This document shows positions 1 through 64,000 of a DNA stretch of 64,000 nt, one piece after another. Origin of the DNA: a virus. The stretch covers positions 1 to 64,000 of IMG/VR virus record IMGVR_UViG_3300028654_000012; one strand, 5' to 3'. The notes below the pieces were generated by a model, which made no database searches, was not told the origin of the DNA, and worked only from the letters and a program-made list of their open reading frames with translations. Numbering within the stretch: the first letter of the stretch is position 1; each line of letters starts with the position of its first letter. Made by a program: the position numbers and the translations under genes.

Positions 1-2
1 CA

Positions 3-1625
3 CGTGCAACGTATGCAGCCTCATGGGAGTACGGTAACTATCTCCTATCCCGCCTTGCTGCAGATGGCGTTGAGAAGATTGCGGCCACTATGGACGCAAC
101 TATCCTTAGTAAGGAAGCAGCTGGTGCAGTAGGTAAGGATCAGTATAAGCCTGCGGCTCCTCATGCTCCTTCTAAACTAAAGAAAACTGATGAGCAGGGT
201 GTAGATATGGACGGTGGTGGATTCCCTGCGACTCCTCAGGCTGGTTCCGGTAAGGAATGGCCTTCACAGAAGTCTATCGGTAAGGATCAATATAAACCCG
301 TTGGTAAGGGTAAGAAAGCTTCCGATGAAGCTGGTCTAGAAGTTAAGGCCGGTCCTATGGAAGGACTCGATGGTGTTGATGGTATGAACCACCCTCATGA
401 GGAATCTCATGAAGATAAATCAGGTGCATGTATGTGCGCCATGAAGTGTTCAGCTATGTGTCCTCCAGCTTGTGAGTGCGCAAGTCACAAGGTTGAAGCT
501 GCTGCCCCTATGGCAGCTCCGATGGATATGCCTCCTGCAAAAGCTCCTGCTCCTATGCCTATGAAGGAAGCTCCTATGGACATGCCGAAAGACATGCCTA
601 AGGAACATAAAGAGCACAAGGCTCCTGAAGATAAGAAGCCGGAGATGCCTGGAGAACCTAAGGATCACAAAGAGCCTAAGAAAGAGGACCATAAAGCTCC
701 TGAAGATATGTCTGACGAAGAGAAGCTAGAGCATGTTGAAAAGATGCTTGACGCTATGACTCCTGCAGACAAGCTAAAGAAGCCTATGGAAGCTCTACAC
801 AAGGCCCTTGAGAAATTTGACGCGGCAATGCAGAAGCAGATGGAAGCTGATGCTAAGGCAGCCGAGAAGGAAGAGGCTGCTGCCAAGAAGGAAGAGGAAA
901 AGCAGGCGAAGGAAGACGAGAAGAAAGAGAAGGCGGAAGCTAAGGAAGAGGCTAAGGCTGAGAAAGCTGAAGCTAAGTCCGAAAAAGCTGCTCCTAAAGA
1001 AGAGGCTCCTAAGAAGGACGACAAAAAGGATGAAGCCCCTAAGAAGGAAGCAGATGCTGAGGCCCCTAAGACAGAAGAGAAGGAAGCTTCTGCGGACTCT
1101 AAACTCGATGCCGAGAAGAAGGATGTCGCTCTAGCTGAACATGCTAAGAAAGATATTTCTGAACTTGGTAAGCATGAGAAGGCAGAAGTTAAAGAGATGG
1201 AACATGCCGCTTCTAAGTCTGACAGAGAGTTACAGCTCGAAGCTGAGTTGACGACCCTCCGCGCCGAAAAATCTATGCGTGCAAAAGCTGAGTTCTGTAA
1301 GCAGGTTGTCTCTACTATGATCGACAAGAGACTCGTGACTGCAGACGAAGCCGATGTTCAGAAGTTAACAACAGATGGTACGCCGTTGTTTGATGCTCGT
1401 GCACAGGCCTTCAAGCTAGCCGCTGATCGCCAGCACGCGCTGTTGCTCAAGATGGACAACTCTTCGTTGAAGGCGTTCGCAGAGTCCATTGAGAGGATCG
1501 CAAAGCCCGCTGGGACGAATACTACTGCGTCATACAGACTAACCAACCTTCCGTACACGGGTGGTTCAGAAGCTGATTGGCTCAAGGGTATTTGTGACAA
1601 TATGGGTTCTCAGAAGGGACGCTAA
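3..1625 (+). CDS. Prohead scaffold-like protein, 5' end outside window
   Basis: The reading frame is open from the left edge, so the N-terminus is missing; the first internal ATG is at 90. The middle (about 150-380 residues after that ATG) is extremely rich in Ala, Lys, Glu, Pro and Met, as in phage internal scaffolds. The last ~110 residues look folded and helical. The position directly upstream of decoration-like and major capsid genes fits a prohead core protein, and a protease domain could lie in the missing N-terminal part. Odd: a Cys-rich patch (CMCAMKCSAMCPPACEC) sits before the charged region, and the phrase GKDQYKP occurs twice near the start. Scaffold is inferred from composition and position, not from a recognised family. 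Confidence 0.6.
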   Translation, partial: RATYAASWEYGNYLLSRLAADGVEKIAATMDATILSKEAAGAVGKDQYKPAAPHAPSKLKKTDEQGVDMDGGGFPATPQAGSGKEWPSQKSIGKDQYKPVGKGKKASDEAGLEVKAGPMEGLDGVDGMNHPHEESHEDKSGACMCAMKCSAMCPPACECASHKVEAAAPMAAPMDMPPAKAPAPMPMKEAPMDMPKDMPKEHKEHKAPEDKKPEMPGEPKDHKEPKKEDHKAPEDMSDEEKLEHVEKMLDAMTPADKLKKPMEALHKALEKFDAAMQKQMEADAKAAEKEEAAAKKEEEKQAKEDEKKEKAEAKEEAKAEKAEAKSEKAAPKEEAPKKDDKKDEAPKKEADAEAPKTEEKEASADSKLDAEKKDVALAEHAKKDISELGKHEKAEVKEMEHAASKSDRELQLEAELTTLRAEKSMRAKAEFCKQVVSTMIDKRLVTADEADVQKLTTDGTPLFDARAQAFKLAADRQHALLLKMDNSSLKAFAESIERIAKPAGTNTTASYRLTNLPYTGGSEADWLKGICDNMGSQKGR

Positions 1626-1673
1626 CCCATCTACAATTTAGGGTTTGCAAAGCGGCTGACAAGGTAATAGCTA

Positions 1674-1693
1674 CCCAAGATAGATTGCTTGGG
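1674..1693 (+). promoter_or_regulatory. Small hairpin upstream of the decoration-like gene
   Basis: CCCAAG (1674-1679) and CTTGGG (1688-1693) form a 6 bp stem with an 8 nt loop inside the 134 nt gap between scaffold and decoration genes. No T-run follows, so it is not a convincing terminator. It could be an RNA processing or stability element. Confidence 0.3.
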
Positions 1694-1759
1694 AACGCAA
1701 AGTAACGTAAAAGTAAAAGAATCGTAAATCTAAGTTACATTTAATAGGAGAAAAACAAG

Positions 1760-2260
1760 ATGGCTATTCAAGTTATTAAGGAAGTCAATCGAGATGCAGG
1801 TTATTCCGTAGCTAGTGGTGCAACCATTATCGCCGGGCAGCCTCTCGAGCTGTTCCCTGACTCCAACACTGTTCGGCCCTACTCTGGCGTGTCTGGTTCT
1901 TTGCCTCTCGGACTAGCCTCAGACAGCAACCTGATGTTTCCGCTACAAGGTGCAAACGGTCTTACAGCTGGTGCAGGTTATGACTATACTAATTTCGATC
2001 GCGGTGGTCTAGTAGGCGCGTTCGTAAACGGTGGAGAATTCGCGTTGTCTGCAGATGTATATGCAGCTCCGACGGGAACTGTATACCCATACAATCCAAC
2101 GGATACGTACACGCTAAACATGCCCGTCACGGCCGATTCATCTGGTCTAATCAGAGGTGGCGTTCCGGCTTCTGCTACGAATCCAGTAATTGGTACGGTT
2201 ATGGCAGTAACAGGCTCCGCGCCCGTGACGCTGCTACAAATCAAGCTACTTAACGCGTAA
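1760..2260 (+). CDS. Head decoration-like structural protein
   Basis: 166 residues, rich in Gly, Ala, Thr, Val and Pro, with beta-strand-like character throughout and no membrane segment. A clear ribosome site (AGGAG) precedes the ATG. It lies between the scaffold-like gene and the major capsid gene, where many tailed phages keep a capsid decoration or stabilisation protein. The C-terminal part (NPVIGTVMAVTGSAPVTLLQ) resembles the small beta-barrel decoration proteins. It is inferred to bind the capsid shell; family assignment is not certain. Confidence 0.55.
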   Translation: MAIQVIKEVNRDAGYSVASGATIIAGQPLELFPDSNTVRPYSGVSGSLPLGLASDSNLMFPLQGANGLTAGAGYDYTNFDRGGLVGAFVNGGEFALSADVYAAPTGTVYPYNPTDTYTLNMPVTADSSGLIRGGVPASATNPVIGTVMAVTGSAPVTLLQIKLLNA

Positions 2261-2293
2261 GTTAAATAGTATATAATATTAGGAGAAATGCAA

Positions 2294-3262
2294 ATGAGTG
2301 ACATGAATGCAGTTCCTGCAGATGAGCAGATTTTTGGTCTGAACCTTACTGCTTCGCAGGTTGAGGAAAGACTTACTCGTCTCATGAATTCTCCTGGTGG
2401 GCGTCAGACAATCGCTCAGCAGATGCTCTCGCCGCTAAAGAGAGACTTGCTGTTTGAAGGTCGGATTCGCCAGTTGTATCAGACGTATAAGCTCGCTATG
2501 GGTGAGGAAGCCGTATTCGACGCAGACTTGGACGTTCCAGCAGCTAGTATTTCGGTAGAAGGTTTGCCGCAGCAGCTAGAAGTTAAGTCAGATCGTATCC
2601 GCGTTGAAACTTCGCCTATTACTGTTCGCCCCTTAGTTCGTTGGAATGAGTCGAATTTCCGTAAGTTCGACATTCTGAATCGGGCACAGGAACGTGCTAA
2701 AGCGTCTATCCAGCTCCAGGAAGATTCTCGAGGTTTTAATCTGTTGCAGTATGCCGCAAGTCTAACAAACCAGCCGAACGTAGCGTCCCTAGCGGGTACT
2801 ACTGCGGCTTCAAGTAATCCATCACTTCTTACCGATACGTCGGGTAAGTTGTCTCAGGAAACTCTTGTCAATGCAATCGTTACGCTTCGTTCTAAGCTAG
2901 TCCCTTGCAGCAAGATTTTCTTGAACCCAATTCGTTCCGCTGACCTTATGTTGTTCAATACGGTTATCGGTTCTGCGGGTGGTGCTGGTATCTTCGCGCC
3001 GAACTTCCAGGATCAGGCTCTTAAGGCTGGCCGCGTTGGAAACATTTGGGGCGTAGAAGTCCTCGAAGACATCATTGTTCCTTCCGCACAGGTGTATGTC
3101 CTCGCGCCGGCTGATTACCTTGGTGTACTAGCCGTTCGTACGGATCTATCTGTTGAGACCCTGAAGGATTCTAACAAGTTCGCGGACGTGTTCGCGATCT
3201 GGGAAGATGTAGGGTTCGTGATCCGCTTCGCGAAGGGTATTGTACAGATTACCGTAAGCTAA
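2294..3262 (+). CDS. Major capsid protein, HK97 fold
   Basis: About 322 residues. Order of elements fits the HK97 fold: helical N-arm (residues 10-60), a beta E-loop-like region, a long helix with NRAQERAKASIQLQEDSRGF, then a P-domain and A-domain ending in a mixed strand region (IWEDVGFVIRFAKGIVQI). The phrase LNPIRSADLMLFN followed by GIFAPNFQDQ and WGVEVLEDIIVP is typical of capsid subunits in this superfamily. Two ATGs are available at 2288 and 2294; the second has proper spacing from AGGAG at 2281-2285, so it is preferred. A strong terminator follows, consistent with very high expression of the head operon. Confidence 0.85.
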   Translation: MSDMNAVPADEQIFGLNLTASQVEERLTRLMNSPGGRQTIAQQMLSPLKRDLLFEGRIRQLYQTYKLAMGEEAVFDADLDVPAASISVEGLPQQLEVKSDRIRVETSPITVRPLVRWNESNFRKFDILNRAQERAKASIQLQEDSRGFNLLQYAASLTNQPNVASLAGTTAASSNPSLLTDTSGKLSQETLVNAIVTLRSKLVPCSKIFLNPIRSADLMLFNTVIGSAGGAGIFAPNFQDQALKAGRVGNIWGVEVLEDIIVPSAQVYVLAPADYLGVLAVRTDLSVETLKDSNKFADVFAIWEDVGFVIRFAKGIVQITVS

Positions 3263-3301
3263 TTAGTAATCCGCATAGCTTATTTAAAGATTACCTCAAA
3301 C

Positions 3302-3344
3302 GGGGGAGTTGGGAAGTAAATCTCCCAACTCCCCCCTTTGTTTT
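3302..3344 (+). terminator. Rho-independent terminator after the capsid gene
   Basis: A perfect 13 bp GC-rich stem (3302-3314 with 3323-3335) and 8 nt loop, followed by CTTTGTTTT. This is the strongest terminator in the window and closes the head gene unit. Confidence 0.93.
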
Positions 3345-3521
3345 ATATATGGTCCGATTTGACGTTCGAGTAATAGATGGTTCGGAATGTGTCGTAGGTT
3401 CACGAGTTGGTATTTCTCGCATCGTGGATGTATGTTACGAAATTTGTCTTACATCTACGTTAAAAGTAACGGGACGCCGTAACTTAAAAATGCGTTTAAT
3501 AAATCTCTCGGAGAAAACAAA
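3345..3521 (+). other. Intergenic leader between head and display genes
   Basis: 177 nt without a convincing gene. An overlapping 60-codon frame (3349-3531) runs into the next gene start and lacks a ribosome site, so it is not called. TTGACG at 3359-3364 could be a -35 box but no -10 lies at proper distance. A ribosome site (CGGAG) precedes the ATG at 3522. Because a terminator lies just upstream, a promoter is expected here but I could not identify it. Confidence 0.4.
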
Positions 3522-4400
3522 ATGGCATTAGTACCTAAAGTCATTACAAGTCTAATTAATGAAGAAATTATTTTAGACGACGTAAGAGGTTTTGCAGGCG
3601 GAGAGGTTCGTATTCCCGCTCTAGCTGCTAATCTTGATCTTACCACGATGGCAACAGAAGATGCTTTGGCAGCTTCTTTCCATCTAGCACACATCGCTAA
3701 TGTAGGAGATGTTACGGTTAACCAAGGTTTTACAGTTGGGGTACCTTTTCCTGCAGCGCCGTTCACAGGTAATCCATATCCTGATGCATCTATGGGTTAT
3801 GCTCTTTCAGCTTCTTCCACAATTACCAACGTAGGTGCTTCGGTAATTACAGGAGACCTTGATCTTTATCCTGGAACTTCAGTAACTGGCTTTCCTCCAG
3901 GAGTTGTACATGGGGCGCAAAATATTGCTAACGCTACTGCCCAGTCTTCACAGGCATCAGCTCTAGCAGCATTTACTGCAGCTAACGCACTTGGCGGTGC
4001 AACAGTTCTTACAGGAGATCTACATACTCATAGTCCCTTAGCTCCTGGCGTCTATTCGTACGCTTCATCTGCAGCCTTGACGGGAACACTAGTATTAGCG
4101 GGTTCTCCCTCTGATACATGGGTTTTCCAGATTGGTACTACGTTAACAACCGCATCTGCTTCTGTAATGTCCATGTCGGGCGGAGCAGTAGCGAGTAACG
4201 TACTCTGGGCAGTAGGCTCTTCAGCTACTCTCGGTACAGGTAGTACATTGGAAGGAAATGTTATCGCTGACGCAAGTATTTCTTTGAACGGCGGTAATAC
4301 AGTTAATGGACAGTTGGCAGCTCTTACCGGCGCGATTACAATCGCAGGCGCTAGTACGGTCACTGCTCCTAGTAGCTTCAATGGCGTAACGTGGGCGTAA
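3522..4400 (+). CDS. Virion display protein: N-terminal anchor plus ice-binding-like DUF3494 domain
   Basis: 292 residues in two parts. Residues 1-75 form an anchor domain shared with the giant fibre encoded at 39141-42638 (VPKVITSLINEEIILDDVR versus IPQVVINLTDEAITLFDVR, and SFHLAH versus SFHLKH). Residues ~92-280 are a complete DUF3494 (PF11999) domain with hallmark phrases TGFPPG, LAPGVYSY, VFQIGTTLTT, AVGSSATLGTG and ITIAGAS. DUF3494 is a beta-solenoid known from bacterial and algal ice-binding proteins and adhesins. There is no signal peptide, so it is probably carried on the particle rather than secreted. It has its own terminator on both sides, so it may be expressed as a single gene. 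Ice binding itself is not shown. Confidence 0.85.
   Translation: MALVPKVITSLINEEIILDDVRGFAGGEVRIPALAANLDLTTMATEDALAASFHLAHIANVGDVTVNQGFTVGVPFPAAPFTGNPYPDASMGYALSASSTITNVGASVITGDLDLYPGTSVTGFPPGVVHGAQNIANATAQSSQASALAAFTAANALGGATVLTGDLHTHSPLAPGVYSYASSAALTGTLVLAGSPSDTWVFQIGTTLTTASASVMSMSGGAVASNVLWAVGSSATLGTGSTLEGNVIADASISLNGGNTVNGQLAALTGAITIAGASTVTAPSSFNGVTWA
3795..4361 (+). repeat. DUF3494 domain copy 1
   Basis: Domain copy in the display protein after the capsid gene. It is closest to copy 4 (33605-34189), sharing SPLAPGVY, GGAVASNVL, SISLNG and ITIAGAST. Confidence 0.85.
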
Positions 4401-4419
4401 TTAGGTAGTTTTAATCAGG

Positions 4420-4457
4420 GCGCTGGTCCCCTTCATAGGCCAGCACAATTTTGTTTT
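4420..4457 (+). terminator. Probable terminator after the DUF3494 display gene
   Basis: GCTGGTC (4422-4428) pairs with GGCCAGC (4438-4444), one G-U pair included, followed by ACAATTTTGTTTT. Together with the terminator at 3302 it isolates the DUF3494 display gene as its own unit. Confidence 0.75.
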
Positions 4458-4483
4458 AGTAACGATACGAACGGAGAAATAAA

Positions 4484-4981
4484 ATGGATTTAAGCAACGA
4501 GAAGTACAAATGCGCTATTCAAAGCGGTGAAGGACTAATTTTAGTAGACCTTTATATTCGGACCGCTGATAATAAAATTTTACGCCCTGTAAAGTTACAG
4601 AAGGGCGAGTATGTTCCTAATGAGGCCGTAGATGCCTCCGACATTTTAAAATCACGCCTTGGCGGGTCTCTAGGTAGATCTATCAAGATGGGTTGGATTG
4701 TTGTTGAGAATCCCGCTCTCCCCGCTGAGGTAGAGAAGAAAGAAGTTCCTGCTATGGATGTTCCCAAAATGACCAATGCAGGCATTACTGAAGTAGCCGC
4801 AGGCATTGTCAAGCCTAATCAGATATCAAATCCGATTTCCGGAGTAGTTACGCCAAGAGAAAATAGTCCTTGGCCTAAAGATACAGAACTACCTGTAATT
4901 CAGTTGATGTCCGATAAGGATTCTAGGACTGATAATTCTATGGCTATTACAGAAACATCTCATCTTAAAAAAGATAACTAA
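4484..4981 (+). CDS. Unrecognised protein in the display block
   Basis: 165 residues, preceded by a good ribosome site (ACGGAG). Residues 1-90 look like a compact alpha/beta or beta domain (KYKCAIQSGEGLILVDLYIR); the remainder is low-complexity, polar and probably disordered. No family was recognised. It opens the run of fibre genes and could be a short adaptor that carries them, but that is inference from position only. Confidence 0.5.
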   Translation: MDLSNEKYKCAIQSGEGLILVDLYIRTADNKILRPVKLQKGEYVPNEAVDASDILKSRLGGSLGRSIKMGWIVVENPALPAEVEKKEVPAMDVPKMTNAGITEVAAGIVKPNQISNPISGVVTPRENSPWPKDTELPVIQLMSDKDSRTDNSMAITETSHLKKDN

Positions 4982-4987
4982 AATATC

Positions 4988-6823
4988 ATGTCAGAATATA
5001 ATCTACAACCCTCCTACCCTGATGTAAGCGCTCTAACAACCAACGACAAGGCTATCTCTGTAGTCTATGGCCGTGTTCCTGTAACAGGGGTCTTAGTTCC
5101 TCTCCAAGTAGATGCTTCTGGCGCTTTAGTCACTACTGGAGGTGGTGGAGGCGGAACTCCTAGTGGCCCCGCTGGTGGAGATCTATCTGGTACTTACCCT
5201 AATCCAACAGTAGACATAGCTACTAATATTCGTGGAGGAAGTCCCTCAGAGCTCCTAATTCAAACGGCCTTTAATACTACTGGTTTCGTAGCTGCAGGGG
5301 CCGTAAATCAAATTCTGTCACTTAACATTGCAGGTAATCCTATTTGGACGATTGCTCCTGCAATCAGTGCGCAGTTTATGACCTCATTTCCTACCCTTAA
5401 CCAAGATACTACAGGTACTGCAGCTATAGCGAACTCGTTAGCTACTTCTTCTTCTCCGGTTAGTGTAAGTGCAGCTGTTCCTCCTACAATAGGTCAAACT
5501 TTGGTGGCTACCGATGCTACTCATGCTACTTGGCAAACTCCTTCTGCTGGAGCTCCTGCGGGTTCAAACGGTGAAATACAATTTAATAACTCAGGAGTTT
5601 TTGGAGCGTCTAATGAATTTTCAGTAGATCTGAGTGGAAATGATCCATTAATTTTCTTAGGAAATGGGGTTGGTACTGCAGGGGCTTATACATATCTTTC
5701 AGATCACGATCAATTTACTGTATACTCCAACTATAATGTTAATTTGGATGCTCAACTATATCCTATAGGTTCTTCGTGGATTATGACGATGGGTCCGGGA
5801 GGAGGAGGTTTCCATCTTAATAGGGCTGCTCCCGGTACTACTGCTTTTAATCCCTACTTTACAGTAGATGAAGCAGCACAGGTAGGTATAGGTGTTGGAA
5901 ATAATGCTCCCCGTACAACTTTAGACGTACTAGTAGGATCTCCGAATACTCTAGGAGATGCCCTAACTGCTGCTGTTATTACAGCTGGAACTCCCGTAAA
6001 TCCTTCTGCAGGACAGCTTTCAATTCAAGCTAACGACGATCAGGCAGTGGATATGGGCGGAGTACTCACCTTTGTTGCACGCTATATCACAGGAGACCCT
6101 GGTGGCGCGGCAATGGCTGCCATAAGAGGTGCGAAAGAAAACGGTACTTCAAACGATCTAAATGGATACCTCTCCTTTCATCCTAGGAGACAAGGGATAA
6201 GCTATGATTTCCCTCAGTCTGAGAGAATGCGCTTAACGTCCCAAGGATTCTTAGGTATCAATACAACTACTCCTAGTGCTCTCCTAGATGTAGAGGGAGC
6301 TTCAGGAACTACTCTTAAGATTGTAGATACTAACCAAGGTGCAGGTAAGGTCTTAACATCCGATGCTTCAGGTAATGCCAGTTGGCAAACTCCGTCTGCT
6401 CCGATTATGCCTTATGGTTATTTTTATGCTCTCATGCCTGGAGATAACGCGGCAACTGTTGCTCAAGGTACTGCAATTGAATTCCCTCAAGATGGAGCAG
6501 CGAATGGAATTGTTAGGTCAAGTGCTACTCAGTTTACCTTACCTAATACAGGTACCTATGAAGTTTCCTGGCAGGCAAGTATTAATGAAGCTTGCCAAAC
6601 CGTTCTATGCATTAATGGTGTAGAGCAAGCTCATTCTGTAGTGGGCCGTGCTACAGGTACTAACCAGATTTCAAATACAGTATTGATTACGGCTACTGCG
6701 GGCGATCTAGTAAGTATTCAGAACCCTGCAGCTACTGCTACAGTATTAACGCTGACACCTAACGCAGGAGCGGGAGCAGTTTCACCTGTTTCAGCTTCAG
6801 TGGTAATTAAGCAACTTCAATAA
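4988..6823 (+). CDS. Fibre protein with shared N-terminal anchor
   Basis: 611 residues. Residues 1-50 form an anchor shared with the next gene (QPSYPDVSALTTNDKAISV versus KPSYPNVSVLTTNDKAISV). Then come a polyglycine hinge, the fibre signature GGDLSGTYPNPTV, a HATWQTPS linker, a beta-rich shaft, a second linker LTSDASGNASWQTPSAP, and a C-terminal ~130 residue TNF/C1q-like jelly-roll (residues ~475-611, IEFPQDG, FTLPNTGTYEVSWQ, ending SASVVIKQL). Such C-terminal heads commonly bind receptors in fibres. The start lacks a Shine-Dalgarno motif; it lies 6 nt after the previous stop, which suggests translational coupling. Confidence 0.8.
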   Translation: MSEYNLQPSYPDVSALTTNDKAISVVYGRVPVTGVLVPLQVDASGALVTTGGGGGGTPSGPAGGDLSGTYPNPTVDIATNIRGGSPSELLIQTAFNTTGFVAAGAVNQILSLNIAGNPIWTIAPAISAQFMTSFPTLNQDTTGTAAIANSLATSSSPVSVSAAVPPTIGQTLVATDATHATWQTPSAGAPAGSNGEIQFNNSGVFGASNEFSVDLSGNDPLIFLGNGVGTAGAYTYLSDHDQFTVYSNYNVNLDAQLYPIGSSWIMTMGPGGGGFHLNRAAPGTTAFNPYFTVDEAAQVGIGVGNNAPRTTLDVLVGSPNTLGDALTAAVITAGTPVNPSAGQLSIQANDDQAVDMGGVLTFVARYITGDPGGAAMAAIRGAKENGTSNDLNGYLSFHPRRQGISYDFPQSERMRLTSQGFLGINTTTPSALLDVEGASGTTLKIVDTNQGAGKVLTSDASGNASWQTPSAPIMPYGYFYALMPGDNAATVAQGTAIEFPQDGAANGIVRSSATQFTLPNTGTYEVSWQASINEACQTVLCINGVEQAHSVVGRATGTNQISNTVLITATAGDLVSIQNPAATATVLTLTPNAGAGAVSPVSASVVIKQLQ

Positions 6824-6826
6824 ACT

Positions 6827-7210
6827 ATGACATATAACCTAAAGCCTTCATATCCTAACGTAAGCGTTTTAACTACCAATGATAAGGCTATTTCCGTATT
6901 ATATGGCAGATATACTGACGGTACATTGATTCCAATTTTAATTGATAGCTCAGGCACTGTAGCTACAGCTAGTGGCAACGTCCTTGCTTTTAACAGTAAT
7001 CCTAGTGTAGGAGGGTCTCCTACAGAAGCTTTAACTATACCTGGACTTCTAGGTACAGACACTATCTTAGCAGTTACTCAGGTAACTCCTGGATCTATAT
7101 CTACCTCTTCTATCGTAGGATATTCAGGGCAAGCAAATAACGCTTTAACTGTTCAGTGGACTGCTAACGAAGGATCAGGCGCTGTCGTAAGGGTAATGGT
7201 TAATCGGTAA
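6827..7210 (+). CDS. Short anchor protein paralogous to the preceding fibre N-terminus
   Basis: 127 residues. Residues 1-50 match the anchor of the preceding fibre gene; residues 50-127 are a small beta domain (LLGTDTILAVTQVTPGSIST, ending SGAVVRVMVNR). It looks like a fibre reduced to its attachment domain plus a minimal head, or a spacer that occupies the same site on the virion. No ribosome site is visible; the ATG follows the previous stop by 3 nt. Confidence 0.65.
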   Translation: MTYNLKPSYPNVSVLTTNDKAISVLYGRYTDGTLIPILIDSSGTVATASGNVLAFNSNPSVGGSPTEALTIPGLLGTDTILAVTQVTPGSISTSSIVGYSGQANNALTVQWTANEGSGAVVRVMVNR

Positions 7211-7219
7211 AATATAACT

Positions 7220-9445
7220 ATGGCACAAACTAAAGTCACCGCCGAAGATATTACTTCTAATGTAGAACTAGTCCCCGCTCCTGGAGGATCTCCTCTTGTT
7301 GCAGATGGAGCGGGTAACGCAGTTTGGTACGATAATAGTGGGCAGGACTATCAGATACTATTTCCAGATCCAGGCCTTAATACTACGCCTTGTGGAGGTC
7401 CTGATGGATTTGACTCTACTAGCATAAGGGTAGACGACTCAGGCAATATTAAGCCGGGCGAAAACTTATTTGATCTAATAAATATTTCAGGAAATCTTAC
7501 GCAAGGTAATCCGGCAAGCTTAGTACTTAGTTGCGTATCTAGTCCTCTTACTACGGGAAGTATGTCACTTGTATGGGATGGCCAAATTAATGGGTGGTCA
7601 GGTACATGGACTCTATCTCCTAATTCAGGCCCTGTAGTAATTACAATAGGTCTTAATGGAGCTGGAGGTTCTCTCGTCTCTGACCCTTCAGCAAAGACTA
7701 TAGCTTTCTGGGAGGAAGGAGGATTCCTATTTAACGATCCTAACTTATCATGGAATCCTTCTACTCACACTCTAGGGTTAGGAAGTTTAGGATATCCAGA
7801 AGTTTTCTTATCGGCCACAGATGTTAGTGGTAGAGGCCTTCTCTTTGAAACTACTACCGGTGCGGGTATCCATTGTAATGATTGCTTATTTTTAGCTACT
7901 AACGTAGCAGCTCCGGATCAGGATTGCTTTTTAGCCCTAGAATCGCCGGCAGCTCAGTGGTTGGTAGTTTCTGAAAACTCCGATGGTGCATTCAAAATTT
8001 CATACAATACCTCACCTAATCCTGTAACAAGTCCGCTATACATCGGAGTAGCTGCTCCTAATGATTGTATACATGTTTCTAGCGCCGGAATCGTAGGACT
8101 TGGAAATAATAATCTCCAAGTAAATACTAGTGGTGACTTAATAAAGATTAAGAATGTATCCTATAGCTGGCCTTCTGCTCAGGCTGCCCTATCAAACTAC
8201 GTATTAACTAATGATGGTTCAGGAAATCTGTCTTGGGGTCCGGGAGGAGGCGGAGGAGGAGGTGGAGGTACTTATTCTCGTGTAAACGCTACCGGAAATA
8301 GCGCTACAACGGTTTTTACTGTACCTACGTATACTTTAGGGAACAACGCTCTCTTAGTTTATAATGATGGAGTACTGCTAACTAAGACTGTAGACTATGC
8401 AGAAACTAGCACTACATCTATTACCTTTACAATCGCGCCCGTAACAGGAGCGTCGTTATCTTTCATAGTAGCTACTGCAGGTGCTGTGGGTAGCTTAAGT
8501 GGCGGAACCGCCGGAGAAGTACCTTACCAAGCGGCAAGTGGAGTTACTTCCTTTACATCTGTAGGTACTACAGGACAGGTATTAACTTCAAATGGAGCAG
8601 GAGCCCCTACGTGGACTACTCCTGTAGCCTCAGCAGCAGGTTCATCTACCCAGATTCAGTACAATACTGGGGGCTTATTCGACGCTAGCTTTAAACTCAT
8701 TTGGGACAATACTAATAGTCAAGAATCTATCTTAGGGCATTCTTCAGGCGCTTTTACAAATGGTGCCCTGTCACTCACTGTTTATAATGGTGCAGGAGTT
8801 TATCCTGTTCCAGCAGGAGTATCTTTAGGTGATAGTGTTGTAAGTGGATTTGGTGCTGGAAACATCCATATTACCGTCTCGGATAACTTCGGATCTCGCC
8901 CAGCCTTAACAGCTAAGTCCACGAGCGGTGTTACTAACGTAGGTATCGGTACAGTTACTCCTTCTGCTTTTTTCTCTGTAGGGCCTTCCTCACAGTTCAG
9001 CGTTGATAATGCAGGTAATGCAACGGCCGTTTCATTTACAGGTCCTTTAACGGGTAATGTTACTGGAAGTGCTTCGGCAGTGGCCGGAATTACTGTTTCA
9101 GGGACTCCTTCTACAAGTCAGATACTAACAGCTACATCTTCCACTACTGCCAATTGGCAAGCCCCGGCGGCTCCAGCAGCAGCAGGATCTACAGGGGCTG
9201 TTCAGTTTAATTCTGCGGGATCTCTTGCAGCAGATACAACTAACTTCTTTTGGAATAATACGAGTAAGGCGTTAGGTATTGGAACATCTTCACCGAATGC
9301 GGCAGCAATCGTTGATCTAACTTCTACCACACAAGGTTTCTTACCTCCGAGAATGACTACCACTCAGAGAGATGCTATTGCAAGTCCTCCTTCAGGACTT
9401 ATTATTTATAATATTACTACGGGAGAATTAGAAACTTTCGTATAA
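7220..9445 (+). CDS. Large fibre protein
   Basis: 741 residues of fibre-type sequence: beta-rich N-terminal half, polyglycine hinge (~residue 342), a strand domain containing NALLVYNDGVLLTKTVDYAE, then linkers LTSNGAGAPTW and LTATSSTTANWQAPAA, shaft phrases (ALGIGTSSPNAAA) and the C-terminal tip FLPPRMTTTQRDAI. The NALLVYNDGVLL domain is an uninterrupted relative of the domain split by an insertion in the protein encoded at 29574-31598. Probably a trimeric adhesive fibre. It begins 9 nt after the previous gene without a clear ribosome site. Confidence 0.8.
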   Translation: MAQTKVTAEDITSNVELVPAPGGSPLVADGAGNAVWYDNSGQDYQILFPDPGLNTTPCGGPDGFDSTSIRVDDSGNIKPGENLFDLINISGNLTQGNPASLVLSCVSSPLTTGSMSLVWDGQINGWSGTWTLSPNSGPVVITIGLNGAGGSLVSDPSAKTIAFWEEGGFLFNDPNLSWNPSTHTLGLGSLGYPEVFLSATDVSGRGLLFETTTGAGIHCNDCLFLATNVAAPDQDCFLALESPAAQWLVVSENSDGAFKISYNTSPNPVTSPLYIGVAAPNDCIHVSSAGIVGLGNNNLQVNTSGDLIKIKNVSYSWPSAQAALSNYVLTNDGSGNLSWGPGGGGGGGGGTYSRVNATGNSATTVFTVPTYTLGNNALLVYNDGVLLTKTVDYAETSTTSITFTIAPVTGASLSFIVATAGAVGSLSGGTAGEVPYQAASGVTSFTSVGTTGQVLTSNGAGAPTWTTPVASAAGSSTQIQYNTGGLFDASFKLIWDNTNSQESILGHSSGAFTNGALSLTVYNGAGVYPVPAGVSLGDSVVSGFGAGNIHITVSDNFGSRPALTAKSTSGVTNVGIGTVTPSAFFSVGPSSQFSVDNAGNATAVSFTGPLTGNVTGSASAVAGITVSGTPSTSQILTATSSTTANWQAPAAPAAAGSTGAVQFNSAGSLAADTTNFFWNNTSKALGIGTSSPNAAAIVDLTSTTQGFLPPRMTTTQRDAIASPPSGLIIYNITTGELETFV

Positions 9446-9457
9446 GAGGAAATTACC

Positions 9458-10147
9458 ATGGGATGGCAACCGTTAAGCTCAGGATCGAAAACATTAAATT
9501 TTCAAGAATTTACTTCCTCAAATACTTGGACAAAGCCTACAGGGGTTACCTCTGTGTGGGTATATCTTGTTGGGGGTGGAGGAACAGGCGGCTCTGGCGG
9601 CGGAGGCGGCTTCACTGTAGTGAGTGGGAAAGCGGCGGGCCATGGAGGTGGAGGTGGTGGAGGCCAGATAATTTATAAGCCCGTAACTGTCGCGGGAAAT
9701 GTCTCCGTAACTATTGGTGGAGGAGGTTCTCCTTCATCATTCGGATCTCTAAGTGCAGCTGCCGGAAATAATGGAACAGCAGGAGCTCCTAGTGCCCTCG
9801 ATAGCGGTACTACTTTAGGTACAAGTGGTACGTGGGGAGGGCCAGGCGGATCAGGTGGTGGCGGTGGAGCAACTGCCGGATCTAGCGGTACCCTAGGAGG
9901 CTCCTTCGATGGAGCTAGTATACGTAGTGCAGGCGGAGCTAGTGGAGATGGCGGGGCATCATATGGGGCAGGAGCTGCAGGGGTTACTATTAGTGCTGGA
10001 GCTGGCTCAGGTATTAACGGAAACGGAGCAGCTAACAATACAGGAGGAGGCGGCAGTGGCGGAACTGGAGCAACTGCAGGTAACCTTGCTAATGGAGCCG
10101 GAGGAGCTGGTGGATCGGGCTACTGTCGCGTTGAGTGGTACGCCTAA
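9458..10147 (+). CDS. Glycine-rich fibre-tip protein
   Basis: 229 residues with a good ribosome site (AGAGGAAA). N-terminal phrase FTSSNTWTKPTGVTSVWVYL, then long Gly-rich tracts (GGGGGGG, GGSGGGGGATAGSS) and a C-terminal GYCRVEWYA. This is the common phage glycine-rich domain; in some T-even-like phages related Gly-rich tips form polyglycine-II sandwiches that determine receptor choice. It probably caps or extends one of the neighbouring fibres. The Gly-rich tract is prone to length change. Confidence 0.7.
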   Translation: MGWQPLSSGSKTLNFQEFTSSNTWTKPTGVTSVWVYLVGGGGTGGSGGGGGFTVVSGKAAGHGGGGGGGQIIYKPVTVAGNVSVTIGGGGSPSSFGSLSAAAGNNGTAGAPSALDSGTTLGTSGTWGGPGGSGGGGGATAGSSGTLGGSFDGASIRSAGGASGDGGASYGAGAAGVTISAGAGSGINGNGAANNTGGGGSGGTGATAGNLANGAGGAGGSGYCRVEWYA

Positions 10148-10158
10148 AGGAAATTACT

Positions 10159-10548
10159 ATGACTGAATATGCTCAAATAAATAATAATTTAGTTACTTGG
10201 GTAATCGTGGCAGATGCTAACCATATCGCTACACGTACTGACGGACCGTGGGTACTTACTCCAAGCCATGTCGAGATAGGTTATTCTTATCAAAATGGAA
10301 TTTTTTTATCTCCTCTACCTTCGTCAATGTCTTTAGTAGGGGGAGATATTCTAGCTCTAGTTACTACAGTTGTAGCTGATTCTGACTATACTTATCAGTG
10401 GCAGAAAGATGGTGTAGATATGGCTGGCGAAGTGAGATGCTCGTACGTTGTAGGAAACGTTTCATCTGGAGATGCGGCTACCTATACATGTAATGTCACT
10501 TGCGGAGTAACTACAGCAAGTACCTCAATAGTAGTAACAGTATCATAA
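10159..10548 (+). CDS. Small virion protein with Ig-like domain
   Basis: 129 residues from the ATG at 10159, which has the ribosome site AAAGGAAA. Residues 1-50 resemble an adaptor segment found in small tail-fibre-associated proteins (WVLTPSHVEIGYSYQNGIF). Residues 52-129 are an I-set Ig-like domain with YQWQKDGVDM and DAATYTCNVT, including the two expected strand cysteines. Ig-like domains on phage particles usually give weak binding to surface carbohydrate; that role is inferred here. Confidence 0.7.
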   Translation: MTEYAQINNNLVTWVIVADANHIATRTDGPWVLTPSHVEIGYSYQNGIFLSPLPSSMSLVGGDILALVTTVVADSDYTYQWQKDGVDMAGEVRCSYVVGNVSSGDAATYTCNVTCGVTTASTSIVVTVS

Positions 10549-10551
10549 TTT

Positions 10552-11505
10552 ATGACTAATATACATCCTATCCTACTTACGCAGACAGGTACTGCTCCTA
10601 CAACAGGGCAGGTATTGACTGCTACTTCTACTACAGCAGCTAACTGGGCCACTCCTACGGGAGGAGCTCCTAGTGGTTCTGCTGGCGGAGATTTAGCAGG
10701 GACCTACCCTAACCCGACTGTAATAGCTGTTGAATCAGCTACTACTCGTATCGTGTTAAATGGAGCCACAGCTCCTACTAACGGTCAAGTACTAACCGCT
10801 ACCTCAGGTACAGCAGCTAACTGGCAAACTCCTGTATCGAGTTATCTATCTCTATCCGGAGGTACTTTAACAGGTCCTCTATTTATAAATGGAGCAACTG
10901 CAGGTATTACTCCTTTGATTTTAGAAGGGCCTTCGGCAACGGCCCACCAACCCATTTTAGAATTCTTAGACACTACAACTAGTGCCTCTTCTTACATCGG
11001 TTTCGCGACACAAATATTGTCAGGTGCAGCTACTGATGATATGGGAATTCGTTCTGCAGCTGCTTTATCTTTCGGTACAAATGGAAGTGCTACTGTACGT
11101 ATGTATATGGATACGAGCGGTAACGTATCCATTGGATCTAGTTCTCCGGGATCTCTTCTAGATGTAGTAGGAGCTATTCGCGGTAAACAATTTACAGATA
11201 CTACTAACGCAATTGGTTCTTCAGGATCTTCTCAGACTATTAACTGGACTTCCGGAGCTATAGTTACTACTACCCTTACAGCTAACTGCAGTATAACTTT
11301 TTCAGGGGCAATTGCAGGACAGACTCTTACTATGTTCTTAACGCAAGATGGTACAGGCTCGAGAACAGTTACTTGGTCGTCATCCCCAAAGTGGCCGGGT
11401 GGAACAGCTCCAACATTAACTACAACGGCTAGCAAAACGGATATTATTACTATGTACTACGATGGTACTAATTTCTGGGGTTTCACGGGCGGGCAGAACT
11501 ACTAA
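10552..11505 (+). CDS. Fibre protein
   Basis: 317 residues: short N-terminal segment, linker LTATSTTAANWATPTGG, GGDLAGTYPNPTV signature, a second linker LTATSGTAANWQTPV, the shaft phrase YLSLSGGTLTGPLFI, and a C-terminal beta head (ITFSGAIAGQTLTMFLTQDG ... IITMYYDGTNFWGF) common at fibre ends. It has no obvious ribosome site and follows the previous stop by 3 nt. The C-terminal phrase YYDGTNFWGF resembles a single propeller blade motif of the next gene. Confidence 0.75.
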   Translation: MTNIHPILLTQTGTAPTTGQVLTATSTTAANWATPTGGAPSGSAGGDLAGTYPNPTVIAVESATTRIVLNGATAPTNGQVLTATSGTAANWQTPVSSYLSLSGGTLTGPLFINGATAGITPLILEGPSATAHQPILEFLDTTTSASSYIGFATQILSGAATDDMGIRSAAALSFGTNGSATVRMYMDTSGNVSIGSSSPGSLLDVVGAIRGKQFTDTTNAIGSSGSSQTINWTSGAIVTTTLTANCSITFSGAIAGQTLTMFLTQDGTGSRTVTWSSSPKWPGGTAPTLTTTASKTDIITMYYDGTNFWGFTGGQNY

Positions 11506-11506
11506 C

Positions 11507-13300
11507 ATGAGATTAGGTACTGCAATAATGGCGGAGGCTTTATCGAATACTAAATCTACTATAGATACTATAGTAGCTACAGTTAGTATTGGAGGCCAAC
11601 CTGAGGGCCTCGCCTATGATGGTAATACCCACGTATGGGTTTCTAATCTTACAGGTCAAACAGTTTCTAGAATAAACATAGCTACGAATGTTATTGATTC
11701 CGCTCCTACGTTAGGAGGGGATCCTAATTATACGATGTATACCCATTGGCGTATGTGGATGGCCCGGTTTATTTTTAATGATTCTGCGGTATATGATTCA
11801 ACAACAGTGACCTCTGTAACTACAGCAAATCTTCCTTATGCGGGTTCTAATACTCAACTTGCTTACGACGGATTACATGCTTGGGGGATATATAATACGG
11901 GTAGCGGATTTACTCCAGCTAAGTTCGACGCCACTACTGGAACACTTGTATCTTTCGTACCTACTGTTAACGGAAGCGCCACTTCTGGTCCTATCTGTTT
12001 TGACGGTACTTATATTTGGTGTGCCTATGCATTTCCTATTCTGAAGAAAATAGATCCTGTGGCTATGACAGTAGTAGCTACTGTTAATGTAAGTGCCGCT
12101 TTTAATAACTTTGGAGATCTATACTTTGGGGGAGGCTATGTATGGGTATCTGACAATTTTGGTTCCTTATTTAAAATAGATCCTAATTCTCTTGCTATAA
12201 CTCAGATCGCTATCTCCGGACAAGGAATGGGAATGGTCTATGCTAATGGATATTTATGGTTAGTAGACGATTATACTTATACCCTCTTAAAAATAAATGT
12301 TAGTTCAAACACCATAGTTAAAACTATAACAGGATTTAATGTTCCCTTTGCAGTAGATTACGATGGAACTAATCTATGGGTAGCTAATAACGGTAATGGT
12401 ACCGTAAGTAAAGTATATATAGGTACAGACTCAGCTAGTGGGAATATCGTAAGCACAGTATCTTTAACTGCAGGTTCAAATCCTACAGCTGTTTGTTTTG
12501 ACGGGGCAAATATTTGGTCGTCTAATCAAACTACTAATAAAGTGACTAAGATTTTAGCTTCTACAGGAGCTATTGTAAATAGTTATTCAGTAGGTACGAG
12601 TCCTCAAGATATTTGCTTTGATGGAACTAATATTTGGACGGCTAATAGCGGTAGTAATAATGTAACTAAAATTTTAGCCTCTACCGGTGCAGTAGTTAGT
12701 ACCCCTTCAACGCAGTCGATTCCCCAAAGTATCTGCTATGATGGTACTTTTATTTGGACGGCTAATCGTGGAAGTGACTCCGTAACAAAGATCACTGCCT
12801 CAACTGGGGCTGTCGTAGGTTCCTACCCTGTAAATCAAGTTCCTGAGTACCTTACAGTTGTAGGAAATAAAATATGGGTATCATGCCTTATCAACGGCTA
12901 TGTTGATTCAGTAGATCAATCTACGGGTACTAGTACCACTCTCGTAGCTTTAAATGCAGGAGGGGCTCTCGCAGGCCCCATGTATTACGATGGGTTATAC
13001 GTTTGGTTATGCAATGGAAGTACTATAATACAGATGAATTCCTCTACGGGAGCTGTAATAGCTACCTTCCCTTCAGGAGCTGTAGCCGCCGCAGGGACAG
13101 TTCCTGTGGGACCCTATTTATGGGTGCCTGACGACAATAACGGAGCAGGAGTATCTAAATTACTGGCCTCCACTATGACAGTACTTAATACTTATCCGAC
13201 AGGGGCGGGCTTCGTAAATAATCGTAAGAGTGTTTTTGATGGGACCTATTTATGGATCCCTCAGTTTAGTAATGATACTGTAACAAAGATGGCTGTTTAA
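11507..13300 (+). CDS. Double seven-bladed beta-propeller display protein
   Basis: 597 residues from the ATG at 11507 (1 nt after the previous stop; an upstream in-frame start would overlap the previous gene). Nearly the whole protein is built from a ~40 residue repeat whose core is FDGTNIWTAN followed by a strand with VTKILASTGA. I count 14 blade cores, two of them degenerate (MYTHWRMWMARF near residue 80 and PVGPYLWVPD near 545), which would make two seven-bladed propellers of the YVTN/NHL/Vgb type. It sits at the end of the fibre block, so it is probably a receptor-binding or enzyme-like head on the particle. There is no signal peptide and no recognisable catalytic motif. Confidence 0.75.
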   Translation: MRLGTAIMAEALSNTKSTIDTIVATVSIGGQPEGLAYDGNTHVWVSNLTGQTVSRINIATNVIDSAPTLGGDPNYTMYTHWRMWMARFIFNDSAVYDSTTVTSVTTANLPYAGSNTQLAYDGLHAWGIYNTGSGFTPAKFDATTGTLVSFVPTVNGSATSGPICFDGTYIWCAYAFPILKKIDPVAMTVVATVNVSAAFNNFGDLYFGGGYVWVSDNFGSLFKIDPNSLAITQIAISGQGMGMVYANGYLWLVDDYTYTLLKINVSSNTIVKTITGFNVPFAVDYDGTNLWVANNGNGTVSKVYIGTDSASGNIVSTVSLTAGSNPTAVCFDGANIWSSNQTTNKVTKILASTGAIVNSYSVGTSPQDICFDGTNIWTANSGSNNVTKILASTGAVVSTPSTQSIPQSICYDGTFIWTANRGSDSVTKITASTGAVVGSYPVNQVPEYLTVVGNKIWVSCLINGYVDSVDQSTGTSTTLVALNAGGALAGPMYYDGLYVWLCNGSTIIQMNSSTGAVIATFPSGAVAAAGTVPVGPYLWVPDDNNGAGVSKLLASTMTVLNTYPTGAGFVNNRKSVFDGTYLWIPQFSNDTVTKMAV

Positions 13301-13310
13301 AGGAATTACC

Positions 13311-13802
13311 ATGTCAATTAATGAAGGCAAATTAAGCGAGAAGGAGCAGAAGCTAGTTAATGAGTGCAAGATCCTTATGCCTGAACGTTTTCGGGCGACA
13401 GCGACCGATGATCGTATCCTTCAATTCATAGAAATTGTTATTGCTGACATCAACGTAATACCTCCTCTAAGCACTTATAACGCGCAGTCATTGCCCGATG
13501 TGATTCGCCCTATAGTTCGTTTCGGTGTTTCTATGTACGCTGAGATTTTTCAACAAATGCGCGCTACCTTAGACGACTTTACTTGGAGCGACCAAGGCGT
13601 GACAGTGGCTATTGATCAGACGGCTAAGATCAATATTTCCCTAACTAATATGACTCGAATCTACGAGCGTATGATTACTAACTATAAAAAGACTCAAATC
13701 TTCAATGCAGGTGCCTCACTAGGTACCCCTCGATTTAATACGGCATTAGGTCAGTTCTTAAAGATCGCGCTAGGTACGTCATTCCTCTGGAATAGTCCGT
13801 AA
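13311..13802 (+). CDS. Putative neck or head-completion protein
   Basis: 163 residues with a good ribosome site (AAAGGAATT). Mostly helical in the first 100 residues (RILQFIEIVIADINVIPP, MYAEIFQQMRATLDDF), no fibre-type sequence. It starts the run of neck-like genes leading to the sheath. The family was not recognised; a head-to-tail adaptor role is inferred from position and size. Confidence 0.5.
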   Translation: MSINEGKLSEKEQKLVNECKILMPERFRATATDDRILQFIEIVIADINVIPPLSTYNAQSLPDVIRPIVRFGVSMYAEIFQQMRATLDDFTWSDQGVTVAIDQTAKINISLTNMTRIYERMITNYKKTQIFNAGASLGTPRFNTALGQFLKIALGTSFLWNSP

Positions 13803-13854
13803 CATTGTCGTAGCAATAGTATAGATCTATTATAGTAATAACAGGGACACTATC

Positions 13855-14331
13855 ATGCAAAAACTAGGTAAGTTATCCGACAGTGAAGCTAATAGTACGG
13901 CGCCTCTAAAGGGGTCGTACCGTGTTGTTTTGGATATGGACTTCACAACGGGGGCCACGCTAGCGAACCTAGATGCTTCCCTGAAAGCTCTAGGAGCTGT
14001 TGATATTTCTATTGAAAAATATCAAGCCCCTGTAAAGTTCTTCACTGGAGAGCCTGTAGAGCTCACAGCGCATTTCAAATGTCAAAAGCCTATTTACGTA
14101 GACGCATACCAAAATTTAATTATTTCAGATCAGTTAGCGGACAGCAATGTTTCTTCTGCAGGTGAGTATGAAGTAACTATTCCTAAAGGAATTGTTGCCG
14201 AAGTCAATAAGTCTTCATCAGAAGATGAGGTAGAACTGTTATTTACAGGCTCTGTCATTGAGTTTAATGAGAAAGTAGCCTATCTAGGTATCATTAGAGT
14301 ACCTAGTTGCTTAGTGAGGAAATCTTACTAA
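13855..14331 (+). CDS. Unrecognised virion protein, beta-rich
   Basis: 158 residues with the ribosome site CAGGGACA. Content is mostly beta (PVKFFTGEPVELTAHFKC; EDEVELLFTGSVIEF). The 52 nt gap before it contains the palindrome ATAGATCTAT. It is in the neck gene run. I do not recognise a family; a structural role is inferred from context. Confidence 0.45.
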   Translation: MQKLGKLSDSEANSTAPLKGSYRVVLDMDFTTGATLANLDASLKALGAVDISIEKYQAPVKFFTGEPVELTAHFKCQKPIYVDAYQNLIISDQLADSNVSSAGEYEVTIPKGIVAEVNKSSSEDEVELLFTGSVIEFNEKVAYLGIIRVPSCLVRKSY

Positions 14332-14332
14332 C

Positions 14333-14971
14333 ATGGCGATGCCTAGTACAGTAAGTGGCGTTCAAGTTACTAATCTATTAAGTGGATTTCGGTTTTTAGT
14401 TGAATGGGATCTAAATAATGGTGGAGAAGTAGTAACTGCTTATAAAGTTTTCAGATCCCCTAATCAGGGACATGGATATAGCCTAGTTGCTACAATCACT
14501 TCTCCCGGATTTCAGTATGTTGATAAAGTACCTTTTACTTACGGAGCAGTTTTTTATTACAAAGTAATAGCTATAAACGCTAGCGGTATCATGGGTGATA
14601 TTACGCAGGCTGAAGCTGTTACTGATGAAACATTTGACGATTTTGATGAAAAGCCTTTTAGATCAGTAGCTATTGGTCCCGACTCGTTTGTCTTTAATGA
14701 AATTCCAGGTGGGCCGTTAGATAATACTAATTTTACGTTTACAACAGCTCAATATTTTAGAGCAGGAACTTTACAAGTTTATATAGATGGTATGAGAGTT
14801 CAGCCTACTAAAGTGTATACGGAAGGGGCTGATCAAAAGAGTTTTACATTGGTAGCTACAGCTCCTACGCCAGGCTCGGTTAATCCTATACTAGCAATTT
14901 CAAACAGCTCAGGGCTATGGCCTCCTAGCGCCCCTAACGATTTTATAATGGTAGATTATCTAGCACTCTAA
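14333..14971 (+). CDS. Virion protein with fibronectin type III-like domain
   Basis: 212 residues. Residues 5-100 read as an FN3 domain (VTNLLSGFRFLVEWDLNNGG, VTAYKVFRSPNQG, YYKVIAINASG). Residues 110-212 contain the phage strand domain with FRAGTLQVYIDGMRVQPTKV, which also occurs in baseplate and fibre proteins here. The stop overlaps the next start (TAATG). A peripheral neck or whisker role is likely but unproven. Confidence 0.6.
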   Translation: MAMPSTVSGVQVTNLLSGFRFLVEWDLNNGGEVVTAYKVFRSPNQGHGYSLVATITSPGFQYVDKVPFTYGAVFYYKVIAINASGIMGDITQAEAVTDETFDDFDEKPFRSVAIGPDSFVFNEIPGGPLDNTNFTFTTAQYFRAGTLQVYIDGMRVQPTKVYTEGADQKSFTLVATAPTPGSVNPILAISNSSGLWPPSAPNDFIMVDYLAL

Positions 14972-15198
14972 TGATTAGAAAAGAAGGAGACGTAATCGAG
15001 CTTAAGTCGGAAGTTAAAGTGCTAAAAGCGTTTGCTATTGAAGATCAGATTTACTACGTAGTTAGACCTGTTAATACGTACAGTGAGTCTCTTTGGATTA
15101 TTGCAGGCGACGGTTCACCTCTTAAAATTACTACCGAAATTTTGGAAAAGGCCTCATTAGCTGTAGCTCACATAATTGATGAAGAGGCGGATAACTAA
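14971..15198 (+). CDS. Small unrecognised protein in the neck operon
   Basis: 75 residues, acidic, probably a single alpha/beta domain (VKVLKAFAIEDQIYYVVRPV; SLWIIAGDG). It overlaps both neighbours by one nucleotide (TAATG at each end), so it is translationally coupled. Function unknown. Confidence 0.5.
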   Translation: MIRKEGDVIELKSEVKVLKAFAIEDQIYYVVRPVNTYSESLWIIAGDGSPLKITTEILEKASLAVAHIIDEEADN

Positions 15199-15746
15199 TG
15201 TCTCATTTACAGATACTCCCCGCTATTGCAGAACGCGTTGACCCCTTAGTAGAACGCTTTCTCGATATGCGGAATAAGTTTCAGTGGATGATGGGCGTAG
15301 GCGGAGAAACAGTACTACTCTATCAGCGTCGTGAGCAAGGTAAGCTTTGTCCCTTCTACGATCCTATTCGTAGGCAACATAGACAGGATATCGATGAGGT
15401 TTGTTTTGGTACTAACTTCGTCGGAGGATATTATCCCCCTGTATCGATTTTTGTTAGTATTAATCAACCAGGCAGTCAGCAGAAGATTAGATTATATGAA
15501 GAAGGTCTTCGTAGAGAATTCGTTCCTACATGCTGGGCTCTCTGGGAACCTATCTTAAAAAATAGAGATTTTATCGTTCGTAGAGATGGTTCAAGACTTT
15601 GGATTACTGATGTTACTACAAGTCGCTGGAGACATCATACTCTTAGAAGCCTTTTTAAAGTAGAAGAGATTGAGCGTAGTGAGCAGATCTACAAGATTCC
15701 GTTACCAGGTATTTTTCCTGGAATTAGCAGTGGGGGTTCATACTAA
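15198..15746 (+). CDS. Putative neck / head-completion protein
   Basis: 182 residues, no low complexity. N-terminal helices (AERVDPLVERFLDMRNKF), a Cys-containing central region (KLCPFYDPIRRQHRQDIDEV) and a basic C-terminal half. The spacing before the tail terminator-like gene and sheath fits a head-closure or neck component of contractile-tailed phages. Family not firmly recognised. Confidence 0.5.
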   Translation: MSHLQILPAIAERVDPLVERFLDMRNKFQWMMGVGGETVLLYQRREQGKLCPFYDPIRRQHRQDIDEVCFGTNFVGGYYPPVSIFVSINQPGSQQKIRLYEEGLRREFVPTCWALWEPILKNRDFIVRRDGSRLWITDVTTSRWRHHTLRSLFKVEEIERSEQIYKIPLPGIFPGISSGGSY

Positions 15747-16195
15747 TGACTCAAGAAGAAAGATCCTCCTACAATAAAGCTCATTATCTAGCTAATAAAG
15801 AAAAGAAGCTTGCTCATGCTAAACAATATTATAAAGATAATCAAGCGGAAAGAGACGCGCATGACAAGGAATATAAGACTAGGTATTCGGCGGTAAGAAC
15901 TTCTTATCGTAAGGCGCGAAGACATACTCCTGAAGGCCTTCTTTCCATATTAAAGCAGCGGTGTAAGAAAGCTGGAACTACTATTGAACATTATAATTCG
16001 CTCTCTAAAAAGTGTTCTTTTACGCATTGTGAAGCGATCGAACCTGGAGGCAATGGTGATTGGCATCTAGATCACGATCATGCGACCGGAAAGTTTAGAG
16101 GCTTACTTTGCGCAAGACATAATCGCCTGTTAGGGGATGCTCGGGATAGTAAGATAGATTTACAAGATGCGGTAGACTACTTAGGGAGAATATAA
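15746..16195 (+). CDS. Recombination endonuclease VII-like HNH nuclease
   Basis: 149 residues. The first ~85 are strongly basic (KEKKLAHAKQYYKDNQAERD; RTSYRKARRHTPEG), a typical DNA-binding extension. Residues 90-149 carry the endonuclease VII (PF02945) core: CSFTHC, then HLDHDHATGKFRGLLC and ARHNRLLG. One zinc pair is altered: the usual second CxxC appears as CARH. It cuts branched or specific DNA in known relatives. It sits inside the neck gene run with TAATG coupling, which is typical of free-standing homing-type insertions rather than a dedicated resolvase locus. Confidence 0.8.
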   Translation: MTQEERSSYNKAHYLANKEKKLAHAKQYYKDNQAERDAHDKEYKTRYSAVRTSYRKARRHTPEGLLSILKQRCKKAGTTIEHYNSLSKKCSFTHCEAIEPGGNGDWHLDHDHATGKFRGLLCARHNRLLGDARDSKIDLQDAVDYLGRI

Positions 16196-16198
16196 ATC

Positions 16199-16846
16199 AT
16201 GCCAGTTCCTAGTCAACCCGTTACACCGCCTATTCTTACCGGACCTGTTATCTCTCGTAGAGTAAGAGATGCTATAGTTGTTAACTTAAGAAATCAGTTT
16301 GCCTTGGATCCTGTGTATCCTTACATTGAGAATCCAGATGGTACTCTTAATATTAATACTACGGCTCCTTATACTCAGATCGCTATTAACGATGCAACTC
16401 CTATAGATTTTTTAATCTACCCTTGTATTACGGTAGAGAATCTCTCAGGTGAAGAGCACAGATTTTTGCAGCAAGATTATTTCGAACAGTTTAAAGATGC
16501 GAACGGAAACGTTTTCAATCGCCGCGGTGCGCCTATGACGATGGAAGTAACCATCAAGGCGAAGGCGCTTGACACAGTTGTAAGAGATCAAGTTCTAGAT
16601 AGGCTTTATGAAAGGTTCAAGATACTCACCGACTATTTGTCTGCCAGCGGTGTAGGAGTAGTAAAGACCAGCTTACTAGCAGATGACAGAGAATTCCCTT
16701 ATGACAGATGGATTTATACTTCGGGAATTCGTATGACGCTGTACGTAGAGTGGACTGAAATCAATCCTATCGGTGCTACTCTTAAAAAGATTACTGGTAC
16801 AGTAACTACTGAGGATCAGGCAATTAGTGAATCCTTTAAACTTTAA
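16199..16846 (+). CDS. Putative tail terminator / neck protein
   Basis: 215 residues immediately before the sheath gene. It contains an alpha/beta domain with a long central helix (RDQVLDRLYERFKILTDYL) and beta strands (ITVENLSGEEHRFLQQDY; GIRMTLYVEWTEINP), resembling tail terminator or completion proteins that cap the tube. Position supports this; sequence alone does not prove it. Confidence 0.5.
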   Translation: MPVPSQPVTPPILTGPVISRRVRDAIVVNLRNQFALDPVYPYIENPDGTLNINTTAPYTQIAINDATPIDFLIYPCITVENLSGEEHRFLQQDYFEQFKDANGNVFNRRGAPMTMEVTIKAKALDTVVRDQVLDRLYERFKILTDYLSASGVGVVKTSLLADDREFPYDRWIYTSGIRMTLYVEWTEINPIGATLKKITGTVTTEDQAISESFKL

Positions 16847-16879
16847 ATAATTTAAACAATACTTTGGAGAAATAACAAT

Positions 16880-19207
16880 ATGGCAAATAATCCTCCGTTA
16901 TCCGCAGAAGGCGCCGAGTCGGGAGTAGTGGTAGAATTTGTACCCTCTACTGCTCAGCCCAATATCTCTGGCGGAATTAGAACTGTAGCCCTTATCGGAA
17001 CCGGTAAGACTACTAAGACTCTAACTGCTACTCTTACTAGAGGAGCTCCAGCTACACCCTTAGCTCCCGGAGCACCTGACTTAGCTTCGGCTTTGCCCTA
17101 TGCTATCTTAGCTGCTTCAACTGTTACTAACGTAGGAGCTTCAACGTTAGTAGGAGATCTAGGTCTTTTTCCAGGTACTTCTGTTACAGGGTTTCCTCCA
17201 GGCACATTATCTGGTGCCGAGAATATCGGTAACAGCTTAGCTCAGCAGGCTCAAGTCGATGCTACTGCAGCTTATACCAATCTAGCTCTACGCGTAGGAG
17301 CTATTGATGAAACTGGTAACGACCTCAACACTATTACCGGACCCGGTCTCTATAAGTGGACATCTTCTGCAGCTCTCACAGGGACGATGACTCTGACGGG
17401 GTCAGCTACTGATGTAGTTATCTTTCAAATTGGTAGTACTCTAACTACGAGTTCTTCTCCGGCTGTAGTACTTGTAGGTATTTTACCTCAGAACGTATTC
17501 TGGCAGGTAGGCTCTTCAGCTACTCTAGGTGGAGGTACCTTCCAAGGTGTTCTCTTAGCCAATACTAGCGTCTCTGTAAGTGCGGCTTGCGTAGTTACAG
17601 GGCAGCTAATCGCGCTCAACGGAGCAGTAACTATCGCTGCTGCTTCTTCCATTACTGATAACGTTCTTGAAGGAGCTGCTACAGATATTCTACTTCCTCC
17701 AGCGTTCTCACTACCTTCTACGATCACTGATGCTACTTACGTTAATTATAATCTAGGAATCGACTATACCCTAGTAGATGGCAACGTAACTTGGCTTACC
17801 GCTCCTGCATCTTTTACAAGTAATGTAAACGCTACGGGTGGATTAAACGTTACGGGGTTAACCTTTATCGTTTCTTTCAACGGAGCTACTCCAGTAAACT
17901 TTACCTTTACGGGAAGTAACCCTGTCAGTCAGGCGAGCATCGTTTCTCAGATGAATACCGCGTTTGGTGCTCAAGGTGCTGCTGCAGCTTTCGGATCATT
18001 TATTACACTCTCTAACTCAAATCCTCCGGGACCTGTTAATACTATTCAGGTACTTGGTGGAACGGCTAACGCTGTCCTAGGATTTACAGGTGGATTAATC
18101 GCGAAAGGACCTCAGCAACCTACTCCTACGATTGGATTGGTTCCTGGAACTATGTATTCCTTTAGCTATCAGTCACCTAAGGTTTCAGCAGATTATGTTC
18201 CTACAGTTTACTACGATCTACAAGATCTAATCAACGATATGGGGCCTGTTCCTACTAACACAGCTACTCCTCCAGCGGTTTATAATCTTCAGTCTTCGGA
18301 CTATACGTTACCTCTTGGAGCTCAAGTAGTATTCCAGAATAGTGCTAACTCCGGAGCCGTAGTTGCTATGCAGCTAGATCCGGCGGATGAGCCGGCCTTG
18401 ACAGGATTCCAGAATGCCCTAAACAAACTACTAGCAGTACCTAACATTAATATCGTGGTATGTCTGACAGGAGATCCAAACTTATACCCAGCTATCTTAG
18501 GTCACGTAACTAATGCTAGCGCTCCTCTAGAAGGTAACTTCAGAACTGCCATCGTAGGTATGCATGGTAATCCGTCTATTGCTACGGCTACTGGATATGC
18601 CTCAGGCTTCTCTGCAGGAGGTAATGGTAGACGTATCTTGTTAGTTTATCCTCCAGCTGCATCTATCCCTGCAACTAATGGTGCCGTTCAGACTGACGGA
18701 GCTTTTATTGCAGCCGCGATTGCAGGTCTTCGTATTAATAGTAACTATGACGTGGCTGAGCCTCTTCTGAGAAAGCAGTTACAGGGTATTAATAGTATTC
18801 CGGCTAATCTTCTTCGCTCACAGAAGTTAGCTCTTCGTAATGGCGGAGTTACGGTAGTTGAAACAGTCAACGGTATCATTCGCGTTATGGAAGATACTAC
18901 GACTGATAGATCTACTGTTGACGCTGAGAACTATTCAGTTACAGAGATCATCGACTTCGTAGCAGAGTCTACTCAGTCTACATTGAATAATCTATTCATT
19001 GGAATCAAGCTCTTAAACGATACCCCAAGTATGATTGTAACTACTCTTAATCTGTTACTATCCACGTTTGTTGACCTACAGATTATTAATGGATTCACTA
19101 ACGTATCTGCAACAGTTAACTCTATAGATCCGTCACAGATAGATGTTTCTTTCGACATCGCTCCCGTATATCCTTTGAGATACATTTCAGTTACATTCTC
19201 TATCTAA
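16880..19207 (+). CDS. Tail sheath protein carrying an inserted DUF3494 domain
   Basis: 775 residues, unusually long for a sheath. N-terminal residues 1-55 (SGVVVEFVPSTAQPNISGG, VALIGTGKTT) and C-terminal residues ~420-775 (GRRILLVYPP, DGAFIAAAIAGLR, QKLALRNGGVTVVETVNG, RYISVTFSI) are clear contractile sheath sequence; the C-terminus provides the strands and handshake region. Residues ~62-260 are a complete DUF3494 domain (TGFPPG, VIFQIGSTLTT, NVFWQVGSSATLGGG), and residues ~305-412 are a beta domain resembling the flagellar hook-IN type. The ribosome site TGGAG precedes the ATG. The sheath contracts to drive the tube; the insert must face outward to be tolerated. Confidence 0.88.
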   Translation: MANNPPLSAEGAESGVVVEFVPSTAQPNISGGIRTVALIGTGKTTKTLTATLTRGAPATPLAPGAPDLASALPYAILAASTVTNVGASTLVGDLGLFPGTSVTGFPPGTLSGAENIGNSLAQQAQVDATAAYTNLALRVGAIDETGNDLNTITGPGLYKWTSSAALTGTMTLTGSATDVVIFQIGSTLTTSSSPAVVLVGILPQNVFWQVGSSATLGGGTFQGVLLANTSVSVSAACVVTGQLIALNGAVTIAAASSITDNVLEGAATDILLPPAFSLPSTITDATYVNYNLGIDYTLVDGNVTWLTAPASFTSNVNATGGLNVTGLTFIVSFNGATPVNFTFTGSNPVSQASIVSQMNTAFGAQGAAAAFGSFITLSNSNPPGPVNTIQVLGGTANAVLGFTGGLIAKGPQQPTPTIGLVPGTMYSFSYQSPKVSADYVPTVYYDLQDLINDMGPVPTNTATPPAVYNLQSSDYTLPLGAQVVFQNSANSGAVVAMQLDPADEPALTGFQNALNKLLAVPNINIVVCLTGDPNLYPAILGHVTNASAPLEGNFRTAIVGMHGNPSIATATGYASGFSAGGNGRRILLVYPPAASIPATNGAVQTDGAFIAAAIAGLRINSNYDVAEPLLRKQLQGINSIPANLLRSQKLALRNGGVTVVETVNGIIRVMEDTTTDRSTVDAENYSVTEIIDFVAESTQSTLNNLFIGIKLLNDTPSMIVTTLNLLLSTFVDLQIINGFTNVSATVNSIDPSQIDVSFDIAPVYPLRYISVTFSI
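17063..17659 (+). repeat. DUF3494 domain copy 2, inside the tail sheath
   Basis: Closest to copy 3 (30573-31175): both have PQNVFWQVGSSATLG and the FQG strand. The flanking sheath sequence reads as one domain if this segment is left out. Confidence 0.85.
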
Positions 19208-19213
19208 TAATCC

Positions 19214-19777
19214 ATGGCAATACCAGTAGTACCTAATACTGACGCACGGTTAGCTACAGCAACCTCTTTTTATATACTGAGAGAGGATGCGGTATCTCCT
19301 GCGGCAATCTTTGGCACTATTAATCCTAACAATATTATTTCACATATGGTTCAAGTATTAGCTATTTCTAATTTTACTGAGAACCAAACTAGAACGACTA
19401 CCAGCCGATGGGAAGTAGATAGTGACATTCCTGGGCAAGCCTTAGAAGTACTTCAGTCTCCTACAGATAGGACCTTGTCTATAAAGCGTATGGTGTTATA
19501 CTCTTCAGACTTTATAGATGTGGCTAGATATGGATCTGAATTAACTACGGGTGGTATAACAGACGGAAGTATTCTTAATCAGCAGCAAAAGCCTTTTATC
19601 TTTATACGTTTAGATACAATGCCTCCTAACTCTAACTTGAGTAATCAGGTTACTATGTATAGAGGATGCATCTTTACAAGCATTGGTAGAACTTATTCGT
19701 TAGATAGACCTACTGACCTATCTGTATCAGAGGATGTCGAAATTAAATATGGTGCCAGACAGCAACTAGTTGTCTAA
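19214..19777 (+). CDS. Tail tube protein 1
   Basis: 187 residues directly after the sheath gene. It begins MAIPVVPNTDARLATATSF and has the arrangement of tube subunits: beta-rich core, MVLYSSDFIDVARYGSEL, TMYRGCIFTSIGRTYSLD, ending in a strand. It is paralogous to the next gene, so one may form the tube and the other a specialised ring. No clear Shine-Dalgarno is present. Confidence 0.75.
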   Translation: MAIPVVPNTDARLATATSFYILREDAVSPAAIFGTINPNNIISHMVQVLAISNFTENQTRTTTSRWEVDSDIPGQALEVLQSPTDRTLSIKRMVLYSSDFIDVARYGSELTTGGITDGSILNQQQKPFIFIRLDTMPPNSNLSNQVTMYRGCIFTSIGRTYSLDRPTDLSVSEDVEIKYGARQQLVV

Positions 19778-19796
19778 TTTTTGAGAGGTTAATACA

Positions 19797-20327
19797 ATGG
19801 CCATTCCTACGCTTCCTAATACAATCGCACGGTTATCTACATCAATCACTATTCGATTGATCCCTATCGATAATCTGAACTCATCCATTTTATCAAATCC
19901 TACTGCATTTACATCTGCAGCTCTCCAGGCGGCACCTATTGGCGCTATTGAATCGTTGACAGAAAGTAACGATCGCCCAGCTAAACAGCGTTTTCAGATG
20001 AATGCTGCAGCACCGGGAGTTGTCGTAGAATTGCTACCAGGATTAGTTGCTCCTAGAACGCTAGAAGTTAAGAGAGCTGTTTTGTATGATTCAGATGCTC
20101 TTGACGCTCTACAGATTGCTAATGGTGACGTTGTTTTCCAGAGCTCCCCATTCGCTATCGTAAAGGTAGAGTCTGCCCCTGCAGCTTCTACAGTTCCTAC
20201 TAGAGTTACTATTTATCGTGGATGCTGGGTAACTAACAATCCTAAGATTTACAGTTTGGACAATGACCTGAAAATCGTTCAGAACATGGTTATTGCGTAC
20301 ACGGAAAGAGAAGTAGTTTCGTCTTAA
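19797..20327 (+). CDS. Tail tube protein 2, paralogue of the preceding gene
   Basis: 176 residues with a ribosome site (GAGAGG). Shared positions with the previous protein include MAIP-PNT-ARL, KRAVLYDSDALD versus KRMVLYSSDFID, and TIYRGCWVTNNPKIYSLD versus TMYRGCIFTSIGRTYSLD. Both probably stack as tube or terminal tube rings. Confidence 0.7.
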   Translation: MAIPTLPNTIARLSTSITIRLIPIDNLNSSILSNPTAFTSAALQAAPIGAIESLTESNDRPAKQRFQMNAAAPGVVVELLPGLVAPRTLEVKRAVLYDSDALDALQIANGDVVFQSSPFAIVKVESAPAASTVPTRVTIYRGCWVTNNPKIYSLDNDLKIVQNMVIAYTEREVVSS

Positions 20328-20367
20328 TACTTTTTCGTAAACAGACGTTGCCAGAGAGGAAAAGATA

Positions 20368-20739
20368 ATGGCTACAGAAGTGATGCCCGAAAAGACAGTC
20401 GATTTGAGTTCAGTACTACAATTGGGACGTATAGAGAAGACTAAGGAAGTGTTCAAGGGATTATCTATTACCCTACAAACCCTTTCTGCGTCCCATCAGC
20501 AAAAGATCCTCGCCGCATTACCTACCGATAACCAAGATGCTCTCGGGCGATATGCTACGCTTCAAATTGAAACGTTAGCTTCTGCAACCGTAGCTATGAA
20601 TGGTGTTAAAGCTGACTATGCAAGTTGGAAGTCAATGTATTCCGAAATGCAGAGTCGGGTTCTACAAGAAGTATACGCTTTCTATGTTGAGCTTGTAGAA
20701 GAGCAAAACTCTGTGATGGACAGTTTAAAAAAAACTTAA
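20368..20739 (+). CDS. Tail assembly chaperone, short form
   Basis: 123 residues with ribosome site AGAGGAAAAG. It is helical and acidic, placed between tube and tape measure genes exactly where tailed phages keep the G/GT chaperone pair. The ORF ends just after a slippery run (TTTAAAAAAAA), and the -1 frame stays open for another 109 codons. The short form is made by normal termination at 20737-20739. Confidence 0.85.
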   Translation: MATEVMPEKTVDLSSVLQLGRIEKTKEVFKGLSITLQTLSASHQQKILAALPTDNQDALGRYATLQIETLASATVAMNGVKADYASWKSMYSEMQSRVLQEVYAFYVELVEEQNSVMDSLKKT

Positions 20740-21062
20740 CTGATCCTGATTTCCGGGCCGACTATGAAATTTGCAGACTTCTTCATTGTGCTCCGGATGA
20801 CGCAAAGTTTTTAAATTTAACACCGGCACAAAGACTCTGGTTTACTTTACATATACGTAAAGATAGATCAGAATTACTTGAGATAGTAGAACATCTTACT
20901 AAATTCATTCGTCCCGAAGCCTTTCCTGATCTTCAGCCTGAAGGTAAAGTATCTGAAGCTACAGATTGGCTGGCAGATATTCAAAAGGGTACAGGAAAGA
21001 ACCTGTCGTTGGATGATCTGGATGACTTGGGCGATATTGATACAATCGAGAGAGTTAGATAA
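20368..21062 (+). CDS. Tail assembly chaperone, -1 frameshift fusion form
   Basis: Reading as in the short form to about 20730-20733, slipping back one base, then continuing in the -1 frame to the TAA at 21060-21062. The downstream part (TDPDFRADYEICRLLHC, AQRLWFTLHIRKDRSELLE, then an acidic tail SLDDLDDLGDIDTIE) has no start codon of its own and encodes a plausible folded domain, which argues for frameshift expression. The product is about 231 residues. The fusion form recruits tube and tape measure in known systems. Confidence 0.85.
20724..20733 (+). promoter_or_regulatory. -1 ribosomal frameshift site
   Basis: In the zero frame the codons are AGT TTA AAA AAA ACT TAA. Both T TTA AAA (20724-20730) and A AAA AAA (20727-20733) fit the X XXY YYZ rule for -1 slippage. 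The zero-frame stop lies 4 nt past the run. I did not identify a definite downstream stem-loop or pseudoknot. Confidence 0.85.
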
Positions 21063-21065
21063 TAT

Positions 21066-22793
21066 ATGGCGACAATGGACGCAGGTGGATCGGATGCTGG
21101 AGGCCAAGTGCCTCAACAGCCTACCCCGACTCCCTCTACTTCTCCCCAACAAAATCCCGTAAATCTTGATCCTTCCCTGCAGGGTAAGCTTCAAGCTATT
21201 AGGGACAGTCTGAGCAAAATTAATGACGAGAGTGATGACTTCGTTGAGAAGCTTGGAGAAGTAAGTGCCGAATTCTCTGGTCTAGAAGACACTGTAGATC
21301 AATTATCTGGTAAACGAAAGAAAGCGGCTGCCTCCGAGTTAGCGGATATCGATGTTATTCTTAAAGCACGTCTTGACGCTTTATCTAAAGAAGATAAAGA
21401 ACAAGTTCGAATGGAGCAAGAGTATCAGCGAAGGATAGCTCTACAGAGAAGTGCTGCCCAGCGTGAAGTAGCTCGAGCGATGGGTGAAAGACGCCCTCAG
21501 GCAGATATAGAGAACATTGAGGCGGGTTATTCAAGTAGAATAGCCGGTATTAATCGTCCTGAAAAAGAAAGTGCGGGTATGTTCAGTCAGATGCAGACAG
21601 CTGCTGCATCCATGAAAGACCTTGTCACTAATATAACCAAGTCTACTCCTTGGCAACAGGCTCTTAAGTTGGGACCGGCCGAAGCTCAGGCTCAAGCAGC
21701 TATGTACGGTGCAGGCCTTGGAGGTATTAACGGAGGAGCACGATTACAGAGCGCTATTGATAAAGGGGCAGGCGCGGGTAACGGCATTATGGGCCCCGTA
21801 GAGATTCAACAGCTAGTTAAGACCTTAGCCAGTATGAGTCCTAAGTTAATGACTGAGAATGCTCAAAGTCTAAGTACTTTCATGGGGATCTCAGGCAAGT
21901 TCGGTATGTCTATAGATGAAAGTGCTGATATGTTGGGAGATGCATCTGCTCGGATAGGTGTGAGTGCAGACGAGCTGTCTACTACAGAACTTTTCGCAGC
22001 CGATGTCAAGACTAAGTTAGGGATGGCTACTAAAGAAGCTACAGAGCATATCGTAGATATGTATGAGGCAGCGCGTGCTGGCGGCGCCGATATGAGACTC
22101 GTGGCAACGGTGATGGACGGTTTTAATAAGAATATTAATTCTCTAGGCGTGGCTATGAGTAAAGCAGAGGCTTCTCGATTTACTCAAAATCTAGCTGCCG
22201 GTCTATCCAGTATGTCAGCTACTAATTTAGTAGGGTTGACTTCTTTCAAGAATGGTACAGGATTACCTTCTAATGAAGAGGTTATGAATTCTATTAAAAA
22301 TCCCGCGGGATTACTCCAAAACCTTTTTGATAAGACTATAAAAGGTATGCCTTTAGCTAATCAACTTCCAGGACTTGATAAGATTGCAGCTATGGCAGGT
22401 GTTTCTTTCCAAGGTAATCAGCAGAGAATGGCTGCTCTAGAGATGCTAAATGCGGGGAAGCTTGCAGGTTTAGATACAAAGGGATTAGAGAAGTATGCGG
22501 TGCAGCCCGAGCAAGTAGCTAAGTTGCAGACTGAAGGATGGGAAACTTTGAAGCACATGAAGAATCCTATTGATAGAATGAGTCAAAATTTAGAGAACAT
22601 TGCAAAGCCTCTGTCGCTATGGCTGAATAGGCAACTCAATACTAACGCGGCTCAGAGAGCGGGTACTGTAATTATGGGAGCTTCCCAGGCTTACGATATA
22701 GGTAAGTCGGCAGCTAATGCTGTAGGTGCCGTAAAGCAAGCCCAAGGGGCTATGTCTGTAGAGGGAGAAGCTGCTGCCGCAGCAGCTCTTTAA
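21066..22793 (+). CDS. Tape measure protein
   Basis: 575 residues, long, helical, Ala-rich. Residues 35-130 are coiled coil (LQAIRDSLSKINDESDDFVE), residues ~180-500 are soluble helical repeats (GKFGMSIDESADMLGDASA) and the C-terminus is a small-residue helix. It follows the chaperone pair and precedes the baseplate hub, the usual tape measure slot. By the usual ~1.5 angstrom per residue relation it would specify a tail of roughly 85 nm, rather short. No lysozyme or peptidase domain was seen. Confidence 0.8.
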   Translation: MATMDAGGSDAGGQVPQQPTPTPSTSPQQNPVNLDPSLQGKLQAIRDSLSKINDESDDFVEKLGEVSAEFSGLEDTVDQLSGKRKKAAASELADIDVILKARLDALSKEDKEQVRMEQEYQRRIALQRSAAQREVARAMGERRPQADIENIEAGYSSRIAGINRPEKESAGMFSQMQTAAASMKDLVTNITKSTPWQQALKLGPAEAQAQAAMYGAGLGGINGGARLQSAIDKGAGAGNGIMGPVEIQQLVKTLASMSPKLMTENAQSLSTFMGISGKFGMSIDESADMLGDASARIGVSADELSTTELFAADVKTKLGMATKEATEHIVDMYEAARAGGADMRLVATVMDGFNKNINSLGVAMSKAEASRFTQNLAAGLSSMSATNLVGLTSFKNGTGLPSNEEVMNSIKNPAGLLQNLFDKTIKGMPLANQLPGLDKIAAMAGVSFQGNQQRMAALEMLNAGKLAGLDTKGLEKYAVQPEQVAKLQTEGWETLKHMKNPIDRMSQNLENIAKPLSLWLNRQLNTNAAQRAGTVIMGASQAYDIGKSAANAVGAVKQAQGAMSVEGEAAAAAAL

Positions 22794-22801
22794 AATAATA
22801 T

Positions 22802-23302
22802 ATGGCTATTAAAACTCCTTTAATTTTAAACGGCGTTAAATTCCAAGTAAATCCTATGGGTCTTAGTCTTGACTCTAAGGTGGTATCTACTTCTCTAGTT
22901 ACTCAGGGAGGTATTAGATTCCAGACTTGGTATGACTCTCCTCAAATCTTAACTATCTCAGGTATGTCTGCGGGTGAATCAGCCTATCAAGAATTACAAT
23001 TCTTAAAAACTAATTTCGAATATACTAATACTAAAGGTCTCAGTAGATTGTTTTATAAGAACTCTACCTACATCGGATTTATTCAAAGTATAACAGTTTC
23101 GCATAGTGTAGATGCTCATCTAAGATTTCCTTACCAGATAGTGTTCCAACTTATCCAGGGCCAGAAGTTTAATTTCTACGACTTCGCGTTTAATCCTACA
23201 GGATTGATTTCAAGTTCGTTAAACCAGGTTACAAGTATTATTAACGTACCTATTTCTAACGCCGCTAATAATTTGAATACAGCTGCCTCAAAAATAATAT
23301 AA
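22802..23302 (+). CDS. Baseplate/tail-end protein upstream of the hub
   Basis: 166 residues, beta-rich (GVKFQVNPMGLSLDSKVVST, RFQTWYDSPQILTISG, IGFIQSITVSH). It resembles the proteins that link tube and hub in XkdP/gp53-like positions, but lacks a visible LysM domain. It starts 8 nt after the tape measure stop without an obvious ribosome site. Confidence 0.55.
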   Translation: MAIKTPLILNGVKFQVNPMGLSLDSKVVSTSLVTQGGIRFQTWYDSPQILTISGMSAGESAYQELQFLKTNFEYTNTKGLSRLFYKNSTYIGFIQSITVSHSVDAHLRFPYQIVFQLIQGQKFNFYDFAFNPTGLISSSLNQVTSIINVPISNAANNLNTAASKII

Positions 23303-23303
23303 T

Positions 23304-25925
23304 ATGAGCTTAGAAGGAAATAACGCCTCACTTCAAAAAGATTTCTTGAAGGTAAGAGTATTCTTATATAAATATACCCCTCCCTTCACAAGAACTAATG
23401 GTCAAGCCGGAGGACCATTTACTCCTTCATTAAATCAAAATGTTACGTCCGCTAGTCAGCCTTCTACTACTGAAAATTCTTGTATCTACGAACAGAACTT
23501 AAAGGTAGCTAGATTCGATTGCCCTTTTAATGCTTCTTATTTCTCAAGGTTCGAACTTACACCTTATCTCAGTGGGTATAATGTAATACAGTCCATGAAG
23601 GATATGGAAAATAGCTTAGACATACAGCTTTTAAATGATGTAGTCTCTATGTCGAGTCTTCAGCCTCCGGCGCCTATAACTGCCCCTAATACCTCAGCTT
23701 TCGTTCAGGCAGCTAATGCCTACAAGACAGCTTATCAGGGAGGTAATCCTCCTCAGTCCGTACGTAGACCTACTTTCTTCCCGAACGCTACTAGTACTCC
23801 TAATAAGCCTGATGGTATTTATAATTATAGTTTAAATCCTTATAAACAGGGTACTGCAGCTCCTACGCCCTTATCGGCAGATAATTTAATTACTAATATT
23901 GCCCAGTATTATACTGAAACAGCTACTGAATTTGAATTGGATTCTATCAGAGTAGAGCTCGCCATGCGCCTGAGAGGTGTTACAGATCCTACTCGCCTTG
24001 CGGCGCTACAACAGATTTTCGGACAGCTTAATTATCAAAATCCTGGAAGTCTTACACTACAGGAAATTCGTGAGAACTTCCAGAATGCTAATGACTCCTC
24101 TACAGGTATAGGGAATAATTTAGGGTCAGACGGTTTGCTACTTAGCGATCTAGTGCAGAAGTTTGATATGATCTCCGTAGTAGTGTATAGATGGCCTTTT
24201 CCTCCAAATTTAGTCGAGCAGTATCTTACTAATACTCAGCCTAATTTTTTCGACACTGAGCCTATGATGTTTGCGTGTCCTACTACGCTTTTGCCTACAT
24301 CGCAGATACCTTCTAAGTCTGTGGGAAATACTACCACCATCCCTCTGTACGAGAGTGAATTTTTAGGCTTTACTTCGGACGTTAATTTTGTTTCTACTCC
24401 AGGTGCTGCAGCTCCTATGCTTAATATTAAAGCTAGGGGAGTAGCTAGTCTTCTAGGGGCGTCTAAGCGAATCTATGGGGCTACTGTTTATCAGCAGGGT
24501 ATTTTTGACATGGGCGAATTGCCTAATGTAGGCGGTGGAACATCTCAGGCCTTAGTCTTTCAGAACGTTATGCAAGCACTTAAGAAAGATAGCGCGGGTA
24601 ATAGTAGAACTACTTCCCCTATAGATATGATTAAGCTCTTACTAAGTGAGTTTTACCATATCAAATTTTATCCAGGTAATCTTACATGCTACATTGATAT
24701 ACGCGAAATGGAATATAATAACAACGTAGTAGGAGCTACTTCAGCCGGAATTACTATTCCTACGGATGCTGCAGCTAATAATACTCCTTTAGCTAAAGGT
24801 ACACCTAGTAGAGGATCTACTAACTTTCTTAGTATTCCCTCTTATCTCTACGGGCTTGTTATGCAAATGCGTAAGTTTAATGTTCAGGTTACGGGAGAAC
24901 AAGTTCCTCGTCTTTATAGCTTTCAGGCCGATGCTGTAGGAGATTCTCCTTTAGAGGTTAATCTAAATTTCTTCGCCACAGAAGCTTTTACACCTTATTT
25001 TACTCGACTAAGTGATGCGTTAGGAAACTACAATCCTTCTCTCAAGACCCCTAAAGAAATTATTGCTGAAATTAACACGATGGCATATACTGAATTTTTT
25101 GAGACTCCTGGAGGAAGGTTAGTTTTCAGACCTCCTCAGTATAATAATACCGCTAGTATAACTACGGGTACTTCATCCGATCCTAATACTAACGCTATGA
25201 TGTCTGATTCTTCGCAAATAATTCCTATCAGCTATACCTATACTGACACTAAGGAGCACCTACTTTCAGGTCATCAGATGAGTGTTTCATTACAAATCAT
25301 GCCTGATCCTATACCTCTTTTATATCCTCGTTATGTAAACGGTAAGGTATTGAGTCAATACGGATTTCTACAAGAGGAGCCTCTTTCTAATCCTAACGCT
25401 AAGCCTAGAAATCTTTCCCAGCAGCCTCCGGGAGAGTTATCAGGCATATTTCAGTTTTGCCGATTCTTTTATGAATATAACAACTCTCTCCTAAAGAACG
25501 GAGTGGTCAACTATGTAGGAAGTAATCAGGTAGAAGTAGGTCAGACTTTCTTCGATGTTACTAATCAAAAATTTGGTTATGTTACGACTATTTCTAAACA
25601 AGCTCAGGTAGGGGGAACTTACACTGCTGCAGCTTCTCTAACGATGGTACGTAACGCAATGCCTACATTTAACACAGAGCCTATAGGTGTTAATACTCCT
25701 ATTGCTCCAGCTGTTTACGCATTACCTACTTTAGAAAGTGTAGTAAATGCGTACAATACTGATGCTAATTCAATTCTGACGAACGCTACTCCCCTTATAT
25801 CCTCTTTAGGAGCTATTCCTAATAGGAATGCGGGTGTGCAGAAGATGAGCGTATTTAATAGTTTACCGAGTAACACTTCTTCTCCGAACAATGCGTTAGC
25901 GGGGAATACTTCTAACGTAGCATAA
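23304..25925 (+). CDS. Baseplate hub protein
   Basis: 873 residues; the largest globular tail protein without fibre-type repeats. It follows the order tape measure, tail-end protein, hub, spike seen in many myoviruses. Regions such as FDCPFNASYFSRFELTPYLS, LLSEFYHIKFYPGNLTCYI and the C-terminal VEVGQTFFDVTNQKFGYVTT resemble gp27/XkdQ-type hub domains with a small barrel near the C-terminus. There is no lysozyme motif. The start directly abuts the previous stop (TAATATG). Confidence 0.65.
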   Translation: MSLEGNNASLQKDFLKVRVFLYKYTPPFTRTNGQAGGPFTPSLNQNVTSASQPSTTENSCIYEQNLKVARFDCPFNASYFSRFELTPYLSGYNVIQSMKDMENSLDIQLLNDVVSMSSLQPPAPITAPNTSAFVQAANAYKTAYQGGNPPQSVRRPTFFPNATSTPNKPDGIYNYSLNPYKQGTAAPTPLSADNLITNIAQYYTETATEFELDSIRVELAMRLRGVTDPTRLAALQQIFGQLNYQNPGSLTLQEIRENFQNANDSSTGIGNNLGSDGLLLSDLVQKFDMISVVVYRWPFPPNLVEQYLTNTQPNFFDTEPMMFACPTTLLPTSQIPSKSVGNTTTIPLYESEFLGFTSDVNFVSTPGAAAPMLNIKARGVASLLGASKRIYGATVYQQGIFDMGELPNVGGGTSQALVFQNVMQALKKDSAGNSRTTSPIDMIKLLLSEFYHIKFYPGNLTCYIDIREMEYNNNVVGATSAGITIPTDAAANNTPLAKGTPSRGSTNFLSIPSYLYGLVMQMRKFNVQVTGEQVPRLYSFQADAVGDSPLEVNLNFFATEAFTPYFTRLSDALGNYNPSLKTPKEIIAEINTMAYTEFFETPGGRLVFRPPQYNNTASITTGTSSDPNTNAMMSDSSQIIPISYTYTDTKEHLLSGHQMSVSLQIMPDPIPLLYPRYVNGKVLSQYGFLQEEPLSNPNAKPRNLSQQPPGELSGIFQFCRFFYEYNNSLLKNGVVNYVGSNQVEVGQTFFDVTNQKFGYVTTISKQAQVGGTYTAAASLTMVRNAMPTFNTEPIGVNTPIAPAVYALPTLESVVNAYNTDANSILTNATPLISSLGAIPNRNAGVQKMSVFNSLPSNTSSPNNALAGNTSNVA

Positions 25926-25926
25926 T

Positions 25927-27078
25927 ATGGTAACATTATACGAAGGAATTGTCACTGGAGATCTTAGAGTACCTAATAGTCTTCTAGGAGATAATACCAC
26001 TGTAGATTCTACTACTGGATCTACTACTTTGGATCCTCTCGTAGGGACTGTACAAGTTTTCTTAGAAGAGCCTCAAATTACTGTAAACGCTACTATTGGA
26101 AATCTTTATGGATTACAATTAGTGCCTCAGAAGTCTTCAAAGGTATTAGTTTATCGTACGTATAATGATCAGGCTCGAATTATCCATGTTTTAGAAGACC
26201 TACAGCCTCATCCTATCTGGAGTTTTAACGATTCCAATACTACTTATTTCCAAGCAGGAGAAGTAGGTATTCAAGCTATCGGAGATGTTAATTCTAGTGT
26301 TCCCCAAGATGGTGGATCGGTATGGTGTCAAAATTCAGGGGATGTTACTATATACTCCGGCTCATTAACTCAAAGTATTGCAGTTAGTGACACTTTACAG
26401 GAAGTGAATATTGCAGGGACTACAGTCTCAATGGCAACTAATACTAGTGCCGTTGCTACTCAAGCTCTTACAATTACTACTGACGCGACAGGGCTTTCTT
26501 CTTCACAGTGGGGAATACAGAATCCTACTACAGGAGTATTTCTCAACAGTATAAGTATTAGCTCTTTAGGAACTATTAATTTAGGTATTTCAGACCCTAT
26601 TTTAGGTACGCTGATATCGGGGTTAAGCTACACTTCAGTACCTTCTATTTCACAGCCGTTAGCAGGCTTAACATTAATTGGCCCCGGATCAATTTCTTTG
26701 ACCGCTCTAGAAATTGATCTTACAGGATTATTAAGTATCAAGGGAAATACTACTATACTAGGCGCCTTAACTGTTACAGGGGTTACCTCTATTACAGGGA
26801 ATTTAGGGGTTGTAGGAGCTCTCTCAATAAGTGGTCCTGTAACCTTTGGAGGAGCCTTATCTCTTTCAGGGAGTCTGAATGTCTTAGGATCTGCTACAAT
26901 TGAAGGAGGATTGTCTGTTACAGGAGCTACTGAACTTGTAGGGGACACTGAAGTTTTAGGCGGGTTAGATGTTACGGGAATTTATAGTGTAGCAGGTATT
27001 CCAGGTCTTACAGGAACATTTTCATTAGGAACAGGTACTATCACTGTTCTTGGGGGCTTAGTCATCGCTGTAACTTAA
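25927..27078 (+). CDS. Baseplate spike protein with beta-helical needle
   Basis: 383 residues. Residues ~25-110 look like an OB-fold spike domain; the last ~130 residues are a regular ~6-residue hexapeptide-like repeat (NTTILGALTVTG, GNLGVVGALSISG, GSLNVLGSATIEG), typical of a trimeric beta-helix. It lies right after the hub gene, so it is assigned as the central puncturing device. No metal-binding HxH tip is evident at the C-terminus. Confidence 0.7.
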   Translation: MVTLYEGIVTGDLRVPNSLLGDNTTVDSTTGSTTLDPLVGTVQVFLEEPQITVNATIGNLYGLQLVPQKSSKVLVYRTYNDQARIIHVLEDLQPHPIWSFNDSNTTYFQAGEVGIQAIGDVNSSVPQDGGSVWCQNSGDVTIYSGSLTQSIAVSDTLQEVNIAGTTVSMATNTSAVATQALTITTDATGLSSSQWGIQNPTTGVFLNSISISSLGTINLGISDPILGTLISGLSYTSVPSISQPLAGLTLIGPGSISLTALEIDLTGLLSIKGNTTILGALTVTGVTSITGNLGVVGALSISGPVTFGGALSLSGSLNVLGSATIEGGLSVTGATELVGDTEVLGGLDVTGIYSVAGIPGLTGTFSLGTGTITVLGGLVIAVT

Positions 27079-27079
27079 T

Positions 27080-27643
27080 ATGGGTCTACCACAATTAATA
27101 GCCGGAACTAAAAATGTAAATCCCAAATATTTCGGAGGGGCTGTTGGCCTCGCCGCAGTCTTGTGTATTGAAGATTTTTTAAATGTGTTAGCTCAAAATC
27201 CAGTTATTCTAGCTACTTTTAAAAATCTCTTACAGACTCTAATTGTCTTTGTTAACTTACAAGTTGAAACTTTACAGCTTTTCGTAGATACTTTACTTCT
27301 CCAAATAGATATTATTACTCCCCTTATTCAAGAATACGCGGCAGTAAAGTCGCAGCTTGCTTCAGAGTTAGGCCAATTTGGTATCAGTAAATTTACAGCT
27401 TGTCCGCCAATTTTATATATTCAAAATGCTATGACTGCCCAAGCTTCTGGCACATCAGTTTTAGGAAAAGTTTTTAAGGGTGTTAGAAATATGGACGCCT
27501 ATATTATGGGTCTTCAGTTTAAAGTTCTCAAGCTTAAGAATCAAATTCAACAAATTAATGCTTACATTGCAGAGCTTAATGCTACTACTATTATATTTCA
27601 AGCGATTATCAACGCTATAGACGCACAGTATCCGAGCATCTAA
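27080..27643 (+). CDS. Helical baseplate-region protein
   Basis: 187 residues. A long hydrophobic and helical stretch (LLQTLIVFVNLQVETLQLFV, LLLQIDIITPLIQEYAAVKS) and a C-terminal coiled coil (LKLKNQIQQINAYIAELNAT). It could be a wedge or hub-associated trimeric coiled coil. Family not recognised. Stop overlaps the next start (TAATG). Confidence 0.5.
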   Translation: MGLPQLIAGTKNVNPKYFGGAVGLAAVLCIEDFLNVLAQNPVILATFKNLLQTLIVFVNLQVETLQLFVDTLLLQIDIITPLIQEYAAVKSQLASELGQFGISKFTACPPILYIQNAMTAQASGTSVLGKVFKGVRNMDAYIMGLQFKVLKLKNQIQQINAYIAELNATTIIFQAIINAIDAQYPSI

Positions 27644-28113
27644 TGGATTTCTATCTGAGAACCCCTAAAAATTTTAACGATCCTAACCAAGCTGGAATCA
27701 TAGGTAATTTCTACTTTGGAGATGGTACTAACGATCTCCAGGTAGATACTAACGGAGATTTTTCACTAATTCAGGGAGCTGCAAATTTAGATCAAGGTAT
27801 GGCTAAAATCTTGTCGACGGAGCAAGGAGCCAATCAGTTTTTTGATCTATATGGTTCCCTTCTATGGGGTCTAATTGGTAGTACTACTGATCTCCAAACG
27901 TTGACTGCATCAGTTCAAGGGACCGTTATTGACGCCCTTACTATCTATCAGTTTATTAATCAAAGTAATCCTAATTTAGATGAGCAGATTAATACCCTAG
28001 AGAGTATGAACGTTACCTCCGTATCAGTTGATTATATAGAAGTAGACCTGACTGTTATTACCATGTCTGGTCTACGGGTAGGTACTACGATTACCGCAGG
28101 TAATCCTAGTTAA
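27643..28113 (+). CDS. gp25-like baseplate wedge protein
   Basis: 156 residues. The phrase NDLQVDTNGDFSLIQG followed by LDQGMAKILSTEQGANQFF and YGSLLWGLIG fits the gp25/XkdS family of wedge initiators. It precedes the J-like wedge gene as in most contractile tails. The catalytic residues of true lysozymes are not expected in this family. Confidence 0.75.
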   Translation: MDFYLRTPKNFNDPNQAGIIGNFYFGDGTNDLQVDTNGDFSLIQGAANLDQGMAKILSTEQGANQFFDLYGSLLWGLIGSTTDLQTLTASVQGTVIDALTIYQFINQSNPNLDEQINTLESMNVTSVSVDYIEVDLTVITMSGLRVGTTITAGNPS

Positions 28114-28116
28114 ACT

Positions 28117-29550
28117 ATGGCAATTCGAACTTTAACAGAAATTATTAGCGACGCGGTCGCCTTTATTCAATCGCAAATTCCTTCATTATCTCTGCTTCCT
28201 GGAAGCGTAGCTCGAGATGTTGTGGTAGAATCTCCTGCTCAAGAATTTGCCAATGTATACACTGAATTGCAGCGTTTAGAGGATATACAAACACTATCTG
28301 ATCCTAACGCTTTTACCACAACTGAGATTACGGCTGCTGCCGCAGATGTAGGTTTGACGCCATTACCAGCGACCCCTTCTTTAGGCTTTGTCACCTTTAG
28401 AGCTAACACTCTGACGACTAACGTCTCTATCGCAGCTAATACGACCGTAAGTACTAGTCCTACTACCTTAAGTCCTAGCACTGTATCTTTCCAGGTTACT
28501 GCAGGTGGTACGATGTTTTCGGCAAATGCTTCGTCGTACCTGAATCCTGTAACAGGCCTTTATGAGCTTCAGCTGCCTGTCCAATCTGTAGATGACGGTT
28601 CGGCGACTAACGTAGCCGCAGGGACTATTACTACGCTGCTAATGCCTATCACAGGTATTACTTCAATAACAAATGCTGCTCCTACTTCGGGCGGATCAAA
28701 TGCTGAGACTAATACTGCTTTAGCAGCTCGCATCATATTAAAACTATCCGGAAATAATGTAGGTACCGCAGCAGGTATCCAATCTTTAGTTGAGACTAAC
28801 AGTTCTGTCATAGATTCTCTAATTATTAAGCCAGGCGATCCTTTATTAACTAGGGACCAATTCGGAAATTCTGTTAACGTAATTATTCAAGGTCAAGTTG
28901 TAACACAAGTTGTAGATGTTGATACCTATCACACAGGTACTCCTACTTATGTAATGGGCCAGCAACCTGTGGATTCAGTAGTATCTGTAACGGGCATCGT
29001 AGGAGGTAATCCTTATACCTTTATACCTACTATAGATTATTCTGTGTATATTGACTACTACAGCGTTTATACAGGTTCTGTAGATGCTACTTCGTCTATA
29101 ACTTTCTTAAATACAGGTCAATCTCCTGATACGGGCACAGTTATAACTATCACGTACTCAATTAATTCATTAATTTCCACACTACAGGCCCTACTAGATG
29201 CTGACTCCAATAAGATTTTAGGTTCTGACGTCCTAGTTATGGAAGCTACAGAAGTGTTAGTACAGGTGGCGGCTTCTATTACGGTACTTCCAGGATATAC
29301 TCATGGAGACGTAGCGCTGCAGGTAGTTACTAACGTAGGTAATTATATTAACTCTCTAAAGCTGGGTCAGTCTGTACTGAATGCTAAGCTAATTGCTATA
29401 ATTGAAGATACTACGGGAGTAAGTGATGTGCTTACCTTGCCCGTAACTGTTTTGGCAGAGTATCCTCCTTATATAGGATTCGTATCTACTCTAGACGTTA
29501 TTATACCTGAAACTGCTTACGCCTTTGCTAGCACTATTAATATTACTTAA
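28117..29550 (+). CDS. Baseplate J-like wedge protein
   Basis: 477 residues with the baseplate J (gp6/XkdT) pattern: N-terminal LLPGSVARDVVVESPAQEFA, a strand domain with GFVTFRA, a cradle around GGSNAETNTALAARIILKLS, and the C-terminal VLVQVAASITVLPGYTHGD segment. It forms the inner iris ring of the baseplate in homologues. One inserted segment (residues ~265-345) carries a DYSVYIDYYSVY strand domain like those in the fibre proteins. Confidence 0.85.
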   Translation: MAIRTLTEIISDAVAFIQSQIPSLSLLPGSVARDVVVESPAQEFANVYTELQRLEDIQTLSDPNAFTTTEITAAAADVGLTPLPATPSLGFVTFRANTLTTNVSIAANTTVSTSPTTLSPSTVSFQVTAGGTMFSANASSYLNPVTGLYELQLPVQSVDDGSATNVAAGTITTLLMPITGITSITNAAPTSGGSNAETNTALAARIILKLSGNNVGTAAGIQSLVETNSSVIDSLIIKPGDPLLTRDQFGNSVNVIIQGQVVTQVVDVDTYHTGTPTYVMGQQPVDSVVSVTGIVGGNPYTFIPTIDYSVYIDYYSVYTGSVDATSSITFLNTGQSPDTGTVITITYSINSLISTLQALLDADSNKILGSDVLVMEATEVLVQVAASITVLPGYTHGDVALQVVTNVGNYINSLKLGQSVLNAKLIAIIEDTTGVSDVLTLPVTVLAEYPPYIGFVSTLDVIIPETAYAFASTINIT

Positions 29551-29573
29551 TAAATTTATGGTGAATAAACTAT

Positions 29574-31598
29574 ATGTCTAATCCTCCACTTGAAATAGAT
29601 CCTACCCCTATTCTACCTACTTCCTTTTTGAGTCTTACTGATAAGAGACTAGTAGGGTCGGCTGTTCCTTTTACAGAAGTTTACGAAATTAGTGCTCCGC
29701 CTCCTCTACCTGAGGCTCAGCCAAGCCCTTTCGTAGCAATGATTAGACTTAGAGAAGCTCCTCAGCAGTTGAGTACCAATTTAAATGTAAACGTACTTAT
29801 TCCAGGATTTACTGAAGTACTTTCTACTCCATCAGCAGGACAATTTTTAGTTAATTATGGTAATGGAGATATCTTTTTCAACGCTTCACAGATAGGTACT
29901 AACGCCGTCGTTTCTTATTATGGTACAGGATCTATTGTCACTGCAGCAGATATAAATAACATTACTGGCCCTTTAGTACCTTTTTATAATAAACTAGATG
30001 GCATTGTTCCGGACTTGCCTGCTCCTCAAATTTTTACTTTTCCCGGCGGCATTGCTGGATTGATGCAAAGAAATACTTTTATAGCTACTCACGGCCAGAC
30101 TGTATTTAATGCAACCTTCCCCGTTACAGCTGACTCTACTTTATTATTCTCCGATGGTCTTTTAATGACTGAAGGAGTAAGCGCAGACTACATTTTAGGT
30201 ATCTCAGGCACTTTCGGTACTTCCGTATCAGCTTCTCCAGCTACTATTGTATCAGGTGGAACGCTCACCCTTAATCTTAATGGTGATGGAGTACAGATTA
30301 TAACGTTAGGTACTGATGCTACTGGGGCGGCTATCGCAGCAGATATTCAAGCCCGAGTACGAGCCCTTACAGCACATACTGGAGGTAATCAGCCTGCTTA
30401 CAATAATTTTACTGCTACGTACGATGAAGATACGGGACTTTATACACTTACTTCAGGAACAACTGGTACAGGTAGTTCTGTAGTTATTACAGGGGCTTCT
30501 GAAGCTATAAAGTTACTTTTAGGAACCGCTCGAGGGGGTATTGAAATTTCAGGTATGGGTTCAGGAGCTATAGCTCCAGGAGCTCCTAATCTTGCCGCAG
30601 CAGCTATCTTCGCGGTATTAGGTTCCTCAACAGTTACTAACACGGGTTCTTCAGTACTCACAGGCTCCTTGGGTCTTTCTCCGGGTACATCTATTACAGG
30701 TTTTCCGCCCGGTACTTTTACAGGTTCAGAATTCATAGCTGACTCAACTTCTAGCTTAGCTCAAACAAATGCGCAAACAGCTTATGCCTTTCTAGCTAGT
30801 AGCGTTCCTACTAAGCCGGTCAATACTACTCTGAGTAGTGCTACTCTCACAGCAGGAGTTTATCCTTACAGTTCTTCAGCTTCCTTAACAGGTGTTTTGA
30901 CTTTAAATGGTTCGGCTACTGACGTTTTCATATTTCAAATTGGTAGTACTCTCACAACGGCTTCTTCGGCCTCCGTAGTTCTTACAGGAGGGGCGTTACC
31001 TCAGAACGTATTCTGGCAAGTTGGTTCGTCAGCTACTCTAGGCACTTCTACATCTTTTCAAGGAACTATTATTGCTGAGGCGAGTATTACTGCAAATGCA
31101 GGTACTACTGTTAACGGTAGATTAATCGCTTTGACCGGAGCAGTGACATTAGGTTCTACAAACGTTACGGTTCCTTCAACAGCTACTTCAGGTACTTCCG
31201 TATCAGCTTTCCCCGCCACCTCTCTTTCAGGAGGTACTATTACTATTAGTCTAAATGGCGGATCTCCTCATACTATCACTTTAGGTACCGATAATACTGG
31301 GGCGGCTATCGCAGCAGATATTCAGTCACAAGTGCGCTCTCTATTTTCTCTCAATCCTATCTATGCAGGCTTTACAGCATCTTTCAATTCTCTCACAGGA
31401 CTGTACACGCTCACTTCAGGTACAACTGGAGTAGGTAGTTCTGTAGTTATTACAGGTAGCTCAAATGCTGCCGAGATGCTATTGGGAATAGCTTATAACG
31501 GGGATGAAACTGCAGGTACTTCAGGTACTTCGCAAATTATTTTTAATGGTCCTCGAGATTTAGGGGCCATCGTTAATATTGTCAAAATTGGGGTATAA
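29574..31598 (+). CDS. Baseplate protein interrupted by a GTS-DUF3494-GTS cassette
   Basis: 674 residues. Residues 1-212 are a baseplate or adaptor protein with two strand domains. Then GTS module (215-327), DUF3494 (334-534), GTS module (540-650), and finally the last strand of the interrupted domain (SQIIFNGPRDLGAIVNIVKI). Joining residues 212 and 651 restores a standard domain like NALLVYNDGVLLTKTVDYAE in the fibre at 7220, so the 440 residues between are an insertion. The direct repeat GGTACTTC flanks the insert. Located between the J-like and tail-I-like genes; the stop overlaps the next start. Confidence 0.8.
   Translation: MSNPPLEIDPTPILPTSFLSLTDKRLVGSAVPFTEVYEISAPPPLPEAQPSPFVAMIRLREAPQQLSTNLNVNVLIPGFTEVLSTPSAGQFLVNYGNGDIFFNASQIGTNAVVSYYGTGSIVTAADINNITGPLVPFYNKLDGIVPDLPAPQIFTFPGGIAGLMQRNTFIATHGQTVFNATFPVTADSTLLFSDGLLMTEGVSADYILGISGTFGTSVSASPATIVSGGTLTLNLNGDGVQIITLGTDATGAAIAADIQARVRALTAHTGGNQPAYNNFTATYDEDTGLYTLTSGTTGTGSSVVITGASEAIKLLLGTARGGIEISGMGSGAIAPGAPNLAAAAIFAVLGSSTVTNTGSSVLTGSLGLSPGTSITGFPPGTFTGSEFIADSTSSLAQTNAQTAYAFLASSVPTKPVNTTLSSATLTAGVYPYSSSASLTGVLTLNGSATDVFIFQIGSTLTTASSASVVLTGGALPQNVFWQVGSSATLGTSTSFQGTIIAEASITANAGTTVNGRLIALTGAVTLGSTNVTVPSTATSGTSVSAFPATSLSGGTITISLNGGSPHTITLGTDNTGAAIAADIQSQVRSLFSLNPIYAGFTASFNSLTGLYTLTSGTTGVGSSVVITGSSNAAEMLLGIAYNGDETAGTSGTSQIIFNGPRDLGAIVNIVKIGV
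30216..30554 (+). repeat. GTS module copy A
   Basis: ~113 residues from GTSVSASPAT to the GGIEIS end. Core: LTLNLNGDGV, TLGTDATGAAIAADIQA, YTLTSGTTGTGSSVVITG. Left partner of the DUF3494 cassette. Confidence 0.8.
30573..31175 (+). repeat. DUF3494 domain copy 3
   Basis: Complete domain with TGFPPGTF, LTAGVYPY, VFIFQIGSTLTT, NVFWQVGSSATLG; flanked on both sides by GTS modules. Confidence 0.85.
31191..31523 (+). repeat. GTS module copy B
   Basis: Starts GTSVSAFPATS and ends near ETAGTS. Right partner of the DUF3494 cassette. Confidence 0.8.
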
Positions 31599-34500
31599 TG
31601 GCTTATTACAGGGACGGTAATTATTATGGTGACGGTAATTATTATGGGGCATCTTCAGATTCCCCTATTAATCTCAGTTACTATTATACCGATATAGATA
31701 ACGTCTTTGTGTTCTCTTGGACATTTAATAACGATCTATTTACGCCGATATTACCTACATTCGATTACGAATTGCAGCTAGATTTGGTAGACACTTTTAA
31801 TTCTCCTGCACTTTTGGACTATAAAACCACCTCTATTGTAGGTACTTCTATATCTGGATCTAATCCTGCTACTACTATTATAGGAGGCACTCTTATTATT
31901 AGTGTAGGTGGAGATGCCCCTATAACTATCACTTTAGGTACAGACCCTACGGGAGCTACCATAGCTAGCGATATTCAAGCTCAGGTGAGTGCATTCTACC
32001 CAGGCTTTACGGCGGTATATACTACGATATACACCCTTACTTCAGGAACAACTGGGGCAGATAGTTCAGTAGAGGTGGTAGGTGGTACTAATGCAGCCGC
32101 TTTAAAGCTAGGTACCGATAATGGAGGTACCGAAACTGATGGTACTCTCATTACAAGTTCTACTACTTCAGGCACTTCGGTGTCAGGAGCTTTCCCAGCT
32201 ACATCTGCGTACGCAGGGGATACTCTCACTGTTAATTTAAATAATGATGGCCCTCAAACGATTACACTTTCTACAGATGCTACAGGCTTACTTGTGGCGG
32301 CAGATATTCAAGCTAAGATACAGGCTCTCACAGCCAACATGGCTTTCAATCAAGCGGCGTATACAGGATTTACTGCGACATTCTTAGGCAATAATGATAC
32401 GGGTGTATACACTTTAACGTCTGGAACCTCGGGACTAGGTAGTTCAGTAGTAGTTACTGGACCTTCAATTGCGCCAGCAATGAATCTAGGCGTAGCTAAT
32501 GGTGGAACGGAAACTGTGGGTACCTCTATTAATTTACCAGGAATATCTTTTCAAAATGGTAATGTATATAAAGGATTTGCCGTACCGGTATATACTAGAG
32601 CTGCTAAGCCCATTACGTTTTTCGCACGCGTTAGAATTTTATTTGGCGCAACAGTTGGAAGTTGGTCGGATGTCCTTCTTGCTACTACATTAATAGATGT
32701 GACACAGCAAGAGGTAAGTAATCTGATAAGTAACTTGCCTGATCAGCATGTATATCCTTATGACGAAGCATATAAAACTGTAACTAGAACGACTTCTAAT
32801 CTTTCTACCAATTTAGGTAAGGTTTATTGGGCCTATGCGTTAGAGTTTGATGATGCCAACCTAGAAGCTCAGCTGGCTGATAATGACGCGGATATTTTTA
32901 GAGCTAGAGACTCTAGATTCTTTTCCATCTGGGGATATCCTGTTGGATTTCAGAAACCTTCCACTATGCAGTATGTGGATTATCGTAATATTATTAATGA
33001 ATTTAGGCTAGCTTCTTTCGCAGGTAGTACCGTAGAGGCTGTAAAGTTAGTAGTGAGTTCTTTCACAGGGATTGACCCCACTATTACTCCTTTCGCTCAA
33101 ATTTTAAATTTTATAACATCTAGCGAACAAACTGAGACTTATACTATTCCTAGTATAGGCCCTTACATTATCACCTTAGCTAATCTTCCTAGAAATACTC
33201 CTACCATTCCAGGCTTTCAGTATACGAATGGAGTTCCAGGTCCTGAGGAGTATTCGGACGGAACATCTGTGTCAGCTACTTTTGCTGCTACTAATCTTAC
33301 AGGTACTATTACAATCAACTTAGATGGGGATGGACCAAGGAAAATTACACTAGCAGCGAATACTACTGGTGCGGCTATCGCGGCTGACATTCAGACTAAG
33401 ATGAGAGCTCTTACTGCAGCTAATCCTGTCAATCAAATAGCTTATGATGGTTTTACCGCAGTATTCAGCGGGGGACTTTATACTCTTACATCAGGAGCTA
33501 TTGGGTTAAATAGTTCAGTAGTTGTCACAGGACTTTCAGATGCAGTTAAGTTGAAATTAGGTGTAGCTAATGGTGGAACGGAAACTCCTGGATCTACGTC
33601 TTCTGCAACCTATGCTCTTCTTGCTAGCTCTACTATTACTAACGTAGGGCCTACGTTAGTTAATGGTAATCTTGATTTATATCCAGGCTCTTCAGTAACA
33701 GGTTTTCCTCCAGGCACTGTTTCAGGAGTTCAAAATATTGCTAACACTGCCGCGCAGACTGCAAAGACGAATGCTAACAACGCTTTTATTGCGGCCAACG
33801 CGATTGGAGGTGCTACCGTACTTACAGGAGATCTAAGTACTTACAGCCCTCTAGCTCCTGGCGTTTACAAGTATACCTCTTCAGCAACGCTTACAGGTAA
33901 TTTAACTTTAAATGGGCCTCCAACTGCCACATGGGTTTTTCAAATTGGTAGTACTCTGACGACAGCTACTTCAGCTTCTGTTACCTTATCCGGAGGAGCT
34001 GTCGCTAGTAATGTACTCTTCGCGGTAGGCTCTTCAGCTACTTTAGATACCTCAACTTTATTTAACGGCAATATTATTGCTCAAGCTAGTATTTCTCTGA
34101 ATGGAAGTAATACTGTCAATGGACAACTAGCAGCTCTTTCAGGGGCTATCACCATCGCAGGGGCAAGTACTATCTCAGCAGGCTCTATTTCCTCAGCGGG
34201 AACTTCAGTATCAAATACATCTCCCGCTACTAATCTTACAGGTACTGTAACAATTAACCTTAATGGAGATGGACCCCGAACTCTTACTTTAGGATCGGAT
34301 GCTACTGGAGCAGCTATTGCTGCAGATATTCAGACACAGATTCGTGCGCTTACAGCGATCAGCCTTCCTAATCAGCTGGCGTATGATGATTTTACAGCTA
34401 CATTTAGTAGTCTTAATAATCAGTATACTCTCACTTCAGGACTTTCAGGAGCGAGTAGTTCTGTCGTAGTTACAGGGGCTTCTTACGCAGTAGATTTGAA

Positions 34501-35278
34501 ATTAGGCGTAGCTAATGGTGGAACGGAAACTGTGGGTATGCCTATATTAGGGTTTTTCTCAGTTAATTTTATTACAGGAGTACTTACTTTCAATGCTACT
34601 AGTGCGGGAGAAACGGTTTCTGTAACCTATCTAGATCAAGCAGATATTTACTCTGTTTTAGAATCTCCTACAGTAGAAGCTCATACTATTCCAAGTATTT
34701 TTTCTTATATTGTAACTTTGGATAATCCTCCAGCCAATTGTCCTTCTGTAGGATTAGTACTTCCTGGAACTGTACAGGTGACTCATGGCTCTGCTAGCGT
34801 CGTAGGTACAGGTACTACTTTTACGACTAGCTTTAGTGTAGGATCTAAATTTGTTACTATAGTTGCGGGTAACGTTAGTACTACTTACACTGTCGAGTCT
34901 ATAACAGATAATTTTCATTTAGCAATTAGTTCAACATATGAAGAGTCTAATGCGGCTACTGCGGCTTATAGTAATTTAGTGGAAGCATTTACATTTACTA
35001 ACAACAATACTCCCGGGCCTAATCAGTTCTCAGTTGATTTTATCGCGGGAGAGCTTATTTTTAATGCTGCAAATGCCGGAGCAGCTATTGTTGTTACTTA
35101 TTTACCTCTCAACCAAGTCCCTCCTCCTCCAGTCGTTTACAATAGATTGGCAGTAGGGGCGAGTGTAATTATTACAGTAAATAATCCAGCAGATTTCGTT
35201 TTAAATACGTCTAACATTGAATTTTTATTAGATCAGATAATTCCCGCACATGTAGAGTACATCCTGGTGGTTAACTAA
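31598..35278 (+). CDS. Giant baseplate protein (tail protein I-like) with four GTS modules and one DUF3494 domain
   Basis: 1226 residues. The core at ~370-490 (DQHVYPYDEAYKTVTRTTSN, YWAYALEFDDANLEAQLADN, FQKPSTMQYVDYRNIINEF) resembles tail protein I / wedge proteins that link baseplate to fibres. An FN3-like domain (~20-80 plus 311-360) is split by tandem GTS modules (82-184, 192-310). A strand domain is split after PGPEEYSD by GTS (555-666), DUF3494 (670-864), GTS (868-980), resuming at FFSVNFITGVLTFNATSAGE. An intact version of that domain is present at 1138-1170 (PGPNQFSVDFIAGELIFNAA). The N-terminus has a YYRDGNYYGDGNYYG repeat. Confidence 0.8.
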   Translation: MAYYRDGNYYGDGNYYGASSDSPINLSYYYTDIDNVFVFSWTFNNDLFTPILPTFDYELQLDLVDTFNSPALLDYKTTSIVGTSISGSNPATTIIGGTLIISVGGDAPITITLGTDPTGATIASDIQAQVSAFYPGFTAVYTTIYTLTSGTTGADSSVEVVGGTNAAALKLGTDNGGTETDGTLITSSTTSGTSVSGAFPATSAYAGDTLTVNLNNDGPQTITLSTDATGLLVAADIQAKIQALTANMAFNQAAYTGFTATFLGNNDTGVYTLTSGTSGLGSSVVVTGPSIAPAMNLGVANGGTETVGTSINLPGISFQNGNVYKGFAVPVYTRAAKPITFFARVRILFGATVGSWSDVLLATTLIDVTQQEVSNLISNLPDQHVYPYDEAYKTVTRTTSNLSTNLGKVYWAYALEFDDANLEAQLADNDADIFRARDSRFFSIWGYPVGFQKPSTMQYVDYRNIINEFRLASFAGSTVEAVKLVVSSFTGIDPTITPFAQILNFITSSEQTETYTIPSIGPYIITLANLPRNTPTIPGFQYTNGVPGPEEYSDGTSVSATFAATNLTGTITINLDGDGPRKITLAANTTGAAIAADIQTKMRALTAANPVNQIAYDGFTAVFSGGLYTLTSGAIGLNSSVVVTGLSDAVKLKLGVANGGTETPGSTSSATYALLASSTITNVGPTLVNGNLDLYPGSSVTGFPPGTVSGVQNIANTAAQTAKTNANNAFIAANAIGGATVLTGDLSTYSPLAPGVYKYTSSATLTGNLTLNGPPTATWVFQIGSTLTTATSASVTLSGGAVASNVLFAVGSSATLDTSTLFNGNIIAQASISLNGSNTVNGQLAALSGAITIAGASTISAGSISSAGTSVSNTSPATNLTGTVTINLNGDGPRTLTLGSDATGAAIAADIQTQIRALTAISLPNQLAYDDFTATFSSLNNQYTLTSGLSGASSSVVVTGASYAVDLKLGVANGGTETVGMPILGFFSVNFITGVLTFNATSAGETVSVTYLDQADIYSVLESPTVEAHTIPSIFSYIVTLDNPPANCPSVGLVLPGTVQVTHGSASVVGTGTTFTTSFSVGSKFVTIVAGNVSTTYTVESITDNFHLAISSTYEESNAATAAYSNLVEAFTFTNNNTPGPNQFSVDFIAGELIFNAANAGAAIVVTYLPLNQVPPPPVVYNRLAVGASVIITVNNPADFVLNTSNIEFLLDQIIPAHVEYILVVN
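31841..32149 (+). repeat. GTS module copy C
   Basis: Most diverged copy (GTSISGSNPATT ... DNGGTETDGT). The 11-mer GGTACTTCTAT at its left edge recurs with one change (GGTACCTCTAT) at 32519-32529, right of copy D. Confidence 0.75.
32171..32527 (+). repeat. GTS module copy D
   Basis: Tandem with copy C. GTSVSGAFPATS, TDATGLLVAADIQAKIQAL, ending ANGGTETVGTS. Its VAADIQAK version matches copy G (37954-38289). Confidence 0.8.
33260..33595 (+). repeat. GTS module copy E
   Basis: Left partner of DUF3494 copy 4; GTSVSATFAATNLTGTITIN to ANGGTETPGS. Confidence 0.8.
33605..34189 (+). repeat. DUF3494 domain copy 4
   Basis: Complete domain closest to copy 1 (3795-4361); TGFPPGTV, SPLAPGVYKY, GGAVASNVLFAVGSSATLD. 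Confidence 0.85.
34199..34537 (+). repeat. GTS module copy F
   Basis: Right partner of DUF3494 copy 4; GTSVSNTSPATNLTGTVTIN to ANGGTETVG. Nearly the same as copy E in its first 40 residues. Confidence 0.8.
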
Positions 35279-35280
35279 TT

Positions 35281-37260
35281 ATGGAACAAGAACTTTTTCA
35301 AAACGGCCAGCCAATCCTAACAAACGACCTTAACAATGCTCAGGCAGACTTAGAAGATGCCTTAGTTAAAAGGTTCACAGACTCCTTCTCTTCAGGTATC
35401 TTGCAGAATGCTCTAAATCAATTTGCAATTACCGTGAATGTAGGTAATCATAATCTTATAGATATCGCCACTGGCGTAGGTTATGACCCTAAAGGTCAAC
35501 GAGTATCTATCACTTCAGCTACGGATCTGTATGCAGCTGCTTACGTTACAGGCAGTACTCAGACTTCAGGGATTCCTTTTACTTACGGAGTTCCTAACGG
35601 CCCTTTAACTTATACGAATAATGGATTGCCTGGTCCTCAGTATACTCTTACTCCGCAAAATTCAGGGTGTCAAGGTATTCCTCTATTCGCGGGCGATTAT
35701 AATTATATATGGATTGGCTATTTACAAACAACCGATCCTAATATATTCGTTCTACAGAATTTAACTAATCTCAGGCTGTTTACATCTGCCTACGATGGCT
35801 ATCAGATTGTAGTAGTGGGATCTCCTACAGTAGTGACTAATCCTTCTACACTCAATCCAGATCAGACTAATTTTTCGTATATCTATTTAGGTTATGTAAA
35901 CAATACTGCGTACCCTACTCCTCTATCTGCAGGTAACATTAATACTAATGGACGTACTTTTTATTCATTAGAAAATGATCGCCTGCTAGCTATAGTGCCG
36001 GCTACGGATGCAGACAGAACTATAACCTATACTTACGGTCAATCGGTTAACTTACAAGATCATGTAGGGGCTCTAGGTAATGGAGTTGTAACACCTGAAA
36101 ATCCTCATGGAATGAACTTATCTGACTTATCAGGTGTAGGTACTACTGTTGCTCAGCTCTTAGAAACAGCCTTTACTTCAGGTATAGCCGGTACAGATCT
36201 TTCGTCTTTAAGCTTCAACGTAGATACTGGAGATCATCCAGGTAATCCTGCCTGGGGAGTAAATGGTTTTGAGGTCACTCCTCTTCTGTCTGACTCTACG
36301 CTGTACGTACAAGGCGTTACTATGGCTAGCACAGGAGTTCTAGGTTTCGGCGCAGAATTCTTTATGGCTAGTGCAGGCGGGACGATCTTGCCTACAGATG
36401 TTTACACTATATATGTAGACTCCGTATCTCAGTCACTAAAGATGGCCGGCGCGGCCGGTGGAGCGGGTCAATCCTACCAGGTACAAGTAAATAGTGTACT
36501 ATCTTCAGGGATCACTGTTATAACTTCTTCTCTTACGTCTCCAGACTTTCCGTTATGGTCTTTTACTTTTAATAATGGAACAGGGGCTATTTCAGGGGTA
36601 ACAGATCTAAGAATTTTTGGCAATGTAGGCTCAGCTAGCTTGGCACATAGCTCTGCTACCAATACGTTTATTATCCCTTATAACCTAAGCGTTTCAGGAT
36701 CTATTAGTACTTCTAGTACCTTTAATGCTCCTACTGTCAACGCTACTACCGTAGTAGAACAGGGAGGATTTCCATTAGTTCCTGCAGGTTCTATTAATGC
36801 TTATGGAGGTAGTACTGCTCCTGGAGGATGGTTAATTTGCAACGGGCAATCTTATCCTACATCTACTTACCCTAATCTATTTGCCGCTGTCGGATATAAT
36901 TGGGGCGGGACTGGAGCTAACTTTAACGTACCTGATCTTAGAGGCGTATTTTTACGTGGCGCCAATAATATGGGTACAGGCGATGCGACGGATAGTTTCG
37001 CGGATCCAGATGCAGCAAGTCGTGTTACACGTCTTTCAGGCGGAGAGACAGGTGATAACGTAGGTTCATTCCAGTTAGATGATGTAGTAGCCCATACCCA
37101 TGACGTTATCGGAGCAGCTTCGTCATCTCCAGCTTATGCGTCAGGGGGATCTGACTCACCAGCACATGCTTCTGTAGAAACAACCTTTACCCAGACACCT
37201 ACAGGCGGAAATGAAACGCGTTCTAAGAACGCCTACGTGATGTACATCATTAAATTCTAA
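35281..37260 (+). CDS. Tail fibre / short fibre with phage tail collar domain
   Basis: 659 residues. The N-terminal 120 residues attach to the baseplate (typical of the protein after tail protein I: QNGQPILTNDLNNAQADLED). The shaft is beta-rich. Residues ~500-659 are a tail collar domain (PF07484): AYGGSTAPGGWLICNGQSYP, FNVPDLRGVFLRGANNMG, VVAHTHDV, ending NAYVMYIIKF. The His-rich AHTHD motif usually binds metal in the trimeric tip. It ends the baseplate gene run. Confidence 0.85.
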   Translation: MEQELFQNGQPILTNDLNNAQADLEDALVKRFTDSFSSGILQNALNQFAITVNVGNHNLIDIATGVGYDPKGQRVSITSATDLYAAAYVTGSTQTSGIPFTYGVPNGPLTYTNNGLPGPQYTLTPQNSGCQGIPLFAGDYNYIWIGYLQTTDPNIFVLQNLTNLRLFTSAYDGYQIVVVGSPTVVTNPSTLNPDQTNFSYIYLGYVNNTAYPTPLSAGNINTNGRTFYSLENDRLLAIVPATDADRTITYTYGQSVNLQDHVGALGNGVVTPENPHGMNLSDLSGVGTTVAQLLETAFTSGIAGTDLSSLSFNVDTGDHPGNPAWGVNGFEVTPLLSDSTLYVQGVTMASTGVLGFGAEFFMASAGGTILPTDVYTIYVDSVSQSLKMAGAAGGAGQSYQVQVNSVLSSGITVITSSLTSPDFPLWSFTFNNGTGAISGVTDLRIFGNVGSASLAHSSATNTFIIPYNLSVSGSISTSSTFNAPTVNATTVVEQGGFPLVPAGSINAYGGSTAPGGWLICNGQSYPTSTYPNLFAAVGYNWGGTGANFNVPDLRGVFLRGANNMGTGDATDSFADPDAASRVTRLSGGETGDNVGSFQLDDVVAHTHDVIGAASSSPAYASGGSDSPAHASVETTFTQTPTGGNETRSKNAYVMYIIKF

Positions 37261-37272
37261 GGAGAAAAGTAT

Positions 37273-37461
37273 ATGTCAGAAATGTTTTTAGATCATATTT
37301 CAGAAGACGCCCCTGTTAGTCTGCAAGCGGGGCAAAGAATCGTAATGAAGGTAGTAAATGCAGATGGCACTGTCGCTCAAGTTGTATTTGATGATGCTGT
37401 CCCTATGGGAGAAATCTTTAGTGGAATTGTAGCTTATACAGGACATCTTGTAAGTGCGTAA
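37273..37461 (+). CDS. Small paralogous protein 1
   Basis: 62 residues, with ribosome site AAGGAGAAA. It is paralogous to the next gene: AGQRIVMKVVNADGTVAQVV versus AGQKILIQVVNADGTIATTL, followed by FDDAVP versus FNDAVP. A single beta-rich domain without signal peptide or membrane segment. Function unknown; perhaps a small fibre cap or decoration. Confidence 0.6.
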   Translation: MSEMFLDHISEDAPVSLQAGQRIVMKVVNADGTVAQVVFDDAVPMGEIFSGIVAYTGHLVSA

Positions 37462-37470
37462 GAGGTAATT

Positions 37471-37665
37471 ATGGCTAATATGAAACCCGATAGAATCGCT
37501 GAATTCGTTAATATTAATATGGTAGCTGGACAAAAAATTTTAATTCAGGTAGTAAATGCAGATGGAACAATAGCTACTACCTTGTTCAATGACGCTGTCC
37601 CTGCAGGACTTAATTTCGAAGGTAACGCATCATATTCAGGAAATTTCACAGACGTTTTCATTTAA
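37471..37665 (+). CDS. Small paralogous protein 2
   Basis: 64 residues, with ribosome site AGAGGTAAT, 9 nt after its paralogue. The conserved VVNADGT core is kept while both ends differ, suggesting an old tandem duplication. Function unknown. Confidence 0.6.
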   Translation: MANMKPDRIAEFVNINMVAGQKILIQVVNADGTIATTLFNDAVPAGLNFEGNASYSGNFTDVFI

Positions 37666-37689
37666 CAAATTTAATAACAGGAGCTTCAC

Positions 37690-38445
37690 ATGGCTTTAAT
37701 TACATATAATCAAAATGCTTCAATGACCATCAAGGGACTTATTCCTGTAGGCGGGGCGGGCATTAGCGTTTTAGCCTCTCCCGATCTTCAGGTAATCGGA
37801 GCTCCTATGGGCGACTATTTAGCTGAAACTTACCAGGTAGAACCTCTAACTACTGCGACCGCTATAGATATGGGAAAAATTGTAACTGGTAAGATAGTAT
37901 GGATTCAGTCAGATCAGCCCTTAGCTGTTACACTTTTCCAAACAACTTATTTTGGAACATCTGTTTCTGACACTGCTCCAGCTACTTCTATTGCGGGCGG
38001 AATGCTTTCTCTTAATCTTAATGGAGATGGCATGCAGACAGTAACTTTAGGAGTTGATGCTACAGGAATACTTGTGGCTGCGGATATTCAAGCTAAAGTA
38101 AGAGCGCTTACAGCGGTTAGTGCTCCTAATCAGGCTGCTTACGATAACTTCACTGCTACATATGCTAACAGTGTATATACTCTAACTTCAGGTATCGGCG
38201 GTACAAGTAGCTCTGTAGTTGTTAATAACAGCGGCATTGCTTCTTCTTTACTTCTCGGCCCTGCTAATGGTGGAACAGAAACTGTAGGTGTTTTACCTAC
38301 AGTACTTTCATTAGATAGTTTTATGATGGCTAATACTACTTTTAAGGCTCTTGAATTAGCTAATTTGTCTTCTACAACTGTAGCAAATGTGGCTATAGCG
38401 GTACTAGGTAATAGAGCCGCTCCTACAGGAACGGGTATATATTAA
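37690..38445 (+). CDS. Virion protein interrupted by a GTS module
   Basis: 251 residues with ribosome site CAGGAGC. Residues 1-86 and 201-251 together form one ~135 residue domain (VWIQSDQPLAVTLFQTT continuing into VLSLDSFMMANTTFKALELA and VANVAIAVLG). Residues 89-200 are a GTS module inserted into it. No DUF3494 accompanies this copy, so the GTS module can move alone. Likely a small surface protein of the particle. Confidence 0.7.
   Translation: MALITYNQNASMTIKGLIPVGGAGISVLASPDLQVIGAPMGDYLAETYQVEPLTTATAIDMGKIVTGKIVWIQSDQPLAVTLFQTTYFGTSVSDTAPATSIAGGMLSLNLNGDGMQTVTLGVDATGILVAADIQAKVRALTAVSAPNQAAYDNFTATYANSVYTLTSGIGGTSSSVVVNNSGIASSLLLGPANGGTETVGVLPTVLSLDSFMMANTTFKALELANLSSTTVANVAIAVLGNRAAPTGTGIY
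37954..38289 (+). repeat. GTS module copy G
   Basis: Stand-alone inserted copy; GTSVSDTAPATSIAGG, LSLNLNGDGMQTVTLG, ANGGTETVG. Confidence 0.8.
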
Positions 38446-38446
38446 T

Positions 38447-38872
38447 ATGAGGACAGCTACATTAGTGAGGGTTACTTCAGATGCTACTGGAACATTTGGT
38501 AATATTACCACTGATAGTGGCTTGTCTCTTGTTACTCTTGAGTTACCGTGGTTAGATGATCGGCCAGCTGTTTCTTGCATTCCTGCAGGTGTTTATAAAG
38601 TACAGTGGACAAGTCATCCTCTTCATGGATGGGTTTATCAGGTAGAGAATGTGCCCGGTAGATCAGCTATTCTTATTCATTCAGCGAATATTCCTGAACA
38701 GCTTCTCGGGTGTATTGCTGTTGGAGAACAAGTAGTTATGTTTCCAGCAGGAACTTTTCCAAATATAAATATTCCTCTGAAAGGGATTAACCACTCTAAA
38801 CAAGCGTTAATAAACTTCGATGCAGATATGGCTCAAAGTGATATAACTCTTACTATAAAAGGCCCTCAATGA
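38447..38872 (+). CDS. DUF5675 family protein
   Basis: 141 residues. LVRVTSDATGTFGNIT, TLELPWLDDRPAVSCIPAGV, GWVYQVENVPGRSAILIHSA and NIPEQLLGCIAVG match DUF5675, a domain often found near phage lysis genes and with a fold related to L,D-transpeptidase-like or murein-active proteins. The TGA stop overlaps the start of the next gene (ATGA), a membrane protein, so the pair may act together at the envelope. Biochemical activity of this family is not established. Confidence 0.75.
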   Translation: MRTATLVRVTSDATGTFGNITTDSGLSLVTLELPWLDDRPAVSCIPAGVYKVQWTSHPLHGWVYQVENVPGRSAILIHSANIPEQLLGCIAVGEQVVMFPAGTFPNINIPLKGINHSKQALINFDADMAQSDITLTIKGPQ

Positions 38873-39126
38873 ATAGCGTCTTAAAGTACTTATCGAAAAA
38901 TTTACTTGGTAACTATAGTAATCATAGTGGCAACTATACCCTTCTACGTACGGTAATGTCTGTTGCTTATCTTATTATAATTACCTATTGCACATTGCAC
39001 GATCCGGCTACAAGAAATACTGTGATTACGGTTACAGGGGGTTTAGTAGGTACTCTCTGCGGCGTACACACTATTGGTAGTTACTTTGGAAGTAGTACGT
39101 TGCCTACCGCGACGGTCCCTGACTAA
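38869..39126 (+). CDS. Small membrane protein, holin-like candidate
   Basis: 85 residues with two predicted membrane segments (~residues 25-42 VMSVAYLIIITYCTLH and ~51-70 VITVTGGLVGTLCGVHTIGS). It is coupled by ATGA overlap to the DUF5675 gene. Two-TM small proteins next to lysis-type genes are often holins or antiholins, but a clear holin lies 9.5 kb downstream, so the role is uncertain. Confidence 0.55.
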   Translation: MNSVLKYLSKNLLGNYSNHSGNYTLLRTVMSVAYLIIITYCTLHDPATRNTVITVTGGLVGTLCGVHTIGSYFGSSTLPTATVPD

Positions 39127-39140
39127 GAGGATTAACATCT

Positions 39141-42100
39141 ATGAGTATAATTCCGCAGGTAGTTATAAACTTAACCGACGAGGCTATTACTCTGTTCGAC
39201 GTCAGAGCATGGAATACTAAGCCTATCGTTCTACCTCCTTTCAACACTCAGCCTGGCGGCGTTCCTGTAGATCTTTCCCTTCTTGCTCTTGATGTAGATT
39301 TAACTAAATCTTTCCATTTGAAGCATTTATATCGCACAGGAAAGATTCACGTAAACTCTACTTTCTTAGTTAGCCAGCTTCAAGCTGGTACGATGGGAAT
39401 TGATGAAGTAGCAATAATCGGAATTCCTACTGTCGGCCAAGCCCCCATCGCCACGAGCCCGACTACTGCTGTCTGGCAGAGTCTTCCGGTAACGCTTCCT
39501 CCTTCAGGACCTGCTGGCGGAGATTTATCAGGAACCTATCCTAATCCTACTGTTGTCTCCGCAGCCGGAAATTTTACAGTAGCGGCGGGACAAATTCTTA
39601 CCCCTACTATTACTTCTTTACTAGGATCTGGAACCGCTCTTTCGATTCGAGCTAATGATGGACAAGGAGGTGCTCCTGGAGGTACTCTTTCTTTAGCTAG
39701 CGGAGCTAGTTCCGGGGGTTTGCCCGTAGGATCTGGAGCTACTATTACCCTTGCAGGAGCACTAAGTCCTGCTACAATTTCGATGGTAGCTGGAAATAAT
39801 GGTTTTGGAACTACTGGAGCATCTTTCAGTCTGGCAGGAGCGGCAGGAGGAGTAGGCGGAGATGCTACTCTTACGGGTGGAACGGGTCAAGGTAACCATG
39901 GCGGCTACATTAATCTTAATACAGGTGGAGGAAGTAGCTCAGGAGCTATCCTCTTTCAGATCGCTGGAACTGAGGCTGCTAGAGTAGATGCATCAGGTTA
40001 TTTCGGTATTGGAACTACTTTACCTTCTACGGCTCTTACTGTTCAAGGAGCCACTAATTATGGCGTAATTAAAGTTCTGAGTGCAGCTCCTGGCGGTGAA
40101 GCTAGTATTGGCTTTAGGCCAATTGATGGGACTGACGGAGGCGTTAACGATTGGGTTATTGGCTCTACAGTTAACGGTAGTGGAAATAATTTTGTTTTCT
40201 GGAATCAATCTAATAACTTAATTACAATTGATCCCTCAGGCAATATGAATCTTGCCTTTGGAGGATTAACTGCGAATAGTTTAACTACTCCTACTCTGCA
40301 AGTTAATGGCTTAGAGACGATAGTTGGCTCTGACAATGGATTTCCAGGTAACGGTTTAGTAATTGTCCCTCCTAATCACACACAGACTGCTACTTATGGG
40401 TGGGGCGGAATAACAACTTCGTCTATCTTCGTCATACAGACTGGAGGGGGGCAGAATCTTTACCTCAATCCCTCATTCGCCGGCGGCTTCGTTGGCATAG
40501 GTATTGATCCCAATGTAGGATCTCCTTTAGGTCCTTTACAGGTTCGTGCGGCGGCTGATATAAATCTTTTGGTAAATGCCGCAGCTGGAGCTCTTACCCT
40601 CTCTGCTATTAACGATGTAAATAGTGCTAATGTACCTTTTGCGATTCGAGCTTCTAGTCTATCTCTCGATAATGGTGCAATTACTACTGATGGTAGTGGT
40701 AATGCTACTTTCAGAAGTGTAGCTATCAGTACTGATGGTTCTCCCATTTTTTCAGCAGGGTATGACCTCAAAATTAGAAGCACCACCTCTCTCTTAGGGA
40801 TTCACACCGATTATACGGGAGGTATCCCCACTCTAGAATTTGGTTGTGGTGATGTAGGTACTATTGCTCGAATTACTACTAATGGATCTACGAATCCTAT
40901 TGTGCTTAGTGCGGGAGGAGTTGATAGTGTATTGTTCTCTCCTGCGGGGCAAGTTGGATTATATGGAAATAATACTTCTCTAGGCGCCCTCGATATAGGA
41001 GGTAATCTTCTCATCTCTACCGCCTCGGTTATTAATCCTGCTCCAGGTAATACCGGAAGTATAAATATCTTTGCAGGTAATACCCAAGATTCTGCGGCTG
41101 TTGCAGGTAATATAAATATAGCTGCTGGTGCTGCGAATACTAATGGCGCTTCAGGCGGTAATGTCTCCATTAGCGGAGGATATTCCGTAGGAGGAGTTGT
41201 CGGAGGGCCGAGCTTAACTCTTTATGGAGCTCAAGGCAATCCAGGTACTCAAGTATCGGGTGCAGCAGCTATTAATGGCGGAACGAATGGTCAAGGAGAT
41301 GGTGGCGCAGGCATCCTTCTAAATCCGGGGAATGGATCAATCGGGGGCGGCTCCGTAAATATAAGCGCAGGAAGTTCTGCGAGTAGGCCTGGAGGAGATA
41401 TTATACTTTCTCCGGGAGTAGGTAGCACTACAGGTCACGTTCAAATTCTAGATGGCTCCCAAGGTGTAGGCAAGGTTCTAACCTCTGATGCTTCGGGTAA
41501 TGCTTCCTGGCAAGCTTCCGCAGGATTTGCGATAGGTTCGGTAATTGCTACCTACATAACGGGAGTGCAGTCCTCAGCTTTCGCCACTTTCGATGGCGTT
41601 AATATGTGGGTTAGTGGCCAAGGAAGTTCAGGTACTCTTGCAAAGATATCTCCTGATGGAGTAAGTACTGTACTCGGAGGAATAGGTTCCTATCCTTACG
41701 GACAGGTTTTTGACGGTAAGAATATATGGGTTCTGGGAAATAATGCGGAAACCATTATCAAGGTTGAACCTAATGGTACTACAACTCCTTATCCTCTTCC
41801 AATTAATAATCCTATATTTGGAGCTTTCGATGGTACTAATATTTGGGTTACCGATGGAACTAGTAATGCTGTCGTAAAAGTAGCTCCAGACGGAACTCCT
41901 ACTGCTTATACGGGAGCGGTATCTAATCCTTACGGTATAGCCTTTGATGGTCAAAATATGTGGGTGGCTAATTCGACGGATGGATCTGTTTCTAAAATAG
42001 ATCCTAGCGGGGTCATGACCAATTATCCTATCCCAGGTGTTTCTCAGTCTTACGGTATAGCCTTCGATGGTGCTAATATGTGGGTAACAAGTCCTATAGA

Positions 42101-42638
42101 AGGGGCCGTTACCGAAGTAGCACCTGATGGATCAGTTATTGCTACTTACTTCGGAATTCCTGGAGCCATATGGATTGCTTTCGACGGCACTAACATGTGG
42201 GTGGTTAGTAATACTGTAGGAGATGTTACTCGCGTTGCTCCCGATGGATCATTTATTTCCTATCCCGGAGTTACAGGTTTCTCAAACGGTATAGCCTTTG
42301 ATGGTCAAAATATGTGGGTGGTTGGCGGTGCTGATAATACTATTAGTGAAGTTCAAGCTCTACCCCACTTTTATAGAACCAATTCTCCTTCAGACTTAAC
42401 AGGATTTGCCTTAGCTAGTTCTATAAAGGGCGCACCTTCTAGCAGTGCAACTGTAGCCGTTCCGATCTCTTCGGTTACTACTTACACCGTAACTCATAAT
42501 TTAGGATACTATCCATTAGTACAGATTCTAAATAGCTCAGGCTTCATGGTTATTCCTAATTCTCTATTCCATACAGATATGAATAACTTTACAGTAACTT
42601 TTACTCTTCCGGTAACAGGCACGATCATTTACAGGTAA
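39141..42638 (+). CDS. Giant fibre with shared anchor and seven-bladed propeller
   Basis: 1165 residues with ribosome site AGAGGATT. Residues 1-80 are the same anchor as in the DUF3494 display protein at 3522. Then GGDLSGTYPNPTV, a long beta-rich shaft with Gly-rich repeats (GGYINLNTGGGSS, NINIAAGAANTNG), the linker LTSDASGNASWQ, a propeller (~795-1075) with seven cores of the type FDGTNMWV, and a C-terminal tip domain (TYTVTHNLGYYPLVQILNSS). Propeller blades contain SKIDPSG / VAPDGS turns. It is probably a receptor-binding fibre whose propeller is the distal or subdistal head. Confidence 0.8.
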   Translation: MSIIPQVVINLTDEAITLFDVRAWNTKPIVLPPFNTQPGGVPVDLSLLALDVDLTKSFHLKHLYRTGKIHVNSTFLVSQLQAGTMGIDEVAIIGIPTVGQAPIATSPTTAVWQSLPVTLPPSGPAGGDLSGTYPNPTVVSAAGNFTVAAGQILTPTITSLLGSGTALSIRANDGQGGAPGGTLSLASGASSGGLPVGSGATITLAGALSPATISMVAGNNGFGTTGASFSLAGAAGGVGGDATLTGGTGQGNHGGYINLNTGGGSSSGAILFQIAGTEAARVDASGYFGIGTTLPSTALTVQGATNYGVIKVLSAAPGGEASIGFRPIDGTDGGVNDWVIGSTVNGSGNNFVFWNQSNNLITIDPSGNMNLAFGGLTANSLTTPTLQVNGLETIVGSDNGFPGNGLVIVPPNHTQTATYGWGGITTSSIFVIQTGGGQNLYLNPSFAGGFVGIGIDPNVGSPLGPLQVRAAADINLLVNAAAGALTLSAINDVNSANVPFAIRASSLSLDNGAITTDGSGNATFRSVAISTDGSPIFSAGYDLKIRSTTSLLGIHTDYTGGIPTLEFGCGDVGTIARITTNGSTNPIVLSAGGVDSVLFSPAGQVGLYGNNTSLGALDIGGNLLISTASVINPAPGNTGSINIFAGNTQDSAAVAGNINIAAGAANTNGASGGNVSISGGYSVGGVVGGPSLTLYGAQGNPGTQVSGAAAINGGTNGQGDGGAGILLNPGNGSIGGGSVNISAGSSASRPGGDIILSPGVGSTTGHVQILDGSQGVGKVLTSDASGNASWQASAGFAIGSVIATYITGVQSSAFATFDGVNMWVSGQGSSGTLAKISPDGVSTVLGGIGSYPYGQVFDGKNIWVLGNNAETIIKVEPNGTTTPYPLPINNPIFGAFDGTNIWVTDGTSNAVVKVAPDGTPTAYTGAVSNPYGIAFDGQNMWVANSTDGSVSKIDPSGVMTNYPIPGVSQSYGIAFDGANMWVTSPIEGAVTEVAPDGSVIATYFGIPGAIWIAFDGTNMWVVSNTVGDVTRVAPDGSFISYPGVTGFSNGIAFDGQNMWVVGGADNTISEVQALPHFYRTNSPSDLTGFALASSIKGAPSSSATVAVPISSVTTYTVTHNLGYYPLVQILNSSGFMVIPNSLFHTDMNNFTVTFTLPVTGTIIYR

Positions 42639-42642
42639 TCAA

Positions 42643-45600
42643 ATGGAAATTATAGGTAACTTAATTGTAGACGGAACGTCTCTCCTTGATGATGGGGCTA
42701 TCACTACTGATGGTGCAGGTAATATTACTGCTAACAGTATAACGGCCGCTGTAACTGGAACTTCTACTACTGCAATCAACTTGCAGGGCGGGGCAATAGG
42801 GGAGATTCCGTTTCAGACAGCTACAGATGCTACGGGATTTGACTCCCTATTTAATTGGAATGACGCTTCCCACTATTTAGGTATTGGCACTTCTACTCCT
42901 GGCTACGGTGTTGATCTTTATGGAAATGTAGGCGGAGCGGGTACTAAAGGGGTATTCCGGGCAGTAGGTGATGGAGTAAACGGTTTCTTTAGAGCTGAAG
43001 CTTACGGAGTTAGTAGTTCAGGGGCTATTACTGGCGGCTTAAGTATGAGAGGTGCCCGAGGGAGCTTCGCTGTTCCTACTGCAGTGCAGCAGAATGATAT
43101 CATAGGTTCTGTAAACTATAGAGGTCATGACGGTACCGCATTTCCAGGTAGCCCTACGGTCAGTATATTTGCAAATACCTCTGAAATATGGACTCCTACA
43201 GCTCATGGTACTAATCTTATCATGAACTGGACTCCTACAGGTACTATTACTCAGACAGGCCAGCTAGTACTAAATGGATCTTCTTCTGGAGGTGTAGTAA
43301 ACAACATAGCTCTAGGGCTAGTGCAGCCGGGATCTCCGGGGGTAAATCTTAATTTTAATCGTCCTAGTGGTAACGCTTCGCTCATTAATAATGCTGTTGG
43401 AGGGTCTTTAAGTCTCAATGCCCAAACTGCTGGGGGAATTGTAAATGTTAATGCTAACAACGGCATTAATGTTGTTACTAGTAATAATAATGTTAATCTC
43501 ACTGCAGGCAATGGTGTTTTCATCCAGTCTGGTAATGCGGGGGGAACTAGCGGATTCAACGTTAACTGTTCGGCTGCCAACGGCGGCGTTAACATTAATT
43601 CAGGAACTACCGGTCGCGTAGATATTTCCGCAGGTCTCAGTGCAGGTGGCCAAGGTATTACAATGCACTCTGGACCTGGTGGATTTACAGTTCTCGCAGT
43701 GGGAGGAGGTAACGTTAATTTACAGCCTGGAGGTGATATTAATTTGACACCTACTGGAAATGTAGGCGTTAATACTTCAGGTACATTCAATGTTAACACC
43801 GCCAATCTCAATGCCTCAAACGGAACATTAAGGGTAATTTCGACTTCTGGGCCCGCGTTCTTAGAGTTGGTAGCTCCGGGACAGCCCCAATGGAATGTAG
43901 TTGTTGATAATGGCAACGGCCATTTCTTTATCCAGAATAATAGTACGGGCGCACAGATAGTTTCCCTCGATAAGAATGCCCCTAATAATTCTATTAACGT
44001 AGATTCTGCGGGAACGGTACATTTAGCGACGGGCTTAAATGTGTCTCCATCTGCAGGCTCTGCTGTTATAGAGTTAGATGGCCATCCCGCCACGTGGCAG
44101 CTTATTTCGCAGAATGCTTCTGGTGCCTTTAGTATTAGAAGTGTTTCCGGCTCAGCTAATACGGTCAATATCGAGTCTGGCGCTCCGCAGAATTCTTTAT
44201 ACATTGGAGCTTCTGGCGTAGGTATTGATACTGCTAATGTAACAAGACAGCTCACAGTAGGAGGGTCAGGGCAAATTCTGGCGGGGACGGAATCAGCGGG
44301 ATTGTTACTTCTTCCAGGTCTTATTTTTGCAGCAGGTTCTGGAGATATTAACGTAGTTACAGACTTTGGTAGAGTTAAGCTTCAGGACTCCACTGGCGGT
44401 GCAACAGCTATGTATCTCACCGGAGGTTTGCTAGGGCTTGGTACTCAGACGCCTGGTTTCAAGCTTGATGCAGTAGGAGATATCAATACTTCTACGGTTT
44501 ATCGCGTAGGAGGCTTCCCTGTAATGGATGGTCTGGGAGCTTACGCTCTTAAAGACTCTGGGGGTACTGTAGATGTTTCTGCCGCAGCAGCTCCTAGTAC
44601 GGGGCAGGTATTAACCGCAACTGATGCTAATCATGCTACGTGGCAAACTCCTTCAGGAGGAGCTCCTCCAACAGGAACTGTATTAGGATCCTTCACTGTA
44701 TCTGACTTTACCGAAGCTCTATGTTTTGACGGTACTTATATCTGGACAGCAAATTCATTTAGTGGTCCTGGAAGCGTATGTAAGCTCTTGGCATCGACTG
44801 GAGCGCTAGTAGCTACTTATACGGTGGGAACGCGGCCGACTGGCGTGACTTATGACGGTAACAATATCTGGGTTACTAACGTAACAGATAATACTGTAAG
44901 CCAAATTGTAATCGAGAGCGGCGTAGTTCTAGGGCCTTATCCAGTTCAGACTCTTCCGTGGGAATCTACTTTTGATGGAACTTATCTCTGGGTAGTATGT
45001 GAGGGAGGATACTTACAGAAGCTAGCTGCTTCCGGAGGCTCAGTAGGATCCGTATTGCAGACTATTAGTTTACCTGGCGTTAGTCCCTTCGCTGTTTGTT
45101 TTGATGGTACAAATGTATGGGTTGCAAATTCAGGCGGGAATACTGTAACTAAAGTTCTCGCCGCGGATGGGAGTATTGTAGGAACTTATGCAGTAGGAGC
45201 TAGTAACTGCCAGCCGGGAGCTGTTCTGTTCGACGGTACCTATATTTGGACTGCTAACTACAACGATAGTACGGTAGGTAAGATTTTAGCTTCTACAGGA
45301 GCTCCTGCTAATGGCGCTCCATTTGCGACCGGCTCAGCTAATCCGTTCAAGATGACTTACGATGGTACCTATATTTGGGTGCTTAATCAGTCGGATACTC
45401 ATTGCGACCAGATTCTTGCAGAGACGGGTGAAGTCGTAGCTACTTTCCCTACTAATGCATTTACAGATGGTATTTGCTTTGCAGGTGATAGTATCTGGAT
45501 TGGTATTTACTTTGGATTTAACCAGGTAGGAAAGCTTGCAGATACTGTTCCTCCCTTCCACCCCAATATATTACCTCGCGCAGCACTTCTCTCTGCAGGC

Positions 45601-46590
45601 CTGGCTCTACCAGCAGGAGCTGCTGGAGGGGATTTATCTGGCTCGTATCCAAATCCGGCGGTAAAAGCTATTGATGGTGTTCTTATATCCGGAGTTCCTA
45701 TGGCCGGCCAAGTTCTAGTAGCTATAGATGGCACTGATGCTTCTTGGCAAGATATTGTATCCGGATCAGGTTCTGCCGGCTCCTTAACAGCGTGGACAGG
45801 ATCTTCTACCTTAGGGAATGCTTCGAGCTTTACAGTTTCAGGTAATGTAATCGCTACGGGGCAGTCGGTTGTTTACGGAGGAACTAATAACACCGTTTCA
45901 GATGCTATTAACGGGACAGGTTTAGGTATTTTTGCGGGCTATAATAATACTATCACTGGAGATATAGGTTCCGTAATTGCTGGGGGTAATAGTAATCAGA
46001 TTTTAGATGCGGGTAATCATAATAACGCAGCTAACTTCATAGGCGGAGGTACTAGTAATCTTATCGACGGAGATACGGGAGGAGGGGGAGGTCATAGTGC
46101 TATCCTCGGAGGTTACGGTAATCACATCGATGGAAACGCCGGCGGAGATGGTATAATTCTCGGGGGATCTACTAATCTCATCACGTGTGGCAATGGCGTA
46201 ATTATTAACGGTAGTAGTAATGTTGTATCAGGATTTAACTCTATTGCGGCAGGTCAGCAAGCTGTTGCGGCTAATAATTATGCATTCGTATGGGCAGACT
46301 CCACAGCATCTCCTTTTTCTTCAACGGCAGATAATCAATTCTCTATCCGCGCATCAGGCGGAATCTACTTAAAAGGCCCTGTATCTGTTGTTGATGGCAC
46401 TCAAGCTGTGGGATATGTTCTAACTTCAGATGCCTCAGGTAATGCTTCGTGGCAGGCGCCTAGTGCTCCTTCTCCGTTTCCTCTTCTAGCATCCGATCCA
46501 GGAAGCCCGACTACAGGTCAAACGTGGTTTAATACCACTGATAGCCAGTTCAAAGGTTATAACGGTACTTCTATCGTAATCTTAGGATAA
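42643..46590 (+). CDS. Giant fibre with seven-bladed propeller and YadA-like head
   Basis: 1315 residues. Short N-terminus (MEIIGNLIVDGTSLLDDGAI), Asn-rich beta shaft (NVNANNGINVVTSNNNVNLT), linker LTATDANHATWQTPSGG, propeller (~683-972) with seven cores (FDGTYIWTAN, YDGNNIWVTN, FDGTNVWVAN and others), then GGDLSGSYPNPAV, and at ~1076-1216 a left-handed roll like the YadA/Hia head (IFAGYNNTITG, VIAGGNSNQI, AILGGYGNHIDG, GFNSIAAGQQAVA). It ends in LTSDASGNASWQAPSAP and a short tip (FKGYNGTSIVILG). The mix of propeller and trimeric-adhesin head in one fibre is uncommon. Confidence 0.8.
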   Translation: MEIIGNLIVDGTSLLDDGAITTDGAGNITANSITAAVTGTSTTAINLQGGAIGEIPFQTATDATGFDSLFNWNDASHYLGIGTSTPGYGVDLYGNVGGAGTKGVFRAVGDGVNGFFRAEAYGVSSSGAITGGLSMRGARGSFAVPTAVQQNDIIGSVNYRGHDGTAFPGSPTVSIFANTSEIWTPTAHGTNLIMNWTPTGTITQTGQLVLNGSSSGGVVNNIALGLVQPGSPGVNLNFNRPSGNASLINNAVGGSLSLNAQTAGGIVNVNANNGINVVTSNNNVNLTAGNGVFIQSGNAGGTSGFNVNCSAANGGVNINSGTTGRVDISAGLSAGGQGITMHSGPGGFTVLAVGGGNVNLQPGGDINLTPTGNVGVNTSGTFNVNTANLNASNGTLRVISTSGPAFLELVAPGQPQWNVVVDNGNGHFFIQNNSTGAQIVSLDKNAPNNSINVDSAGTVHLATGLNVSPSAGSAVIELDGHPATWQLISQNASGAFSIRSVSGSANTVNIESGAPQNSLYIGASGVGIDTANVTRQLTVGGSGQILAGTESAGLLLLPGLIFAAGSGDINVVTDFGRVKLQDSTGGATAMYLTGGLLGLGTQTPGFKLDAVGDINTSTVYRVGGFPVMDGLGAYALKDSGGTVDVSAAAAPSTGQVLTATDANHATWQTPSGGAPPTGTVLGSFTVSDFTEALCFDGTYIWTANSFSGPGSVCKLLASTGALVATYTVGTRPTGVTYDGNNIWVTNVTDNTVSQIVIESGVVLGPYPVQTLPWESTFDGTYLWVVCEGGYLQKLAASGGSVGSVLQTISLPGVSPFAVCFDGTNVWVANSGGNTVTKVLAADGSIVGTYAVGASNCQPGAVLFDGTYIWTANYNDSTVGKILASTGAPANGAPFATGSANPFKMTYDGTYIWVLNQSDTHCDQILAETGEVVATFPTNAFTDGICFAGDSIWIGIYFGFNQVGKLADTVPPFHPNILPRAALLSAGLALPAGAAGGDLSGSYPNPAVKAIDGVLISGVPMAGQVLVAIDGTDASWQDIVSGSGSAGSLTAWTGSSTLGNASSFTVSGNVIATGQSVVYGGTNNTVSDAINGTGLGIFAGYNNTITGDIGSVIAGGNSNQILDAGNHNNAANFIGGGTSNLIDGDTGGGGGHSAILGGYGNHIDGNAGGDGIILGGSTNLITCGNGVIINGSSNVVSGFNSIAAGQQAVAANNYAFVWADSTASPFSSTADNQFSIRASGGIYLKGPVSVVDGTQAVGYVLTSDASGNASWQAPSAPSPFPLLASDPGSPTTGQTWFNTTDSQFKGYNGTSIVILG

Positions 46591-46593
46591 AAT

Positions 46594-47386
46594 ATGGGAA
46601 CAAAATATACGGTAGATAACAGCGGTGATTTAGCTCTCTCAGGTAACATAAGTATAGGCGGCCAATATCAGGTAGAAGGCGTTCAGCTTTCTAGTGAGGA
46701 TCTCTCCGACGGAGGTGCTCTTAATGCTTCTTCTGTAGGAGGCGTCACTTTATCAGGCACTCCTACTAGTGGACAAGTGTTGACGGCTACTAGCAGCACT
46801 ACTGCCGATTGAGAAACTCCCGCTGGTGGAGGTGGATCTCCCGGAGGCAGCTCAGGTAATATTCAATATAATAATTCAGGCTCCTTCGCAGGTAGTGGGG
46901 CAATGAATTTTGATGGCTCCAATATTTCTCTTACCGCGATAGGTACTGGCGGGGCTACTCTGGCAGGAGGTAATGGACATAATCTAGGAGTGGGAGGAAC
47001 TGTTACTATTAGTGGCGGTCCTACTAATGCAGGATCAGGAGGTTCCGTTAATATATCTGGAGGATCCTCTTTCTTCGCGGACGCGGTACCTGCAGGATCT
47101 ATCTCTCTAGTTGCAGGGAGTGCTGCTAACTTCGGGGACTGAGGGAAGTAATAGTTCTGTAGTTATATCAGCGGGAAGTCCTTCAGATATAACTCCTGCC
47201 TTAGAATTAGGTGTTGCTAATGGTGGACTGGAAACGCAAGGGCAGAGTCCTGTAAGTCCGTCTTACCCTACGACGGATGTAAATAATATTCTACTGGCTT
47301 ATCTGTTTACTCCAGGAAGCCCGTTACTGTCTAATACGACAGCTATTACTAATTCGGATATTAATAATAATGTACCTGGTAGATAA
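46594..47386 (+). pseudogene. Broken chimeric fibre gene
   Basis: It starts like the neighbouring fibres (ATG at 46594, 3 nt after the previous stop) and runs to the linker LTATSSTTAD, where the conserved Trp codon is TGA (46810-46812). The same frame then stays open to 47142 with fibre-like sequence (GNIQYNNSGSFAGSG; SGGPTNAGSGGSVNISGG). Near 47129 the homology switches, out of frame, to the end of a GTS module (LTSGTEGSNSSVVI ... LGVANGGLETQG) and a short tail to the TAA at 47386. An in-frame stop plus a frame-breaking junction indicate a decayed recombination product. A short truncated protein from 46594 could still be made. Confidence 0.75.
47129..47242 (+). repeat. GTS module relic H
   Basis: Only the last third of the module remains (TSGTEGSNSSVVI to GGLETQG), joined out of frame to fibre sequence. 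Marks a recombination junction. Confidence 0.75.
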
Positions 47387-47409
47387 ATTAATTTAAGAGG
47401 AAATTCAAA

Positions 47410-47880
47410 ATGAAAATCAGATATGATGGAAGTGGGAACATCAACGCGGCGTGTGTAAATGCTTCTAATTTAGGGGGCTCTACAGTTGTTACGGTTCCTG
47501 ACAATGCAGCCCTTTTAGCTAACCCTTGGAAATATAAATGGAATGTTTCAACCAGCTCTTTAATTCTTAGAGAAGCTGTGGTTCTTACAACAACTGCGCC
47601 TTTGGTTGACGGAATTCCTACGGCGGCTGCAGATGGTTCAACAACTATTGTAGTTACCGTTAAAGCTTATACTCCTTCAGGGACGCTAGATACTTCTGCA
47701 ACCTTTCCGGTTGTTGTAAACGACGTTAACGCGCGGCCTCCTGTAGCTCCCGTGGCATCGGTCACATTGGTTGCAGGTGTTGCTACCTTTTCTCTTACTT
47801 CAGCTTCTGCTAAAAGAATGATTTTGGCGGCCAGCTCTCCCAACGTGTTTAGCGGATCTCTTACAGCCGTCTTCGCTTAA
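47410..47880 (+). CDS. Small Ig-like/Big-type virion protein
   Basis: 156 residues with ribosome site AGAGGAAA. N-terminal ~50 residues (MKIRYDGSGNINAACVNASN) form a small domain; residues ~60-156 resemble a bacterial Ig-like (Big) domain (TAAADGSTTIVVTVKAYTPS, VASVTLVAGVATFSLTSASA). It closes the fibre block. Likely a decoration or fibre-associated protein; not confirmed. Confidence 0.55.
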   Translation: MKIRYDGSGNINAACVNASNLGGSTVVTVPDNAALLANPWKYKWNVSTSSLILREAVVLTTTAPLVDGIPTAAADGSTTIVVTVKAYTPSGTLDTSATFPVVVNDVNARPPVAPVASVTLVAGVATFSLTSASAKRMILAASSPNVFSGSLTAVFA

Positions 47881-47895
47881 TAATTAGTCTCAGGG

Positions 47896-47932
47896 TTATA
47901 TCTAAAGTGTATTAATTATACTGGAGATATAA
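47896..47932 (+). promoter_or_regulatory. Hairpin covering the ribosome site of the spanin-like gene
   Basis: Outer stem TTATATCT (47896-47903) with AGATATAA (47925-47932); a 2x2 internal loop AA/GG; inner stem AGTGTA (47906-47911) with TATACT (47917-47922), one G-U pair, and a 5 nt loop. The GGAG ribosome site (47923-47926) for the ATG at 47936 lies in the internal loop and outer stem, so folding would limit translation. Confidence 0.6.
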
Positions 47933-47935
47933 TCT

Positions 47936-48667
47936 ATGCAAACAATAGTTGAGAGATGGACAAAGATATTAGGTGCTATAGCCTTAGTTGCTTTACTTAT
48001 TACTAGTGCTGTTTATATACACTTATATAATCTAGAAAAGCAAACAAGAGAGACACAGGAGGAGGCCGCTAAGGGCTTGCCTCCGGATGTTTTGGCCAAA
48101 TACATCTTAAAAAACAGAGAGCTTCTTTCGATGGTTAAGGACGCTCAAGGTAAGACGGTTGTCAAGACGGTTTATGTTCCTGATGAAGCTCAAGTAACAA
48201 TCGTCACTAAAGAAAAGGCTGATCTTCAGGGTAAATATGATTCTTTAATGTCTCAATTGTTAGCGGCTAAGACTCCTCAAGATATAGCCGCTATCCAGAC
48301 CAAGCTTAAAGGTGTGGTTGATCAGATAAATCAACCCGATACAGTCACCGTTAAGACTTGGGGTTTAACGTCAAGATTCGGATATGGATTAGTAATCTCA
48401 CCCTCAGTTAAAACGACAATTCCTTACAATGGGGGGTCTTTAAATCTACCTGTAACTCCATCATTAGATTGGAAGTGGGGTTATGCAGGAAGATACTCGG
48501 GTATTTTACAGATTAATCCGGTATTCGTGGGGCCTGGGCTTACTCGTCATATAGACGATTTCACGCCTTCGTTTCTTCACATGAACAACTTAGAGCTCGG
48601 CGTCGTTGGTGGCGTAGGTTGGACTGGTGGAAAATACATAGGACTTGATTTGAGAAATAACTTCTAA
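47936..48667 (+). CDS. Spanin-like envelope protein
   Basis: 243 residues. N-terminal membrane anchor (~10-31, ILGAIALVALLITSAVYIHL), then a charged periplasmic helix (to ~125, KEKADLQGKYDSLMSQLLAA), then a beta-rich domain (~140-243) ending in LDLRNNF with a C-terminal Phe, as in outer-membrane barrel signals. Located just before the holin. The layout (inner-membrane anchor, coiled coil, outer-membrane-seeking end) suits a disruptor spanning both membranes, but no lipobox is present and no spanin family was matched. The beta part could also be an independent enzyme or binding domain. Confidence 0.5.
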   Translation: MQTIVERWTKILGAIALVALLITSAVYIHLYNLEKQTRETQEEAAKGLPPDVLAKYILKNRELLSMVKDAQGKTVVKTVYVPDEAQVTIVTKEKADLQGKYDSLMSQLLAAKTPQDIAAIQTKLKGVVDQINQPDTVTVKTWGLTSRFGYGLVISPSVKTTIPYNGGSLNLPVTPSLDWKWGYAGRYSGILQINPVFVGPGLTRHIDDFTPSFLHMNNLELGVVGGVGWTGGKYIGLDLRNNF

Positions 48668-48687
48668 ATTATGTTTGAGATAATCGC

Positions 48688-49125
48688 ATGTCTAATTTGT
48701 TCAAGGCGTGGCTTAATCCGACCTTTGAAGTAGTTTCATCCACATCGGCATTAACTAAAGTAGGCGTAGCAACAGCTTCGTTTATTTTCGCATCTGTTCT
48801 TAAGGCTCTCACTCCGTCAGTGATAGGCACTATTTTTCTGCTTGTCTTAATAGATACTATTACTGGCTTGATGGTCGCGGTCAAAAAGAAAAAGGTCTCT
48901 TCGAAGAAGTGGTATAAGTCTTTAATAAAGCTAAGTAATTATTCGGCTTTAATTATAGTAGGCGGTCTTGCAGGAGATATTTCTCTCTTAGCCTGGCTAT
49001 CTAGTACTTTCCTACTATTAATTGTTATTACTGAATTAATAAGTATATTAGAAAATATATCTATTGTTCAACCTGAGCTTATACCAGGCAATATAATTAA
49101 GGTGCTCCATCTACTGAAGGACTAA
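48688..49125 (+). CDS. Holin, Phage_holin_4 type
   Basis: 145 residues with three hydrophobic segments (~28-60, ~80-110). Family phrases: IFLLVLIDTITGLMVAVKKK, VSSKKWYKSLIKLSNYSALI, VITELISILENIS. These match the phage holin family PF05105, which forms inner-membrane pores at lysis. It is coupled by TAATG to the next gene. No classical endolysin gene is next to it. Confidence 0.85.
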   Translation: MSNLFKAWLNPTFEVVSSTSALTKVGVATASFIFASVLKALTPSVIGTIFLLVLIDTITGLMVAVKKKKVSSKKWYKSLIKLSNYSALIIVGGLAGDISLLAWLSSTFLLLIVITELISILENISIVQPELIPGNIIKVLHLLKD

Positions 49126-49409
49126 TGGGTATCATACCTATTTACTTTAATCGTGACCTAGGAGTAGCCTGTCCCCACCTAATCGATGTGCGCCCTCCTA
49201 CTCAGCTGGTAGCCCAGCTCGAGATTAAAGTGATTCTGAAATATGCCCCTTATCTTACTAAGAGTAACTTAGGGTATATACCAGCGGAGGTTTATCCCGG
49301 CCTCCAACTACTAACACTGTTACATGGTACTTCTGAATATCTAAAGATTTGTGACCCCTGTGTGGACGTTATGGCTTACGCCAGGTCTCGAATCTATCAT
49401 ATGTTTTAA
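49125..49409 (+). CDS. Small protein coupled to the holin
   Basis: 94 residues, starting inside the holin stop (TAATG). Contains LGVACPHLIDVRPPTQLVAQ and YLKICDPCVDVMAYARSRIY; four cysteines. It does not look membrane-bound. Family not recognised; could be a holin regulator or an unrelated early product. Confidence 0.5.
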   Translation: MGIIPIYFNRDLGVACPHLIDVRPPTQLVAQLEIKVILKYAPYLTKSNLGYIPAEVYPGLQLLTLLHGTSEYLKICDPCVDVMAYARSRIYHMF

Positions 49410-49412
49410 TTT

Positions 49413-49442
49413 GTACCACTATCGGGGGATGGTACATCCCCT
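49413..49442 (+). terminator. Two mutually exclusive small hairpins after the lysis genes
   Basis: Hairpin 1: GTACCA (49413-49418) with TGGTAC (49430-49435). Hairpin 2: GGGGAT (49425-49430) with ATCCCC (49436-49441). They share TGGTAC and cannot form together. Hairpin 2 is GC-rich but is followed only by TCGTTTAT, so termination is possible, not certain. Confidence 0.5.
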
Positions 49443-49489
49443 CGTTTATAATGGAATAATTACTTTAGTAATTATGGAATTATAAACGA
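49442..49489 (+). repeat. 48 nt near-perfect palindrome
   Basis: TCGTTTATAAT (49442-49452) pairs with ATTATAAACGA (49479-49489), GGA faces GGA as a 3x3 internal loop, and ATAATTAC (49456-49463) pairs with GTAATTAT (49468-49475) around a 4 nt loop. AT-rich; no T-run follows. It lies at the junction of lysis and early genes. Confidence 0.85.
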
Positions 49490-49931
49490 TATCTATACTA
49501 CTATCTAGATCTAGATCTATATCATGATAGCTATCTAGATACAACAACAACAGCTATATACGTGAATATATTATATTTATATATAATCATATATCAGTAT
49601 ATGTATAATTATATAGATATGTATATAGATCATATAACAACAGCTATAGCTATATATCATTCGGACCGTGGTATCATAGACAACTCCGCAGTAAAGACAA
49701 TCCCTCCAAACGCGCAAGCAACACCTCCTTTAAATAGCGCTAATCCTTTCAAAACCCCTCCTTACTTGTTCAGCAACTTCATTTCTGCCCCTTTGTATAA
49801 GAAGTGCTTCTAAATCTAATGTAGCTCATTTAAAACGCTTATCACCTCTTGTCGTCAATTCCGGTAATGTTTAATCGGAGATTTTGTAGAATTAGGTGAG
49901 CAGTAAACTTGATTTAGTAAGGAGCATTAAC
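49490..49931 (+). other. AT-rich non-coding junction with direct repeats
   Basis: About 440 nt without a convincing + strand gene. CTATCTAGAT occurs at 49501-49510 and 49531-49540; AACAACAGCTATA occurs at 49546-49558 and 49636-49648. 49490-49660 is almost pure AT with many TATA steps. A frame at 49562-49813 (83 codons) has low-complexity composition and no ribosome site and is not called. This gap separates late from early/middle genes, so it is a candidate for an origin or a promoter cluster. No tRNA was seen. Confidence 0.6.
49657..49752 (-). CDS. Possible 31-residue minus-strand peptide
   Basis: On the - strand a TTG at 49752 is preceded closely by a strong ribosome site (AAGGAGG at 49757-49763), and the frame runs 31 codons to a TGA. 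The product would be Gly/Ala-rich and hydrophobic (ALFKGGVACAFGGIVFTAEL). Two shorter - strand frames lie just upstream (49779-49829, 16 codons; 49762-49782, 6 codons), coupled by ATGA. It would be the only minus-strand gene in the window, so this may be chance. Confidence 0.3.
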   Translation of the reverse strand: MKGLALFKGGVACAFGGIVFTAELSMIPRSE

Positions 49932-50189
49932 ATGACGCAGACAGGTACAGTTAAGTGGTTTGACCCTAAGAAGGGTTATGGATTTATCGTTGCAGATGGA
50001 GTAGGGGACGTATTCGTCCATTACTCTGACATCGAGCAGGTTAAGGGGTTTCGCAGCCTACGGGAAGGCCAGCTCGTAAGCTTTACCCTAATCAGTTCTG
50101 ACAAGGGGCACAAGGCCTCTAATGTCGTACGGGTAGATGCCGGGGTGCCTACCACAGCGACACAGAAAGAGACGGTTTCAGTAGCCTAA
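49932..50189 (+). CDS. Cold-shock domain protein
   Basis: 85 residues from the ATG at 49932, chosen because AAGGAG lies just upstream; an earlier in-frame start lacks a ribosome site. Complete CspA-type domain: GTVKWFDPKKGYGFIVADG (RNP1) and DVFVHYSDIE (RNP2), followed by QLVSFTLISSDKGHKASNVV. It binds single-stranded RNA or DNA and may act as an RNA chaperone or antiterminator. It is the first gene after the non-coding junction. Stop overlaps the next start (TAATG). Confidence 0.92.
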   Translation: MTQTGTVKWFDPKKGYGFIVADGVGDVFVHYSDIEQVKGFRSLREGQLVSFTLISSDKGHKASNVVRVDAGVPTTATQKETVSVA

Positions 50190-50596
50190 TGAAAAAGTCT
50201 CCTCAAGACCTAGAGCTCTTAAAAAAGCTTTCAGAAAGAAAAGCGCCAACCGTCGCTTTTGATCTTGATGGGACTCTGGCCGAATTCTCTAACTGGAACG
50301 GATACGCTTCCATAGGAGACCCTGTACCGCGTATAGCCCAGCTCGCTCGGAAGTTTAAGAAAGAGGGGGCCTTCATAGTGATTCACACCTGTAGAATAAC
50401 CACTGCAGACAATAAAGTATATATAGACTCTGTAAACACGGTGAGCCAGTGGTTGAAGACAAATAGAATTCCCTATGATGAAATCTGGCTTGGAACAGGC
50501 AAGCCTCACGCTGATTATTACGTTGATGACAGAGCGGTTAACGCTACCTGTGATCACTGTATTAATAAGATGACTTCTGCGCTTCTCCACTCTTAA
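50189..50596 (+). CDS. HAD-family phosphatase
   Basis: 135 residues. Motif I is VAFDLDGTLAEF with both catalytic aspartates; motif II is the Thr/Ser in IVIHTCR; the C-terminal motif is ADYYVDDRAVN. This is a small cap-less HAD hydrolase, as found in several phages, possibly a nucleotidase or polynucleotide phosphatase. Substrate cannot be told from the sequence. Coupled to both neighbours by TAATG. Confidence 0.8.
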   Translation: MKKSPQDLELLKKLSERKAPTVAFDLDGTLAEFSNWNGYASIGDPVPRIAQLARKFKKEGAFIVIHTCRITTADNKVYIDSVNTVSQWLKTNRIPYDEIWLGTGKPHADYYVDDRAVNATCDHCINKMTSALLHS

Positions 50597-50784
50597 TGGA
50601 CGAAGCTACTAAACCCTGGAGTCCCTTAGAATTTGTTGAGAGAATAGCTCCACCAGATGCCGATGAAGCTTGGTTTAGACAAGCTTTGATGTGGGCAGAC
50701 TTGTGGTCTTGTAGTCTCAAGAAATATACTGCGAAGCAACTCCAGAATGAAAATAAGCCTAACCAAGACGGACCGACTATCTAA
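50596..50784 (+). CDS. Small acidic protein
   Basis: 62 residues (PWSPLEFVERIAPPDADEAW), no recognised domain. It overlaps the helicase gene by 38 nt, so translation of the two is linked. Function unknown. Confidence 0.5.
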   Translation: MDEATKPWSPLEFVERIAPPDADEAWFRQALMWADLWSCSLKKYTAKQLQNENKPNQDGPTI

Positions 50785-52288
50785 AGAAGCTTTAGAATGT
50801 CTCTGCGCCGAGAATATCCCCTATTCCGGAACTGCTACGGTTAGTAACGTATTAACCCAAATCACAGGAAATTTACCTACCTGCTTCTGGGCAGACCTAT
50901 CCCACAGAATGTCTTATGAAGTACCTGGAGCGAATTTTTCTGCTCATTTTCAGAACGGCTACTGGGACGGCCGAAAGAAACTCTTTAACAAGAGACTATT
51001 AGTTTTACCAACGGGCCTAATTACTATTCTTCGAGAAACTTGCAAAGACCATTTCGTGTCTTTAACGATTAAAGATATACGTATCAAGCCCGCCCTAGGA
51101 AATCCCATACCTCTACATGGATTAGCTTTAAGAGACTATCAACTAGCAGGAGTTACAGCCGCCCTATCTAAACAGAGAGGGATGATTCATTTCCCTACAG
51201 GCGCAGGCAAGACAGAGATGATTGCCGATCTCATTAGCAAAACAAATCTACCTACCCTTGTTTTAATTCACAAGCAGGATATTTTTCATCAACTAACAGA
51301 AAGGCTCCACAACCGCCTAGGAGTTCCTATTGGCAAAATAGGCTGTGGAGTTGTATACCCCCAAAACATAACTGTAGCAATGATCCAAACCGTTTTCAGA
51401 GCCTACGGCGGAGATCTAAAGAAAGTAAAGGACGTAGACAAGGATGACACCATCATTCCTAAGCCTGAGATTATCAGACAGTGTATCGAAAGAGCGGAGT
51501 GTGTTATCATCGATGAGGCTCACCACACGAGTGCTGATATCTTTTCAGAAGTACTACCTAGATGTACTAAAGCTTTTTATAGATGGGGATTTTCTGCAAC
51601 GCCTTTTAGAGAAGATGGAGCTGATCTATTACTAGATGCTCACACAGGCCCTGTATGCACCAAGATATCTGCCTCTGAACTTATTAAAAAAGGCTACCTC
51701 GCCAAGCCCGATTTTTATCTATTAAACTTTAATCACGGCAAACCTCCTGCAACACCTTACGCAGGCTTTTATACCCAACAGATTGTAAACAATCTATCAC
51801 GTAATAAACTAATTGTTCAAGCTACCTTAAAAGCAGTAGCCTCTGGAAAGACATGCTTAATAGCTGTTACCAGAGTAGAGCACGGAGAAGTGTTAGAGGC
51901 TATGCTGGATGAGGTCCTCCCAGGGAGAGTAAAATTTGCCAGTGGTAAAAGAGACTCTGATGAACGTAAGAAAATTTTATCAGATCTGGATGCTCGAAAG
52001 CTAGATGTAGTTATTTCTACTTCCGTATTTGGTGAAGGGGTAGACTGCCCCAGCCTTAACGTATTAATTAATACTAAAGCGGGCCAATCCGGGGTAGATT
52101 CTCTACAGTTAGCTGGAAGAGCTCTTCGAGTAACCCCTACAAAGAAAACAGCTACCATCATAGACATCTACGATGACCAGTGCAAATTTTTCGGCAAACA
52201 CTCCAAGAGACGTTTCGAAGTATATCAGTCTGAACCCGAGTTCCAACTCAAGAAAACAAATTCTGTCGATGATATTACGTTCAATTAA
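50747..52288 (+). CDS. SF2 helicase, UvsW-like
   Basis: 513 residues. Motif I FPTGAGKTEM (~residue 147), motif II IIDEAHH, motif III FSATPFRED, motif VI QLAGRALRVT. N-terminal ~120 residues resemble the UvsW DNA-binding part (SAHFQNGYWDGRKKLF). UvsW-type enzymes remodel recombination intermediates and stalled forks in phages that replicate by recombination. The start at 50747 overlaps the previous gene. Confidence 0.85.
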   Translation: MKISLTKTDRLSKEALECLCAENIPYSGTATVSNVLTQITGNLPTCFWADLSHRMSYEVPGANFSAHFQNGYWDGRKKLFNKRLLVLPTGLITILRETCKDHFVSLTIKDIRIKPALGNPIPLHGLALRDYQLAGVTAALSKQRGMIHFPTGAGKTEMIADLISKTNLPTLVLIHKQDIFHQLTERLHNRLGVPIGKIGCGVVYPQNITVAMIQTVFRAYGGDLKKVKDVDKDDTIIPKPEIIRQCIERAECVIIDEAHHTSADIFSEVLPRCTKAFYRWGFSATPFREDGADLLLDAHTGPVCTKISASELIKKGYLAKPDFYLLNFNHGKPPATPYAGFYTQQIVNNLSRNKLIVQATLKAVASGKTCLIAVTRVEHGEVLEAMLDEVLPGRVKFASGKRDSDERKKILSDLDARKLDVVISTSVFGEGVDCPSLNVLINTKAGQSGVDSLQLAGRALRVTPTKKTATIIDIYDDQCKFFGKHSKRRFEVYQSEPEFQLKKTNSVDDITFN

Positions 52289-52323
52289 CGAAACGATTTG
52301 TCGGATTTGTTGTAATATGTAAT

Positions 52324-52725
52324 ATGAGCATTAAAGCAAGTGAAGCAACAGTTGGAAACAAATATCTAGCCTCTGACGACATCCCCGTAGAGGTTCTTCA
52401 AATCGAAGCAAATGCGGTTACAGTTAGATCGGGTAAGACAGGGAATACTGTGACGTTGCCTTTAGAATATCAGCTGAGAGAAAGTGAAGGAGAAATAATC
52501 ATGACGACAGAGAACACGGCAGGTGCACCTGCCCAGGTAAACTCACCTAAGCGCGGAGCCAAGTCTGCACTTATCGATGAGGGTCTACGTGGTAGTCTTC
52601 CTACAGATGAAATTGTCCGTAAGGTCCTTGAGGCCTTCCCGGACCTATCTGAGAAGAATGTCCGTAACCTAGTTAGCGTTCGCCGGTCTAAGCTCAAAAA
52701 GCTTCCGACCTCCCCGACTGCCTAA
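52324..52725 (+). CDS. Two-part small protein, possible internal start
   Basis: 133 residues. Residues 1-59 look like a small beta barrel (VGNKYLASDDIPVEVLQIEA); the rest is a basic helical domain (GLRGSLPTDEIVRKVLEAFP, NVRNLVSVRRSKLKKL), probably DNA-binding. The first ATG lacks a ribosome site, while the in-frame ATG at 52501 has a perfect one (AAGGAGAAATAATC), so a 74-residue product containing only the basic domain is likely made as well. Family not recognised. Confidence 0.6.
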   Translation: MSIKASEATVGNKYLASDDIPVEVLQIEANAVTVRSGKTGNTVTLPLEYQLRESEGEIIMTTENTAGAPAQVNSPKRGAKSALIDEGLRGSLPTDEIVRKVLEAFPDLSEKNVRNLVSVRRSKLKKLPTSPTA

Positions 52726-52746
52726 GATCACCTAAGAAGTCGCGTC

Positions 52747-52777
52747 GCCCTCCGCGCGAGTAAGAAATACGGAGGGC
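52747..52777 (+). promoter_or_regulatory. Hairpin that covers the ribosome site of the next gene
   Basis: GCCCTCCG (52747-52754) pairs perfectly with CGGAGGGC (52770-52777), loop 15 nt, followed by ACCTATTTTAT. The right arm contains the GGAGGG used by the ATG at 52789. It may act as a terminator for the previous gene, as a translation block for the next, or both. Confidence 0.65.
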
Positions 52778-52788
52778 ACCTATTTTAT

Positions 52789-53196
52789 ATGTTAAAAATT
52801 AAGCGTGATAAGTCTTTAGATCAGACAACACCCACCGAATTCGTCAAGTACTTCGTAGGAAAATACCGCCAAGAACTCAAAGCAGATTACCCTGTGAACT
52901 ACGCACGAGACTGTGTTATTATGTCTCAGGTTTTAGATAAGTTTTATAAAGAGGGTAAGGCGCGTAAAGATGTATTTCCCTTCATTGACGAAATGTTTGC
53001 ATCCTATAACGATCGCCCGAGAACGCTACCAATTGATATTAGATTTCTATTAGCTGCAGCTCCTTCTTATTTTAAAAATGGTGGAGATCTTGCCTCTAAA
53101 AAGGTAAAGAATAGTAAGATCGAAATAACTCCCGAGCTTAAGGACTGGCTTGTGAAAGAAAAAGAGAAGTGGTTAAAAAAATCTAATGCTAAGTGA
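52789..53196 (+). CDS. Replication-region helical protein
   Basis: 135 residues, mixed charge, helical (PTEFVKYFVGKYRQELKADY, PELKDWLVKEKEKWLKKS). It overlaps the helicase-loader gene by 11 nt, so a role with loading of the helicase is plausible. No family recognised. Confidence 0.5.
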   Translation: MLKIKRDKSLDQTTPTEFVKYFVGKYRQELKADYPVNYARDCVIMSQVLDKFYKEGKARKDVFPFIDEMFASYNDRPRTLPIDIRFLLAAAPSYFKNGGDLASKKVKNSKIEITPELKDWLVKEKEKWLKKSNAK

Positions 53197-53878
53197 ACGC
53201 GATAAAAAGAAGCTGGCGCTTCTTAAAGAACAACTAATTTCAGTCTGTCCTAAGTGTAATGGGACAGCTATAGGTTGTTCATGCCTAGACGCTTTTCGGG
53301 TAGAGTTCAGAAAGGTTAAATCTAATTTACCTGCCAAGTACAGATCAGCAAAGGTAGAAGATATTACACACCCTCAAATTCTAAAAGCTAGACAAGCTTT
53401 ACAGGACTACGTAAATAAAGTAACGGAACATCGAGCATCAGGCATGGGATTAGTATTATATGGGTCTACAGGACTAGGAAAGACCTATCTGGCTAGTGCA
53501 GTTTTAAACGAAGCATTTAAGTTCGGGTACACAGGATATTTTACTACTTTAGACAGGTGTGTTAACGAGTACGCGAGTGGATGGAAAGATATAGATTTAA
53601 AAATGGAATTCACATCATCAGTTCTAGAAAAAGACTTTCTAGTACTAGATGAGGTAGGTAATGAATCTAGAACCAATGTAGCCCTAGTAAGAGGGTGTCT
53701 TAATGATATTCTAAGACATAGATCAAATAGTTTACTACCTACGATTATAACGTCTAATTTAGCTTTTGAAAAGTTCGCAACTGCATACGGCGAGGAAGTA
53801 TACTCACTACTGCACGAGTCAAGCATTCCTGTCCCTTTCGAAGGAATAGATTTTAGGAAGGGGATGACCCAAGTATGA
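53186..53878 (+). CDS. DnaC-like helicase loader, AAA+
   Basis: 230 residues. N-terminal zinc-type cluster CPKCNGTAIGCSC (~20-32), Walker A GSTGLGKTYL (~92), Walker B FLVLDEVG, sensor region LLPTIITSNLAFEKF. This is the DnaC/DnaI/IstB type that loads DnaB onto DNA; the DnaB gene is two genes downstream. Stop overlaps the next start (ATGA). Confidence 0.85.
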   Translation: MLSERDKKKLALLKEQLISVCPKCNGTAIGCSCLDAFRVEFRKVKSNLPAKYRSAKVEDITHPQILKARQALQDYVNKVTEHRASGMGLVLYGSTGLGKTYLASAVLNEAFKFGYTGYFTTLDRCVNEYASGWKDIDLKMEFTSSVLEKDFLVLDEVGNESRTNVALVRGCLNDILRHRSNSLLPTIITSNLAFEKFATAYGEEVYSLLHESSIPVPFEGIDFRKGMTQV

Positions 53879-54807
53879 GCGCGAAATCTAGGCCGGGAAA
53901 CGCAATAGCCGAAAGAACTAGAAGATTTGATTTTGGGGAGGAAGAACCTACCTCCAGAGAATACTGTCAGTATAGTATTCTGGAGAACGGCCAATATACG
54001 TTAGGGCTATCTACAGTGCCTAAGCTTCCCTCAGGTGCTTATAATATAGAGTGGACACCTCAAAATGGTATCGTCTTTAAAAAGAGAGTAATCAAGGGAG
54101 ACGAATTCCTTAACCTGGAAGAATCTCTGTCAGGTAATTTATTTAAGGAGATCACCCAATTCTGGCAGAAGGGGCCTATCTTTAAGAAGTATGGATTACT
54201 CCATCGCAGAGGCTACCTTCTTTATGGTCCTCAAGGATCGGGAAAATCTAGTATCATCTCTCAGACAGTACATGAGCTAGCCACTAGAGAAAATGGGGTC
54301 TCTTTTATCTGTGATCAGGTAGGTGTAATGGCCGACGCTCTTTCTTCTTTTAGAAAGGTAGAACCTGATAGACCTGCCATCTGCGTCTTCGAAGACATTG
54401 ATGACATCATTGAGCACCAAAATGAGGCGGTTCTATTATCAATGCTAGACGGAGAAACTCAGATAGATAAGGTGATTAACATCGCTACTACTAATTATCC
54501 CGAGAAGCTCGAAGATAGAATTATTGCTCGGCCGCGTAGATTTGATAGGGTGATTAAAGTAGATATGCCTAATTCCAACCTGAGACGTGCATACTTTAAA
54601 GAGAAGTTAAACTTAGGTGTTGAAGATCTAAATAAGTGGACGTCTGACACAGAAGGTTTGTCTTTCGCGTGCTTAACTGAATTAGTGATTAGCGTAAAAT
54701 GCCTTGACCATGATTACGATGAAACTTTAAAGACGCTGAGAGGCATCTTAAAGTCCAAAGTATCCAGCAAGGACGATGTAAGTAAACCAGGATTTGCACT
54801 CAGCTAA
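53875..54807 (+). CDS. AAA+ ATPase, BCS1-like
   Basis: 310 residues. Walker A YGPQGSGKSS, Walker B ICVFEDIDDI, sensor I NIATTNYPEKLEDRI, arginine finger RPRRFDR. The ~100-residue N-terminal domain is not a known one. The AAA core resembles BCS1/FtsH-like ATPases rather than clamp or helicase loaders. It lies between loader and replicative helicase, suggesting a role in replication; substrate unknown. Coupled by TAATG to the helicase gene. Confidence 0.75.
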   Translation: MSAKSRPGNAIAERTRRFDFGEEEPTSREYCQYSILENGQYTLGLSTVPKLPSGAYNIEWTPQNGIVFKKRVIKGDEFLNLEESLSGNLFKEITQFWQKGPIFKKYGLLHRRGYLLYGPQGSGKSSIISQTVHELATRENGVSFICDQVGVMADALSSFRKVEPDRPAICVFEDIDDIIEHQNEAVLLSMLDGETQIDKVINIATTNYPEKLEDRIIARPRRFDRVIKVDMPNSNLRRAYFKEKLNLGVEDLNKWTSDTEGLSFACLTELVISVKCLDHDYDETLKTLRGILKSKVSSKDDVSKPGFALS

Positions 54808-56159
54808 TGAATATTACTTTAGAAAAAACATTCCTTAAGAAATCCCTTTCGTCACTGACAGGGTTTCAGGAACTGCCTCAGCTTCAGTTTACGGATGAAC
54901 TTCTTCAGGACCAGACGTGTCGCAAGTTATATGAAGTAGCCAACTGGTATTATACTAAATACCAGAACCTAGTCTCTGCCGATACTCTTAAACTTCTACT
55001 AGATAAGTCTACAAAGATCGACGGACCTTCTAAGGAAAGAGTCTTCTTACTATATACTGAACTTCAAAATACATCTGATCCTGCGGATCAGAATATTAAG
55101 TTTGTAGTTGATCAGTTAAAGGATGAGAGGCGTAAAGATTTACTGAAAGAAACGCTACTAGTATCTGCTAATAACTTTGAATCAGGTAAAGTAGATCAAG
55201 CTTTGTTAGATTTAAAGAAGGGTATTAACAAGATTGAATTAAACATCAAGGAAGACATTAGAGAGGGATATCTCCATGAATCTTCTGACTCCCGCTGGGA
55301 TAGATATCAGGATATCAAGAATAACCCTGACAAGTTTAAAGGTATTCCTATTGGATTTCCTTCATTAGATATAACTACTAACGGAATCAGACCTGGACAG
55401 TTAATGGTTGTTATTGCAGGAGTAAAAGAAGGTAAGTCAACGTTTCTTTTAAACGCCGCATACCACGCCTCAATAATGGGCTACAAGGTTTTGTATGTTT
55501 CAGTTGAAATGCCTAAGGAGCAGATAGAGAGACGCTATGACGCTAGAGATAGCGGTCTTTCTTATAGCCGGATTAGAGATGGTAGATTAACTCCTGCCGA
55601 AGAGAAGATATATCAGGAGTGTATTACACGACAGAAGGGTAGACCTGGTAAATTCTATACCCTCGACGCCCATGACTGCTCTACGTCGTACCTAAAATCT
55701 AAGCTGTTAAGCTTCCCGTATAAGTTTGATCTAGTAGTCGTTGATTACTTAACTTTGATTAAGTCTTCTAAAGCAGGCCAATCAAGTAGAGAGATGTGGC
55801 AAACCGTAGGAGATATCACGTACGAGATACGCGACATTGCGCGAGAACTGAATGTTCCGATCATCACTGCGGCACAGGCAAATCGCGATGGAATGAAAGA
55901 ATCTAAGTACAAGTATGGCGTCGAAAATATCGGGCTATCTCACTTAATCTCCGCCCATGCAGATACTCTAATCTCACTACGCCTGGTAGATAGAGATGAG
56001 CTCGAGATTAACGATGTAGTAGAAATGACTGCCGCTACTATTGCTGTACGCGATGATAAAGCTTGCCGATTCACATTGGACGCTTGCTTCGATAAAATGC
56101 TGTTAGTTGAAAGACAGTTGCGCTTAACTGGAGATACTACTCCTAGTAGATCTTACTAA
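54807..56159 (+). CDS. dnaB: DnaB-like replicative helicase
   Basis: 450 residues. N-terminal helical domain (~1-150), then RecA-like core: GIPIGFPSLDITTNGIRPGQ, Walker A AGVKEGKSTF, VLYVSVEMPKEQIERR, Walker B DLVVVDYLTLI, and AQANRDGMKES. This is the hexameric fork helicase. The loader two genes upstream fits. The usual primase partner is not fused. Confidence 0.9.
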   Translation: MNITLEKTFLKKSLSSLTGFQELPQLQFTDELLQDQTCRKLYEVANWYYTKYQNLVSADTLKLLLDKSTKIDGPSKERVFLLYTELQNTSDPADQNIKFVVDQLKDERRKDLLKETLLVSANNFESGKVDQALLDLKKGINKIELNIKEDIREGYLHESSDSRWDRYQDIKNNPDKFKGIPIGFPSLDITTNGIRPGQLMVVIAGVKEGKSTFLLNAAYHASIMGYKVLYVSVEMPKEQIERRYDARDSGLSYSRIRDGRLTPAEEKIYQECITRQKGRPGKFYTLDAHDCSTSYLKSKLLSFPYKFDLVVVDYLTLIKSSKAGQSSREMWQTVGDITYEIRDIARELNVPIITAAQANRDGMKESKYKYGVENIGLSHLISAHADTLISLRLVDRDELEINDVVEMTAATIAVRDDKACRFTLDACFDKMLLVERQLRLTGDTTPSRSY

Positions 56160-56165
56160 GTACCC

Positions 56166-56194
56166 GCAACAAACTTCTAAATTGCTCGTATAAG
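56166..56194 (+). promoter_or_regulatory. Candidate phage promoter P1
   Basis: GCAACA (56166-56171), 17 nt spacer, TATAAG (56189-56194). The block CCCGCAACAA, 8 nt, ATTGCTCGTATAAGA recurs with the same spacing at 61642-61674. It lies 28 nt upstream of the sigma-like gene, in a 62 nt gap in an otherwise packed region. Confidence 0.55.
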
Positions 56195-56221
56195 ATATAA
56201 GAAGGATAATTTAGGAGTAAT

Positions 56222-56917
56222 ATGTCAAAAGCAACCGAAGCGCAAAAAGCCCACTTAAATCAAGTTAACGCAGATCTGATGCCCATCTTTTTCAAGTATC
56301 ATGATACTAAAATCAAATTACAAACAGTAACGGATCCAATTATTAAAGACGCTCTTGAGTATGATGCAATTCAATATCGTAATCAAGCGGTTGAAAAAGT
56401 ATTGGCGGAGCTGAGCGATTATCTCGATTCATTAATATATAGTTGGAATAACCATTTTGATTATAGTGAAGCTAAGTCATATGCGTACGAGAACCTATTA
56501 GAAGCGGTACAGAGATATAATCCTCACGTAACGCCTTTTTGCAAGTTCACTTCGTTCTTTTATATGTATAATCAAAACATTTTTAAGAATCTTTTAATTG
56601 GAACTCGGGCAAAGAAGAGGGACGTTTTTAAGACAGATTCACTTGACGCAACATGGGAAAGTTCTAGTGATGATATTGACACACCTAAGATATCTGAAAC
56701 TAATTTAAAAGATACTCCTTCCGAAGATCCTTCCGCTCAGTTAGAGACCAAATTAATAGTCCAAGAACTTTATAAGAAAGCTTCTCCTAAGCAAAAGAGA
56801 ATCTTAAAGAGATTATACTTTGGATATAGCCGTGCTGACATCGCTCGATCCTTAAAGATGTCTCAGACACGAATTAATTCTTTAATCAATCAACTACCTG
56901 CTCTTCTAGAGAAATAA
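56222..56917 (+). CDS. Sigma factor-like transcription protein
   Basis: 231 residues with ribosome site AGGAGTAAT. Region 2-like helices (AKSYAYENLLEAVQRYNPHV, FTSFFYMYNQNIFKN) and a C-terminal region 4-like HTH (SPKQKRILKRLYFGYSRADI, ARSLKMSQTRINSLIN). This suggests a late-gene sigma factor comparable in role to T4 gp55. Its own promoter candidate lies upstream. Confidence 0.75.
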   Translation: MSKATEAQKAHLNQVNADLMPIFFKYHDTKIKLQTVTDPIIKDALEYDAIQYRNQAVEKVLAELSDYLDSLIYSWNNHFDYSEAKSYAYENLLEAVQRYNPHVTPFCKFTSFFYMYNQNIFKNLLIGTRAKKRDVFKTDSLDATWESSSDDIDTPKISETNLKDTPSEDPSAQLETKLIVQELYKKASPKQKRILKRLYFGYSRADIARSLKMSQTRINSLINQLPALLEK

Positions 56918-56997
56918 TGCATCTTCTATTTTTAATTACTCTTGAAGTAATAGGGCTCCTTGGCTTATTAGCTTTAGTTGTCATTCTCACAATGTAA
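56917..56997 (+). CDS. 26-residue membrane peptide
   Basis: ATG overlaps the sigma gene stop (TAATG). The product is almost wholly one hydrophobic helix (FLITLEVIGLLGLLALVVIL). It is too short for routine gene calls, but the coupling and clean amphipathic-free helix support it. Function unknown; possibly a membrane-modulating microprotein. Confidence 0.5.
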   Translation: MHLLFLITLEVIGLLGLLALVVILTM

Positions 56998-57001
56998 ATT
57001 T

Positions 57002-57484
57002 ATGGACATATTCGACGTTCTAGATAAATATAAAGTAGACTACCAAGCGCAGGGCACGCTATACGTAGCCTATTGCCCTTTCCATGATGACGCAGGTAGA
57101 CCTAACTTCACTATATATCCTACTACGGATAGCTATTTTTGCTACGCATGTAAGAAAGGAGGGGGCCCTGTAGAATTTGTAATGGCGGCAGAGGGTAAAA
57201 CTAAAGAAGAAGCTACTCTCATAGTTCATGAAGACTTATCTTTCTTAATTAAGAAGTTAGAAGAAGAGCCTCCTACGCACCCTGTTAACGATGAGGCTAA
57301 TCTTCAATTAAGTATCCAAATTAGAGACTTCTTAAAAGATAACCCCAATAAGATATCTAAGGTACTAGGAATTTGTCGTAGGGTAGATGATACTTTAAAT
57401 AAAGGACCTCTTACCCGTGAAGAAGCCGCTGATTTAACTCAGAGGGTTACTAAAGTTTTAAGTTCGTTAAATGACAAGATGTAA
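57002..57484 (+). CDS. CHC2 zinc-finger protein, primase-like
   Basis: 160 residues from the ATG at 57002 (an upstream TTG frame overlaps the membrane peptide and is less likely). Residues ~1-75 form a CHC2 zinc ribbon: YCPFHDDAGRP and SYFCYACKKGGGPVEFVM, as in DnaG. No TOPRIM domain follows; the rest is helical. It probably recognises priming sites and needs a separate catalytic subunit, outside this window. Confidence 0.8.
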   Translation: MDIFDVLDKYKVDYQAQGTLYVAYCPFHDDAGRPNFTIYPTTDSYFCYACKKGGGPVEFVMAAEGKTKEEATLIVHEDLSFLIKKLEEEPPTHPVNDEANLQLSIQIRDFLKDNPNKISKVLGICRRVDDTLNKGPLTREEAADLTQRVTKVLSSLNDKM

Positions 57485-57516
57485 TATTATAAGGTAGCAT
57501 ATTTAAAGAGGATAAC

Positions 57517-58200
57517 ATGAAAACAATTTTGATTTATAGCGGCGGACTTGACTCAACCACTTTGCTTTACCAGTTGAAAGCGCAGGGACGTGACGTTAAG
57601 GCCCTCTCTATCAACTACGGTCAGCGTCATTCAAAGGAACTAGATTTCGCTAAGAGAAACTGCGATGCGCTGGGAGTGGAGCACCGAACGGTAGATCTCT
57701 CTTCTCTTAAACCCTTACTGGGGGGAAGTTCTCAGACGGATGCTAGTGTAGCTGTTCCCGAAGGTCATTATGCCGCGGAGAACATGAAACTCACGGTAGT
57801 GCCTAATCGTAACATGCTTATGTTATCCGTAGCAGCTGCCTGGGCGATTGCGGAAAAGGCTGATACTATTGCCTACGCGGCGCACTCCGGAGATCATGCT
57901 ATCTACCCTGACTGTCGTGAAGAGTTTGTAGATGCTTTGAACAAGGCGTTAGGATTAGCTGATTGGCATACCGTTCAGATCGAGAGACCTTTTATCAACA
58001 TCTCTAAATCTGATATTGTTAAGTTGGGCAACGATCTTAAGGTACCTTTTGCAGATACTTGGAGTTGCTACAAGGGTGGAGATAAAGCCTGCGGAGTATG
58101 TGGTACGTGTTACGAGAGGCGCGAAGCTTTCGTAGAGGCCGGCGTTACGGACCCTACTCCTTATCTAGACTCTACTACTAAGTTTCAGGTCCCGGCATAA
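57517..58200 (+). CDS. queC: QueC, 7-cyano-7-deazaguanine synthase
   Basis: 227 residues with ribosome site AGAGGATAAC. PP-loop YSGGLDSTTLL at the N-terminus, SINYGQRHSKEL, VPNRNMLML, HSGDHAIYPDCR, and the zinc site CYKGGDKACGVCGTC near the C-terminus. It turns 7-carboxy-7-deazaguanine into preQ0 using ATP and ammonia. In phages, the pathway supplies 7-deazaguanines for DNA modification. QueE is encoded 3.5 kb downstream. Confidence 0.95.
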   Translation: MKTILIYSGGLDSTTLLYQLKAQGRDVKALSINYGQRHSKELDFAKRNCDALGVEHRTVDLSSLKPLLGGSSQTDASVAVPEGHYAAENMKLTVVPNRNMLMLSVAAAWAIAEKADTIAYAAHSGDHAIYPDCREEFVDALNKALGLADWHTVQIERPFINISKSDIVKLGNDLKVPFADTWSCYKGGDKACGVCGTCYERREAFVEAGVTDPTPYLDSTTKFQVPA

Positions 58201-58201
58201 T

Positions 58202-58381
58202 ATGAGTATTAAGAAATCTAAATACTACCTAGTAAAGCATATGGCTGGCCCCGACATCATTAAGACAAATGATAAGAGGAAGATTAAGGCTTGGCTTACT
58301 AAATTCTATGAGGATTGTTCAAATCCCCCGGATCTAAATAGGCATATCTCCATACGTGAAATCGAAGTAATATCTGTATAA
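58202..58381 (+). CDS. 59-residue unrecognised protein
   Basis: ATG at 58202, one nt after the QueC stop. Basic and mixed alpha/beta (KSKYYLVKHMAGPDIIKTND, KIKAWLTKFYEDC). No family recognised; kept because it fills the gap exactly between two genes. Confidence 0.55.
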   Translation: MSIKKSKYYLVKHMAGPDIIKTNDKRKIKAWLTKFYEDCSNPPDLNRHISIREIEVISV

Positions 58382-58386
58382 ATATC

Positions 58387-58632
58387 ATGAAAGAAAAACT
58401 AACTAAGCGGTACTCAAGAAAGCTATCCTATAAATACGCCTCAGAAGAGTTCTCTACGGAACTAACCCGAGAAGTAGATTATAATACTAAAGACGAATTC
58501 TTAGCTGCTAGTGAGAAGCTCGCCGCTCAAGTTAAGGCTCTGACAGCCCGAGATCTAGAGAAGCATTCTGAACTTTTGAAAGAAGCTGTCGAAAACGGCG
58601 ACGCTGTTAAAACACAGGAAACTACAGTTTAA
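58387..58632 (+). CDS. Small charged helical protein
   Basis: 81 residues, rich in Lys and Glu (EFLAASEKLAAQVKALTARD). Likely coiled coil. Function unknown; in the tight early operon before RecA. Confidence 0.55.
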   Translation: MKEKLTKRYSRKLSYKYASEEFSTELTREVDYNTKDEFLAASEKLAAQVKALTARDLEKHSELLKEAVENGDAVKTQETTV

Positions 58633-58635
58633 TTT

Positions 58636-59178
58636 ATGATGACCGTTGAACAGAGACGAGAACTTTTACAGGAGATTAACTCCATACGTCTATCTCTCGA
58701 TAGTGATCCTGCTACTACAGGTCTTAGTCTCGTTAATGGCAAGATTGCTGAGATTCATGCCCATAAAGAGAGAGTAGGGCATATCTTATCTCAGGCCATT
58801 GAAAACGAGAGGGAAGCTAACAGACTACTCAATGAAGCTAAACTTGAGCACGAGATTAAGCTAAATAAGATTCTCGCTACTGATGAGACTGTAAGAACTC
58901 AGAAATCTCAGGATATGCGTATAGTGGCGGGTAATGCCTTAATTCCAGCTGAATACCTTCGCGTAAGACAGCTAGAAATAGAAGCGGCTGATGCCGACGC
59001 TTTCCATAAGATAGTTCAAGCCAAGTACAATCATCTAGAAGGAACTAACTCTAGCGTTTCTAGACAGATCACTGTAATTCAGTTACAGTTAGAGATTGGT
59101 GAAATTGAACGCAGATTTCCCGGTCAATGGCAGGCAGCTCCTGGACAAGGTCGTACAATAACAGTCAAAGGAAGCTAA
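58636..59178 (+). CDS. Coiled-coil protein
   Basis: 180 residues, almost wholly helical with heptads (HILSQAIENEREANRLLNEA; QITVIQLQLEIGEIERRFPG). Two adjacent ATGs at 58636 and 58639 are possible. The stop overlaps the next start. Function unknown; its place before SSB and RecA suggests a DNA-transaction role. Confidence 0.55.
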   Translation: MMTVEQRRELLQEINSIRLSLDSDPATTGLSLVNGKIAEIHAHKERVGHILSQAIENEREANRLLNEAKLEHEIKLNKILATDETVRTQKSQDMRIVAGNALIPAEYLRVRQLEIEAADADAFHKIVQAKYNHLEGTNSSVSRQITVIQLQLEIGEIERRFPGQWQAAPGQGRTITVKGS

Positions 59179-59354
59179 TGGCCCGAATTGGTCTTAAGGC
59201 TCTAGGCGTTAATCTAGACCCTATTAAACATCTTACGATAGAAGAAGTATTCGGTTCAGGAATTGTTGCAGTAACAGAATGTAATAAGAAGTGGTGGAAG
59301 ATAATTAGAGATAAGGATCTTAAAATTAAATTGGACGTTAAGGGAGTAAAGTAA
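59178..59354 (+). CDS. 58-residue small protein
   Basis: ATG at 59178 with AAAGGAAG upstream, overlapping the previous stop (TAATG); a longer frame starting at 59127 is less likely. Basic C-terminus (CNKKWWKIIRDKDLKIKL). Not recognised. Confidence 0.55.
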   Translation: MARIGLKALGVNLDPIKHLTIEEVFGSGIVAVTECNKKWWKIIRDKDLKIKLDVKGVK

Positions 59355-59355
59355 C

Positions 59356-59841
59356 ATGGGTTTTAAAATTAAGAAAGAAAAGGACATCGAAGAGGGAGAT
59401 TATCTCGCTCGTTTGTCAGATGCACAGCCTCACACAGGAGCCTTCGGCCCTTGTATTAAGTTTCAGTTTGAGGTCGTGGAAGGTGAATTTGCTGGACAGG
59501 AAGTCTCAATGATTCGTCCTGCACGTCTTGCAATGGGTAATAAGCTTGACAGAACGCTTCAGGAGATGGGTTTAGATACATCACAAATCACTGACGAAGT
59601 GGATGTAGATGTACTGAAGGGTAAGGTGTTCAAGGTTCGCATCGAGAACAAGACTAGTACAAAGGGTAAGGTGTTTGCTAACGTAATCACTGCGCGCCCG
59701 GTCTCCGGTGGATACTCTGCTCCCGTAGCTGCCACTCCTTCAACTCCTGCAGCTCCTCAGCCTCAGGTTCTACGGTCAGCGCCGCCAGCTAGACCTCAGG
59801 TAAATGCTTCTCAGCCTCCAATCGAAGACGTACCTTTCTAA
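59356..59841 (+). CDS. Single-stranded DNA-binding protein-like
   Basis: 161 residues. N-terminal ~110 residues are beta-rich (YLARLSDAQPHTGAFGPCIK, FQFEVVEGEFAGQEVSM, VFKVRIENKTSTKGKVFANV), compatible with a phage DUF669-like/SSB OB domain. The C-terminal 45 residues are Ala/Pro-rich and end in IEDVPF, as the acidic tip of bacterial SSB ends in DDDIPF. RecA follows 140 nt downstream. Assignment to SSB is from architecture, not from a definite family match. Confidence 0.65.
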   Translation: MGFKIKKEKDIEEGDYLARLSDAQPHTGAFGPCIKFQFEVVEGEFAGQEVSMIRPARLAMGNKLDRTLQEMGLDTSQITDEVDVDVLKGKVFKVRIENKTSTKGKVFANVITARPVSGGYSAPVAATPSTPAAPQPQVLRSAPPARPQVNASQPPIEDVPF

Positions 59842-59853
59842 TAGGAGATCAAG

Positions 59854-59964
59854 ATGAGTGAAATGGAACAAGCTAACGTAGAGCATTTGAGAGCTCAGAC
59901 AAGACTTATCAATGCTCAAGCCGCAAGTCTCGAAGCAGAACTACGTAATAAATATACGAAGTAA
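59854..59964 (+). CDS. 36-residue helical peptide
   Basis: Good ribosome site (TAGGAGATCAAG). One amphipathic helix (NVEHLRAQTRLINAQAASLE). Situated between the SSB-like and RecA genes; may modulate either. Not recognised. Confidence 0.5.
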   Translation: MSEMEQANVEHLRAQTRLINAQAASLEAELRNKYTK

Positions 59965-59977
59965 ATAAGGGGAAATC

Positions 59978-60970
59978 ATGGACACTAAGTCGCTAAAAAG
60001 CACTTTAGATCAGATTGAAAAGGATTTGGGCCTAAAGGTACAGAAGCTGTCGGATGCTCCACCTTTAGATATCGAAACTATTAGATCGGGATCTTTCCTG
60101 CTGGACGATGCCTTAGGTGTTCCAGGATATCCTCGTGGTAGAATTATCGAAGTCTTTGGTGCTCCTTCAGGCGGAAAGACCTCCCTTGCTTTGGCCGCAG
60201 TCGCGGAAGCTCAGCGGGGTGGAGGCGTTGCTGCATTTATTGATGTAGAACATGCATTCAGTAAGCAGTACGCACGTGATCTGGGAGTGGATGTAGATAA
60301 TCTATACTTTGTACAACCTGATTACGGCGAGCAAGCTCTAGAGACTCTTGAACGACTCATTGCCTCGAATGCCTTTGATATCATCGTCTTAGACAGTACT
60401 GCAGCTCTAGTGCCTAAGGCGGAGTTGGATGAGGATATGGAAAAACAGTCAATGGGGCTCCAAGCGCGACTCTTGAGCAAAGCTTGCCGCAAGATTACTC
60501 CTATCATTGGTAAGACGAAGACGGTAGTAATCTTTATTAACCAGATTCGTCAGAGCATGTCTATGTACGGATCCCCTACTACAACTCCTGGAGGAGAAGC
60601 TCTCAAGTTCTACAGCTCCGTCCGTCTGAGTGTTAGAAAGGTATCGGGCTCGGAATTGAAAGAAGGGTCTAATATCTTAGGTCATAAGATGGCTATCAAC
60701 GTAGTCAAGAATAAAGTAGCCCCTCCTATGAAGACGGCTGAACTTACCTTCCTATATGGTAAGGGCATTGATAGAGTTACCGATCTAATCGAGTACGCTC
60801 TAGATAAGGGGTTCTTAGAACATAAAGGGCATACCTATATCTTCGAAGATCAGAAGTGGGTAGGTAGAGAGAATGCTGCCGAAGGCATTCGTAATAATCC
60901 TGAGATCTATAAAGCTATCGCTCAGAAGGTAATGGATACTCAGGGGACAAAAGCTACAGCGAGTAACTAA
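59978..60970 (+). CDS. recA: RecA-family recombinase
   Basis: 330 residues with ribosome site AAGGGGAAA. Walker A GAPSGGKTSLA, the catalytic Glu region AAFIDVEHAFSKQYA, IIVLDSTAALVPKAEL (Walker B), VVIFINQIRQSMS (L2 region start), PGGEALKFYSSVRLSVRK. It is shorter than bacterial RecA because the C-terminal regulatory domain is reduced. It forms filaments on ssDNA for strand exchange. Confidence 0.95.
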   Translation: MDTKSLKSTLDQIEKDLGLKVQKLSDAPPLDIETIRSGSFLLDDALGVPGYPRGRIIEVFGAPSGGKTSLALAAVAEAQRGGGVAAFIDVEHAFSKQYARDLGVDVDNLYFVQPDYGEQALETLERLIASNAFDIIVLDSTAALVPKAELDEDMEKQSMGLQARLLSKACRKITPIIGKTKTVVIFINQIRQSMSMYGSPTTTPGGEALKFYSSVRLSVRKVSGSELKEGSNILGHKMAINVVKNKVAPPMKTAELTFLYGKGIDRVTDLIEYALDKGFLEHKGHTYIFEDQKWVGRENAAEGIRNNPEIYKAIAQKVMDTQGTKATASN

Positions 60971-61476
60971 TGACTGCTCTCACTTCAACAGACGGAACTA
61001 CTTTTACTATAAACCTTCCTACTAATAGTTCTACTACTACCTCTGCATCCACTGCATCCACTGCATCCACTGCAGGAGTTTGTATTAGTAATAGTGGGGG
61101 TGGAGGTCAGTTAGGAACTTACGGTCCTTGTATACATGGTAACTATGGTCAATGCTATACCTGTTACCCCTCATATACTCAGACATGTACGTGCGCCGTA
61201 TATGGTTCTGTATGCCCCATACATACTCTTCAAAATAGCGGCTCAATAACTGTTACCCCCTCATGGACTACTTGGCCTCCTGCTCCTCCGGCCGTAGACC
61301 TACACGCTAAAGAAGGTCATGCTGTTACCCACGAAATGGTGACCGACTCTAAAGGATTAAAGATAGTATTTAAATGTTCTTTCTGCTCTGAAGTTATCTA
61401 TAAAAAGTACATAGTTCGAATCCCTCGAAAAGTCAGAGAAGAAAAATGTCTAGTAAGAGTACTCAACCACAGGTAG
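60970..61476 (+). CDS. Cys/His-rich putative zinc-binding protein
   Basis: 168 residues. N-terminus is Ser/Thr-rich with an ASTASTAST repeat made by three exact 9 bp repeats (61045-61071). The middle holds clustered Cys and His (CIHGNYGQCYTCYP, TCTCAVYGSVCPIH), then a short CSFCSE pair near the C-terminus. It may bind two or more zinc ions. Coupled to recA by TAATG, and overlaps the next gene by 31 nt. Family not recognised. Confidence 0.55.
   Translation: MTALTSTDGTTFTINLPTNSSTTTSASTASTASTAGVCISNSGGGGQLGTYGPCIHGNYGQCYTCYPSYTQTCTCAVYGSVCPIHTLQNSGSITVTPSWTTWPPAPPAVDLHAKEGHAVTHEMVTDSKGLKIVFKCSFCSEVIYKKYIVRIPRKVREEKCLVRVLNHR
61045..61071 (+). repeat. Three exact 9 bp tandem repeats
   Basis: GCATCCACT repeated three times in frame, encoding Ala-Ser-Thr. 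Replication slippage here would change length without breaking the frame. Confidence 0.9.
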
Positions 61477-61655
61477 AGTCGTGGCTTTGCTGTACTCTTA
61501 CCCCTGAACTTATCTGCGCTAGATGTGGATTACTTGTTTGTGAAGCACATTCAACCGTAGGCGGATTCAGAGAAGTTTGGGAGAGAACAGGTCCTTGCCC
61601 TAAAGATCCTGAAGAGATGGGTCATTATTGGCACGTATCGCCCCGCAACAATTAA
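61446..61655 (+). CDS. Small zinc-binding-type protein
   Basis: 69 residues. Four-Cys arrangement WLCCTLTPELICARCGLLVC followed by HSTV and GHYWH, suggesting one zinc site. It overlaps the Cys-rich gene upstream and contains the upstream part of promoter candidate P2 near its end. Not recognised. Confidence 0.5.
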   Translation: MSSKSTQPQVESWLCCTLTPELICARCGLLVCEAHSTVGGFREVWERTGPCPKDPEEMGHYWHVSPRNN

Positions 61656-61673
61656 TACGATTACTCGTATTAT
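61645..61673 (+). promoter_or_regulatory. Candidate phage promoter P2
   Basis: GCAACA (61645-61650), 17 nt spacer, TATTAT (61668-61673). Same bipartite block and spacing as P1. The -10-like box ends only 5 nt before the queE ATG, so transcription starting here would give an almost leaderless message or act on genes further on. Confidence 0.5.
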
Positions 61674-61678
61674 AAAAT

Positions 61679-62395
61679 ATGAAACTAAAAGTCAATGAAA
61701 TTTATGGGCCCGTAAAGCAGGGCGAAGGTAAATCATCTGGACTAGATGTTCTCTTCTTGAGACTATCTGGATGCAACTTAGCTTGTTCTTGGTGTGATAC
61801 TCCTTACACATGGAACTGGGTAGGTACCAAGTTCGTTCACCCGGAGAAGTTTGATCCTATGAAAGAAATCGTTTTCATGGATACTAACGAAGTTAAGGTT
61901 GAATTAGATAAGCTTAATACTAAGGCCGTAGTAATCTCTGGTGGAGAACCTATGCTCCAACAGAAGCCTCTCCTCCCCTTGATTCAGGCCCTCAAGGCCG
62001 ATAACTATTGGGTTGAGATTGAGACAAATGGTACTATAGCTCCCGAGCCCGAATTTCTTAATCTGGTAGACCAGATTAACTGCAGTCCTAAATTATCCAA
62101 TTCAGGGCCTGATAATCGTCTCTCTATGAGAGAAAGACCTGAAGCACTTACTGCTTTAGCTGATTCCCCTAAGGTCTCTTTTAAGTTTGTAGTATCCTCT
62201 GATAAGGATATGGTGGAGATTGACTCACTAATTTCTAGGTTCTCTATGAAAGAGGTTTACCTCATGCCGGAAGGTAAGACTCGGGTAGAACAATTAGCTC
62301 GCCAGGATAAGATTAAAAAGCTTTGTGAAGAAAAAGGATTCAAGTTTAGCCCCCGACTACATGTATTAGAGAATGACTCTAAACGGCGGATCTAA
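61679..62395 (+). CDS. queE: QueE, 7-carboxy-7-deazaguanine synthase
   Basis: 238 residues. Radical SAM cluster CNLACSWC (CxxxCxxC), IYGPVKQGEGKSSG at the N-terminus, VVISGGEPMLQQ, EIETNGTIAPEP and NCSPKL. It makes 7-carboxy-7-deazaguanine from 6-carboxytetrahydropterin. With QueC it covers two central steps to preQ0; QueD and FolE are not in the window and could be from the host or elsewhere on the phage. Confidence 0.93.
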   Translation: MKLKVNEIYGPVKQGEGKSSGLDVLFLRLSGCNLACSWCDTPYTWNWVGTKFVHPEKFDPMKEIVFMDTNEVKVELDKLNTKAVVISGGEPMLQQKPLLPLIQALKADNYWVEIETNGTIAPEPEFLNLVDQINCSPKLSNSGPDNRLSMRERPEALTALADSPKVSFKFVVSSDKDMVEIDSLISRFSMKEVYLMPEGKTRVEQLARQDKIKKLCEEKGFKFSPRLHVLENDSKRRI

Positions 62396-62398
62396 ACT

Positions 62399-63424
62399 AT
62401 GGCTCACCTTTATCATCTTCTTACCTATCTATTTGTACTAGGCGTTGTCGTTACCCTCCATGAAATGGGCCATTATCTGGCCTGCAAATCTCAAGGAATA
62501 AGAGTAGACACCTTCTCCCTAGGCTTCGGCCCAGTACTAGCTAGCACTACTCTATGGGGAACTCTTTTTACACTCAGGCTAATACCCTTAGGGGGATTTA
62601 TTATTCCTGCTGGAGCCGGCAACCGCCCTGAAACTGCTACTGAAGGAGAGTACTTCAGTAAAGCGTGGTATAAGCGCCTTATCGTAGTATACGCAGGACC
62701 AGCTATGAACTTCGTTCTAGCCTTCCTTATCTTTGTAGGATTACTGTGGGCTAGAGGAATTCCTAGCTACACTGATGATTCTATTATAGGGCAGATGGAG
62801 AAAGGTTCCTTAGCGGACAAGGCTGGGCTACTTCCCGGTGACGAAATAATGTATGTCAACGAGGAACCTGTAGACACTTGGCATCGTATGCGGTTGGAGA
62901 TTTCTGTTTCAGGACCGGACTTAAGCCTTGTTGTTCTCCGAGGACACGCTTTAAAAACTTTTCACATTCCTTTCGGAATAGAACCTCCCCGCCTCCTAGG
63001 AATCCTGCCTCTGCAAACATACACTCCTCTAGGTTTAGTAGCCGCTAGTAAGGAAAGTGCTAGTATATGCACTTTCCAAGTCACTCAAACTTACCAAATC
63101 CTTTCAGCTAATTTAAGGCATGGTAAGAAAGCCGAGCTAGCAGGCCCTATAGGCATCTATCAAGCTGTAGCACAAGCCTCCTCAGATTGGGTAGAGACTT
63201 TTTCGCTCATGGCTATAATCTCACTATCACTAGGCATCTTTAACCTACTACCTATTCCTCTATTAGACGGAGGAACAGGAGTTCTATTCTGGTGGGAAGG
63301 ATTAACCGGAAAGTATCCCTCCACCTTAGTTGTAAATATATTCCAGCTAGTAGGCTTAGTTGTTATAGGCTTTATTCTCCTGTTCGCCACAGCAGGAGAT
63401 ATAGGCAGACTTCTAGGTCATTAA
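62399..63424 (+). CDS. Site-2 intramembrane metalloprotease, RseP-like
   Basis: 341 residues. Zinc site HEMGH at 21-25 in the first membrane segment, substrate-loop strand LIPLGGFIIP, second membrane segment with YAGPAMNFVLAFLIF (98-112), one PDZ domain (~128-182, KAGLLPGDEIMYVNEEPVDT), LAGPIGIYQAVAQA, and the third catalytic motif NLLPIPLLDGG (282-292), then a last membrane segment. Every active-site element is intact. E. coli RseP is ~450 residues with two PDZ domains; one-PDZ forms occur in other bacteria. It would cleave membrane-anchored substrates such as anti-sigma factors. Finding it in a phage early region is unusual. Confidence 0.92.
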   Translation: MAHLYHLLTYLFVLGVVVTLHEMGHYLACKSQGIRVDTFSLGFGPVLASTTLWGTLFTLRLIPLGGFIIPAGAGNRPETATEGEYFSKAWYKRLIVVYAGPAMNFVLAFLIFVGLLWARGIPSYTDDSIIGQMEKGSLADKAGLLPGDEIMYVNEEPVDTWHRMRLEISVSGPDLSLVVLRGHALKTFHIPFGIEPPRLLGILPLQTYTPLGLVAASKESASICTFQVTQTYQILSANLRHGKKAELAGPIGIYQAVAQASSDWVETFSLMAIISLSLGIFNLLPIPLLDGGTGVLFWWEGLTGKYPSTLVVNIFQLVGLVVIGFILLFATAGDIGRLLGH

Positions 63425-63462
63425 TCCCCTTCCTAAAGAGAGTTACTACCTGTATTAATTAG

Positions 63463-64000
63463 GTGGTTACAATCAAATCTCTTCGCCTGCAAAACTTCCA
63501 GGCACACAAAGACACTACTATAGACTTTGACGATTACTTCAATTGCGTTATTGGGGCAACTCGATCAGGTAAGTCCGCTATGGTACGAGCTCTTAATTTC
63601 CTAATATATAATGTATGGCACTCTGCTTATGTAAGGCATGGTAGTACCGAGGTAGTAATCACCGCGACTTTATCAAATGGGTTCACCGTTGTTCGTACCA
63701 AAGGGGATAAGATTAACCAGATTGATGTAAGAGACCCTCAGGGAAAGGTTAAGACATATGATAGTTTCGGTACGAACTTACCTAAGGAAGTGTGTACTGT
63801 GCTAGGTATTAATCCCCTTCAGATAGATGAAGACGAGTTCATTATGTCTAACGTGGTAGACCAAGATGAACCCATGTTCCTCTTAAAAGAAAGTGGACCT
63901 ACTAAAACAAAGATCCTTGCTCGATTAGCCGGGTTACATTGGATAGATTTTGCATTAAAAGACCTTAATAAAGATAGGCGGCGACTATCCGGAGAAACAG
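63463..64000 (+). CDS. SbcC/Rad50-like ATPase, 3' end outside window
   Basis: GTG start at 63463, because an in-frame TAG lies directly before it. The N-terminus is the SMC/Rad50 head: SLRLQNFQAHKDTTIDF and Walker A GATRSGKSAMVRAL. 179 codons are visible before the edge. Relatives (T4 gp46, SbcC) pair with an Mre11/SbcD-type nuclease to process DNA ends; such a partner is expected outside the window. Confidence 0.85.
   Translation, partial: MVTIKSLRLQNFQAHKDTTIDFDDYFNCVIGATRSGKSAMVRALNFLIYNVWHSAYVRHGSTEVVITATLSNGFTVVRTKGDKINQIDVRDPQGKVKTYDSFGTNLPKEVCTVLGINPLQIDEDEFIMSNVVDQDEPMFLLKESGPTKTKILARLAGLHWIDFALKDLNKDRRRLSGET

What the first reader, a model, noticed from the sequence alone, without database searches (positions are those of the whole stretch)
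30216..38289. Domain-in-domain insertion cassettes with internal uninterrupted controls
GTS modules, alone (37690 gene), in tandem (31841-32527) or flanking DUF3494 (two cases), split continuous virion domains. In the 31598 protein, PGPEEYSD is followed by the cassette and then FFSVNFITGVLTFNATSAGE, while the same protein has an unsplit copy PGPNQFSVDFIAGELIFNAA. In the 29574 protein the split strand domain matches an unsplit one in the 7220 fibre. In the 37690 protein FQTT and VLSLDSFMM join smoothly once the module is left out. This looks like a mobile protein-level display cassette.
Basis: partly seen in the sequence, partly recalled or inferred. Interest (0 to 1): 0.88.

Follow-up and report, generated by a model that had tools for sequence, protein, structure and literature searches.

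The report
Mobile domain hops between tail proteins
A small, uncatalogued protein module has repeatedly been inserted into, and is missing from, the same surface loops of tail proteins in related phages, and also sits in bacterial flagellar hook proteins, so it behaves as a spreading clip-on surface part.

Summary
Seven ~112-aa GTS modules lie in three tail genes of a 116.7-kb virus record, plus one broken remnant. The 37690 protein has four uninterrupted orthologues with a 5-residue turn where the module sits; a profile built only from those matches the window protein in two abutting pieces, and in one piece once the module is left out. In the 31598 protein the same ~65-aa host domain carries GTS at three different loops in three phages and is empty in two others. 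In the tail sheath, GTS and DUF3494 (Pfam 'Ice_binding') show reciprocal presence and absence. In two phages DUF3494 is nested inside GTS. Ten sites need at least 12 gains or losses. GTS folds alone (pLDDT 95-99), resembles phage sheath and flagellar-cap folds weakly, and clears no curated Pfam or NCBIfam cut-off. It also occurs in a contractile-sheath gene and in FlgE flagellar hooks, with an empty-site relative. Corrections: GTS-DUF3494-GTS is not one cassette, and the 'unsplit' internal control is itself split by a third module. Surface display is inferred; no mobilising enzyme was found.

The parts
37954..38289 (+). GTS module inside the 37690 protein (aa 89-200)
   Evidence: folds alone, pLDDT 95-99
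37690..37947 (+). N-terminal half of the split host domain of the 37690 protein (aa 1-86)
   Evidence: matches model 4-85 of uninterrupted orthologues, iE 7e-27
38299..38442 (+). C-terminal half of the split host domain of the 37690 protein (aa 204-251)
   Evidence: matches model 88-135, iE 9e-8
31841..32143 (+). GTS module, 31598 protein site A, first of tandem
32171..32521 (+). GTS module, 31598 protein site A, second of tandem
   Evidence: relative G007 has neither
33131..33253 (+). first half of carrier beta-domain split at 31598 site B (aa 512-552, ends near PGPEEYSD)
33260..33592 (+). GTS module, 31598 site B, upstream of DUF3494
33608..34177 (+). DUF3494 (PF11999 Ice_binding) domain in the 31598 protein
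   Evidence: E 3e-41
34199..34537 (+). GTS module, 31598 site B, downstream of DUF3494
34550..34639 (+). second half of the carrier beta-domain split at site B (aa 985-1014, FFSVNFITGVLTFNATSAGE...)
   Evidence: 63.5 bits continuous when the insert is left out
34766..34972 (+).
30216..30551 (+). GTS module, 29574 protein, upstream of DUF3494
30606..31169 (+). DUF3494 domain in the 29574 protein
   Evidence: E 1e-53
31191..31517 (+). GTS module, 29574 protein, downstream of DUF3494
30057..30212 (+). first part of the split C-terminal beta-domain of the 29574 protein (aa 162-213)
   Evidence: aligns across the junction to an unsplit Moorella phage domain
31527..31595 (+). second part of that domain (aa 652-674, SQIIFNGPRDLGAIVNIVKIGV)
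17096..17656 (+). DUF3494 inserted alone near the N-terminus of the tail sheath protein (aa 73-259)
   Evidence: absent at this place from G001, G002, G003, G005, L009, G007
17744..17812 (+). empty GTS site: uninterrupted hairpin NYNLGIDYTLVDGNVTWLTAP in the window's sheath
   Evidence: GTS occupies this turn in G001, G002, G003, G005 and L009
3798..4364 (+). DUF3494 in the 292-aa 3522 protein
47126..47242 (+). remnant: C-terminal third of a GTS module in a broken fibre-like gene

Best explanation
GTS is a self-folding ~112-aa alpha/beta domain that spreads as a coding segment, by in-frame recombination, into surface turns of beta-hairpins in phage tail proteins (sheath, baseplate-region and collar-fibre proteins and small virion proteins). 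DUF3494 and a ~68-aa 'TGT' domain behave the same way. Steps shown: the module is a separate fold; it lies in loops that are closed in orthologues; site occupancy changes between related phages; some copies are closest to copies in a different gene of the same phage; modules nest in one another at sequence level. Steps inferred: movement is by illegitimate or homologous recombination between module copies plus selection for loop insertion, with no dedicated mobility enzyme; and the benefit is surface decoration or weak adhesion of the virion, as proposed for phage Ig-like domains.
For: Empty sites: 37690, four uninterrupted orthologues with 5-residue turns SGSNT/AIDKD/LVASS/LVTSS. 31598 site B: GTS at three loops of one domain in the window, G001 and G002, empty in G003 and G005. 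31598 site A empty in G007. Sheath hairpin occupied in five phages, closed in the window, L043 and G007; scores rise when the insert is left out. Synteny of the tail module secures orthology. At least 12 gains/losses at ten sites on a backbone tree with four of five inner branches starred. Cross-gene copying: G001 sheath GTS pairs with G001 collar-fibre GTS (99/98); G002 31598-B GTS groups with 35281-paralogue GTS (96/92). DUF3494 nested inside GTS in G002/G003. Separate fold, pLDDT 95-99 for residues ~90-200. FlgE: GTS in three genomes, clean empty site in a fourth.
Against: Several sites look vertical (site A, domain D; sheath GTS in four phages). All sheath GTS as one clade is not firmly rejected (p-AU 0.07). 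No near-identical copies at different sites were seen (best 72% aa), so no very recent jump was caught. No DNA end signature beyond a shared Gly codon and, in some copies, a short GGTACT-like repeat at both edges, which the protein sequence partly forces. Records are metagenomic and few.
Confidence: 0.8

Rival explanations
1. Ancestral accessory domains with differential loss: the modules were present early in many tail proteins and were lost in some lineages; little or no movement between genes.
For: Sheath GTS copies of G002, G003, G005 and L009 group together (0.936); site A and domain D copies are vertical. Most sites need only one change on the tree, and gain cannot be told from loss there.
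Against: Three different insertion points within one host domain in orthologues; cross-gene sister pairs with starred support; DUF3494 at two different sheath sites and inside GTS; GTS in FlgE nested among phage copies.
Confidence: 0.13
2. Receptor-binding or variability cassette served by a dedicated mechanism (diversity-generating retroelement, homing element or transposon-like unit).
For: Repeated modules in tail proteins are a usual setting for such systems (general knowledge).
Against: No reverse transcriptase (PF00078) in any of seven records, with controls positive; no consistent end repeats.
Confidence: 0.03
3. Assembly or sequencing artefact joining unrelated fragments.
For: All phage records are metagenomic; one fibre gene in the window is broken (46594-47386).
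Against: Frames stay open through every full insert in the window; the DUF3494 sheath insert recurs in independent contigs L043 and L044; L012 and L013 from different samples carry the same inserts; third-codon GC of modules and hosts is alike (0.18-0.30 against 0.17-0.34).
Confidence: 0.02

Closest known systems
Phage Ig-like domains (Big_2, I-set, FN3 and similar) on virion proteins
   Same: Accessory domains scattered over unrelated virion proteins, exchanged horizontally, thought to bind surfaces weakly (review statement in PMC9230969).
   Different: GTS is alpha/beta with two helices, not an Ig sandwich; it is inserted inside other domains, and other modules nest inside it.
Additional or 'sheath extension' domains of contractile tail sheaths (e.g. 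Milano gp20 SED, residues 91-203; PMC10811340)
   Same: Best PDB fold matches of GTS are Milano sheath chains (prob 0.85-0.97). L009's sheath GTS lies at aa ~93-205, the same size and place as the Milano SED (a coincidence of numbers so far; not superposed).
   Different: Fold E-values are weak (7e-3), there is no sequence match to any solved chain, and GTS has spread well beyond sheaths.
Flagellar cap/hook insert domains (FliD 6sih; FlgE variable domains)
   Same: Fold match to FliD (prob 0.91); true GTS copies sit between D1 and D2 of FlgE in three genomes.
   Different: FlgE copies are a private insertion in a few genomes and group among phage GTS copies.
DUF3494 ice-binding proteins (PF11999)
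   Same: Sequence clearly PF11999 (E down to 1e-53).
   Different: Here DUF3494 is mostly an internal segment of tail proteins rather than a separate gene. PF11999 genes in Arctic viruses have been read as host-cryoprotection auxiliary genes (PMC11515562).

Membership tests
Phage Ig-like accessory domains | Ig-like beta-sandwich fold | tested here: not met
   AF2 model at pLDDT 95-99: strands plus helices 126-138 and 145-152; Ig hits in Foldseek have prob 0.6 or less and E of 0.09 or worse
Phage Ig-like accessory domains | dispensable, exchanged among unrelated virion proteins | tested here: met
   presence/absence and cross-gene pairs; dispensability inferred from empty orthologues only
DUF3383 (PF11863) | Pfam profile match over the gathering score | tested here: not met
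   one of 17 modules reaches E 0.0019; the 34199 copy scores 11.7 bits against cut-off 34.9
Sheath extension domain (Milano-type) | same fold | tested here: inconclusive
   Foldseek prob 0.85-0.97, E 7e-3 to 1e-2, TM lowered by the unmodelled host part; viral library: sheath of a Shewanella phage E 3e-4, prob 1.00
DUF3494 / Ice_binding PF11999 | profile match over the curated cut-off | tested here: met
   4 in the window, 10 in three records, all over the cut-off
DUF3494 / Ice_binding PF11999 | binds ice | not testable with these tools
   needs a thermal hysteresis or ice-affinity assay
Diversity-generating retroelement target | reverse transcriptase in the genome | tested here: not met
   no PF00078 in G000, G001, G002, G003, G005, G007, G010; records may be incomplete

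The most novel reading that the evidence does not exclude
GTS is a previously uncatalogued mobile surface domain shared between phage tails, a contractile-sheath gene in a bacterial genome bin and bacterial flagellar hooks, moving by insertion into beta-hairpin turns and accepting other mobile domains into its own loops.
Probability: 0.6. Interest if true: 0.8.

Novelty: new variant of a known kind. Interest (0 to 1): 0.72.

Why it matters
It gives a natural experiment with before-and-after pairs: the same loop of the same tail protein with and without a whole extra domain, in phages with matching gene order. That makes the old question of how accessory domains enter virion proteins directly testable. 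It suggests that PF11999 hits in viral genomes can be parts of the tail rather than auxiliary genes that protect the host from freezing. It also links phage tails and flagellar hooks through one shared insert, and points to loops that tolerate whole-domain insertion, which is useful for phage display.

Tried and rejected
Single-sequence scan with the 37690 host flanks found no viral contig; orthologues came through synteny instead. GTS profile against PDB sequences: no real hit. Joint alignments of inserted and uninserted orthologues for AF2 were misaligned by MAFFT, so the 37690 model used GTS rows only and its host part is unmodelled (pLDDT mostly below 50). The model of DUF3494 nested in GTS gave a confident DUF3494 but low confidence for the GTS halves: inconclusive. 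Retroelement rejected. Named phage collection: no DUF3494, GTS or 31598-backbone match. Plasmids: no match with the FlgE-type GTS. The cassette-as-unit idea was rejected by the DUF3494 and GTS trees.

Full report
What was checked. The window is bases 1-64000 of a virus record of 116,673 bases. They are 101-117 aa long, with 33 invariant columns. An eighth, truncated copy lies out of frame in a broken fibre-like gene at 47126-47242. DUF3494 (PF11999) is in the two proteins named and also alone in the tail sheath and in the 3522 protein. No curated family covers GTS: the best relevant match among 17 diverse copies is one DUF3383 match at E 0.0019.

Related phages. A profile scan of viral contigs gave 19 loci. 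Backbone scans with the module-free part of the 31598 protein and with the sheath core gave further records. G001 (77.8 kb), G002 (49.9 kb), G003 (59 kb), G005 (210 kb) and, more distantly, G007 (151 kb) keep much of the window's tail gene order, with core proteins roughly 30-59% identical and lower for G007; L043/L044 are much closer (mostly 70-99% in the sheath region). A tree of eight concatenated core proteins has four of five inner branches starred.

Site by site. 37690 protein: four orthologues are uninterrupted, and the window's two host pieces match model positions 4-85 and 88-135 of a profile made only from them; leaving the module out raises the match from 99.0 bits in two pieces to 116.6 bits in one. 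31598 site A: two GTS in the window, a carrier beta-domain in G001, GTS plus a hairpin in G002, G003 and G005, nothing in G007. 31598 site B: the carrier beta-domain is split by GTS-DUF3494-GTS in the window, by GTS at an earlier loop in G001, by GTS in its last hairpin turn in G002, and is whole in G003 and G005; in every split case, leaving the insert out restores one continuous match. 35281 paralogue: GTS inside a resident domain in G001, DUF3494-containing GTS after it in G002/G003, neither in G005. Sheath: GTS in the DY..G.I.W hairpin of five phages and closed in the window, L043 and G007; DUF3494 after LTRGA only in the window's lineage; TGT in four phages, followed by DUF3494 in two. 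16199 protein: TGT in four phages, absent from the window and G001. 29574 protein: the split C-terminal domain aligns across the junction to an unsplit domain of Moorella phage MTATph1. Ten sites scored on the tree need at least 12 gains or losses.

Nesting. In G002 and G003 DUF3494 lies inside a GTS domain, which matches its profile in two complementary halves. In the GTS-like domain D of the 31598 orthologue, DUF3494 is inside in G002/G003 and absent in G005. An AF2 model of the nested form has a confident DUF3494 and low-confidence GTS halves, so the nested fold is not shown structurally.

Movement between genes. In the GTS tree, the G001 sheath copy pairs with the G001 collar-fibre copy (99/98) rather than with other sheath copies, and the G002 31598-B copy groups with 35281-paralogue copies (96/92). 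One sheath clade is not firmly rejected (p-AU 0.07). The window's DUF3494 copies group together (0.946), with the 29574 copy nearest the sheath copy and the 31598 copy nearest the 3522 copy, so the three-part arrangement was not copied as a unit. Other sites are plainly vertical.

Structure. GTS in the 37690 protein is modelled at pLDDT 95-99 as a separate alpha/beta unit with a strand at each edge; that the ends lie side by side is inferred. Nearest solved folds are phage Milano sheath chains and FliD, all weak; nearest viral models include sheath and baseplate J-like proteins. In Milano the external sheath domain spans residues 91-203 (PMC10811340). Sheath proteins are known to carry added, outward-facing domains, often Ig-like (PMC9230969), and protein-level domain shuffling in phages is documented (PMC10684548).

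Beyond phages. A genome scan found GTS in FlgE of two MAGs (L057, titled Nitrospirae; L058) and in a contractile-sheath gene of an Acidobacteria MAG with tandem copies (L059; PF04984 and PF17482). Among 41 genomes near L058's, three carry GTS in FlgE, and G018 has FlgE without it, aligning through the junction. The FlgE copies fall among phage copies in the tree and are up to 64% identical to one. The direction of transfer is not settled.

Mechanism and limits. Shown: separate fold, loop insertion, gain/loss, cross-gene relationship, nesting in sequence. Inferred: recombination without a dedicated enzyme (no reverse transcriptase in seven records; no clear end signature) and a surface-decoration or adhesion role. 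Limits: few genomes, all metagenomic, polarity of most changes unknown, no function tested.

Noticed in passing
L057 5455-7083; L058 5455-7083: GTS module inside the flagellar hook protein FlgE, between D1 and D2; relative G018 has FlgE without it.
   Followed up: yes
L059 1466-4185: Contractile-sheath gene of an Acidobacteria MAG with at least three tandem GTS modules, split by an apparent frameshift.
   Followed up: partly
window 46594-47386: Broken fibre-like gene: in-frame TGA where a paralogue has Trp, then a frame change into a truncated GTS remnant.
   Followed up: partly
window 11462-13300, 39141-42638, 42643-46590: Proteins with repeated DGxxxWV-type beta-propeller segments (PF24684 in the 39141 protein), placed between fibre-like repeats; possibly another inserted domain type.
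   Followed up: no
L016, L017, L019, L020, L022, L024-L026 (~535-aa proteins): GTS-like domain at aa ~50-168 of a ~535-aa protein in several viral contigs (no Pfam match for the two that were scanned); in L017 the neighbouring gene also has one.
   Followed up: no
PF11999 hits in G000, G002, G003: Nine of ten DUF3494 domains lie inside tail proteins (sheath, baseplate or collar-fibre region), which questions reading such hits as host-cryoprotection genes.
   Followed up: partly

What the first reader, a model, noticed from the sequence alone, without database searches (positions are those of the whole stretch)
62399..63424. Phage-encoded RseP-like site-2 protease
All active-site motifs (HEMGH, the GPAMN segment, NLLPIPLLDGG) and a PDZ domain are intact. 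In bacteria these enzymes release envelope-stress or other sigma factors by cutting anti-sigma factors, and clear signal peptides. A phage copy near a sigma-like gene could switch host transcription, disarm envelope stress, or process a phage membrane protein such as the 26-residue peptide or the spanin-like protein. The receptor role of host RseP for some bacteriocins offers another idea: altering superinfection.
Basis: partly seen in the sequence, partly recalled or inferred. Interest (0 to 1): 0.82.

Follow-up and report, generated by a model that had tools for sequence, protein, structure and literature searches.

The report
Phage-encoded site-2 intramembrane protease
A 116-kb bacterial virus carries its own intact membrane-embedded protease of the RseP type, versions of it occur in many uncultured large phages (usually without the PDZ gate and beside a single-pass membrane protein), and its target is unknown, so it may show how phages rework the membrane proteins of an infected cell.

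Summary
ORF 62399-63424 encodes a 341-aa M50 site-2 protease (Pfam E 3.5e-49; TIGR00054 over cut-off) with HEMGH, GPAMN, NLLPIPLLDGG and one PDZ. It is not a contig-end contaminant: the record runs 52.7 kb further, and the gene sits between phage queE and an SbcC-like gene. A related phage, assembled from three metagenomes, keeps the gene at the same place, but its copy (265 aa) lacks the PDZ. Selection is purifying (dN/dS 0.16), yet dN is the highest of 14 genes compared, nearly matched by the phage's membrane-anchored HtrA-like protease. IMG/VR scans found PDZ-less phage S2Ps (~267 aa) on contigs up to 235 kb. In one large branch the gene is always preceded, with overlapping ends, by a ~160-aa type II single-pass membrane protein. 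In several loci a trypsin-like lipoprotein, a vWA lipoprotein and two small exported proteins sit alongside. Among 50,697 catalogued phage records, the six S2P hits checked (of 20) were host DNA. Best reading: an active phage S2P that cuts single-pass inner-membrane proteins, probably after trimming by a phage site-1-like protease. A sigma/anti-sigma switch has no support. The substrate is unknown. New variant of a known kind.

The parts
62399..63424 (+). Site-2 protease (M50, RseP/TIGR00054 type), 341 aa, single PDZ
62459..62473 (+). HEMGH zinc-binding/catalytic motif (residues 21-25)
   Evidence: translation; H21, E22, G24, H25 invariant in six phage S2Ps
62696..62710 (+). GPAMN (GxxxN) motif (residues 100-104)
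   Evidence: translation; G100, P101, N104 invariant
62783..62935 (+). PDZ domain (residues 129-179); absent, with its flanks, from the syntenic 265-aa homologue
   Evidence: Pfam PF00595 24.3 bits; alignment with L010; L010 gives no PDZ hit
63242..63274 (+). NLLPIPLLDGG motif (residues 282-292; Asp290 is the third metal ligand)
   Evidence: translation; N282, D290, G291, G292 invariant
61679..62395 (+). queE (radical SAM); its stop lies 3 bases before the S2P ATG, same direction (context, not part of the protease)
   Evidence: Pfam; sequence; no promoter-like site in the gap
63463..63999 (+). SbcC/gp46-like ATPase (continues to 64434 in the record); context
47936..48667 (+). 243-aa N-anchored single-pass membrane protein ('spanin-like'), a possible substrate only
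   Evidence: dN/dS 0.24

Best explanation
The gene makes a working RseP-type site-2 intramembrane metalloprotease, probably expressed with the phage's replication and 7-deazaguanine genes and placed in the host's inner membrane. It cuts the transmembrane helix of single-pass (type II, N-in) membrane proteins whose outer part is short or has been trimmed. In the window phage the PDZ domain should act as a size filter, so that a first cut is needed; the phage's own membrane-anchored trypsin/HtrA-like protease (record 89979-90743) is the best candidate for that first cut. In the relative that has lost the PDZ, and in the many PDZ-less S2Ps of large phages, the filter is gone. There the enzyme would act directly, probably on or with the single-pass protein encoded by the overlapping upstream gene. 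Shown: the gene, its motifs, synteny, purifying selection, PDZ loss, and the repeated pairing with a trypsin-like protease and/or a type II membrane protein. Inferred: activity, order of cuts, substrate and timing.
For: Catalytic residues are invariant in six diverse phage S2Ps. RseP family cut-off passed and fold match to RasP/RseP. Syntenic in a related phage assembled from three metagenomes, with a 265-aa PDZ-less version identical in all three. dN/dS 0.164; dN 0.343 against 0.05-0.13 for most core genes, and HtrA-like dN 0.326. The HtrA-like protease is present in both phages of this lineage. In other phages S2P lies next to a trypsin-like lipoprotein protease. All seven S2P-bearing records over 100 kb encode a Trypsin_2 protein. 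About 20 loci have a type II membrane protein gene overlapping the S2P start. Literature: PDZ disruption lets E. coli RseP cut RseA without site-1 cleavage (PMC10202637); RseP degrades small membrane proteins including HokB (PMC10470546).
Against: No substrate is identified for the window phage, and the type II partner gene is absent next to its S2P. The HtrA-like gene is 26.5 kb away, is only distantly related to the lipoprotein trypsins (22% identity) and lacks a PDZ. Large vWA-module contigs without S2P also carry Trypsin_2 (2 of 5 over 100 kb), so the S2P-trypsin link is only weakly above background. No expression or activity data; host unknown.
Confidence: 0.5

Rival explanations
1. Counter-defence: the phage S2P destroys small single-pass host membrane toxins or abortive-infection effectors (Hok type and others) that would stop infection.
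For: RseP cleaves and neutralises HokB and other small membrane proteins (PMC10470546). Fast amino-acid change of S2P under net purifying selection and loss of the PDZ filter would suit a broad cutter in conflict with the host. S2Ps also occur on plasmids, away from the housekeeping context.
Against: No defence family hit for S2P (PADLOC). The conserved overlapping membrane-protein partner in other phages suggests a phage-encoded target or regulator instead.
Confidence: 0.17
2. Membrane housekeeping: the S2P clears signal-peptide stubs and surplus single-pass proteins produced when the phage exports its own envelope and lysis proteins; no dedicated substrate.
For: Elimination of signal peptides and small membrane proteins is a known RseP task. 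Phages with this gene encode several exported proteins and lipoproteins.
Against: Bacteria generally have their own S2P (79 of 80 genomes of the one phylum sampled match). The fixed, overlapping pairing with one membrane protein family points to something more specific.
Confidence: 0.15
3. Regulated intramembrane proteolysis of an anti-sigma factor to switch host or phage transcription.
For: Sigma-like genes exist in the record, and S1P+S2P cascades of this kind are the textbook RseP role.
Against: No phage-encoded membrane protein with an anti-sigma-sized cytoplasmic domain was found; sigma-like genes are not adjacent; PDZ loss in the relative removes signal gating.
Confidence: 0.08
4. Passenger gene recently taken from a host, without a role in infection, or an assembly/contamination artefact.
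For: RseP genes labelled 'phage' in catalogued records were host DNA in the six cases checked.
Against: The gene lies inside a 116-kb phage record, is syntenic in a second phage from three metagenomes, shows dN/dS 0.16, and has no host rseP neighbours (dxr, cdsA, bamA, proS). In the tree the window pair lies outside the sampled bacterial clades.
Confidence: 0.05

Closest known systems
Bacterial RseP/RasP (TIGR00054; group I site-2 proteases, e.g. E. coli RseP 7w6x, Aquifex aq_1964 9j82, Bacillus RasP)
   Same: HExxH, GxxxN, NxxPxPxLDG, reentrant beta-hairpin, PDZ between TM2 and TM3; passes the TIGR00054 cut-off; best fold and sequence matches.
   Different: One PDZ, where E. coli and Aquifex RseP have two; 341 aa; phage operon instead of the dxr-cdsA-bamA/proS context; about 30-35% identity; the syntenic phage homologue has no PDZ.
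PDZ-less phage S2Ps of large uncultured phages (L020, L027, L031, L080, L120-L143)
   Same: Same core motifs; phage-borne; in the tree they group with the window pair, with weak support (80/79).
   Different: Only 29-35% identical to the window protein; no PDZ; paired with an overlapping type II membrane protein gene and/or a trypsin-vWA lipoprotein cassette.
Plasmid-borne M50 proteases (Thermovibrio pTHEAM01, Pelobacter pPRO1, Geobacter pSD, Sphingosinicella p1)
   Same: Short S2Ps (about 325-355 aa) on plasmids, away from the housekeeping rseP context.
   Different: Separate deep branches of the tree; element type and neighbours differ.
A0A6J5SMS1, 'Peptidase M50 [uncultured Caudovirales phage]' (BFVD/UniProt)
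   Same: A viral M50 already named in a public database; matched by the fold of the PDZ-less homologue (E 9.7e-07).
   Different: 184 aa, 15% identity; no study of it was found.
B. subtilis SpoIVFB
   Same: S2P without PDZ, acting without a site-1 cut and held by partner membrane proteins; a functional parallel for the PDZ-less phage forms.
   Different: SpoIVFB belongs to the CBS-domain group (own knowledge); no CBS domain was found here.

Membership tests
M50 site-2 protease | HExxH and NxxPxxxLDG metal-binding motifs within TM segments | tested here: met
   TM segments at 2-20, 95-113, 270-288, 310-328
RseP equivalog (TIGR00054) | Score over the curated cut-off (147.55 bits) | tested here: met
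   196.4 bits
E. coli-type RseP (NF008046, sigma-E protease) | Score over the cut-off (477 bits); tandem PDZ | tested here: not met
   116.6 bits; one PDZ only
Group I S2P | At least one PDZ between TM2 and TM3 | tested here: met
   PF00595 24.3 bits; but the syntenic L010 homologue and the other phage S2Ps have none
Group I S2P / RseP | Housekeeping genomic context (dxr, cdsA, bamA or proS) | tested here: not met
   neighbours are queE and an SbcC-like gene
RseP / site-2 protease | Intramembrane proteolytic activity | not testable with these tools
   needs expression and a cleavage assay
RseA-type RIP cascade | A site-1 protease encoded with it | tested here: inconclusive
   membrane-anchored trypsin-like protease at record 89979-90743, 26.5 kb away
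RseA-type RIP cascade | Membrane anti-sigma substrate plus ECF sigma factor | tested here: not met
   no such membrane protein found in the record; the sigma-like proteins match phage sigma families
DegS/HtrA (for the phage trypsin-like protease) | Trypsin domain with His-Asp-Ser triad plus C-terminal PDZ | tested here: not met
   trypsin domain, H100, D134 and S204 present; no PDZ in 254 aa
SpoIVFB-type (group III) | CBS domain | tested here: not met
   no CBS hit for window, L010 or L020 proteins

The most novel reading that the evidence does not exclude
Large phages carry a dedicated, phage-encoded regulated intramembrane proteolysis pathway: a secreted or anchored trypsin-like site-1 protease, a site-2 protease usually freed of its PDZ gate, and a type II single-pass membrane protein encoded with overlapping ends as its substrate or regulator. 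The pathway acts on the envelope of the infected cell, for example to release a cytoplasmic signal or to strip host membrane proteins. The window phage holds a two-protease version with the gate still present.
Probability: 0.3. Interest if true: 0.85.

Novelty: new variant of a known kind. Interest (0 to 1): 0.62.

Why it matters
S2P proteases are well studied in cells, but an S2P review (PMC10202637), a jumbo-phage survey (PMC7824862) and the literature searches made here held nothing on phage ones. A phage lineage in which two close relatives differ by a clean loss of the PDZ gate is a natural experiment on what that gate does. The fixed pairing with one membrane protein family in other phages gives a ready list of candidate substrates and makes phage control of the host inner membrane by intramembrane proteolysis directly testable.

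Tried and rejected
Contaminant or contig end: rejected. Catalogued phage S2Ps as relatives: six of the 20 records were inspected and all are bacterial chromosome (neighbours bamA/lpxD, ispG, pyrH/rpsB/bamA, proS, dxr/cdsA; neighbours in the four unannotated records identified by eye from their sequences). A 43-aa TM ORF at 58646-58777 inside another gene is not conserved, taken as chance. The 43-aa TM protein at record 66593-66724 is conserved (65%) near S2P but has C-terminal positive charges, suggesting N-out, and nothing ties it to S2P. Host from phylogeny: not resolved; the window pair sits on a long branch outside the Gammaproteobacteria, Alphaproteobacteria, Bacillota and Acidobacteriota clades. 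A single-protein scan of IMG/VR found nothing; alignment queries were needed. A scan with the phage HtrA alignment found only the known relative. S2P-Trypsin_2 co-occurrence in contigs over 100 kb: 7 of 7 with S2P against 2 of 5 vWA-module contigs without it; one-sided Fisher p about 0.045 worked out by hand, contigs not independent, so only suggestive.

Full report
What is there. The window is bases 1-64000 of a 116,673-bp virus record. ORF 62399-63424 encodes a 341-aa protein with HEMGH, GPAMN and NLLPIPLLDGG motifs and a PDZ domain. Pfam Peptidase_M50 E 3.5e-49, PDZ 24.3 bits over its 23.2 cut-off; NCBIfam TIGR00054 196.4 bits over 147.55, while the E. coli-type model NF008046 is far below its cut-off. 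PHROGs gave no S2P family; the only weak hit is to the PDZ. Nearest solved sequences are Aquifex RseP (9j82, E 1.1e-49) and the Kangiella and E. coli RseP structures. The AlphaFold2 model is confident in the membrane core and poor in the PDZ region, and matches RasP/RseP structures.

Is it phage? The record has a major head protein, tail sheath, baseplate wedge, replicative helicase and holin by PHROGs, and continues 52.7 kb beyond the window with further phage genes. S2P starts 3 bases after the queE stop with no promoter-like site between, and is followed by SbcC- and SbcD-like genes. A scan with the phage polymerase found a related phage in IMG/VR (polymerase 88% identical) assembled from three metagenomes; recA, queE, S2P, sbcCD, queD and polA are in the same order. 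The S2P coding sequence is identical in the three assemblies.

The PDZ is lost in the relative. Its S2P is 265 aa. It aligns with the window protein at 58% identity and lacks the PDZ and flanking loop, while every catalytic motif stays. Pfam finds M50 but no PDZ in it. Pairwise dN/dS is 0.164 for S2P and 0.188 for the phage's HtrA-like protease; their dN values (0.343 and 0.326) are the highest of 14 genes compared, against 0.05-0.13 for most core genes (dS values are high, so the ratios are rough). The protein is thus kept but changes fast, with its gate optional. In E. coli, PDZ disruption lets RseP cut RseA without the site-1 cut, and the PDZ is thought to act as a size filter (PMC10202637).

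A second protease in the same phage. Record 89979-90743 encodes a 254-aa membrane-anchored trypsin-like protease (Trypsin_2 E 7.8e-23) with His100, Asp134 and Ser204 conserved in the relative and no PDZ; the relative has it too (60% identity). It resembles a site-1 protease in placement and chemistry but is not a DegS member. It lies 26.5 kb from S2P.

Other phages. Scans of IMG/VR with growing alignments gave 5, 13 and 34 loci with phage S2Ps, on contigs up to 235,681 bp. Apart from the window protein, all full-length copies examined are about 265-273 aa without PDZ. In the branch holding L020, L027 and L120-L143 the gene just upstream, overlapping the S2P start by about 16-40 bases, encodes a ~155-180-aa membrane protein. 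Its family has a conserved N-terminal RER...NA stretch, one TM segment and a coiled-coil-like outer part with an LWTP/FWxP motif: by sequence a type II protein, the substrate topology of RseP. PHROGs gives only a marginal Rz-spanin hit (E 0.0098). In L020, L027, L031, L080, L130, L141 and L142 there is also a cassette of a trypsin-like lipoprotein, a ~94-aa exported protein, a ~150-aa anchored protein and a MopE-repeat/vWA lipoprotein. The cassette also exists without a nearby S2P (L081-L083; none elsewhere on those contigs).

Origin. In trees the window and its relative form one pair (100/100) and the other phage S2Ps another clade (100/100). Together they are one side of a branch with support 80/79, flagged as a possible long-branch join. 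Neither group falls inside the sampled bacterial clades. No host is assigned. S2Ps outside the housekeeping context also occur on plasmids.

Rarity. tblastn against 50,697 catalogued phage records found 20 with an S2P-like match. Six were inspected and all are bacterial chromosome; the other 14 were not inspected. The PDZ-less query gave essentially the same set. BFVD holds one 184-aa 'Peptidase M50' of an uncultured phage, so phage M50 proteins are not unknown to databases. Literature searches found no study of a phage S2P.

How it probably works. Shown: gene, motifs, fold, synteny, selection, PDZ loss, recurring neighbours. Inferred: it is an active S2P in the host inner membrane that cuts single-pass proteins; the window form, with its PDZ, prefers trimmed substrates, with the phage trypsin-like protease as candidate first cutter; PDZ-less forms act directly, most likely on or with their overlapping membrane partner. 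The sigma/anti-sigma switch is not supported because no anti-sigma-like membrane protein was found in the record. Counter-defence against membrane toxins is a fair rival, given that RseP neutralises HokB (PMC10470546). Activity, timing, substrate and host remain unknown.

Noticed in passing
L020:6534-10759, L027:4527-8759, L031:8001-11738, L080:830-4590, L081-L083, L130, L141, L142: A conserved phage cassette of four exported proteins: vWA/MopE-repeat lipoprotein (~420 aa), ~150-aa anchored protein, ~94-aa exported protein with a MPFIT-like C-terminal stretch, and a trypsin-like lipoprotein; found with and without S2P. vWA relatives occur in 37 IMG/VR loci.
   Followed up: partly
L120-L143 (e.g. 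L125:9522-10022): A ~160-aa type II membrane protein family with conserved cytoplasmic N-terminus, always encoded with overlapping ends just before the S2P gene.
   Followed up: partly
record 89979-90743 (L003:9979-10743): Membrane-anchored trypsin-like protease; matches the protease part of PADLOC RT-Protease_XI models (E 8.8e-14).
   Followed up: partly
window 57517-58200, 61679-62395; record 65863-66336, 71329-72261: A queC, queE, queD and folE2 set, suggesting phage 7-deazaguanine DNA modification.
   Followed up: no
record 102523-103389 (-), 107577-108638 (-): A papain-family protease with an N-terminal TM segment and an IMP dehydrogenase-family protein are also encoded by the phage.
   Followed up: no
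record 68445-70895: 816-aa PolA-type polymerase with an N-terminal part that looks, by eye, like a uracil-DNA glycosylase domain (not tested).
   Followed up: no
record 66593-66724: 43-aa single-TM protein conserved (65%) in the related phage, a few genes downstream of S2P.
   Followed up: partly
MT838029, MT836050, OQ572403, OR846608, CAKLQH020000012, AFYI01000001: Records in the phage collection whose rseP regions are bacterial chromosome (bamA, ispG, pyrH, proS or dxr neighbours).
   Followed up: yes
L044, L046, L047, L052 (plasmids pTHEAM01, pPRO1, pSD, p1): Stand-alone short M50 proteases on plasmids, outside the housekeeping rseP context.
   Followed up: partly
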